Part shown: positions 1 to 37,315 of the stretch, one piece after another
How positions within the stretch are numbered: the stretch's first letter is position 1
Layout of the letters: each line of letters starts with the position of its first letter
Source: Pseudomonadota bacterium
GTDB taxonomy: Bacteria; Myxococcota_A; UBA9160; UBA4427
DNA length: 37,315 nucleotides
Assembly (NCBI GenBank): GCA_027295775.1
Contig: JAPUKG010000009.1
Coordinates: forward strand, 1-37,315
Direction of reading: 5' to 3'
Notes under the pieces: generated by a model
What the model saw: only the letters and a program-made list of their open reading frames with translations
The model's database searches: none
Told to the model about the DNA's origin: nothing
Translations under genes and position numbers: made by a program

Positions 1-2
1 GT

Positions 3-116
3 TCAGCGCAGGCGTTCGGTGGCGCGGACGAGGCGGCTGGCGAGGATCTCGCTCAGGTTGGGGTAGAGCCCCGTGTAGGCTCTGATCCCCTCATTCGGTC
101 GTAGTGGACCGAATCG
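3..116 (-). pseudogene. Possible C-terminal remnant of a protein gene (…RFGPLRPNEGIRAYTGLYPNLSEILASRLVRATERLR*)
   Basis: Minus-strand frame open from an in-frame TAG (117-119) to TGA (3-5); no ATG/GTG/TTG in frame; protein-like composition. Short, so could be chance. Confidence 0.25.
93..114. repeat. Inverted repeat ATTCGGTC-GTAGTG-GACCGAAT
   Basis: Perfect 8-bp arms with 6-nt loop. Confidence 0.6.
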
Positions 117-156
117 CTACTTCTCGGACCTAGCGGAATCGCAGCTTCTTCTTCCT

Positions 157-327
157 ATGTCCATCAACGTCGCCGGTCCCATCCCAGGCTTCGCCACCCT
201 GACCCTCCGCTTCGTCCCCCCGCCGGACGTGCTGCTGCTCGGCCTCTCCGCCGCGGCGGGGCTGGCCGTGGTCGGACGCCGCCGGCAGCGACGCTCGGCT
301 GCCCACGTGTTAGCGTCACGGCGGTGA
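157..327 (+). CDS. Small ORF or remnant with PEP-CTERM-like tail (56 aa: [56 protein letters not shown])
   Basis: Pro-rich turn + hydrophobic stretch + Arg cluster, as in PEP-CTERM sorting tails (PPP replaces PEP); stop TGA overlaps the GTG start of the next gene. Confidence 0.45.
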   Translation: MSINVAGPIPGFATLTLRFVPPPDVLLLGLSAAAGLAVVGRRRQRRSAAHVLASRR

Positions 328-1310
328 AAGCCATCGTCATCGACGAGCCCGGCGACGAGTCCGTCCTGCGGGTCGGCGACGCGGAGCGGCCGGAGCTGGT
401 GCCCGGGTCGATCCGCATCCGCGTTGCCGCCGCCGGCGTGAACCGCGCGGACCTGTTGCAGCGCCAGGGGCTCTACCCGTCGCCGCCCGGCGCCTCGGAC
501 GTGCTCGGCCTCGAGTGCGCCGGCGAGGTGATCGAGGTGGCCGACGACGTCTCGGCGTCGGACTGGAAGCCCGGCGACCGTGCCATGGCGCTCCTGCCGG
601 GCGGGGGCTACGCGGAGGAGGTGGTGGTCGACGCCGGGAGCGCGCTGCCCGTCCCCGAGCGGCTGTCCTTCGAGGAGGCGGCCGCGGTGCCCGAGGTGTT
701 CCTCACGGTCTACCTGAACGTCTTCGAGCTGGCCGCGTTTCCCGACGGCGGGGCGCTCCTGGTTCACGGCGGTGGCAGCGGCATCGGCACGGCGACGATC
801 CAGCTGGTGAAGGCGGCCGGCGGGGTGTGTGTGGTGACGGCCGGCTCGACCGAAAAGTGCGAGCGCTGTCTCGCCCTCGGAGCCGATGTGGCGGTGAACT
901 ACCGGACCGGGGACTTCGCCGCCGAGGCCCGCGAGGCCACGGGCGGGCGCGGCGTGGACGTGGTCCTGGACTCGATCGGGGCCCCGTACCTCGAGCCGAA
1001 CTTGAACGCCCTGGCCACGAGCGGACGGCTGGTACTGATCGGTCTGATGGGCGGGGCGAAGGCCGAGATCAACCTGGGCCTGCTCCTGGCCCGGCGACTC
1101 ACGGTGATCGGGTCCACCCTGCGGGCCCGGCCTGCGGCGGAGAAGGCGCGCATCGCCGCCGGGTTCCGCGACCGCTTTGGCCGGGATCTGGAGTCCGGCC
1201 GGATCGCCCCCACGCTGGACCGGGTCCTGCCCCTGGATGCCGCCCCCGAGGCCCACCGCGCCATGAAGGCGAGCGAGCACTTCGGCAAGATCGTCCTGCG
1301 CATCGCCTGA
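324..1310 (+). CDS. NAD(P)H quinone oxidoreductase, zinc-type alcohol dehydrogenase-like (PIG3 type)
   Basis: MDR-family sequence: [39 protein letters not shown] start. Confidence 0.9.
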
Positions 1311-1365
1311 AAGGCAGAGCCTCCGGGCTGGGCTAGGCTCCGCCCTCCGAAGATCAGGAGGGACG

Positions 1366-1806
1366 ATGGCGGAACTGCAGCGGACGCTGGCGATCGTCAA
1401 GCCGGACGCGGTCGCGGCCGGCGCCACCGGCGAGATCCTGCGCCGGATCGAGGAGAAGGGCCTGCGTATCGTCGGTTTGAAGCGCTTGCAGCTGAGCGAG
1501 CAGCTCGCCCGCGGCTTCTACGCCGTCCACAAGGAGCGGCCCTTCTACGGCGACCTGGTGAAGTTCATGACGTCGAGCCCGGTCGTGGTGGTCGCCCTCG
1601 AGGGAGACGACGCGATCGCGCGCTGGCGGGATCTGATGGGTCCGACCAACTCGACCGAGGCGCCCGCGGGCACCATTCGTGGCGACTTCGGCACCGACGT
1701 GGAGCGCAACGCCTCCCACGGCTCCGATGCCCCCGAGACCGCGAAGGTCGAGCTCGCCTACTTCTTCAACGCGACCGAAATCCAGGGTCCGGTCGAGGCC
1801 CTGTAG
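1366..1806 (+). CDS. ndk: Nucleoside diphosphate kinase
   Basis: [12 protein letters not shown]-like N-terminus and active-site NASHGSDA motif. Confidence 0.97.
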
Positions 1807-1842
1807 AGCGCAACGTCGGAGAGGCAGTGCCTGGAGAGTTGC

Positions 1843-1861
1843 GTCCCGGCGAACCCGGGAC
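1843..1861 (+). terminator. Hairpin GTCCCGG-CGAAC-CCGGGAC downstream of ndk
   Basis: 7-bp perfect GC-rich stem about 37 nt after the ndk stop; no clear U-tract. Confidence 0.4.
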
Positions 1862-1894
1862 ACCTCCGCCCAGTGCCCGCAAGCGAGCGCCAGA

Positions 1895-1981
1895 CTACGC
1901 GTAGGTGCGGGCGATGAGAAGCAGGATGCCGACGTAGCCGACCGAGAGCCAGAGGTTCTGGTTCTTGATTGCGCGGGTCAC
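1895..1981 (-). CDS. Small single-transmembrane ORF, 28 aa (MTRAIKNQNLWLSVGYVGILLLIARTYA)
   Basis: GTG start 1979-1981 preceded by strong Shine-Dalgarno (AAGGGGGGAG-ACCTC-GTG), stop TAG 1895-1897; hydrophobic core LWLSVGYVGILLLIA. Below the ORF-track length cut-off. Confidence 0.6.
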   Translation of the reverse strand: MTRAIKNQNLWLSVGYVGILLLIARTYA

Positions 1982-2110
1982 GAGGTCTCCCCCCTTGTTG
2001 GCCTCGTGCGGGGCGCCGGCAAGTTACCGGGCGCGGCGAGGAACCGTAAGGTCTCTTTCGAAAAGAACTCCCGGGACTTTAGGTACTTTAACGACTCGTC
2101 CTGGTTTCGC

Positions 2111-2130
2111 CCGGGTTTCGTGACCCGGGT
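2111..2130 (-). terminator. Hairpin CCCGGGT-TTCGTG-ACCCGGG after enoyl-CoA hydratase
   Basis: Perfect 7-bp stem, about 15 nt past the stop codon at 2145. Confidence 0.45.
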
Positions 2131-2144
2131 CACACCGGAGCGAG

Positions 2145-2963
2145 TCAGCGCCCGCGGAAGCGGGGCTCGCGGCGTTCGCGAGCGGCGGTCAGCCCCTCGC
2201 GTACGTCGGCGGTCTCGAAGCACGCGGCCTGCTCGGTGGCTTCGAAGCTGAGCTGGTCCTCGAGGGAGACGTCGGCGCTCCTGCGCAGGGCCCGCTTCAC
2301 CGCTCGCACGGCCACCGGGGCGCTCCCGGCGATCTCCTGCGCCAGCTCCAGAGCCGTGGACAGGACCTTCTCGCGCTCGACGGCGCGGTTCACCAGGCCC
2401 AGCCGGGCGGCCTCCGCACCCAGGATGATGCGCCCCGTGTAGAGGAGCTCGGCGGCCAGGGCCGGTCCCACGATGCGCGGCACGGTCCAGGTGGCGGCCA
2501 TGCCCGGGTGCAGGCCGAGCCGCGTGAAGTTGAGTCCGACCTTGGCGTCCTCGGCGACCACCCGCAGGTCACAGGCCAGTGCCACGCAGAAGCCGGCGCC
2601 AATGGCGTGTCCGTTGATGGCGGCAACGGTGGGGCAGGGCAGGTCCCGAACCGAGAGAAAGAGCTTGTAGAACGAGCGCATCTGGTCGCGGATGCGCAGC
2701 CGCGCGACACCCGGAGCCGCCGCGCCCTGGTCGGCGCGGCCGCCGATCATGCCCAGGTCGCCACCGGCAGAGAAGGCCCGGCCGTGGCCGGTCAGCACCA
2801 CGGCGCGCAGGTCGGGGTCCTGGGCCAGGCCGACGACCCGGGCCTGGAAGGCCTCGCCCATGGCCTGGGTCATCGCGTTCAGGCGCTCGGGGAGGTGCAA
2901 CGTGAGCGTGACGACGTGGCCGTCGCGCGACTCGAGGACGAGGTCTTCGGGGGATTCGGACAT
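2145..2963 (-). CDS. Enoyl-CoA hydratase/isomerase (crotonase) family protein
   Basis: GHGRAFSAGGDLGMI, AINGHAIGAGFCVALACDLRV crotonase motifs; start set at MSESPEDL. Confidence 0.93.
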   Translation of the reverse strand: MSESPEDLVLESRDGHVVTLTLHLPERLNAMTQAMGEAFQARVVGLAQDPDLRAVVLTGHGRAFSAGGDLGMIGGRADQGAAAPGVARLRIRDQMRSFYKLFLSVRDLPCPTVAAINGHAIGAGFCVALACDLRVVAEDAKVGLNFTRLGLHPGMAATWTVPRIVGPALAAELLYTGRIILGAEAARLGLVNRAVEREKVLSTALELAQEIAGSAPVAVRAVKRALRRSADVSLEDQLSFEATEQAACFETADVREGLTAARERREPRFRGR

Positions 2964-3031
2964 GAGCACGAGACTAGCGGACGCTCGGGGGTCCCTGCCT
3001 GGGCCAGGCCGAGCGAAGCGCAGAAGACCGA

Positions 3032-3057
3032 GGGCGCCTGCCACGCGGCAGGCGCCC
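3032..3057 (-). terminator. Intrinsic terminator-like hairpin at the end of the dcw operon
   Basis: Perfect 11-bp stem GGGCGCCTGCC-ACGC-GGCAGGCGCCC, about 28 nt after the ftsZ stop; moderately U-rich 3' flank on the minus strand. Confidence 0.65.
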
Positions 3058-3085
3058 CCCTCTTGCGCACTTCTGACCGAACTCG

Positions 3086-4462
3086 TTAGTCCTGGGCACG
3101 CCTCAGGAAGGCCGGCTCTTCCCGGTCCTCTTCGTCCGAATCCGCCGTGCGGCGCCGGATGAAGGCGGGCACGTCGAACTCGTCCTCCTCGAAGGGTGAG
3201 TCGATGCCCCCGGCCGGGCCTGCCCGCTCGGGCTGCCGGGCCGTCTCGGCGTGGCGCGAGGCCGCGGCGGCCGGGCTGGGCGCCTCCCGCTCCCCGGGCG
3301 CCGGGTCCGGGTGCAGAGCCCGCACCACGGGACCGAACTCCTCGTCGTGGCGCGACCGCCCGCGGTGGGCGTGGCCGTCGCTCAGGCCCGTGGCGATCAC
3401 GGTCACCCGCATCTCGCCACTGGGCATGTCCTCGTCGAGGACAGCGCCGAAGATGATGTTCGCCTCCTCGTGCGCCGCCTCCTGCACCAGAGTGGATGCC
3501 TCGTTCACCTCGAACAGCGTCATGTCCTCGCCGCCCGTGATGTTGATCAGCACGCCCCGGGCCCCCTCGATGGAGAGGTCCTCGAGCAACGGGCTCGAGA
3601 TCGCCGCGCGCGCCGCGTCCGCCGCGCGCGTGTCCCCGTTGCCCGTTCCCGTCCCCATCATGGCCACGCCCGCCTCGTTCATCACGGTGCGCACGTCGGC
3701 GAAGTCCAGGTTGATCAGGCCGTGGATCGTGATCAGGTCCGAGATGCCGCGCACCGCGTTCAGCAGGACATCGTCCGCCAGCTTGAAGGCCTCCATGATC
3801 CCGGTCTGCTTGCCCGCCAGGGCGAGCAGGCGCTGGTTCGGGATCGTGATGAGGGTGTCCACCGTCTGGTGGAGCTCCTCGATGCCGCGCTCGCAGTGCC
3901 GCGCCCGGACCTTCCCCTCGAAGGCGAACGGCTTGGTCACCACACCCACGGTGAGGGCACCGACCTCCCTCGCCACCTCCGCGATGATGGGCGCAGCGCC
4001 GGTCCCGGTGCCGCCCCCCATGCCCGCGGTCACGAACACCATGTCCGTGCCCTCGAGCAGCTCGTGCAGCCTGTCGCGGGCCTCCAGCGCCGAGGCGCGG
4101 CCCTTCTCGGGATTGGCCCCGCAGCCCAGGCCCCGCGTCACCTGGGCCCCGAGCTGCACCTTGATCGGGGCCTCGTTGTGCTGGAGCGCCTGGGCGTCCG
4201 TGTTGGCGGCGATGAACTCCACTCCGGAGAGACCGGACTGGATCATCGTGCGCAGTGCGTTGCCGCCTCCGCCGCCGACGCCCACCACCTTGATGATCGC
4301 CCTCTGGCGGGACGAGCCCTCGAACTCGAGCAGGTCGTCTCCGCCCGGATCGCCGTCCGACCCGATGTCCAGCAGGTCGACGGTCTCCTCGAACTCCACC
4401 TGGCGCCGCCCGGTCCCGGACGTCCGCCGATCGCCTCTGCGGCGACTGTCACGCTTGGTCAT
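3086..4462 (-). CDS. ftsZ: Cell division protein FtsZ with N-terminal extension
   Basis: [33 protein letters not shown] tubulin signature; C-terminal [27 protein letters not shown]. Confidence 0.97.
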
Positions 4463-4603
4463 CTCTCACCCCCCAAAAAATACGGTCCCGGTCACGATCC
4501 CCATCTGATCGCGCGGGAATGGTACATGAAAACGGTGTTTTTGTGCGGTTGATTTCTCGCAACATCGACACTCAACACCCCGATTTGACTAGGCTCTGGC
4601 TGC

Positions 4604-5842
4604 TCAATCGAACTCGCTGTAGAACCAGTCGCGCATCCGCTGCTTGACCCGGCCGAAGATCGACTCGTCCCGGATCCGGAAGCGGCTGCCGCGCTCCGTG
4701 CGGCTCTGCTGGGCGCCGAAGAGCACGAGCCCTACGCCCGTGGCGTACATGGGGCTGCGGACCACGTCCTGGAGGCCGCCGATGTGCATGGGCAATCCCC
4801 GCCGGACCGGGCCCTCGAAGATCTCCTCCGCCAGCTCCGCCATGCCGTCGAGAGCCGAGGCGCCCCCGGTCAGCACCACCCCGGACGGGATGCGATCCTC
4901 CAGCCCCGCCTTGCTGAGCTCCTGGCGGGCCAGGGACAGGATCTCCTCCACCCGGGGCTCGATGATCTCGCACAGGATCTTGCGCGAGATCTCCCGCGGC
5001 CGGCGGCCGCCCACGCTCGGCACCGTGATCACGTCGTCGCTGGCCAGGTAGCGCGTCGACGCCACACCGAACTTCTTCTTGATCCGTTCGGCTTCGTCGA
5101 AGGGCGTGCGCAGACCCACGGCGATGTCGTTGGTCACGTGCGCTCCGCCCAGACCCAGCACCGCCGTGTTCTTGATCGAGCCGTCGGCGAACACCGCGAT
5201 GTCCGTGGTGCCGCCGCCGATGTCGAGCATGCACACGCCCAGGTCGCGCTCGTCGCCGGCGAGCACCGCCTGGGCGGAGGCCAGCGGCTCGAGCACGATG
5301 TCCACCACGTTGAGGCCCGCCTTGTTGGCGCACTTCACGATGTTGTGGGCGCTGGTGACGGCGGCGGTGACGATGTGGATCTTCGCCTCCAGCCGTACGC
5401 CGCTCATGCCCAATGGCTCGCGGATGCCGTCCTGGTCATCGATGACGAACTCCTGCGGGATCACGTGGATGACCTCGCGGTCCATCGGGATGGCGACGGC
5501 CTTGGCGGCGTCGATGACGCGCTTGACGTCGCTCTCGGTCACCTCCCGGTCCTTCACAGCCACGACCCCGTGACTGTTGAAGCCCCGAATGTGCCCCCCG
5601 GCGATCCCTGCATAGACCGACGTGATCTCGTAGTCCGCCATCAGCTCCGCCTCCTCCACGACGTGCTTGATGGAGCGGACCGTGGCGTCGATATCGACCA
5701 CCACCCCCTTGCGCAGACCTCGCGACGGATGGGTTCCAATGCCCACCACGTCGACTCCGTTCTCCGTTCTCTCCGCCACCACGGCGCAGATCTTGGTCGT
5801 CCCGATGTCGAGTCCGACAATCAGGTCTTCATTGCGTGACAT
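4604..5842 (-). CDS. ftsA: Cell division protein FtsA
   Basis: LIVGLDIGTTKICAVVAE, LDIGGGTTDIAVF, C-terminal amphipathic VKQRMRDWFYSEF; start set at MSRNEDL. Confidence 0.96.
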   Translation of the reverse strand: MSRNEDLIVGLDIGTTKICAVVAERTENGVDVVGIGTHPSRGLRKGVVVDIDATVRSIKHVVEEAELMADYEITSVYAGIAGGHIRGFNSHGVVAVKDREVTESDVKRVIDAAKAVAIPMDREVIHVIPQEFVIDDQDGIREPLGMSGVRLEAKIHIVTAAVTSAHNIVKCANKAGLNVVDIVLEPLASAQAVLAGDERDLGVCMLDIGGGTTDIAVFADGSIKNTAVLGLGGAHVTNDIAVGLRTPFDEAERIKKKFGVASTRYLASDDVITVPSVGGRRPREISRKILCEIIEPRVEEILSLARQELSKAGLEDRIPSGVVLTGGASALDGMAELAEEIFEGPVRRGLPMHIGGLQDVVRSPMYATGVGLVLFGAQQSRTERGSRFRIRDESIFGRVKQRMRDWFYSEFD

Positions 5843-5940
5843 GCTCTCTCTCACCCCCCAGTGAATGACCGCCGGCTCCGCCGGCGACCCGATTTGGGCG
5901 CAGCAGCGCTTCCGCGCGACAACGCCACTTTTTGTCCTGC

Positions 5941-6861
5941 TCATCTCGAGCCGGACTTCCCCCCATTTCCGGCCGGACGGAGGACCGCCCGGTCCCGAAA
6001 GCGCAGATCCACACGCGCACTCCTGCGCACCGCATCCAGGTCGGTGCGCAGGAGCGCGGACAGCCGATCGAGGCGCGCACCGAGCTGGCCGTCGCCCGCG
6101 CCGAGGACCGCGATCCGGGGCGGCGTGCGCCGCTGGAGGACCCAGCCCTCGGCGGGATTCTCGGATTGGGGCAGCTGCAGCGCCTCGAGCTCGCCGATGC
6201 CCCGCCGCCGCAGCTCTTCCGCCAGGGCGACGGCCTCGGCGAGCACCGGGTCCGGCTCGCCGGTCGGCAGCGACTCGCTGCTGCGCAACACCGGGAGCTC
6301 GCTGGTCTCGTCCTCGGCCAGGGGCGCGAAGGGCGTTCCGCTGCCATCGACGAAGCGCCGCTCCGCGCTGCCCGACTGGACCAGGACGGCGCGGGGCTTG
6401 CGCTCGGTCACCCGCACCCAGAGCCGGCCGGAGGGCGCGGCCATCACCGCGGCACTCTCGATCCAGTCGTGCTCAGCCAGCCGCGCCTCCATCTCGCCCG
6501 GCTCGAGTTCTCCGAGCGGCGCGCCGGGCTCGAGCCCGGTGGCGAGCGCCACCTGATCGGCGCGGAGGCGCTCGTGACCCTGGACCGCGATCGACGTGAC
6601 CCGCGTGGGGGCGCCGCCCGCCCCCATCCCCGTTCCAGTGGTCGCCCAGCGGAACAGGATCGGCGCCAGCAACATGCCCAGCGCGAGCGAGCCCGCGAAG
6701 AGCCCCGCGGCGTGCAGCCGCTGGCGCCAGAGGCCCGGCGCCGGCCGGTTCGTCTTCTGGCGCCGCTCGAGGTGGGCGCGCGCCCGCGACCTGCGCTCCC
6801 GGGCGTTGCGCTCGAAGCGGGTGATGCGGGCCTTCGAACGCGTCCAGCGCGTACTCGTCAT
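5941..6861 (-). CDS. ftsQ: Cell division protein FtsQ (POTRA/FtsQ type)
   Basis: Basic N-terminus, single TM, POTRA-like VTSIAVQGHERLRADQV, between murB and ftsA; ATGA overlap with murB. Confidence 0.88.
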   Translation of the reverse strand: MTSTRWTRSKARITRFERNARERRSRARAHLERRQKTNRPAPGLWRQRLHAAGLFAGSLALGMLLAPILFRWATTGTGMGAGGAPTRVTSIAVQGHERLRADQVALATGLEPGAPLGELEPGEMEARLAEHDWIESAAVMAAPSGRLWVRVTERKPRAVLVQSGSAERRFVDGSGTPFAPLAEDETSELPVLRSSESLPTGEPDPVLAEAVALAEELRRRGIGELEALQLPQSENPAEGWVLQRRTPPRIAVLGAGDGQLGARLDRLSALLRTDLDAVRRSARVDLRFRDRAVLRPAGNGGKSGSR

Positions 6862-7775
6862 GATTCCCTCCCGACGATCTTCACTTCCGGCACCAGGCGG
6901 ATCCCGCTGGAGAGCTCCACCTCTCGCTGTGCCCGCCGGATCAGGGCCAGTACGTCGGCCGCCCGTGCTCCCGGCTGCGTCGCGATGAAGTTGGCGTGCA
7001 CGGTGGAGATCTGGGCGCCGCCTTCGACCGCGCCCTTCATCCCGGCTGCCTCGATCAGGCGTCCCGCGTAGTCGCCTGGCGGGTTGCGGAAGACCGAGCC
7101 ACAGGACGGAACGTTCAGGGGCTGGCTCCCGGCCCGCGCCTCGAGCAGACGATCCACCTCGGCCTTCACCTGCGCGGGCTCGGCCAGGCTCACCGCGAGC
7201 AGCACCGACACGATCACCGAGCCCGGAGCCAGGCCGCGGAGCCCGCGATAGCCGAAGCACAGGCGTCCGCCGGCCAGGTGCCGTCGCCGCCGGCCGGTCG
7301 GGCTCATCACCTCGACCTCGCGCACGACGTCCACGACCTCTCGCGTGCCGATGCCGGCGTTCATCGCCACCCAGCCGCCGACGGTGCCGGGGATGCCCGC
7401 CGCGAACTCGAGCCCCGACAGTCCGCGGGTGGTGCAGAAGCGGGTCACGCTGCCGTGGGACACACCGGCCTCCGCGCGCAGCGCGCGGTCCGGTCGCTCT
7501 TCGAGCCGGCGCAGACCCCGGGTGTGGATGGCGACGCCCGGCAAGCCGCCGTCCAGGACCAGGGTGTTGAAGCCCGCGCCGAGGACGCAGTGGGGAAGGC
7601 CGTGCTTGGCGCATGCTCGGAGCAGAGCGCCCAGCTCGTGCCGGTCGGCCGGGGTCGCCACCACATCCGCTGGGCCGCCCACCCGCATCGAGGTGTAGCG
7701 GGACATGGGCACGTCGAAAGCGACCCGATCGCCCAGCACCTCTTCCAGCGCCGCCCGTGCCTCGCGCCTCATCAC
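6858..7775 (-). CDS. murB: UDP-N-acetylmuramate dehydrogenase
   Basis: NTLVLDGGLPGV, GIPGTVGGWVAMNAG, PSCGSVFRNPPGDYAGRLIEAAG motifs. Confidence 0.96.
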   Translation of the reverse strand: MMRREARAALEEVLGDRVAFDVPMSRYTSMRVGGPADVVATPADRHELGALLRACAKHGLPHCVLGAGFNTLVLDGGLPGVAIHTRGLRRLEERPDRALRAEAGVSHGSVTRFCTTRGLSGLEFAAGIPGTVGGWVAMNAGIGTREVVDVVREVEVMSPTGRRRRHLAGGRLCFGYRGLRGLAPGSVIVSVLLAVSLAEPAQVKAEVDRLLEARAGSQPLNVPSCGSVFRNPPGDYAGRLIEAAGMKGAVEGGAQISTVHANFIATQPGARAADVLALIRRAQREVELSSGIRLVPEVKIVGRES

Positions 7776-9205
7776 GATTCAGCCTTCTGAACTTCGTTCG
7801 CCTTCGGCTCACTGCGCGCCCTCCGGGCTTGCAGGGCCTCCAGCAGCCGCGGTCCGAGACCCGAGATCGAGCCCGCGCCGAGGGTGATCACCAGGTCCCC
7901 CTCGCGGAGCTCGCCGGGGAGCTGCTCGACCACGGCGTCGAGGTCGGCGATCAGGCGGGCGTCCCGGTGCCCGTGGGCGCGGATGGCGTCGACCAGCGGC
8001 GCCGCCTCGACGCCGGAGATCTTGGGCTCGCCGGCGCTGTAGATCTCGGTCACGACCAGCAGATCCGCGTCGTTGAAGGCGGTGGTGAACTCGTCGAACA
8101 GGTCCCGGGTGCGCGTGTAGCGGTGCGGCTGGAAGATCACCGCCAGCCGACCCGAGTGGGCCGCGCGGGCCGCCGCCAGCGTCGCTCGGATCTCGGCCGG
8201 GTGGTGCCCGTAGTCGTCGATCACCTGCACTCCCCGCGCGCTCCCCTTCGACTCGAAGCGGCGCTCGATGCCGACGAAGCTCTCGAGGGCGGCGCTGGCC
8301 GTCGCGAACGCAACGTCGAGCTCGAGCGCCACGGCCAGGGTGGCCAGCGCGTTCTCCACATTGTGCCGGCCGGGCATCCGGATCCGAACCAGTCCCAGAT
8401 CGCGCCCCGCCTGGGAGACGCGGAAGCGCATGCCGAAGCGGTCGTCGGTCCGAACGTCGCTCGCGACCAGGTCGGCCTGGGGACTGAAGCCGTAGGTGGT
8501 ATGGCGCCGCTCGAGCCGCGGCAGGATTGCCTGCACACCTGGATGGTCCAGACACAGAACGGCTGCGCCCCAGAAGGGGACGTGATTGGCGAACTCGGCG
8601 AAGGCGTCGCGCAGCGCGCCGATCGTTCCGTAGTGATCGAGGTGCTCGGAGTCGATGTTCGTGACCACTGCGATCACCGGCGTCAGGCGCAGGAAGGAGC
8701 CGTCGCTCTCGTCCGCCTCCGCCACCAGGAGGTCTCCGCGGCCCAGCCGCGCGCCGGTGGGGTCGCTGCTGCTCGAGAGCACGCGGCCGCCGATGACCGC
8801 TGTGGGGTCCAGTCCCGCCGCGTCCAGCACGTGGGCGATGAGCGAGGTGGTGGTGGTCTTGCCGTGGCTCCCCGCGATGGCGATGCCGTCCTTGAGCCGC
8901 ATCATCTCCGCCAGCATCTCGGCGCGCGGGATCACGGGGATCTTGCGGCGCCGCGCCTCCTGCAGCTCGGGGTTGGTCGGGCGGATCGCCGACGAGTAGA
9001 CCAGGACGTCGGCCTCGCCCAGGTTGTCCTCCGCGTGACCGACCACCACGGGGATGCCGAGGGCGCGCAGGCGCTCCACCGTGTCATCCTCGCGCAGGTC
9101 CGAGCCGCTCACGCCGTAGCCCTGGTCGTGGAGCAGCTCGGCCAGACCGCACATGCCGATCCCGCCAATGCCCACGAAGTGAACGCGCCGGATGCGTCGG
9201 TACAT
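7772..9205 (-). CDS. murC: UDP-N-acetylmuramate--L-alanine ligase
   Basis: VHFVGIGGIGMCGLAELL, IAGSHGKTTTTSLIAHVL; start set at MYRRIRR. Confidence 0.96.
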   Translation of the reverse strand: MYRRIRRVHFVGIGGIGMCGLAELLHDQGYGVSGSDLREDDTVERLRALGIPVVVGHAEDNLGEADVLVYSSAIRPTNPELQEARRRKIPVIPRAEMLAEMMRLKDGIAIAGSHGKTTTTSLIAHVLDAAGLDPTAVIGGRVLSSSSDPTGARLGRGDLLVAEADESDGSFLRLTPVIAVVTNIDSEHLDHYGTIGALRDAFAEFANHVPFWGAAVLCLDHPGVQAILPRLERRHTTYGFSPQADLVASDVRTDDRFGMRFRVSQAGRDLGLVRIRMPGRHNVENALATLAVALELDVAFATASAALESFVGIERRFESKGSARGVQVIDDYGHHPAEIRATLAAARAAHSGRLAVIFQPHRYTRTRDLFDEFTTAFNDADLLVVTEIYSAGEPKISGVEAAPLVDAIRAHGHRDARLIADLDAVVEQLPGELREGDLVITLGAGSISGLGPRLLEALQARRARSEPKANEVQKAES

Positions 9206-9210
9206 TTCCG

Positions 9211-10299
9211 CTAGACCTCCCGCATCCCGGCGCACTCATCGACGATGTGACGGGCGGCCTCGGGGCGCGACAGGCGGCCCGCGGCGGCGCCCATGCGCGC
9301 GAGCTCTTCCGGCGTCTCGAGCAGGGGTAGCAGCGCGGCGGCCAGGGCGTCTGCGTTGAAGCTCCGCGAGTTCAGCATGCGCGCGGCGCCCGCCACCTCG
9401 AGCTCATGGGCGTTGGCGGCCTGGTGGTCGTCGGCCGCATGGGGATAGGGAACGAGCAGGGCGGGCAGCCCGGCCAGCGCCAGCTCCGCCACGGTGAGGC
9501 CGCCCGCGCGGCACAGCGCCAGGTCCGCCCAGCGGTAGCGCGCCGGCATGTTCGGCTCGAAGGCGACGACCTCGGCGGTCACGCCGGACTTCGCATAGGC
9601 CGCGGCGACCCGTTCCCGATCGGCGTCGCCGGCCTGGTGGAAGACCTCGATGGGCGCGTCGGCCAGGCGCGGAAGCGCGGCCATCACCGCCTCATTGATC
9701 TGCCGGGCGCCCTGGCTTCCGCCGAAGACCAGCAGGTGGAAGGGCGGCGCGGGCTCGCGCCGGGGCTCCGCGCCGCCGAAGGCCGCCACCAAAGACTGGC
9801 GCAGGGGCACGCCGAAGCAGCGCACCCGGTCGGGTCGGACACCCAGGCGATCTGCCGTGACGCGGAAGCCCACGAAGACCCGCTTCGCCAGGCGTGCCGC
9901 GATCCGGCTCGAGCGCCCCGGCACCGCGTTGGGCTCGAGCAGGGCCAGGGGCACGCGCGAGAAAACCGACGCGAGCACGGCGGGCATGGACGCGTAGCCG
10001 CCCACCGAGATCAGCCGGTCGGCCGCGAAGCGGCGCAGCTCGCGGTGGGCGCGCAGGGTCGCCGCCAGAATCGAGCAAACACCGGCGGTGCGCCCCAGCA
10101 CGCCGCGTCCCATCACCTGTCGGCTGCCCAGGGTTACCCAGTCGAAGCCGGCCTGGGGGAGCAGGCGCGCCTCGAGTCCCCGGTCCGAGCCCAGGAAGAG
10201 GACCTCGTCGCCGCGCTCGCGGATGGCTTCGCCCAGGGCGAGCGCCGGCGTCACATGTCCGCCGGTGCCGCCTCCCGCGATCACCCACCGGAGCGTCAT
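9211..10299 (-). CDS. murG: UDP-GlcNAc:undecaprenyl-PP-MurNAc-pentapeptide GlcNAc transferase
   Basis: VIAGGGTGGHVTPALALGEAI, FGGSQGARQINEA; start set at MTLRW. Confidence 0.96.
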   Translation of the reverse strand: MTLRWVIAGGGTGGHVTPALALGEAIRERGDEVLFLGSDRGLEARLLPQAGFDWVTLGSRQVMGRGVLGRTAGVCSILAATLRAHRELRRFAADRLISVGGYASMPAVLASVFSRVPLALLEPNAVPGRSSRIAARLAKRVFVGFRVTADRLGVRPDRVRCFGVPLRQSLVAAFGGAEPRREPAPPFHLLVFGGSQGARQINEAVMAALPRLADAPIEVFHQAGDADRERVAAAYAKSGVTAEVVAFEPNMPARYRWADLALCRAGGLTVAELALAGLPALLVPYPHAADDHQAANAHELEVAGAARMLNSRSFNADALAAALLPLLETPEELARMGAAAGRLSRPEAARHIVDECAGMREV

Positions 10300-11471
10300 G
10301 ATCGCTGCCCCGATCGGCGCCGGGATCCCGACTGCGTTCCGCGCGCACCTCTGGTGCCATCGCGCCCGATCGCGAGGAGCAGGCCAGCGGCGAAGCAGCA
10401 CACGACGAGCGACGTGCGCCCGTACGAGAGGAAGGGCAGGGTGAGTCCCTTGGTGGGCAGCAGCCCCATCACCACCGCCGCGTTCACCATGGCGGGGACG
10501 GCCAGGAGACCGGTCATGCCGAAGGCCACCAGCAGGCCGAAGCGGTCGCGGGCGCTGCGGGCAATGCGCGTCCCTGCGATCACCAGGGCGACGAAGGCAC
10601 CGAGCACGGCCAGCACGCCGATCAGCCCGAGCTCTTCAGCGACCAGGGACAGGATGAAGTCGGTGTGCGCCTCGGGCAGGTAGAAGAGCTTCTGGCGGCC
10701 GTCGCCGAGGCCCACGCCAGAGAAGCCGCCCTCGTTGAAGGCGACGATCGACTGCACGAGCTGAAAGCCGCCCTCCTCGTACTGGCTCCAGGGATCGCGG
10801 AACACGACCAGGCGGCGCCACGCGTAGGGATGGGTCCAGGCGTACAGGCCGATCGCCAGCGGTGTGGCCAGGGCGGGCAGGGCGAGCTGGCGCAGCGGCG
10901 TTCCCGCCGCCACCAGTACCAGTCCGACCAGACCCGCGAGCAGGACGGCGCTGCCCAGGTCCGGCTGGAACAGGAGCAGCACGACCAGAGGCAGTGTGAG
11001 TCCGGCCGCGACCGCCGCGCGCCGCACCGAGAGCTCGCGGTGTCCGTCGCGCGGGGCCACCACCGCCGCCACGGCGAGCAGGGTGGTGAGCTTGGTGATC
11101 TCTACCGGCTGGAACCGGAAGTCCAGGAACGGAACCGCCAGCCAGCGCTGCGCCCCGTTCACCTCGACACCGAACGCGGCGGTCGCCACCAGCAGCGCCG
11201 CTCCGGCGCACCAGAGGGGCAGGGCCAGCCACCGCCAGATGGCGAGCGGAACGGCGATGGCGAGGGCGGCCACGGCGATGCCTCCGGCGGCCGCCGCCAC
11301 GTGCTTCACGAAGAGGGGCGGGATGCGGTCCTGGATGGCCAGCGGCGCCGTGGCGCTGTAGCTCATCACGACTCCGAGCCCGAGTAGGAACAGGCCCGCC
11401 AGCAGTACCGCCCCGTCGACGGGCAGGGCGCCCCGGCTCCGCCCATGAGCCTGGGTGCTGGCGCGGCTCAC
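10296..11471 (-). CDS. ftsW: Peptidoglycan glycosyltransferase FtsW (SEDS)
   Basis: Polytopic SEDS protein: GVGLGDGRQKLFYLPEAHTDFILSLVAEELG; between murD and murG. Confidence 0.96.
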   Translation of the reverse strand: MSRASTQAHGRSRGALPVDGAVLLAGLFLLGLGVVMSYSATAPLAIQDRIPPLFVKHVAAAAGGIAVAALAIAVPLAIWRWLALPLWCAGAALLVATAAFGVEVNGAQRWLAVPFLDFRFQPVEITKLTTLLAVAAVVAPRDGHRELSVRRAAVAAGLTLPLVVLLLFQPDLGSAVLLAGLVGLVLVAAGTPLRQLALPALATPLAIGLYAWTHPYAWRRLVVFRDPWSQYEEGGFQLVQSIVAFNEGGFSGVGLGDGRQKLFYLPEAHTDFILSLVAEELGLIGVLAVLGAFVALVIAGTRIARSARDRFGLLVAFGMTGLLAVPAMVNAAVVMGLLPTKGLTLPFLSYGRTSLVVCCFAAGLLLAIGRDGTRGARGTQSGSRRRSGQRS

Positions 11472-12811
11472 CGCGTCTCTCCGTCCGCCAGCGCCGCCAC
11501 CGCCTGGCGGAAGCGTTCGCCGCGCTCCTCGAAGCCCGAGAACTGGTCGAAGCTGGCGCTTGCCGGCGAGAGGAGAACCACGTCCCCCGGCTCCGCCACG
11601 CGCGCCGCGCGGCGCACGGCCTCCTCCAGATTCGGCGCGCGCTCTGTGGCGACGCGCCCGGCCAGCGCCGCCTCGAGGGCGGGCGCTGCCTCGCCGATCA
11701 GGAACGCGGTGCGCACCTGGGCCGCCGCTGCGTCGACCAGCTCGGCGAAGCCCAGGTCCTTGTTGCGTCCGCCGGCGATCCAGACGACGGGCGCCCGGAA
11801 GCTCTCCAGCGAGCGCCGCGCTGCGCCTGGGTTCGTTGCCTTCGAGTCGTTGACGTAGGTGACGCCGCCCAGGGTCGCCACCTCTTCGCAGCGGTGGGGA
11901 AGTCCGGTGAAGCCCGCCAGGCCGGCCGCGCAGCGGCGCGGGTCGGCCCCCAGCTCGACGGCCGCTGCCACCGACGCCAGGACGTTCTCGACGTTGTGGA
12001 TGCCGGGCAGCCGGAGATCGTCCAGCGGCAGGCGCAGGTTCTCGCGCCGCAGGTAGACGCTTCCCCCGTCGAGGGTGACGTCCGCCTCAGGCGATCCCGT
12101 GGCGCTGAAAGTGACGACGCGCGCCTTCGCGGTGGCGGCCATCCCGGCGACGACCGGGTCATCGAAGTTCAGCACCGCGCTGTCATCGGACTGCTGCTGC
12201 GCCAGCAGGCGGCGCTTGGTCTCGGCGTACCTCGAGAAGTTGCCGTGGCGATCCAGATGATCGGGGGTCAGGTTCAGGATCACTGCGACACGAGGCCGAA
12301 AGCTCTCCACGCTCTCGAGCTGGAACGACGACACCTCGAGCACGGCCACGTCCAGGGGCTGCCCCACCAGGGAGAGTGCCGGCGTGCCGATGTTGCCGGC
12401 GGCCCGGGCGCGCAGTCCCGCCGCCCGAAGCAGGGTCTCGAGGATGCGCACGGTAGTGGACTTGCCGTTGGTCCCCGTGACCGCCGCGATCGGAATGCGA
12501 AGGGCGCGGCCCGCGAGCTCGATGTCGCCCCACGCCCGCCGCGCGCGGGTACCGTAGCGGGCGTACGGGATGCCCGGGCTCGGAACCACCAGGTCGTAGT
12601 CCGCCGGATCCGGGAAGGGACGCCCGGTGATCACCGGGACCCGCGATCCCAGCTCCGCAGCGAGCTCGGCCACGACCGCGGGGCCGATCTCCGTCTCCGT
12701 TCGCTCGTCGGCCACCGTCACCCGCGCGCCCTGCTCGCACAGGAAGCGCGCGGCGCTGCGTCCGGTGATGCCGAGTCCGAGCACGAGTATCTCCTTCCCC
12801 GCGAGCTCCAT
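11468..12811 (-). CDS. murD: UDP-N-acetylmuramoylalanine--D-glutamate ligase
   Basis: ILVLGLGITGRSAARFL, VTGTNGKSTTVRI, LNLTPDHLDRHG. Confidence 0.96.
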   Translation of the reverse strand: MELAGKEILVLGLGITGRSAARFLCEQGARVTVADERTETEIGPAVVAELAAELGSRVPVITGRPFPDPADYDLVVPSPGIPYARYGTRARRAWGDIELAGRALRIPIAAVTGTNGKSTTVRILETLLRAAGLRARAAGNIGTPALSLVGQPLDVAVLEVSSFQLESVESFRPRVAVILNLTPDHLDRHGNFSRYAETKRRLLAQQQSDDSAVLNFDDPVVAGMAATAKARVVTFSATGSPEADVTLDGGSVYLRRENLRLPLDDLRLPGIHNVENVLASVAAAVELGADPRRCAAGLAGFTGLPHRCEEVATLGGVTYVNDSKATNPGAARRSLESFRAPVVWIAGGRNKDLGFAELVDAAAAQVRTAFLIGEAAPALEAALAGRVATERAPNLEEAVRRAARVAEPGDVVLLSPASASFDQFSGFEERGERFRQAVAALADGETR

Positions 12812-12815
12812 TGCC

Positions 12816-13889
12816 TCAGCGCAGCTTCAGTGACGACAGTGCCACCAGGCCGAGGATGATCGAGACGATCCAGAAGCGGACGACGATCTTCTGCTCGGGC
12901 CAGCCGAGCTTCTCGTAGTGGTGGTGGATGGGGGCCATCAGGAAGACCCGCTTGCCCGTCAGCTTGAACGAGACCACCTGGATCATCACCGAGACCGTCT
13001 CCACCACGAAGATCCCGCCCACCACGGCGAGCAGGATCTCCTGCCGGATCAGCACCGCGATGGTTCCGAGGGCGCCGCCGAGGGCCAGCGCGCCCACGTC
13101 TCCCATGAAGAGCTGGGCGGGAGAGGCGTTGAACCACAGGAAGCCCAGTCCGCCGCCCACCAGCGCGCCGCAGAAGATGGCGAGCTGACCGGCGCCCGGG
13201 ACCGACTTGATGCCCAGGTACTCGGCGATGCCCGCGTGCCCCGCGGCGTAGGCCAGCATCAGGAAGGTGCCGCCCGCGATCATCACCGGCCCGATGGCCA
13301 ACCCGTCGAGTCCGTCGGTCAGATTCACGCCGTTGCTGGCGGCCACGATGATGAAGGTGGCGAGCGGTACATACAGCCAGCCCAGGTTCGGGGTGAAGTC
13401 CTTGAAGAACGGCACCGCGAGCTCGCGGTCGAAGCCGGGATCGGTGTAGATTGCCAGGGCCACCAGCGCGGCCAGGGCCGTCTGCCACATGATCTTCGTG
13501 CGCGCTGAGATTCCCGCGCTGTGTCCCTCCCGAACCTTCCTGTAGTCGTCGATGAAGCCGAGCACGCCGTAGCCGGCGGTCAGTCCGATCACGATCCACA
13601 CGAAGCGGTTGGTCAGATCCGCCCATAGGAAGACCGACACGCCCAGCGACAGGAGGATCAGCAGGCCGCCCATGGTGGGAGTGCCTTCCTTCGCCTGGTG
13701 GTCGGGACCGATCTCGCGGATCGGCTGCCCAATCCGCAGTGTGGCCAGCCGCCGGATCAGCCAGGGGCCGACGAGGAAGGAGATGAAGAGCGCGGTGAGC
13801 GTCGCCGCCGCAGTCCGGAAGGTGATGTACTGGACGACGTTGAAGCCGCCGAACTGATCGCGCAGCGGGAACAGCAGGTAGTAGAGCAC
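12816..13889 (-). CDS. mraY: Phospho-N-acetylmuramoyl-pentapeptide-transferase
   Basis: EGTPTMGGLLI, NLTDGLDGLAIG, MAPIHHHYEKLGWPE; GTG start overlapping the murF stop by 1 nt. Confidence 0.97.
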   Translation of the reverse strand: MLYYLLFPLRDQFGGFNVVQYITFRTAAATLTALFISFLVGPWLIRRLATLRIGQPIREIGPDHQAKEGTPTMGGLLILLSLGVSVFLWADLTNRFVWIVIGLTAGYGVLGFIDDYRKVREGHSAGISARTKIMWQTALAALVALAIYTDPGFDRELAVPFFKDFTPNLGWLYVPLATFIIVAASNGVNLTDGLDGLAIGPVMIAGGTFLMLAYAAGHAGIAEYLGIKSVPGAGQLAIFCGALVGGGLGFLWFNASPAQLFMGDVGALALGGALGTIAVLIRQEILLAVVGGIFVVETVSVMIQVVSFKLTGKRVFLMAPIHHHYEKLGWPEQKIVVRFWIVSIILGLVALSSLKLR

Positions 13890-15292
13890 TATCCAGTCTC
13901 CTTGGAAGTGAGGGCCGCTACGACCCGCTCCATCTGCATGGCGCGCGATCCCTTGACCAGCACCCAGTCCCGCGGGCGCAGGAGGTCCCGCACGGCGCGG
14001 CTGGCGGCAGCGTGGTCGGGCACGGCGCGGGCCCGGCCCCCGTCCATGCCGGCCGCCGCGGCTGCCTCGGCCACCAGGGGCGCGCGCTCCCCGAGCGCAA
14101 ACAGGAAGTCGACGCCGAGCTCGGCCGCGGCGCGGCCGGCCTGCCGGTGGGCCTCTTCCGTGTCGTCGCCGAGCTCGCCCATGTCGCCCACCACCGCCAG
14201 CCCGCGGCCGTCGCCCTTCAGCCGCGCCAGGGTCTCGAGAGCGGCGCGCAGCGACTGCGGGTTGGCGTTGTAGGTGTCGTCGATCAGGGTCACGTCGCCG
14301 GCGAGCGCGATCCGCGCCATGCGCCCGCCCACGTTGCGGTAGGCCCCGAGACCGGTGCGGATGTCGTCCAGGCTCGCCCCCGCGGCCAGTGCCGCCGCGG
14401 CAGCGGCGGTGGCGTTGATCACTGTGGTCTCGCCGAGACCGGGGACCCGGAGCGAGATCTCGCCCTCCGGCGTGGTGAGATCGAAGGTGAAGGTCCCCTC
14501 GTCCAGGAAGCGGATCTTTCGCGCCACCACCTCGGCGTTCGAGCGGGTCGAGTAGCCGAGTACCGCGCCGGGCGCGCGCCGCGCCTGCTCACCAACCCGT
14601 GCGTCGTCGCGATTCACCACGGCGATACCGTCCTCAGCGAGAGCGGCGAAGAGGTCGCCCTTCTCTCGCGCGATCTCGTCGCGGCTGCCCAGGAACTCGA
14701 TGTGGGCGATCCCGACGTTGGTGACCAGGCCGACGGTCGGCGCGGAGATCGCCGCCAGGCGGGCGATCTCGCCCCGGTGGTTCATTCCCAGCTCGACCAC
14801 GGCGCTCTGGTGCTCGGGGCGCAGGCGCAGCAGGGTGAGCGGTAGACCGAACTCGTTGTTCAGATTGCCCTCGTTCTTGAGGCACGCCGCGCGCACGGAC
14901 AAGATCGATGCGCACATCTCCTTGGTGGTGGTCTTTCCGCTGCTCCCGGTCACCGCGACGACTGGACCGCGGAAGGTTGCGCGATGGCCCGCGGCCAGGG
15001 AGCCCAGGGCGGCGGTGGTGTCGTCGACCTCGAGCACGGCCGTGTCCCCGGGAAGCGCGTCGTCCGCGACTCGACCGCGCTCGACCACCAGCGCCGCGGC
15101 GCCCGCCTCCAGCGCCTGGGACAGGAAGGAGTGGGCGTCGTGGCGGGGCCCACGGATGGCGACGAAGAGCTCTCCGGATGCGATCGCGCGGGAATCGATG
15201 GAGACGCCGGTGACGGGTTTCTCTTCGGCGCCTCGGCGCAGGCTCGCGCCAGTCCAACGCACGGCGTCGCCCAGCTGGAAGGCGGCGCTCAT
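13889..15292 (-). CDS. murF: UDP-MurNAc-tripeptide:D-Ala-D-Ala ligase
   Basis: VAVTGSSGKTTTKEM, LNNEFGLPLTLL, DDTYNANPQSLRAAL. Confidence 0.96.
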   Translation of the reverse strand: MSAAFQLGDAVRWTGASLRRGAEEKPVTGVSIDSRAIASGELFVAIRGPRHDAHSFLSQALEAGAAALVVERGRVADDALPGDTAVLEVDDTTAALGSLAAGHRATFRGPVVAVTGSSGKTTTKEMCASILSVRAACLKNEGNLNNEFGLPLTLLRLRPEHQSAVVELGMNHRGEIARLAAISAPTVGLVTNVGIAHIEFLGSRDEIAREKGDLFAALAEDGIAVVNRDDARVGEQARRAPGAVLGYSTRSNAEVVARKIRFLDEGTFTFDLTTPEGEISLRVPGLGETTVINATAAAAAALAAGASLDDIRTGLGAYRNVGGRMARIALAGDVTLIDDTYNANPQSLRAALETLARLKGDGRGLAVVGDMGELGDDTEEAHRQAGRAAAELGVDFLFALGERAPLVAEAAAAAGMDGGRARAVPDHAAASRAVRDLLRPRDWVLVKGSRAMQMERVVAALTSKETG

Positions 15293-16848
15293 CGCAGCTC
15301 CCCCCGCACCACGGCCCGGAGCGCCCGGCGCGCCTCGTCCCGGTCGTCGAAGGGCAGCTTTTCGCGACCCACGATCTGGTAGTCCTCGTGGCCCTTGCCG
15401 GCCAGCACGACCATGTCGTCGGTGCGCGCCATGACGATGGCGCGCCGAATCGCCGCGCGCCGGTCCTCGATCACGGCATACGCGCCTTCGCGCGCATCCA
15501 GCTCCTCGGGCTCGGTGCGGGAGAGGGCACCCAGCCCGCCCTCCACGTCGCGCAGGATCGCGGCGGGATCCTCGCTGCGCGGGTTGTCGCTGGTGGCGAT
15601 CACCCGGTCGCTGAAGCGCGCCACGGCCTCGGCCATGAGCGGACGCTTGGTGGTGTCCCGGTCGCCACCGCAGCCGAAGACGGTGATCAGCCGTCCGCGC
15701 ACCAGCGGACGGAGCGCGAGCAGCAGCTTTTCCACGGCGTCCGGCGTGTGCGCGTAGTCGACCACGACCGCGGGCAGCGCGGCTCCCTCCACGTCGATCA
15801 GTTCGACGCGGCCGGGAACCTGGGGGCAGGCTGCAACGCCTCGGGCGATGGAGTCGGGGTCGATGCCCAGCGCCTCTGCGATTCCGCAGGCCACGATCAG
15901 GTTCTCGAGATTGAAGTCGCCGACCAGGGGGAGGTCCAGGTCGATCTCCCCCGACGGCAGCTGCACTCGCGCGCGGCTTCCGGACAGCCGCACCTCCGCG
16001 CGGAGCAGGCGCACCTCGGCATCCCTGTCGAGATCGCGAGTGGTGCGCAGGATGGTGGCGCCGGCGCCCAGCGCCTCGGCGCACAGCTTCTCGCTGGCGG
16101 GGTCGTCGACGTTGATGACCGCTCGCCCACCCGGCGCCAGGCACTCTCGGAAGAGCAGAGCCTTCGACTCCAGGTAGGCGTCCATGCTGCCGTGGAAGTC
16201 CAGGTGGTCCTGGGTCAGGTTCGTGAAGGCGCCCACCGCGAATCGGCAACCGTTCACACGACCGAGCTCGAGGCCGTGGGACGAGACCTCCATCACCACC
16301 GCCTCCACGCCGTGGGTGCGCATGGAGCGCAAGCTGCGCTGGAGGTCGAGACTCTCGGGCGTTGTGTTGACCGCCGGGATGCGCTCGCCGGCGTATCGGA
16401 CCTCGACCGTGCCGATGAGCCCGGTGCGGATCCCCGCGCGACCGAGGATCGACTCGGTGAGGTAGCTGGTGCTGGTCTTGCCATTGGTTCCGGTGATGCC
16501 GATCAGCGTGCACTCGCTGGCGGGCTCTCCGAAGAAGCGGGTGGCCACCGGGGCCAGCGCCCGCCGGCTGTCGTTCACGACGACCACCGGGGGGAGGTCG
16601 GTCGACTCGGACCGAGGCGGCGCTTCCTCCACCATGAGTGCTGCAGCGCCGAGCTCGACGGCCTGGGCGAGGAAGTCGTGACCGTCGAACGAGTCCCCTC
16701 GCAGCGCCACGAACAGATCCCCGGGCGCGATGCGCCTGGAGTCGTAGGAGATGCCGCGGATCACCGGGTCGTCCGAAGGGTTGGTCCGGATCCACTGCAG
16801 CGGCGCGTGCTCGGGGGGAAGCGCTGCGAGCAGGGCGGAGAGCCGCAT
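15289..16848 (-). CDS. murE: UDP-MurNAc-L-Ala-D-Glu:meso-DAP ligase
   Basis: GITGTNGKTSTSYL; ATSDNPRSEDP (DNPR motif associated with meso-DAP specificity). Confidence 0.96.
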   Translation of the reverse strand: MRLSALLAALPPEHAPLQWIRTNPSDDPVIRGISYDSRRIAPGDLFVALRGDSFDGHDFLAQAVELGAAALMVEEAPPRSESTDLPPVVVVNDSRRALAPVATRFFGEPASECTLIGITGTNGKTSTSYLTESILGRAGIRTGLIGTVEVRYAGERIPAVNTTPESLDLQRSLRSMRTHGVEAVVMEVSSHGLELGRVNGCRFAVGAFTNLTQDHLDFHGSMDAYLESKALLFRECLAPGGRAVINVDDPASEKLCAEALGAGATILRTTRDLDRDAEVRLLRAEVRLSGSRARVQLPSGEIDLDLPLVGDFNLENLIVACGIAEALGIDPDSIARGVAACPQVPGRVELIDVEGAALPAVVVDYAHTPDAVEKLLLALRPLVRGRLITVFGCGGDRDTTKRPLMAEAVARFSDRVIATSDNPRSEDPAAILRDVEGGLGALSRTEPEELDAREGAYAVIEDRRAAIRRAIVMARTDDMVVLAGKGHEDYQIVGREKLPFDDRDEARRALRAVVRGELR

Positions 16849-18908
16849 CAGCCCTCTCCCCTCCGAGCTCCCGCGAAGCGGACGAACACCCGCCGGTCCC
16901 CGCCGTCCAGAATGGCGCCGGGATGGGGCTCCTGCTGGACCGCCGTTCCGCGGCCGTTGAACTCGAGCTCGATCTGGTTCTCGGACGTGATCCGGATCAC
17001 CTCGTCGAGAGAGAGGCCCAGGAAGTCGGGCAGCAGGATGCGGTCGTCGTCCGCCTGGGTCACTCGCACTGGGGTTTCCTCGGCCCCGCGGACCGGGTCG
17101 CCCTGGGGCGGCCGGTGCGGGGCGGGCCGCTCTTCTTCAGGTTCGATGGCGGCGGGCGGCGTCGGGTTCCGTTTGGCGAGCCGCGTCTCGGGCAGCGGCG
17201 CTGGAGCCGGCTGGGGCTCCGTCGCGATTCCGAGCAGCGCGAGCTGGGCCGCCGCAACCCGGGCGAAGAGCGGGGCCGCGGAGGAGCCGCCGATGTGCGC
17301 GCCGCGGTCGGGCTCGTCGAGCGCGGCCACGATCACCAGGTGCGGATCGTCGGCGGGGACCGCGCCCACGAACCAGGCAATGAAGTCCTTTTTGGAGTAC
17401 GAGCCGGTCTCGGGGTCGAGCTTCTGGGCGGTGCCCGTCTTGCCCGCCACGCGCAGGCCCTTGAGCCCAGCCTGGCGACCGGTCCCGTGGGTTCCTACGA
17501 CGCCCTCCATCATGCGCAGCACCGCGTCGGCGGTGTCGGCGCTGACGACCCGCCGGGTGGTCCTGGGCTCGGTGCGAATCCAGCCGCTACCGTCGCCGCG
17601 GCGGCGCGCGGCGATCAGACGGGGCGCGATCCAGACGCCGCCGTTGGCCAGGGCCGCGGTGGCGGCCGCGAGCTGGATCGGCGTCACGCCGATCCCCTGT
17701 CCGAAGGCGATGTTGGCGTGGTCGAGGGGCTTCCACTCCCGCCAGGGGCGCAGTAGGCCCGCGGACTCGACCGGAAAGCCACTTCGGGTGGAGGCGCCGA
17801 AGCCGAAGCGGACCAGACCTTCGTGGTGGGCGGCCGGACCGAGGCGCTGTGCGATCTGCACCGCGCCGACGTTGCTCGAGACGCGAACGACGCCGGACAC
17901 GTCGAGGATGCCGTAGTCGTGGGTGTCGTGGATCCATTTGCCGGGCACGTGGATGCGGCCCTCGCTGCAGTCGAAGCGATCCGACGCGCGGATGACGCCG
18001 GCCTCGAGCGCGCTCGCTACCAGGAAGATCTTGAGTGTCGATCCCGGCTCGACGGCGTCGAGGAAGACCCGCGAGCGCGTCGTCCAATAGTCGAGCTCGC
18101 GGAACCGATTGGGATCGAAGCTCGGTGCTTCGGCCATCGCGAGTATCTCGCCGGTCTTCGGATCCAGACTGAGAACGGTGCCAGCCCGGGCGCCGGTCTT
18201 CTCGAGGCTCTCGCGCAGCGCCCTCTCCGCCTCGGCCTGCATCCGCGAGTCGAGGGTCAGGGCGACGTCGCCGCCGGCGGACTCGCGGGGCGCCACGGCC
18301 GTGGTGGCCAGAAGTCGGCCGCTGCCGTCGCGCTCCACCGGCGCGCTGCGCGCGCTGCCGCGCAGCCAGGCGTCTTCCTGCTGCTCGACCCCGCGAACGC
18401 CCTCGCCGTCGATGTTGGCGAAGCCGATGGCGTGCGCGGCCAGCTCCGCGCCGGGATAGGCGCGCTTCGACTCGTGCACGATGCCCACGCCAGGCAGGCC
18501 CAGGGCCTCCACGGCCCGAGCCCGGTCCGGATCCACCCACCGGGCCACGAATGTGAAACGCGTGCGGCCGCGCAGCCGCGCGGTCAGCTTGCGCCGGGAG
18601 AGTCCGAGCTTCTGCGTGAGCTGTCGGACCACGGCGTCGCGATCGCCGAGTTCGCTCGGCAGCACGTAGACCGAGGGCGCCGCCACCGTCACCGCCAGCT
18701 CGACGCCGTTGCGGTCGACGATGAGACCCCGCGCCGGCGGCAGGTGCAGTGTGGTGTGGACCTGCCGGTCGCGTTGCCACTCGCCCCGCTGGGTGTCGAT
18801 CACCGTGAGGTGGGCGGCGCGGCCGGCCAGCACCGCGAACAGGATCAGGAAGACGGCGCGCAACGCACCCACACGAGCGCAAGCGGCGCGAAGCGCGGTC
18901 GACCTCAT
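16848..18908 (-). CDS. ftsI: Penicillin-binding protein FtsI with C-terminal PASTA domain
   Basis: EPGSTLKIF (SxxK), SSN, GKTGTAQ (KTG); C-terminal LLPDFLGLSLDEVIRI… PASTA-like repeat. Confidence 0.95.
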   Translation of the reverse strand: MRSTALRAACARVGALRAVFLILFAVLAGRAAHLTVIDTQRGEWQRDRQVHTTLHLPPARGLIVDRNGVELAVTVAAPSVYVLPSELGDRDAVVRQLTQKLGLSRRKLTARLRGRTRFTFVARWVDPDRARAVEALGLPGVGIVHESKRAYPGAELAAHAIGFANIDGEGVRGVEQQEDAWLRGSARSAPVERDGSGRLLATTAVAPRESAGGDVALTLDSRMQAEAERALRESLEKTGARAGTVLSLDPKTGEILAMAEAPSFDPNRFRELDYWTTRSRVFLDAVEPGSTLKIFLVASALEAGVIRASDRFDCSEGRIHVPGKWIHDTHDYGILDVSGVVRVSSNVGAVQIAQRLGPAAHHEGLVRFGFGASTRSGFPVESAGLLRPWREWKPLDHANIAFGQGIGVTPIQLAAATAALANGGVWIAPRLIAARRRGDGSGWIRTEPRTTRRVVSADTADAVLRMMEGVVGTHGTGRQAGLKGLRVAGKTGTAQKLDPETGSYSKKDFIAWFVGAVPADDPHLVIVAALDEPDRGAHIGGSSAAPLFARVAAAQLALLGIATEPQPAPAPLPETRLAKRNPTPPAAIEPEEERPAPHRPPQGDPVRGAEETPVRVTQADDDRILLPDFLGLSLDEVIRITSENQIELEFNGRGTAVQQEPHPGAILDGGDRRVFVRFAGARRGEG

Positions 18909-19264
18909 GGCCGGGCTCCGGCCCCTGTGTCGTCGGCGAACGGGAGGCGGATCACGTGTTCCGGGCGCACGAACCCGCGTTCGCGGGCGTGCTCGGCCAG
19001 GAGCGACGGCTGGCGGAGCTGGCGCATCTCGACGGTCAGCTCGCGCTTCTCGGCCAGCAGCGACTGCTCGCGGGCGACGGCGTCGGCCAGCGCGTAGCGG
19101 ACGCGCAGCAGATCCACCCGGAGCACCGCCACGAGCAGGGCGGCCAGCAGCGCCGCCGCCAGGATCGGCGCGATCTCCCGGACGCGAGGCCGCCAGCGCA
19201 CCGCCCGCCCCGAGAAGTCGAGCCCGACGAGGTCGAGACCCCTGCGTGCGCTGCGCACGCTCAC
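18905..19264 (-). CDS. ftsL: Cell division protein FtsL-like
   Basis: Small bitopic protein with coiled coil between rsmH and ftsI; GTG start overlapping the rsmH stop (GTGA). Confidence 0.8.
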   Translation of the reverse strand: MSVRSARRGLDLVGLDFSGRAVRWRPRVREIAPILAAALLAALLVAVLRVDLLRVRYALADAVAREQSLLAEKRELTVEMRQLRQPSLLAEHARERGFVRPEHVIRLPFADDTGAGARP

Positions 19265-20238
19265 GCCGCCCGCTCCTCCAACGCCACCCGCTCGGCCGCG
19301 CGCAGCCGCGCGGAGCGGGCCCGGGGGTTCCGCCCCACCTCGTCCTGGCTGGGACGGATCGGCCGCCGGGTGATCACGCGCAGCGTCACCACCCCGCCGC
19401 AGATGCAGACCGGGGTGCGTGGCGGGCACGTGCAGGGGTTCTCGCCGGCCCGGAACGCCCGCTTGACGATCCGGTCCTCGAGCGAGTGGTAGGCGATGAC
19501 GACCAGGCGCCCGCCGGGACGCAACGCGGCGACGGCTGCATCGAGCCCCTCGCGGAGCGCCGAGAGCTCGTCATTGACCGCGATGCGCAGGGCCTGGAAG
19601 ACCAGCGTGGCCGGGTTGTGCTGGCGGCCGCGTCCCACCCGGGTCTCGCGGATCACGCGCAACAGGTCGGCGTTGGTCTCGAGGGGATGCTCGTCCCGCG
19701 AGTCGGCGATCGCGCGGGCCAGTCGTCGCGCGCCGGGAAGCTCGCCGTACTCGCGCAGCCAGCCCTCGATCTCCGCCTCGGAGGCGCGGTGCAGCAGCTC
19801 CGCCGCGCTCTGGCCCGAGCTCGGGTCCATGCGCATGTCGAGAGGGGCCGGGTGTGTCTCGGCCTCGGCGAAGCGGAAGCCGCGCTCGCGCGTGTCGAGC
19901 TGATGGGAGGAGACGCCCAGGTCCAGCAGCACCGCGTCGACCTTCTGGATGCCGAGGCTGGCGAGGGCGTCACCCACGCGGCGGAACGACGTGTGGACCA
20001 GATGCACGCGCCCGTCGAGCACCCCGGCGTCCTCGAGTCGGCGCTTGGTTGCGCGCAAGGCGTCGCCGTCCACGTCCATGCCGATCAGCGTCCCGTCAGA
20101 TCCGAGCTTGCCGAGGATGTGCCGAGCGTGACCGCCGCCACCGATGGTTCCGTCGATGACCACCGAACCGGGGTGCAGATGGAGGTGTCGGATGGTTTCG
20201 TCGAGAAGAACCGGCTCGTGCGCGAAGACGCTGGCCAA
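19261..20238 (-). CDS. rsmH: 16S rRNA (cytosine1402-N4)-methyltransferase
   Basis: HEPVLLDETIRHL, DGTIGGGGHARHIL, LLDLGVSSHQLD. Confidence 0.97.
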   Translation of the reverse strand: MASVFAHEPVLLDETIRHLHLHPGSVVIDGTIGGGGHARHILGKLGSDGTLIGMDVDGDALRATKRRLEDAGVLDGRVHLVHTSFRRVGDALASLGIQKVDAVLLDLGVSSHQLDTRERGFRFAEAETHPAPLDMRMDPSSGQSAAELLHRASEAEIEGWLREYGELPGARRLARAIADSRDEHPLETNADLLRVIRETRVGRGRQHNPATLVFQALRIAVNDELSALREGLDAAVAALRPGGRLVVIAYHSLEDRIVKRAFRAGENPCTCPPRTPVCICGGVVTLRVITRRPIRPSQDEVGRNPRARSARLRAAERVALEERAA

Positions 20239-20270
20239 CGTGGGGCTCCCGCGTTCGCCCCCCCCACGGT

Positions 20271-20307
20271 GGGCACCCCTTTGGTGGAGAAAGACGCTGG
20301 GGTGCCC
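20271..20307 (-). promoter_or_regulatory. Hairpin in the mraZ-rsmH intergenic RNA
   Basis: GGGCACCCC … GGGGTGCCC: 9-bp perfect arms, 19-nt loop. Confidence 0.5.
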
Positions 20308-20393
20308 CAGGACACCTTGGAAACGACACGTACCCCCCAGTTACCGCGCCGGCCCAACTGTTGGCGTCCCGGGGACACCCCAACCTCTCTCCT

Positions 20394-20411
20394 GGAGGAA
20401 GTGATTCCTCC
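20394..20411 (-). promoter_or_regulatory. Hairpin downstream of mraZ
   Basis: GGAGGAA-GTGA-TTCCTCC: 7-bp perfect arms, 4-nt loop, 26 nt after the mraZ stop. Confidence 0.5.
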
Positions 20412-20436
20412 TCCAGTCCCCCCACCGATGAACTCC

Positions 20437-20877
20437 TCAGTTCTTCAGACGTGCCACCGAGGCCTTGATGTCGGGAAGCCGACGCACCGTCGTTTCCCTG
20501 TGGGCCTGGTAGGCAGTCTGGTCCCAGATTTCTATGCGCGGGCCGACGCCCACGATCACGACCTTCGTCTTGAGCCCGGCGTGCTCGCGCAGGTGCGCCG
20601 GAATGAGGATCCGACCCTGACTGTCGGGGGCGGCGTCCACCGCCTCGCCCTCCATGAAGCGCCAGAGGGTCTCGACATCCGGGTGCATTTGGGGGTTGTC
20701 GAGGAGATCGGCCTCGATATGCTCCCACTGGTCATGCGGGTACAGGGCGAGGCAGTCGGTGTCGTTGGTGAGGACCGGGGCTTTTTCACTGCGCCGCTGA
20801 AGTTCCATTCGAAAGGCCGCCGGGATGCTGACTCGTCCCTTGTTATCCAACGTGTGTGAGTGACGTCCCCGAAACAT
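20437..20877 (-). CDS. mraZ: Transcriptional regulator MraZ
   Basis: MFRGRHSHTLDNKGRVSIPAAFR AbrB-like fold signature; first gene of the dcw cluster. Confidence 0.96.
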   Translation of the reverse strand: MFRGRHSHTLDNKGRVSIPAAFRMELQRRSEKAPVLTNDTDCLALYPHDQWEHIEADLLDNPQMHPDVETLWRFMEGEAVDAAPDSQGRILIPAHLREHAGLKTKVVIVGVGPRIEIWDQTAYQAHRETTVRRLPDIKASVARLKN

Positions 20878-20880
20878 TTT

Positions 20881-20940
20881 CTGCCTGCCACTTCATGCCA
20901 TTCGATGCCACTCGTCGCCACCCTATCCCCGTCGATCCCA
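20881..20940 (-). promoter_or_regulatory. Six 10-bp-phased MraZ-box-like direct repeats
   Basis: Minus strand: TGGGATCGAC GGGGATAGGG TGGCGACGAG TGGCATCGAA TGGCATGAAG TGGCAGGCAG; exact 10-bp period. Confidence 0.8.
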
Positions 20941-21060
20941 CATTGCAACCCCCAAAATGCACTCCGAAGCGCACTTGCGCGTTTTTTTGCCGGGAGGCGA
21001 AAAGGTGGCGAGAGTGGACGCGCTAGGAGCGCTTGAGCGAGTCGGGAGCGGTGGGAGCGG

Positions 21061-22119
21061 TCAGGCGGCGCCGATTTCGGGGATCCGTTGTCGGTGGACG
21101 GCGGCGACCCGGTCGACGACAGCGCGCAGCAGGCTTCCCGCCGGCGCGTCGATGGGCGCAGGCGGAAGCGGAGCGTCCTCGAGCAGGGTCTGGAGCACCG
21201 CGCGGGTGCCCTCGCGCAGGCCGCTCGCGGAGTAGCCGCCCTCGAGGACGAAGGCGAGGCGACCGCCGCACAGCTCGTCCGCCAGCGAACCGACGATGCG
21301 GGTCATCGCCGTGAATCCCTCGCCGCTCACCTCCATCGACGCCATCGGGTCGTCGCGGTGAGCGTCGAAGCCGCACGACACCAGGATCATCTCGGGTTCG
21401 AACGCGCGCACCGCCGGGACGACGATGCGCTGGAAGGAGCCGACGTACTCGGCGTCGCCGCAGCCCGCCGGCAGGGGCACGTTTACGGTCGTTCCCTCGC
21501 CGCGGTCGCGGCCGGCCTCGCCGAAGTCGCCGGTGCCCGGGTAATACGGAAATTGGTGGGTCGAGACGTAGAGCACCGATGGGTCCGCCTCGAAGAAGTG
21601 CTGGGTCCCGTTGCCGTGGTGTACGTCCCAGTCGAGGATCAGGATCTTGCCCACGCCGTCCTCGGCCTGCAGCGCGCGGGCTGCAATGGCCACATTGTTG
21701 AACAGGCAGAACCCCATGGCGCGGTCGGCCTCGGCGTGGTGGCCGGGCGGACGCACCGCCGCGAAGCCGGTTCGGGCCTCTCCGCGGGCGACGAGCCGGG
21801 CGAGATCGATCACGGCGCCCGCCGCCAGCCGGGCCACGTCGAAGCTCTCGGCCGAGACGAAGGTGTCCGGGTCCAGGTGGGCGGGGGCCTGCCCGACCAC
21901 CTCGGCGATCCGACGCAGGTGGTCGCGCCCGTGGACGCGCAGGATCTCCTCGTCCGTGGCGCCCCGTGCTTCTACGGGGCAGATTTGCGGCGCGAACTCC
22001 GCCAGGGCCTCGCCGACGGCCAGCAGGCGCTCCGGTCGCTCGGGGTGGCGTGCCGGCGCCCGATGCTCCCGGTAGCGGGGGTCGTCGACGACGTGGATTT
22101 TCCATTGCAAAGCTTTCAT
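21061..22119 (-). CDS. Histone deacetylase family (HDAC/AcuC/APAH-like) protein
   Basis: RPPGHHAEADRAMGFCLFNNVAIAA, ILDWDVHHGNGTQ, VSCGFDAHRDDP; start set at MKALQW. Confidence 0.95.
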   Translation of the reverse strand: MKALQWKIHVVDDPRYREHRAPARHPERPERLLAVGEALAEFAPQICPVEARGATDEEILRVHGRDHLRRIAEVVGQAPAHLDPDTFVSAESFDVARLAAGAVIDLARLVARGEARTGFAAVRPPGHHAEADRAMGFCLFNNVAIAARALQAEDGVGKILILDWDVHHGNGTQHFFEADPSVLYVSTHQFPYYPGTGDFGEAGRDRGEGTTVNVPLPAGCGDAEYVGSFQRIVVPAVRAFEPEMILVSCGFDAHRDDPMASMEVSGEGFTAMTRIVGSLADELCGGRLAFVLEGGYSASGLREGTRAVLQTLLEDAPLPPAPIDAPAGSLLRAVVDRVAAVHRQRIPEIGAA

Positions 22120-22138
22120 CGCGAGGCATGGTATCACC

Positions 22139-23113
22139 ATGCCCATGAACGAACCCGGTACGGTCGCCATCACCGGTCTCGGCACTTTCCTCGGTCAGCG
22201 CCTGGCGGAGCGACTACTCGAGGATCGCGCGCACCCCCGCATCGTTGCGCTTGGTCCCCGGCGCCCGCTTCGCCTCGAGGGGCGCATCCACTTTCAGGAC
22301 GTGGACTTCACCGAGCCCACTGCCGACAGTCGGCTCGCCGAGATCCTGGCCGACCAGGGCGTCGAGGTGGTCGTGCACACGGCGTTCCGTCACAGCCCGA
22401 CGCCGGATCTCGACTTCGACCACGAGCTCGAGACCATCGGCACGCTGCACGTCATGAACGCCTGCGCCGCCGCCAAGGTCGGGCGCCTGGTCGTGGCCTC
22501 GAGCACCATGCTCTACGGGCCGCGCCCCGACAATCCGAACTTCCTGAGTGAAGACCATCCGCTGCGCGGGCACCCGGAGGCGCACAACGTGCAGAACCGA
22601 GTGGAAGCGGAGCGGCTTCTGGCGGAGTGGATCCCGCGGCACCCGGACACCGAGGTCTGCGTGCTGCGGCATTGCTGGGTGATGGGCCCGACCTACGACG
22701 ACCACGTAGTGCGCTACTTCGAGCGACCGGTCGTTCCCATGCTGCTGGGCTACGACCCGCTCCTCCAGTTCGTCCACGAGGAGGACCTGGTGCACGCCTT
22801 CGAGCAGGCGACCCTGGCCTCCCATCCCGGCGTCTTCAACATCGTGGGCAGCGGCGTGCTGCCGCTGTCCACGCTCTTGGCGCTGGCCGGCAAGCGCGCC
22901 CTCCAGCTTCCGTCGCCGTTGCTGTACCGGCTCGCCTACTATCCCAACCAGAGCCAGACCGGCGATCCGCCGGCTGGCTTCTACGATTATCTCCGCTACC
23001 TGTGGGTCGCCGCTGGCGAACGGGGCTGGGCCGAGTTCGGGGAGCCCGTCTACTCCACCCAGGAGGCGTGGATCTCCTTCGTCTCCTCCCGCCGCATGCG
23101 TCGCTATCGTTGA
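22139..23113 (+). CDS. NAD-dependent epimerase/dehydratase (extended SDR) family protein
   Basis: VAITGLGTFLGQRLAERL (Rossmann), SSTMLYGPRPD. Confidence 0.88.
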   Translation: MPMNEPGTVAITGLGTFLGQRLAERLLEDRAHPRIVALGPRRPLRLEGRIHFQDVDFTEPTADSRLAEILADQGVEVVVHTAFRHSPTPDLDFDHELETIGTLHVMNACAAAKVGRLVVASSTMLYGPRPDNPNFLSEDHPLRGHPEAHNVQNRVEAERLLAEWIPRHPDTEVCVLRHCWVMGPTYDDHVVRYFERPVVPMLLGYDPLLQFVHEEDLVHAFEQATLASHPGVFNIVGSGVLPLSTLLALAGKRALQLPSPLLYRLAYYPNQSQTGDPPAGFYDYLRYLWVAAGERGWAEFGEPVYSTQEAWISFVSSRRMRRYR

Positions 23114-23116
23114 CCC

Positions 23117-24118
23117 ATGGGTGACGAGATCGCACCGGAGGGCGCAAACGTGGTTCCCTTCCCCGACGTTGGCAGCGAGATCGAGCCCGATCTCGACGAG
23201 CTGCGCGCTGCACTCGAGGGTCTGCGCCGCGAGATCCGCGCCCGCTTCCAGCCCGCCGCTGTGGAGCGCGGCGAGATCGACTGGATGGAGCTCTTCGAGG
23301 AGCTGCGACGCCGGGTCTCCACCCTCGGCATGGTCGAGCGCTCCGGCGTGGTCGACGAGTTCGGCATGGACGAGGTCGTGATGCGGCGCGGTCAGCGCCT
23401 GCTCGACTTCCTGTTCGACACCTACTGGCGGGTGGACTGCCACGGGCTCGACCGGCTCGAGGGCTCCGGCCCCCGTCTGTTGGTGGCGAATCGGTCGGGC
23501 GTGCTCCCGTACGACGGCCTCATGGTCGCCCACGCGATCGAGCGCCATCACGCGAGCGGCGCGCGCCCGCGCTTCCTGGTCGCCGACTGGCTGATCACCC
23601 TGCCGTTCGTGCAGCCCTACCTGGCGCGGCTGGGCGGCGTCCGCGCCTGCCGAGAGAATGCGGACCGCCTGCTGCAGAGCGGGCACTGGGTGCTGGCCTT
23701 CCCGGAAGGGGAGAAGGGAGCGGCCAAGGTCTTCCGGGAGCGCTACCGCGTGATGCGCCTGGGCCGGGGCGGCGTCGTGCGGACCGCGCTCGAGAACCGC
23801 GTGCCCCTCGTACCGGTCGGCGTGGTCGGTCCGGAGGAGGCGCACCCGATCCTCTTCAAGTGGACCACGCCCGCCCGGATGGTGGGCCTGCCCTTCCTAC
23901 CGGTGACACCCACCTTCCCGTGGCTCGGGCCGCTCGGCCTGCTCCCCCTGCCCACCAAGTGGTGGATCTGCTTTGGGGACCCCATCCCGACCGACGAGCT
24001 TGGCCCGGAGGCCGCCGAGGACGAGCTCCTCGTCTCCCGCCTCACCGAAGAACTGCGCGGCCGCATCGAGTCCCTGCTCCACACGGGCCTCGATCTCCGC
24101 CCGTCCGTCTGGAGCTAG
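23117..24118 (+). CDS. Lysophospholipid (1-acyl-glycerol-3-phosphate) acyltransferase-like protein
   Basis: PlsC-like: LLVANRSGVLPYDG, LAFPEGEKGAAK, VPLVPVGVVG. Confidence 0.8.
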   Translation: MGDEIAPEGANVVPFPDVGSEIEPDLDELRAALEGLRREIRARFQPAAVERGEIDWMELFEELRRRVSTLGMVERSGVVDEFGMDEVVMRRGQRLLDFLFDTYWRVDCHGLDRLEGSGPRLLVANRSGVLPYDGLMVAHAIERHHASGARPRFLVADWLITLPFVQPYLARLGGVRACRENADRLLQSGHWVLAFPEGEKGAAKVFRERYRVMRLGRGGVVRTALENRVPLVPVGVVGPEEAHPILFKWTTPARMVGLPFLPVTPTFPWLGPLGLLPLPTKWWICFGDPIPTDELGPEAAEDELLVSRLTEELRGRIESLLHTGLDLRPSVWS

Positions 24119-24131
24119 GAAGCGAAGCGGC

Positions 24132-24689
24132 CTAGTCTTCGTCGCTGGCGGCGGGAGCCCCGCTGGCGTAGGCCTTCTCGAGGGCTTCGACGGCTGCGGC
24201 CACGCGTTCGAGGTTCTCGTTCAGGGCCTCGACGTCCTTGCGGCGCGGCAGGTCGAGCAGCTTGAACACGCGCTCGACGGCGTTCTGCATATGGTGATCC
24301 AGGTCGGGGGCGGAGAAGGCCACCCAGTCGCCGAGCTTGCCGCCCTTTTGCTCCGACGCCTTCACGATCTTGCGCACGCGGCCCTGGATCTCCTCGATCC
24401 CCTCGCTGGCGTCGTCCATGCCGCGTCGGATCGCTCCGTACAAGACGTCGCCGCCGCGCTCGATGATCTGGGAGAGCAGGCTGCGCGGCACTTCGCGGTT
24501 GGCGCGTTCGCTGTCGACGAGGATCTGGGAGAGCGCGACGCTGGTGATGTCCTCGCCGGTCTCGTTGTCGACGACGCGGACCTCGTCGCCGGCATCGATC
24601 AGCTCGGAGATGCCCTTGAGCGTGATGTAGCGACTCGCCTCGGTGTTGTAGAGCTTGCGATTCGCATAGCGCTTGATGAGGATCGGCAT
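24132..24689 (-). CDS. phaR: Polyhydroxyalkanoate synthesis regulator (PhaR/PHB accumulation regulator N-terminal domain)
   Basis: ILIKRYANRKLYNTEASRYITLKGISELI… signature. Confidence 0.9.
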   Translation of the reverse strand: MPILIKRYANRKLYNTEASRYITLKGISELIDAGDEVRVVDNETGEDITSVALSQILVDSERANREVPRSLLSQIIERGGDVLYGAIRRGMDDASEGIEEIQGRVRKIVKASEQKGGKLGDWVAFSAPDLDHHMQNAVERVFKLLDLPRRKDVEALNENLERVAAAVEALEKAYASGAPAASDED

Positions 24690-24720
24690 TCCGGGCTCAC
24701 GCTAGCACTTCAGGGGGTTG

Positions 24721-25266
24721 TCAGCCCTGGACCCGGACCCGCTGCACGCGCCTCGCCGCCCGCCGTCGCCCGGCCTTCCGGCTCCGAACCGGGCGCGGAT
24801 CGCTCGCCGGAGAGGGCGGCTCGTCGCCGTCCCGGCGCAGGCCGAACTCCCATAGGATCTCGCGCAGTCCGAGGAAGGCGCGCAGCACGGCCCGGGCGTC
24901 AGTGTCGTCCCGCGACCGCTCCTCCCAGCGGGCGATCTCGGCGTCCAGGGCGTCGAGGATTGCGCCGAGGAGGCGCTCCGGTACGACCCGGCCGCCGCGG
25001 GAGGAGAGCCGGGCCGAGAGATCGTCGAGTCCATGGCCCAGAGCGGCCAGCCCGCGGTGGGCGTCAGCGGACTCGCCGCTCGCGGCCAGGCACGCCGCGT
25101 CCAGCAGGGCGCGTGCTGCCGCGAGCGCCTCTCCCAGCGCCGCCCGGGTGTGGGCCTGGGCGCGGGTGAGCGCCTCCTCGACCGAGCCGGGAGGATCGAG
25201 GCGCCCGGCGTCACTCGGGGACGGGGGCCGCCGAGCTCCCGTCCGCTGTTCGCCTTCGCTCGTCAT
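24721..25266 (-). CDS. Hypothetical protein (Arg-rich C-terminus)
   Basis: ORF starting MTSEGEQRTG, overlapping the 3' end of the upstream ArsA-like gene by 56 bp. Confidence 0.55.
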   Translation of the reverse strand: MTSEGEQRTGARRPPSPSDAGRLDPPGSVEEALTRAQAHTRAALGEALAAARALLDAACLAASGESADAHRGLAALGHGLDDLSARLSSRGGRVVPERLLGAILDALDAEIARWEERSRDDTDARAVLRAFLGLREILWEFGLRRDGDEPPSPASDPRPVRSRKAGRRRAARRVQRVRVQG

Positions 25267-26446
25267 CGACCAGGAACCCTCCGATGCGCATGAGCCCGTC
25301 GAGGTCGTGGACGTCGCGGGGAAACTCGGGGACCCGGCAGAAGAAGCGCCCATCCTGCAGCGCACGGAAGCGAAGCTCCGCGGTGCAGCGTGCGTCGAGG
25401 CGCACCAGCGAAGCGTACCCCTTCGCCACCTCCACCGCCGCACGCGCGGCCTCGTCGGCGCGCGCGGGTTCGAGGCCGTTCGCGACCAGTGCCTGCGCCA
25501 GCAGCGCGGTGTCCGCCGCGGCGTCGCCGTCCTCGGACAGGGCTTCGGGCAGGGCTCCCGCCTCGCCCGGGGGCCACAGGCGAATCCGGTTCACGACCAC
25601 GCCCACCAGGGGAACTCCCGACTCTTCCAGGTGATCCAGGAAGTCGACGGCGCCGCGCACTGCGCCGGCGGACGCCCCCGCCACCAGGACGAAGCCGGTC
25701 TCCGGCCCGGTCATCAGCTGGCGCACGCGCGTCGCCCGCGCGCGGAACCCCTCTGACATGCCCTCGAAGGCCAGCAGGAACTCCGACACATCCTCCAGGA
25801 AGGACACGCCGGACACCTTCTCGATCAGCTGGATCGCGCGCTGTGCGGTGCGGTGGAAGAGGCGGAACCCGAACCGCCCAGCGGCGAAGGCGGGGTGTAG
25901 CAGCACGTGCACGAGGCGGCTATCCAGGAATTCGAGCAGGCGCTGGGGTGCGTCCAGGAAGTCGAGGGCGTGCTGGGAGGGCGGGGTGTCCACCACCACC
26001 AGGTCGAAGTCGCCGCTCTCGCACAGCTCGTAGACCTTCTCCATGGCGGCGTACTCGGCGCTTCCCGCCAGGGCGTCCGAGACGTGCTGGTAGATGCGAT
26101 TGCCGAAAATCCGCTCGCGCGCGTCGGCGTTCTCGGCGAAGCGCTCCACCAGGTCGTCGAAGGTCCGCTTCATGTCGAGCATCAGCGCGAACAGCCGGCC
26201 CTCGCCGTGGATGCCGAGGGAGTCGCGTCGCTCGGCGGCGAGCTCCGACGGGCGATTGCCGAGCGCGTCGACGCCCAGGGCGTCCGCCAGCCGTCGTGCC
26301 GGGTCGATGGTCAGCACCAGGGCGCGCCGCCCGAGGCGGGCGCCCTCCAGGGCCAGGGATGCAGCGACCGTGGTCTTGCCGACCCCCCCGGTTCCGACGC
26401 ACACCACCACGCGCCGGCTGCAGATGAGCTCCGCCGGCGAGATCAA
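25211..26446 (-). CDS. ArsA/Get3-like ATPase (second of pair)
   Basis: VVCVGTGGVGKTTVAASLALEGA, LVLTIDPARRLADALGV, LVVVDTPPSQHALDFLDAP; probable TTG start in a 4-bp TTGA overlap. Confidence 0.88.
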   Translation of the reverse strand: MISPAELICSRRVVVCVGTGGVGKTTVAASLALEGARLGRRALVLTIDPARRLADALGVDALGNRPSELAAERRDSLGIHGEGRLFALMLDMKRTFDDLVERFAENADARERIFGNRIYQHVSDALAGSAEYAAMEKVYELCESGDFDLVVVDTPPSQHALDFLDAPQRLLEFLDSRLVHVLLHPAFAAGRFGFRLFHRTAQRAIQLIEKVSGVSFLEDVSEFLLAFEGMSEGFRARATRVRQLMTGPETGFVLVAGASAGAVRGAVDFLDHLEESGVPLVGVVVNRIRLWPPGEAGALPEALSEDGDAAADTALLAQALVANGLEPARADEAARAAVEVAKGYASLVRLDARCTAELRFRALQDGRFFCRVPEFPRDVHDLDGLMRIGGFLVDDERRRTADGSSAAPVPE

Positions 26447-27432
26447 GGCGCCGCCTCCGCGGGCCGGGGCTCGCCCAGCAGGGCGTCGCCCAGGATCTGC
26501 AGCTCCGCCGCGCCGCCGATTCCGCCCGCCAGGTAGCGCAGCGGCACGACCGGGAGCCCCGTCGCGCGGGCGATCTCGCCGGTGTACTCCCGATTGAGCG
26601 CGTGGCGCGACGCGAGGTAGGCCGCGCACGCGGCCAGGGCGGAGGCGGGCGGGAGCGAGCCCAGGGCCGTCTCGGCCGGGAGCGCGGCCAGGTCCCGGTC
26701 GAGCTGCTCGAGGCCGGGCGGGAAGGGCGCCCCGATCACGGCATTGACCACGACCCGATCCACCGCGACACCCACGTCTTCGCGCAGTCGCGCGACCAGC
26801 GCGGCGGTCTCCCGGGCCGGCAGCTCCTCGGCCAGCGCCACCGGCAGCAGGAGGGTGCGCTTCCGGTCCTGGATCATCTCCGCCACCAGGCTGGCGTGGC
26901 GGCGCAGGGGCCCGGCGTGGACCGCCGAGACCACCACCCGCGGCACGTCCAGGAAGGTGACGCCATGCCCTGTGGCCGGCGCGTCCACGACGATCAGGTC
27001 GTAGAGCGGAGCCCCGTCCGCGTCGGTGAGCTGCTCCAGGTGCCAGACCTTGCCCAGGGTGATCAGCTCGCGCCATCCCGGCGAGGCCTCCATCAGCTGG
27101 CGGAAGCCCCGGCTGCGGAACACGAGATTCACCAGGCGCCGCGCCGGCACCTGGAGGGTCAGGTACTCGGCCAGCGCATCGAAGGGGTCGATGCGCATGG
27201 CCCGGAGCCCCGGGAGCAGCTCGCGTCCGGCGTAGCCGACGGGCTCGCCGTTCGGAACCAGCAGCCGCGGAAGCTGTTCGGCGCGCCCCACCTCGGCCAG
27301 CAGCACCCGCTTGCCGGCGCGGCTGGCCGCCAGGGCCAGAGCCGCTGCCACCGTGGTCTTGCCGGTGCCGCCCTTGCCCGTCACGATCACGAGCCGGCGC
27401 TCCAGGAGCGAGGGCTCCCGTTCCGCCACCAT
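26443..27432 (-). CDS. ArsA/Get3-like ATPase (first of pair)
   Basis: LVIVTGKGGTGKTTVAAALALAASRAGKRVLL; LIVVDAPATGHGVTFLDVPR. Confidence 0.9.
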   Translation of the reverse strand: MVAEREPSLLERRLVIVTGKGGTGKTTVAAALALAASRAGKRVLLAEVGRAEQLPRLLVPNGEPVGYAGRELLPGLRAMRIDPFDALAEYLTLQVPARRLVNLVFRSRGFRQLMEASPGWRELITLGKVWHLEQLTDADGAPLYDLIVVDAPATGHGVTFLDVPRVVVSAVHAGPLRRHASLVAEMIQDRKRTLLLPVALAEELPARETAALVARLREDVGVAVDRVVVNAVIGAPFPPGLEQLDRDLAALPAETALGSLPPASALAACAAYLASRHALNREYTGEIARATGLPVVPLRYLAGGIGGAAELQILGDALLGEPRPAEAAP

Positions 27433-27514
27433 GGGATCCCTTCCAGTCCAGCGAGAGCTCGAGTCCGAGGTCGAGACAGAGCCGACGCTTGGCTCAAGCC
27501 GCGCGCGAGCGCTT

Positions 27515-27546
27515 CCGAAACAGCTGAAAGGACAAGCTGTTTTCGG
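27515..27546. repeat. Inverted repeat in the divergent intergenic region
   Basis: CCGAAACAGCT-gaaaggaca-AGCTGTTTTCGG; 11-bp arms with one bulged base. Confidence 0.6.
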
Positions 27547-27607
27547 CCGCCGACGCTAGCACAGGCACTCCCGTGCAGTACCGGCGCGCCCGACCGGAAG
27601 GCGCCTC

Positions 27608-28948
27608 TTGATCGTCGAATGCGAAAAGTGCTCGGTCCGTTTCCAGCTGGACGAGAGCCGCGTGCCCGCGGAGGGCATCCGGGTGCGCTGCTCCCGCTGC
27701 AAGCACTCCTTCTTCCTGCGCCGGCCCGGTGCCAGCCCCGCCGAAGAAGCGGATGCCCTGGCCCAGGAGGCGCTCGAGCCCGGGGCCGGTACGCCCGCGT
27801 CTACCGAGGACCTCGCAGCCGAGGAGAACGCCGATGACACCCGCGAGGAGAGCGCCAACGACGGCGAGGAGAGCGACTGGGAGTTCAACGACGCGGTCCC
27901 CGGATCGAACGAGCTCGACCCCGATGATGACGCGGACCCGGCGACCGACACCGTCGAGAACGACGCGGTCGCCCTCGCCTCCGAAGACGACGGCGCCGGC
28001 GACTCGAGCCTGGAGGTCACCAGCTTCGGCCGCGTCGACGACTTCTCCTCGCTGGCCGAGGCCGATGCCGAGACCGGACTCGGAGGCGCGGAGGCTTCGC
28101 CCTCCATCGGGGAGTCCGCGCAGACCGATGCGATCGACCCGCTCCTGGAGGGCGGCAGGGAAGAGCTGGGCGAGCCTGAGAACTGGGACTTCTTCGGCGA
28201 TGAGGATCCGCCCGCCCCCGAGGCGATGTCCATCGCCGCGCCCAGCGACCGACCCGCTGAGAGCGCGCTCCACTCGTCCGGTCCAGTCCTGCAGGCGGCC
28301 GCCTTGGACACCCGCGAGGAGGGCCCCGGCCTCCGGGCGCTGCGCAGCGCGGGTCGCGCCGCGGGCTGGTTCGTCGCTCTGTCGCTCCTGGCGCTGGGCC
28401 TGGTACGCGGCCTCGTTCCCGGCTTCCACCCCGTCACGCGCCCGGAGCCCGCGGTCGCATCCGCGGGCTGGGTCGCCCGCGGCGTCGAGAGTCACTGGGT
28501 CGAGACGGCGCGCTCGGGGACGCTCCTGTCGGTGACCGGAGAGCTTCGCAACCGCGACGGCGGTTCGCTGGACCGGGCGGGCCCCTGGCAGGCGGCGCTC
28601 CTGGGACCCGTGGGCCGGCCCCTCGAGCTGGATTCCGGGCGCGCCCGCCTGGGCGTTCCCCTGTCCGAGCCCGCGCTCCGCGAGCTGCCACCCGAGGCCC
28701 TGCGCGGATCCCTGGCCCGCGCCGCGGACAAGCTGGCTACCACCTCCGTGGAGCGCGGGGGCTCGCTGCGCTTCCAGGCGATCTTCGAGCGGGTGCCCGC
28801 CGAGGCCAAACGCCTGCGGGTGGAGCGGGCCGAGGCGCGGCCCTTCGAGTCCTTCGAGCCCAGCCTCGAGGCGCCCGAGCCGACAGCCGTGCCGGTCGGC
28901 GTGGTCGAGGCGATTCCGCTCCAGCCGTTTGCCGCGGAGACGCCCTAG
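27608..28948 (+). CDS. Zinc-ribbon (MJ0042-type) membrane protein with DUF3426-like C-terminus
   Basis: MIVECEKCSVRFQLDESRVPAEGIRVRCSRCKHSFFL; acidic linker; TM WFVALSLLALGLVRGLV; TTG start. Confidence 0.85.
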   Translation: MIVECEKCSVRFQLDESRVPAEGIRVRCSRCKHSFFLRRPGASPAEEADALAQEALEPGAGTPASTEDLAAEENADDTREESANDGEESDWEFNDAVPGSNELDPDDDADPATDTVENDAVALASEDDGAGDSSLEVTSFGRVDDFSSLAEADAETGLGGAEASPSIGESAQTDAIDPLLEGGREELGEPENWDFFGDEDPPAPEAMSIAAPSDRPAESALHSSGPVLQAAALDTREEGPGLRALRSAGRAAGWFVALSLLALGLVRGLVPGFHPVTRPEPAVASAGWVARGVESHWVETARSGTLLSVTGELRNRDGGSLDRAGPWQAALLGPVGRPLELDSGRARLGVPLSEPALRELPPEALRGSLARAADKLATTSVERGGSLRFQAIFERVPAEAKRLRVERAEARPFESFEPSLEAPEPTAVPVGVVEAIPLQPFAAETP

Positions 28949-28958
28949 CCCGACTCTC

Positions 28959-29156
28959 CTAGCTCGGAGGCTTGCCGTCCGTGACCTCCTCCTTCTCGGG
29001 GGTCACGTCGATCTCGTCCTTGCCGCTGATGCCGGCCTTGAAGTTCTTGATCGCCTTGCCGATGCCCGAACCGATCTCGGGGAGTCGTCGCGCGCCGAAC
29101 AGCAGTACGACGATGGCCAGGATGATGATGAGCTCCCAGGCGCCCAGTCCGAACAT
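28959..29156 (-). CDS. tatA: Sec-independent protein translocase TatA/E
   Basis: MFGLGAWELIIILAIVVLLFGARRLPEIGSGIGKAIKNFK. Confidence 0.95.
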   Translation of the reverse strand: MFGLGAWELIIILAIVVLLFGARRLPEIGSGIGKAIKNFKAGISGKDEIDVTPEKEEVTDGKPPS

Positions 29157-29237
29157 ACCGAAGAGGGTGACGCCAACCGGGGTCGGGGTCAACCACCCCT
29201 GAGACGACACTTTCCAGTCGGGGGCCGGCCTCGTAGA

Positions 29238-30593
29238 ATGCGCGCCGTGCCGATCTTCAAGGCCTACGACATTCGCGGTCTGGTCCCCGAGGAGCTCGAC
29301 GCCGACACGGCCTACGGGATCGGTCGTGCCACCGCTCACTTCCTCGGTGCTCCGGAGATCGCCGTCGGACGGGACGCCCGCGAGAGCTCGCCGGAGCTCA
29401 GCGAGGCGGTGATACAGGGCATCATCGACGAGGGCGTCGACGTCGTTGATCTGGGGCTCGTGTCGACGCCCATGCTCTACTACGCCGTCGATCGCCTGGG
29501 CAGCGGGGGCGGGATCATGGTGACCGCCTCGCACAATCCCGCCGCCTACAACGGATTCAAGCTCTGTCGCCAGCACGCGATTCCGGTGGGGGAGGCCAGC
29601 GGGCTGCGCGAGATCGAGGCGCTCGTCGACCAGCGGCGGAGTGCGGCTCCCGCGGCCGCGCCGGGACGGCGCCGGAGCGAGGACGCGTCGGTCGGATACG
29701 CCGAGCACGTGCTCGGGGTCGGCAGCCAGCGGCCCGCGCTGCACGTCGCCATCGACTGCGGCAACGGCATGGCCTCGGTGGGACTCGAGCCGCTGCTCGA
29801 GATGCTGCCCCTGCGCGTGGAGCGCCTCTACTTCGAGCCCGACGGCCGCTTTCCCAACCACCAGGCTGACCCGCTCGAGCTCGAGAACCTGGTGGATCTG
29901 CAGGCGGCAGTGCGCAGCAGCGGCGCCGACTTCGGCGTGGCCTTCGACGGTGATGGGGATCGTGCCATCTTCGTGGACGAGTCCGGGGAGCCGATCTCGT
30001 CGGATCTCGTCACCGCGGTTCTCGCCCGCCGACAGCTCGCGAGCCGGCCCGGCTCCCTGGTGCTCTACGACCTTCGTTCGAGCCGAGCGGTGGCCGAGGA
30101 GATCGAATCGGCCGGTGGACGTGCGGTGATGTGCCGAGTGGGTCACTCCTTCGTGAAGGCGCAGATGCGCGAGTGCGGTGCGATCTTCGCGGGCGAGCTG
30201 TCCGGCCACTTCTACTTCCGCTTCTCGGATACGCTCGTGGCGGACGATGGCTGCGCTGCCCTGGTCGCCATGCTCGACGTGCTGGGCACCGAGCGCCGGC
30301 CTCTCTCGGAGATCATCGCACCGCTGCGGCGCTACGCGGCGAGCGGCGAGATCAACTCGCGAGTCGCCGATGTGGACCGGGTGCTGGAGCAGATCGAGGC
30401 CGAGCACGGTCGTGCCGGGGAGGTCTCGAAGCTGGACGGGCTGCTGGTCCGCTACGACGACTGGTGGTTCAACCTCCGGCCGTCCAACACGGAGCCCGTG
30501 CTGCGACTCAACCTGGAGGCGGAGAGCCTGGATCGCATGACCCGGGAGCGGGACCGGCTTCTGCTGCGCATCCAGGAGCTGGCGGGCTCCTAG
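29238..30593 (+). CDS. Phosphomannomutase/phosphoglucomutase
   Basis: IFKAYDIRGLVPEEL, MVTASHNPAAYNGFK, FDGDGDR. Confidence 0.95.
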   Translation: MRAVPIFKAYDIRGLVPEELDADTAYGIGRATAHFLGAPEIAVGRDARESSPELSEAVIQGIIDEGVDVVDLGLVSTPMLYYAVDRLGSGGGIMVTASHNPAAYNGFKLCRQHAIPVGEASGLREIEALVDQRRSAAPAAAPGRRRSEDASVGYAEHVLGVGSQRPALHVAIDCGNGMASVGLEPLLEMLPLRVERLYFEPDGRFPNHQADPLELENLVDLQAAVRSSGADFGVAFDGDGDRAIFVDESGEPISSDLVTAVLARRQLASRPGSLVLYDLRSSRAVAEEIESAGGRAVMCRVGHSFVKAQMRECGAIFAGELSGHFYFRFSDTLVADDGCAALVAMLDVLGTERRPLSEIIAPLRRYAASGEINSRVADVDRVLEQIEAEHGRAGEVSKLDGLLVRYDDWWFNLRPSNTEPVLRLNLEAESLDRMTRERDRLLLRIQELAGS

Positions 30594-31657
30594 CCCTCCG
30601 GCGCCAGCGACATCCCGCCGGCCAGCTCCCTCTCGATCACGCGCACGAAGTCCCCGATGGGCTTGGCGCCCGACAGCCGGATTCCGTTCACGAAGAACGC
30701 CGGCGTGCTGCGGATGCCCAGGGCGTTGGCTTCGTCGACATCGGTCTGGACCCGCGCCTTCACCTCGGGATCTGCGACGCACTCGTCGTAGGCCGCCAGG
30801 TCGAGGCCCAGACCCTCCGCATAGCCGCGCAGGGCGTCTGCGCCGAGGGCGCGTTGGTTGGCGAAGAGCTGCTCGTGGAAGTCCCAGAAGCGACCCTGCT
30901 GCTCGGCGCACGCCGCAGCTTCGGCCGCGCCCCGGGCCTGCGGGTGGATCGAGTCGAGCGGCAGGTGCCGGAAGACCAGGCGAACCCGGTCGGGATACCG
31001 CTCCAACACCTCCTGCACCGTGGGCTCGGCGCGGCTGCAGTACGGGCACTGGTAGTCGCTGAACTCGATGATCGTCACCGGCGCACCCTGGGGACCCCTG
31101 GACGGACCCGTGGCCGCGACCTCGGTGCGCGGCGGCTCGAGCACGATGCGCACGGACGCGCTGTCGCGGAGCGCGACGAGCGCCTCGGCGGCGCGCTCGC
31201 TCTCCAGGTAGCTGCGGATCTGGGGCCCCCGCTGCTCGAGGGCGTCCCCGGGTCGGAATCGGGCTCGGTGGCGCTCGAAGAACGCCCCGATGTCCTCGTC
31301 GGTCACCGGGTCGAAGGCGTCGACCTTCTGCTGGAGGAGATCCTCCCGGCTGATCCCCAAGCGGGCTGCCTCGGCTTCGGCTGCGCGCCGGGTCACGAGC
31401 TCTTCGAGGGCGCTGGACCGCAGCTCGTACTGCTCGGCATCCGACTTGGAGATGACCTCGCGCTCGAAGAGCTCGTCGCGGATCCACTCGTCGAGCTCGG
31501 CCTGGGTGACGGGGGCGTCCGCGATCCAGGCGACGACGGCCGAGTCGGCCGTCTCGTCGCCCGTTGCGGCGGCGGATTCGGGGCCGGCCGGAGCGCACGA
31601 GAGGCTGGCGGTGCACAGCCAGGCCAGCGCCGGCAGAGCGAGGAGGTTCCGGTTCAT
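30590..31657 (-). CDS. Probable lipoprotein with SurA/parvulin-N-like region fused to a DsbA-like thioredoxin domain
   Basis: Signal peptide with ASLSC, SurA-N-like WIADAPVTQAELDEWI, then EFSDYQCPYCSRAEPTVQEVL (CPYC), TPAFFVNG. Confidence 0.85.
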   Translation of the reverse strand: MNRNLLALPALAWLCTASLSCAPAGPESAAATGDETADSAVVAWIADAPVTQAELDEWIRDELFEREVISKSDAEQYELRSSALEELVTRRAAEAEAARLGISREDLLQQKVDAFDPVTDEDIGAFFERHRARFRPGDALEQRGPQIRSYLESERAAEALVALRDSASVRIVLEPPRTEVAATGPSRGPQGAPVTIIEFSDYQCPYCSRAEPTVQEVLERYPDRVRLVFRHLPLDSIHPQARGAAEAAACAEQQGRFWDFHEQLFANQRALGADALRGYAEGLGLDLAAYDECVADPEVKARVQTDVDEANALGIRSTPAFFVNGIRLSGAKPIGDFVRVIERELAGGMSLAPEG

Positions 31658-31744
31658 GTGGGGCCCCCCGTGAACGAGCCGGTAGTATAGGCGTCGTCGT
31701 CGTCGCCGCTCTCGCCTGGAGCGAGGAGGTTCGCCATTCCGAAC

Positions 31745-32590
31745 GTGTCCGCCGCTCCCGCCACGCCCGATGTTTCCGAGGCGGGGGGATCGTCCGTCGC
31801 CGCCGCCGTCTCGGGCTTTCGACTCCCGTTGGAGGGCTTCGGCGTGTTGCGGCGCAACCGAAGCTTGTGGGCGCTGGCCGCAGCGCCGGTGGGTCTATCG
31901 CTGGTGTCGGTCGCCGTGGCTCTCGGCCTGGTGATCGAGTACGCCACCCCGATCCACGGCTTCGTCTCGGGATGGATCCCCGTGCTCGAGGCCGGCTCGT
32001 GGTACGAGTGGCTGTGGGTGGGCCCGGCGCGGGTCGTGCTTGCGCTGCTCGGCACCCTGCTCTTTCTGGCGGCGGCCGGCCTGTCGCTCGTGCTTGGCTT
32101 CCTCGTGGCCAAGCTGCTGTCCTCGCCGATCCTGGACACCCTGTCCGAGCGCGTGGAGCGGATCGTGTCGGGGCAGCCCGTCGAAGCGGGAACCGGGTTG
32201 CGGGGCGTCCTTCGCGACGCCGGCGCGTCGATGTGGAACGAGCTGCGCCGCCTGCTCTTCTTCGTGGGCGTGTGGGCGGCGATCTTCGCGCTGGCTGCGG
32301 TGGTTCCCGGCGCGCAGCTCCTGGCCGCGCCGGCCATGATCGGGTTCACGATCCTCTTCCTGCCGCTGGACTACGCGGGCTACGCTCTCGACCGGCGCCG
32401 GGTCCCGTTTCGCAGCCGGCGCGTCTGGGTCGTCGGCAACCTTCCGCGCATGCTCGGGTTCGGCTCGTCGGCCTTCGTCACCGCGCTGGTGCCCGGCCTC
32501 AATTTTCTGCTGATCCCGATCCTCGTCGCCGCCGGCACACTGCTCGCCCTGCGCCACCCACCGGCTTCAGAGGCCGAGCGCGTCGCGTAG
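31745..32590 (+). CDS. EI24/CysZ-like integral membrane protein
   Basis: Multiple TM helices, PLEGFGVLRRNRSLWALAAAP, FLPLDYAGYALDRRRVPFRSRR; GTG start. Confidence 0.8.
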   Translation: MSAAPATPDVSEAGGSSVAAAVSGFRLPLEGFGVLRRNRSLWALAAAPVGLSLVSVAVALGLVIEYATPIHGFVSGWIPVLEAGSWYEWLWVGPARVVLALLGTLLFLAAAGLSLVLGFLVAKLLSSPILDTLSERVERIVSGQPVEAGTGLRGVLRDAGASMWNELRRLLFFVGVWAAIFALAAVVPGAQLLAAPAMIGFTILFLPLDYAGYALDRRRVPFRSRRVWVVGNLPRMLGFGSSAFVTALVPGLNFLLIPILVAAGTLLALRHPPASEAERVA

Positions 32591-33355
32591 GTGGATCCAC
32601 ATCGCCTTCAGCGCCACGCCCGGTAGCTGCTGGTGGCTGCCGTCGAACCACTCGATCTTCTTGGGCTCCTGCGCCGCCTGGTAGAGCGCCTCGGTCGCCG
32701 CCCGTGGCACCGTCTCGTCCCGGGTCGCGTTGACGAACAGGATCGGCCGCGGTGACACGGCGCCGACGAAGCGACACGGGTCGATCGCGTCCGGGCCGAA
32801 GCCCCCGCCCGCCAGGGCCAGGGCGGCGGCGCAAGGCCGCGGATCGACGGCGCAGAATACGGCGCCGAGCATGGCGCCGAGGCTGAAGCCGCCGTACGCG
32901 ATGCGCTCGCCGTCGATCTCGGGCAGGGCGGCGAGCGCGTCCACGGTGCGACGCAGGTCGATGATCGACTGTCGGGCGAACTCGATGCGCAGCGTTTCGC
33001 TGGACGCGTGGTTCGGGGCGGCCAGAACTGCGCTGAACTTCGCGTTGCTGCGCTCGCCGTGCAGGGGGAAGTCGATGGTGGCCACCGCCGCACCGCCGCG
33101 CACCCACGGCCCCCCCGCATCGAGGTACGGCGACTCCATGGAGCCGCCCGCGCCATGCTGGAGGAGCACCAGCGGGTGCGGCGCGCCGGTCTCGGAGGCG
33201 GGGAGAAGCAGTCGCCCAGGAACGCGGTCGCCGCGGGAGGTCAGCTCGAAGCGCACGCAGCGCGCACCGGCGAAGGCCTCTGGCGGCGCGGTCTCGCGCC
33301 GCTGGAATGCCAGCGGCTCGGCTGCGTCGTGATCGAAGAGAGCGTGCTCCGTCAC
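32567..33355 (-). CDS. Alpha/beta hydrolase (dienelactone hydrolase-like)
   Basis: LVLLQHGAGGS, GGFSLGAMLG nucleophile elbow, NATRDETVP, DGSHQQLP. Confidence 0.88.
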   Translation of the reverse strand: MTEHALFDHDAAEPLAFQRRETAPPEAFAGARCVRFELTSRGDRVPGRLLLPASETGAPHPLVLLQHGAGGSMESPYLDAGGPWVRGGAAVATIDFPLHGERSNAKFSAVLAAPNHASSETLRIEFARQSIIDLRRTVDALAALPEIDGERIAYGGFSLGAMLGAVFCAVDPRPCAAALALAGGGFGPDAIDPCRFVGAVSPRPILFVNATRDETVPRAATEALYQAAQEPKKIEWFDGSHQQLPGVALKAMWIHLRDALGL

Positions 33356-33390
33356 GGTGACGGGAGTCTATCGCGGGACGGCAGGTGCTC

Positions 33391-34029
33391 CTAGTGAGCC
33401 AGGAGGATCCGCCGGGCGCGGTAGAGGTTCGACTTCACCGCGTCCTCGGACTTGGAGAGTGTCTTCGCGATCTCGCTGATCGGACGGTGCTCCAGGTGGT
33501 GCATGCGGAACAGGGTGCGTTGCTCTTGGGTGAGCTTGGTGCGCGCCGTCGTTTCCATCTGGGCCAGCCGTTCCTTGACCTCGTAGGCCTCGAGGGGAGT
33601 GGGATCCGGGGCCGCCGCAGTGGCTGCGGGGCCCCGGTCCGGATCGTCCTCCGTCAGCGGCACAGTGACGTGGCGCTTCTTCTTGAAGCGCGCCGCAATG
33701 GTCCGGCGCGTCAGGCCGAACACCCAGGCGGCGAAGGGCGCGTCTCCCCGAAACGACCCGATCGAGGAGAACACGTTGATGAAGGCCTCCTGAACCGTCT
33801 CTTCGGTGTCGGCGCGGTTGTTCAGGCGCTTCTCGACGAAGCGGTAGATACGGGGGAAGTAGCGCTCGTAGACGATCTCGAAGGCCGCCTCGTCGCCCTC
33901 ACACATCTGCTTGACGAGGACTTCGTCGGGCAGGCGGGCCACGCTATCGAGATCAGGTCGAGCCAAGGAGAGGCACCCTTCTTCCCAGGTCCAATTCCAT
34001 CCTCGCCCGTGGCCTTTCGGCTCGGGCAT
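33391..34029 (-). CDS. ECF-type RNA polymerase sigma factor
   Basis: DEAAFEIVYERYFPRIYRFVEKRLNNRADTEETVQEAFINVF (region 2), ISEIAKTLSKSEDAVKSNLYRARRIL (region 4). Confidence 0.93.
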   Translation of the reverse strand: MPEPKGHGRGWNWTWEEGCLSLARPDLDSVARLPDEVLVKQMCEGDEAAFEIVYERYFPRIYRFVEKRLNNRADTEETVQEAFINVFSSIGSFRGDAPFAAWVFGLTRRTIAARFKKKRHVTVPLTEDDPDRGPAATAAAPDPTPLEAYEVKERLAQMETTARTKLTQEQRTLFRMHHLEHRPISEIAKTLSKSEDAVKSNLYRARRILLAH

Positions 34030-34104
34030 TCCCCATAGGGAGATGTGGCCCGGGGAGGGTTGCGGGTGTCAAAATTTGTCAGGGGTGACGGAAACCGTCA
34101 GGGA

Positions 34105-34126
34105 CGAGATCCCCGTGGGGATCTCG
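34105..34126 (-). terminator. Hairpin CGAGATCCCC-GT-GGGGATCTCG
   Basis: 10-bp perfect inverted repeat immediately 3' of the stop at 34129; followed on the minus strand by TGACGG-TTT-CCGTCA. Confidence 0.55.
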
Positions 34127-34128
34127 CG

Positions 34129-34710
34129 CTAGGATTCGAAATCGCGGCGCTCCTCGGCGGTGAGGTGGAGATCCGCCTCGCTGAGGCCGCTCCGAAACAC
34201 CGCGGGCTCGGGGGTGTGCCGTCCCAAGCCCGTGGCCGCTCGAGCGGTTGCCCCGACCGACGGGGACGCCGCCTCGATCCAAAATCCGTCCTGGGCGCCA
34301 TTGTGGGCCTCGCGGTAGCACGCGAGCACCGGGGCCTGGGCGCCCAGGCTGGCCGCGGCGCTCCGGGTCTCCGGGTCGAAGTCGGGGCAGAGGAGCACGG
34401 CGCGGACCGGGGCGTCTGGATCCAGCCGTAGCTCGGGTCCGATCTGGGCCCAGTCGGCGAGCCGGGCCGACACCCAGCTGCACAGGGCCAAGGCCCGGGT
34501 CAGGAGTGTCGGGTCGTCACCGGCCTCGCCGATCAGGATCAGGGTCACCTGGCCGCGGTCATCCACCGCCACCAGATCCGCGGTGGAGCGCTCGCCCATC
34601 ACGTCTTCGGCAATCACCCGCAGCGAGGGGCCGAAGTCTCGAATTCGGTCGCGCACCGACCTGCGAAGCGCGTCGCGGGAATCTCGGGGCAGCGACCCTC
34701 GCTCAGACAA
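34129..34710 (-). CDS. Hypothetical protein, degenerate NucS/RecB-like (PD-(D/E)XK) fold candidate
   Basis: GERSTADLVAVDDRGQVTLILIG… ALCSWVSARLAD … VRAVLLCPDFDPETRSAAASL resembles the NucS/RecB-like pattern; TTG start. Confidence 0.5.
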   Translation of the reverse strand: MSERGSLPRDSRDALRRSVRDRIRDFGPSLRVIAEDVMGERSTADLVAVDDRGQVTLILIGEAGDDPTLLTRALALCSWVSARLADWAQIGPELRLDPDAPVRAVLLCPDFDPETRSAAASLGAQAPVLACYREAHNGAQDGFWIEAASPSVGATARAATGLGRHTPEPAVFRSGLSEADLHLTAEERRDFES

Positions 34711-35500
34711 CGGCCATCTCCCGGGCGTCGTCGAGCACCAGGCGCGCGACGTCGCGCAGGGCTCGGGCCGCGGGGGACTGGGGATGGGCGAGCCCGATGG
34801 GCCGGCGCGCCACGATCGCCCGGTACACGTCCAGATCGTCCACGAGCAGACCGTAGCTCGCCAGCTCGCGTCCGAGGTGGCGCTCTGTCGAGCGAGTCAA
34901 CCGGGCGAAGGCCTGCTCGGCGTCCGCCAGCCGCCGCGCGCCGTGAACCGTGATGCCGACCCGGGCACACTCGTTGGCGCCGAGGATGAGCTTGGCGATT
35001 CCGTAGGTCTCCAGCAGCTCCCGGGCGTCGCCCGACGTGAAGAGCAGGCACCAGCGCAGCAGGCTCGAGCTCTCGGCCAGGCCCGCCAACCAGGGCGGCG
35101 GGATGCGCACGAAGACCACGCCACCTTCCGGTGCTTCGGCGGCCCGATCGACCGCCACGTCGATGGCGTGGCGGTGAAGCTCCCCGAGTCCGCGGGCGTC
35201 CGAGTGCACGACCTCGACACCCACCGGACCGACCCCCGACACGGGGAGCAGTGCCTCGTCTCCACCGGATTTCGGGGCCAGGACCAAGGCGCGCGCGCCC
35301 AGCCGGGCGATCTCCACCGCCAGGTTCCAGGTCAGCGCCGAGCGGACGACGTCGCTCTCGCCGATCGGGACGCCGACCAGGGGAAGGGCGGCGGGCCGCC
35401 GAGCCGGCGTCGGGCCCGCGTGTACCGGTGGCGTCCGGGCAGCCTTGGGCTCAGCCTCCGGCAGGAGGTAGTGGAGGACGTCGGCCAGGTCGCGGGGCAA
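34703..35500 (-). CDS. MinD/FlhG-like protein with degenerate P-loop
   Basis: LPLVGVPIGESDVVRSALTWNLAVEIARLGARALVLAP replaces the KGGxGKS/T P-loop; C-terminal RFLGxEL-like / RRPIGLAHPQSPAARALRDVA as in MinD/FlhG; TTG start with SD TGGAGG. Confidence 0.6.
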   Translation of the reverse strand: MPRDLADVLHYLLPEAEPKAARTPPVHAGPTPARRPAALPLVGVPIGESDVVRSALTWNLAVEIARLGARALVLAPKSGGDEALLPVSGVGPVGVEVVHSDARGLGELHRHAIDVAVDRAAEAPEGGVVFVRIPPPWLAGLAESSSLLRWCLLFTSGDARELLETYGIAKLILGANECARVGITVHGARRLADAEQAFARLTRSTERHLGRELASYGLLVDDLDVYRAIVARRPIGLAHPQSPAARALRDVARLVLDDAREMAVV

Positions 35501-35521
35501 TTCGCTAGCGGGCCTCCAGTG

Positions 35522-36604
35522 CTAGCGCACCACGAGGATCGAGTTGCGCCCACCGCCGGAGACGGGCAGCGACTGGGCGTTGTCCGGATCCTCCCGCCAT
35601 TCCCCGTCGACGATGTAGCGGTACTGGTAGGTCCCGGGCGGCAGGTGGAGGATCTTCGTCCACACCCGCGTCTCTCCCTCCCGGTCGACGCGTGAGCGCA
35701 CCCCCTTGTCGGGCACCCAGCCGTTGAAGTCGCCCGCGATTCGGACGTCGCCGGCCCGGGCGTCTCGGAAGCGGACGACGACCTCACGCGCGGTGTCGAC
35801 CTCGGCCTGGCGATCCTCCAGTGCGATCGTCTGATCCGGCGGCGACGCCTCCACCTCGATGGCCACGGCGGCGTAGTCGAGAGCGCCGTTCGCCGACGGC
35901 GCGTAGAGGTTGATGGGCACGCCCCGCTTCGCGCACTCGCGGAGCTTCACGTTCTGGCGAATCACCGCGTCGAAGCAGAGGTCCTTGAAGAGCTCGCGCA
36001 TCTCGGCCAGCGTCTGGCGCGCGAAGCGGGTTCGCCCGTCGTAGAGCGTGGGCAGGATGCGCACCGACAGGTCGATTCCGATCCGGTCAGCGAGCAGGCC
36101 GATGGTCTCGAGGAGCTTCTGCACGCCGTCGATGGCGAAGTAGCTCGTCTCGAGGGGGATGATCACCTCGCGCACGGCGCGAAGGGCGTTGAACGTCAGC
36201 AGCCCTACGTTCGGCGGGCAGTCGACCAGCACGTAGTCGTAGCGGGGCGGGAGCTTCGCCAGGGCCGCCGCCAGGCGCTCGGTGCGCGAGTCTTGGCGCT
36301 CGCTGGCGAGCTTCTGCTCCAGGGCCGAGAGCACGATGCTGGACGGCGCCAGGTCGAGGTTGTCCCCCGCGTTCACGATCACCTCTTCCAGGTGGTTGGC
36401 GCCTCCCGGCTCGGCGAGCACTTCGTAGAGGTTCTCGTCGAGCTCGTCCGGGTCGATGCCCAGCGCCAGGCTCGCGTGGGCCTGCGGGTCGAGGTCGACG
36501 ATCAGCACCCGAAAACCGTCGGCGGCGAGCGCTCCGCCCAGGTTGACGGTGGTGGTCGTCTTCCCGCAGCCCCCCTTCTGGTTCACGATGGCGATGGTGC
36601 GCAT
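35522..36604 (-). CDS. ParA/MinD family ATPase with C-terminal AMPK1_CBM (CBM48-like) domain
   Basis: IAIVNQKGGCGKTTTTVNLGGALA, LIVDLDPQAHASLALG, YVLVDCPP; C-terminal VRIAGDFNGWVPDKG…LPPGTYQYRYIVDGEWREDPDN. Confidence 0.92.
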   Translation of the reverse strand: MRTIAIVNQKGGCGKTTTTVNLGGALAADGFRVLIVDLDPQAHASLALGIDPDELDENLYEVLAEPGGANHLEEVIVNAGDNLDLAPSSIVLSALEQKLASERQDSRTERLAAALAKLPPRYDYVLVDCPPNVGLLTFNALRAVREVIIPLETSYFAIDGVQKLLETIGLLADRIGIDLSVRILPTLYDGRTRFARQTLAEMRELFKDLCFDAVIRQNVKLRECAKRGVPINLYAPSANGALDYAAVAIEVEASPPDQTIALEDRQAEVDTAREVVVRFRDARAGDVRIAGDFNGWVPDKGVRSRVDREGETRVWTKILHLPPGTYQYRYIVDGEWREDPDNAQSLPVSGGGRNSILVVR

Positions 36605-36622
36605 AGCCCTGTCCCCCCCCAA

Positions 36623-36650
36623 CGATCGACGCCTGATCCAGCGTCGATCG
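36623..36650. repeat. Perfect inverted repeat upstream of the ParA-CBM gene
   Basis: CGATCGACGC-ctgatcca-GCGTCGATCG, 10-bp arms, 8-nt spacer. Confidence 0.8.
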
Positions 36651-36750
36651 CTTGGTCCCTCGCGGGGTGCGCAGGCTGCGCCTCCATCTCAAACTACACC
36701 AGCCGACTCGAGTTCCGGAGCATGGCCGTCTCCGGACACCACTCCCTACC

Positions 36751-37224
36751 TCAGGCCGTGCGAATCCACTCCCGCTGTCGGCGAACCGGTCGTACCCCCC
36801 GAACAAACCGTTTCTCGGCCTCGCGCCTCCAGGCTTCGACTTCGCTCTGGAACTGCGCGACTTCGAAGACCCACTCCTGGCCCGAGACCGCTTCGAAAAC
36901 CGTACCCTCCCAGAATGCCAGGACCACGTCCCCCGTCGCCACGAGCACCAGCTCGGAGAGGGGGCGGTCCACGCCCGGGAGGAGCTTGCGCAGCGCCTGG
37001 ATGCTGCGGCGAATGCGCTGCACCGAGACGCCGGCGTCGATCAGGCGCTTGGCCGCCTTGAGCGCCACGAGATCGTCGAAGGTGAAGCGGTGATGACCGC
37101 CCGGGGTCTTCACCGTGGGCGCAATCAGGTCCGTCTGCGCCCAGTACTGGAGCTGGCGGCGGGAGATGCCCAGGATCTCGACCACATCCCGGGTTCGATA
37201 GAGCTCGTTCGCATCTGCGGGCAT
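36751..37224 (-). CDS. MerR family transcriptional regulator
   Basis: LYRTRDVVEILGISRRQLQYWAQTDLIAPTVKTPGGHHRFTFDDLVALKAAKRLIDAG. Confidence 0.92.
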   Translation of the reverse strand: MPADANELYRTRDVVEILGISRRQLQYWAQTDLIAPTVKTPGGHHRFTFDDLVALKAAKRLIDAGVSVQRIRRSIQALRKLLPGVDRPLSELVLVATGDVVLAFWEGTVFEAVSGQEWVFEVAQFQSEVEAWRREAEKRFVRGVRPVRRQREWIRTA

Positions 37225-37239
37225 CCGCGTTCCGCCTGA

Positions 37240-37264
37240 CGCGATCCCCTATACGCGGATCGCG
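37240..37264 (-). promoter_or_regulatory. Dyad upstream of merR
   Basis: CGCGATCC-cctatacgc-GGATCGCG, 8-bp arms around a TATA-containing spacer, about 15 bp upstream of the MerR start. Confidence 0.45.
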
Positions 37265-37315
37265 CCGCGTGGCTCGACCCCAGTCACTCGACTGATCACA
37301 GCGGCTCGGTCCGAA

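Follow-up and report, generated by a model that had tools for sequence, protein, structure and literature searches.

The window, by which we mean the whole stretch of DNA that was analysed (37,315 nucleotides), carries at positions 35522-36604 a gene for a protein of 360 residues in which a ParA-type ATPase is joined to a domain of the AMPK1_CBM family. An earlier note, made from the letters of the DNA, had assigned this single open reading frame to the same coordinates and left its strand unstated; the coordinates stood, and the gene proved to lie on the minus strand. The features that are relevant to the analysis are as follows:

36751-37224, minus strand: MerR-family regulator gene, directly upstream of ParA-CBM (MerR_1, E 4e-15, Pfam)
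35522-36604, minus strand: ParA-CBM fusion gene, 360 aa, one uninterrupted open reading frame from the ATG at 36604 to the stop at 35522
35846-36604, minus strand: ParA domain, residues 1-253 (AAA_31 and Walker residues)
35789-35845, minus strand: linker, about residues 254-272, fast-evolving and of varying length
35525-35788, minus strand: AMPK1_CBM domain, residues 273-360 (Pfam and AMPK alignment)
34703-35500, minus strand: ORF2, MinD/FlhG-fold protein with the N-terminal helix MPRDLADVLHYLLPE (AlphaFold2 and Foldseek)
35453-35500, minus strand: N-terminal helix region of ORF2, residues 1-16, with R/K3 and L5, then a low-confidence linker
34129-34710, minus strand: ORF3, PD-(D/E)XK-fold protein, overlapping the end of ORF2 (AlphaFold2 and Foldseek)
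33391-34029, minus strand: ECF-type sigma factor gene, next after ORF3 in the gene string conserved in Myxococcota
28929-30593, plus strand: phosphomannomutase/phosphoglucomutase (PMM/PGM) gene, given as an open frame, with the true start probably near 29240
3086-20877, minus strand: division and cell wall (dcw) cluster, ftsZ ... mraZ, about 13 kb from ORF3

The genes thus follow the order MerR, ParA-CBM, ORF2 and ORF3, with these first four on the same strand. The two partner genes ORF2 and ORF3 and the link to the dcw cluster were absent from the earlier note and were found on follow-up.

As had been proposed, the N-terminal part of ParA-CBM is a ParA ATPase with intact deviant Walker A, Walker A′ and Walker B motifs. 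Pfam placed an AAA_31 match at residues 1-179 (E 1.2e-50), and among the PDB sequences the nearest solved chain was ParA/Soj (8ray, E 7e-49). Sequence searches also showed that this ATPase is nearest to the DNA-segregating ParA/Soj proteins rather than to FleN. The deviant Walker A motif KGGCGKT occupies residues 10-16, Walker A′ provides D37 and D39, and Walker B provides D128. In the order-level set, K10, K15, D37, D39, D128 and R191 were invariant, while position 220 (K220 in ParA-CBM) was K or R in 17 of 18 alignment rows and Asp in the Omnitrophota fusion L052. We take R191 and K220 to be the DxR and NVR DNA-contact positions of Soj, an assignment made partly via the 8ray alignment. Judged by its motifs, ParA-CBM is a deviant Walker A ATPase of the ParA/MinD type, and basic residues of the DNA-contact type, predicted to serve non-specific DNA binding, are present. 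The identity that had been given to the C-terminal part also held. The AMPK1_CBM profile (PF16561) matched residues 283-354 with an E-value of 9.9e-12 and 45.3 bits against a cut-off of 26.8, the CBM_48 profile (PF02922) stayed under its threshold with 19.2 bits against 22.4, and the nearest solved chains among the PDB sequences were the CBMs of AMPK beta (1z0n, E 2e-6). The linker between the two domains showed an identity within genera of 6-74%, as compared to 79-98% for the ParA domain.

When species genomes were scanned for this architecture, about 50 full-length relatives with 56-77% identity were recovered from metagenome-assembled genomes (MAGs) of the Myxococcota/'Deltaproteobacteria'. 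More distant full-length fusions with 36-44% identity were present in MAGs of three other phyla, namely the Effluviviacota-type loci L048-L051, the Omnitrophota locus L052 and the Acidobacteriota locus L053. Within the window's order, the CBM was found in 54 of the 61 genomes and, with few exceptions, it was in frame with ParA wherever the contig held the complete gene. An assembly or frameshift artefact was ruled out by the same read-through fusion in dozens of independent genomes. Together with the CBM match, this closed both of the routes by which, according to the earlier note, the fusion could have turned out not to be genuine. On a tree of ParA domains, which comprised 19 fusions plus plain ParAs and had L052 and L053 on long branches, the 19 fusions formed one group with a support of 99/90 that was present in 98% of the bootstrap trees. 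Since the fused ParA domains form one clade across four phylum-level groups, the fusion is old and has been retained. One relative genome (G011) contained two copies of ParA-CBM, on contigs C39 (L119) and C75 (L147); as L147 reaches the contig end, this MAG may be a strain mixture.

In the window's own genome, which is 91% complete, the only ParB_N match was located on contig C311 beside a canonical ParA. No ParB_N adjoined ParA-CBM, in agreement with the earlier note, which had seen no ParB next to it. The presence of a canonical ParA-ParB pair elsewhere implies that ParA-CBM is not the chromosome-segregating ParA and is free for other cargo, and an ordinary parABS system was rejected because the sole ParB_N adjoins a different ParA. 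A plasmid origin was rejected as well, since plasmid matches showed less than 60% identity and the best-ranked ones covered 68-70% of the query, which corresponds to the ParA part. Likewise, a phage or defence system was discarded, as PHROGs returned just the ParA and PADLOC gave weak partial matches only. The genome also encodes further ParA/MinD-like ATPases. Among its other ParA proteins is one of 306 aa with the motif EKGGSGKT, at G000:C20:10946-11530 (L085).

Across the loci, the gap between the ParA-CBM gene and ORF2 had a median of 18 bases, and an overlap of a few bases between ORF2 and ORF3 was typical. The trio of ParA-CBM, ORF2 and ORF3 was co-directional in the Myxococcota and recurred in L048-L051 without the other neighbours; MerR and sigma factor genes were not found adjoining it in these four loci. 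A MerR gene lay upstream on the same strand in 35 loci. Downstream of ORF3, genes for an ECF sigma factor, an alpha/beta hydrolase, an EI24-type protein, a DsbA-like protein and PMM/PGM recurred in most Myxococcota loci, with a PMM/PGM match at the expected place in about 35. Another locus, L056, combines ParA-CBM with PMM and an ORF2-like gene. Neither ORF2 nor ORF3 was detected in L052, in L053 or in a small number of Myxococcota loci, where their low similarity may have prevented detection. Within the phylum, the ORF3 profile was present in 35 of 237 genomes, nearly all of them in the window's own order.

Pfam returned no match above cut-off for ORF2 of the window. Its relatives in L048 and L049, however, matched CbiA (E 2e-10 and 7e-10) and had an intact P-loop ending in PGKST. 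The AlphaFold2 model of the window's ORF2 (pLDDT 88) was MinD-like, and Foldseek placed it nearest to FlhG (4rz3, E 5e-14) and FleN. Because a comparison of ORF2 with ParA-CBM by hhalign gave a weak similarity (probability 38%), the fold assignment rests on the Pfam matches in L048 and L049 together with the model. The Walker A motif of ORF2 was lost in 27 of 31 rows, including those of the Myxococcota, and was kept in L048-L051. The N-terminus of ORF2 forms a short, MPRDLADVLHYF-like helix, in which all 31 rows have R or K as the third residue and Leu5 is invariant; in the AlphaFold2 model, this helix is followed by a low-confidence linker ahead of the MinD/FlhG body. Compared with FlhG and FleN (PDB 4rz3, 5j1j), ORF2 has in common a MinD-like fold that is preceded by an N-terminal helix, but it lacks the DQAxxLR motif, has lost Walker A in the Myxococcota, and is encoded in an operon with ParA-CBM instead of flagellar genes. 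Proteins that activate ParA/MinD ATPases are unrelated in their bodies but have in common a short N-terminus of positive charge (PMC7993993, PMC12204374). By analogy with these proteins, we infer from the helix with R/K3 that ORF2 may be the ATPase-activating partner of ParA-CBM. With one conserved basic residue, fewer than in PomX or McdB, its N-terminus would correspond to a weak form of the basic-N-terminus-plus-linker arrangement. The N-terminal helix of FlhG itself acts on the GTPase FlhF and not on a ParA (PMC12826062).

For ORF3, the AlphaFold2 model (pLDDT 86) had the nuclease NucS/EndoMS as nearest structures (2vld and 5gke, E 1-2e-4, Foldseek). The two share a PD-(D/E)XK core, but differ in that the identity is about 10% and in that a motif check of the ORF3 rows found the catalytic ExK of PD-(D/E)XK nucleases to be absent; D45 was nearly invariant. 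Without ExK, ORF3 is probably no nuclease, and the model is consistent with a protein that would probably serve in binding or as a scaffold. In the Effluviviacota-type loci L048-L050, ORF3 has an extra conserved C-terminal region of about 100 aa (e.g. L048:8255-9148) that is absent in the Myxococcota.

The earlier note had suggested a polysaccharide granule as the cargo, and for glycogen this idea can be judged from the binding site and from the genomes in which the fusion occurs. The AMPK domain holds glucose units by the stacking of W100 and W133 and by hydrogen bonds from K126 and N150, with further contacts from L146 and T148 (PMC9788615, PMC4339375). The equivalents in our CBM are W296 for W100, R329 for K126, W336 for W133 and N354 for N150. 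W296, R329 and W336 were invariant in the window's order, and N354 was present in 49 of the 53 informative order-level rows, whereas positions 350 and 352, the equivalents of L146 and T148, were variable. For most of the invariant CBM residues (G, F, N, D, P), a role in the fold is likely as well. The domain therefore shares its family and three site residues (W100, W133, N150) with the glycogen-binding domain of AMPK beta (PDB 1z0n, 4yef), but differs from it by the replacement of K126 with R, the loss of L146 and T148, the fusion to a bacterial ParA and its occurrence in genomes without glycogen genes.

Conceivably, the CBM could bind glycogen while the ParA domain distributes the granules at intervals along the nucleoid, and both the AMPK1_CBM match above cut-off and the retained tryptophans, basic residue and Asn are in favour of this. 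The gene content of the order argues against it. A strong glycogen synthase was missing in 43 of the 54 CBM-bearing order-level genomes, phosphorylase in 37, and glycogen synthase (GT5), GH13 and phosphorylase (GT35) altogether in 29; these calls rest on draft genomes, many of them with a completeness of 90% or more, and whole genera show the pattern. The own genome encodes one GH13 protein, its best glycogen-synthase match scored 23 bits, and neither a phosphorylase nor a CBM48 protein was found, the latter meaning that there is no recognisable GlgB or GlgX. Substitution of the missing genes by GH57 branching enzymes was rejected, as there was only one strong match among 61 genomes. Furthermore, the ParA-CBM operon contains no glycogen gene. 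A CBM that reads home-made glycogen should drift where glycogen has been lost, but no such drift was observed. In 28 CBMs from genomes without glycogen genes, the four site residues held except for two changes at N354, and the CBM/ParA divergence ratio was 1.12, compared to 1.23 in glycogen-makers. The within-genus dN/dS of the CBM was about 0.01-0.12 in glycogen-free genera and 0.16-0.28 in glycogen-making genera, ratios that are rough, as dS was near saturation in many pairs. The glycogen granule is thus not supported in this lineage; we regard it as very unlikely and conclude that the ligand of the CBM in the window's lineage is probably not glycogen. A strong glycogen synthase is present in all five of the distant fusion genomes tested (L048, L049, L050, L052, L053), which makes it possible that a role with glycogen was ancestral and that the fusion was re-purposed later.

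Plasmids, carboxysomes, chemoreceptor clusters and division sites are positioned by ParA/MinD ATPases, which normally act via a separate adaptor. Our best reading, to which we give an even chance on the strength of motifs and gene context, is that ParA-CBM provides the ATPase for a distinct chromosomal positioning system of the ParA/MinD type. In such a system, the ATP-bound ParA-CBM dimer would bind to the nucleoid without specificity. ORF2 would dock on ParA-CBM with its basic N-terminal helix and trigger hydrolysis, like ParB, PomX, McdB and MinE, ORF3 would tether or scaffold ORF2 or DNA, and the CBM would be a receptor for a ligand or cargo that is built into the ATPase. In this lineage, candidate ligands of the CBM would be a glycan other than glycogen, either alpha-glucan-like or related to the envelope, or a protein surface that has come to occupy the groove. 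The full version, with a glycan receptor for a non-glycogen saccharide such as an envelope or division-site glycan, a degenerate MinD/FlhG-like activator and a scaffold of dead-nuclease fold, is a doubtful one in our judgement. With ParA/Soj (PDB 8ray, 6iub, 1wcv), the proposed system has in common the ATPase domain, the Walker motifs and the DNA-contact-type residues, but it differs in having no ParB alongside, a C-terminal CBM, and ORF2 and ORF3 as partners. The McdA/McdB carboxysome system and the PomX/Y/Z division-site system likewise consist of a ParA-type ATPase adjoining the gene of a partner with a basic N-terminus and a variable body (PMC12204374, PMC7993993). ParA-CBM differs from these in that the ligand-type domain is on the ATPase itself and in that the proposed partner has a MinD/FlhG-fold body.

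The CBM could also be a beta-sandwich that binds no sugar and serves in protein-protein contacts or in stabilising the dimer, with its conserved aromatic face touching ORF2, ORF3 or the ParA dimer. This would explain the strong constraint on the CBM in genomes without alpha-glucan genes, and it fits with the likely fold role of most invariant residues and with the loss of the two AMPK loop residues that touch glucan. However, the equivalents of W100, K126 (as R), W133 and N150 are all kept, beyond the expected needs of the fold, and a linker of such variability does not suggest that the CBM packs tightly on the ParA domain. We consider this a real possibility, somewhat short of an even one, and as it concerns the CBM alone, it is compatible with the positioning mechanism. 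In a different role, ParA-CBM could act together with ORF2 as a regulator of the MerR protein or of the ECF sigma factor, in the way that FleN controls FleQ, the CBM being a metabolite sensor. The position of MerR directly upstream in 35 loci, the sigma factor gene downstream in most, and the likeness of ORF2 to FlhG/FleN, of which FleN is known from PDB entries to bind the regulator FleQ, point in this direction. Yet the trio stands without MerR and sigma genes in L048-L051, and ParA-CBM is nearest to ParA/Soj and not to FleN, which makes the regulator unlikely.

With respect to the possible site of action of the preferred positioning system, a dcw cluster was located some 10-30 kb or slightly more downstream of ParA-CBM in 9 of the 10 relatives tested, which represent several families of the order, the exception being G034. 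It was not seen in the 6-kb flanks of L048-L053. This linkage hints at work in division or the envelope, although it may be inherited gene order. Based on the linkage to ftsZ-mraZ, a role near division or envelope growth is our first hypothesis. As far as our literature search covers, the system is previously undescribed: no description of a ParA joined to a CBM48/AMPK1_CBM domain was found in a search that left subscription journals mostly outside its coverage, so that an earlier mention is possible. If our reading is true, a ParA with a built-in receptor of the sugar-binding type would demonstrate that the ATPase is able to read a ligand by itself, and ParA-CBM could make spatial organisation dependent on the state of metabolism or of the envelope.

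Lastly, PHA granules were considered as a cargo and rejected, since PhaC_N was detected in only 2 of 61 genomes and not in the own genome. The window does encode a PhaR-type PHA accumulation regulator with a phasin-like tail (24132-24689, minus strand; PHB_acc_N, E 9e-26), yet the genome has no recognisable PHA synthase. In addition, two adjacent genes for ArsA/GET3-type ATPases are located at 25211-27432 on the minus strand of the window, and a similar pair was observed near ParA-CBM in L056.
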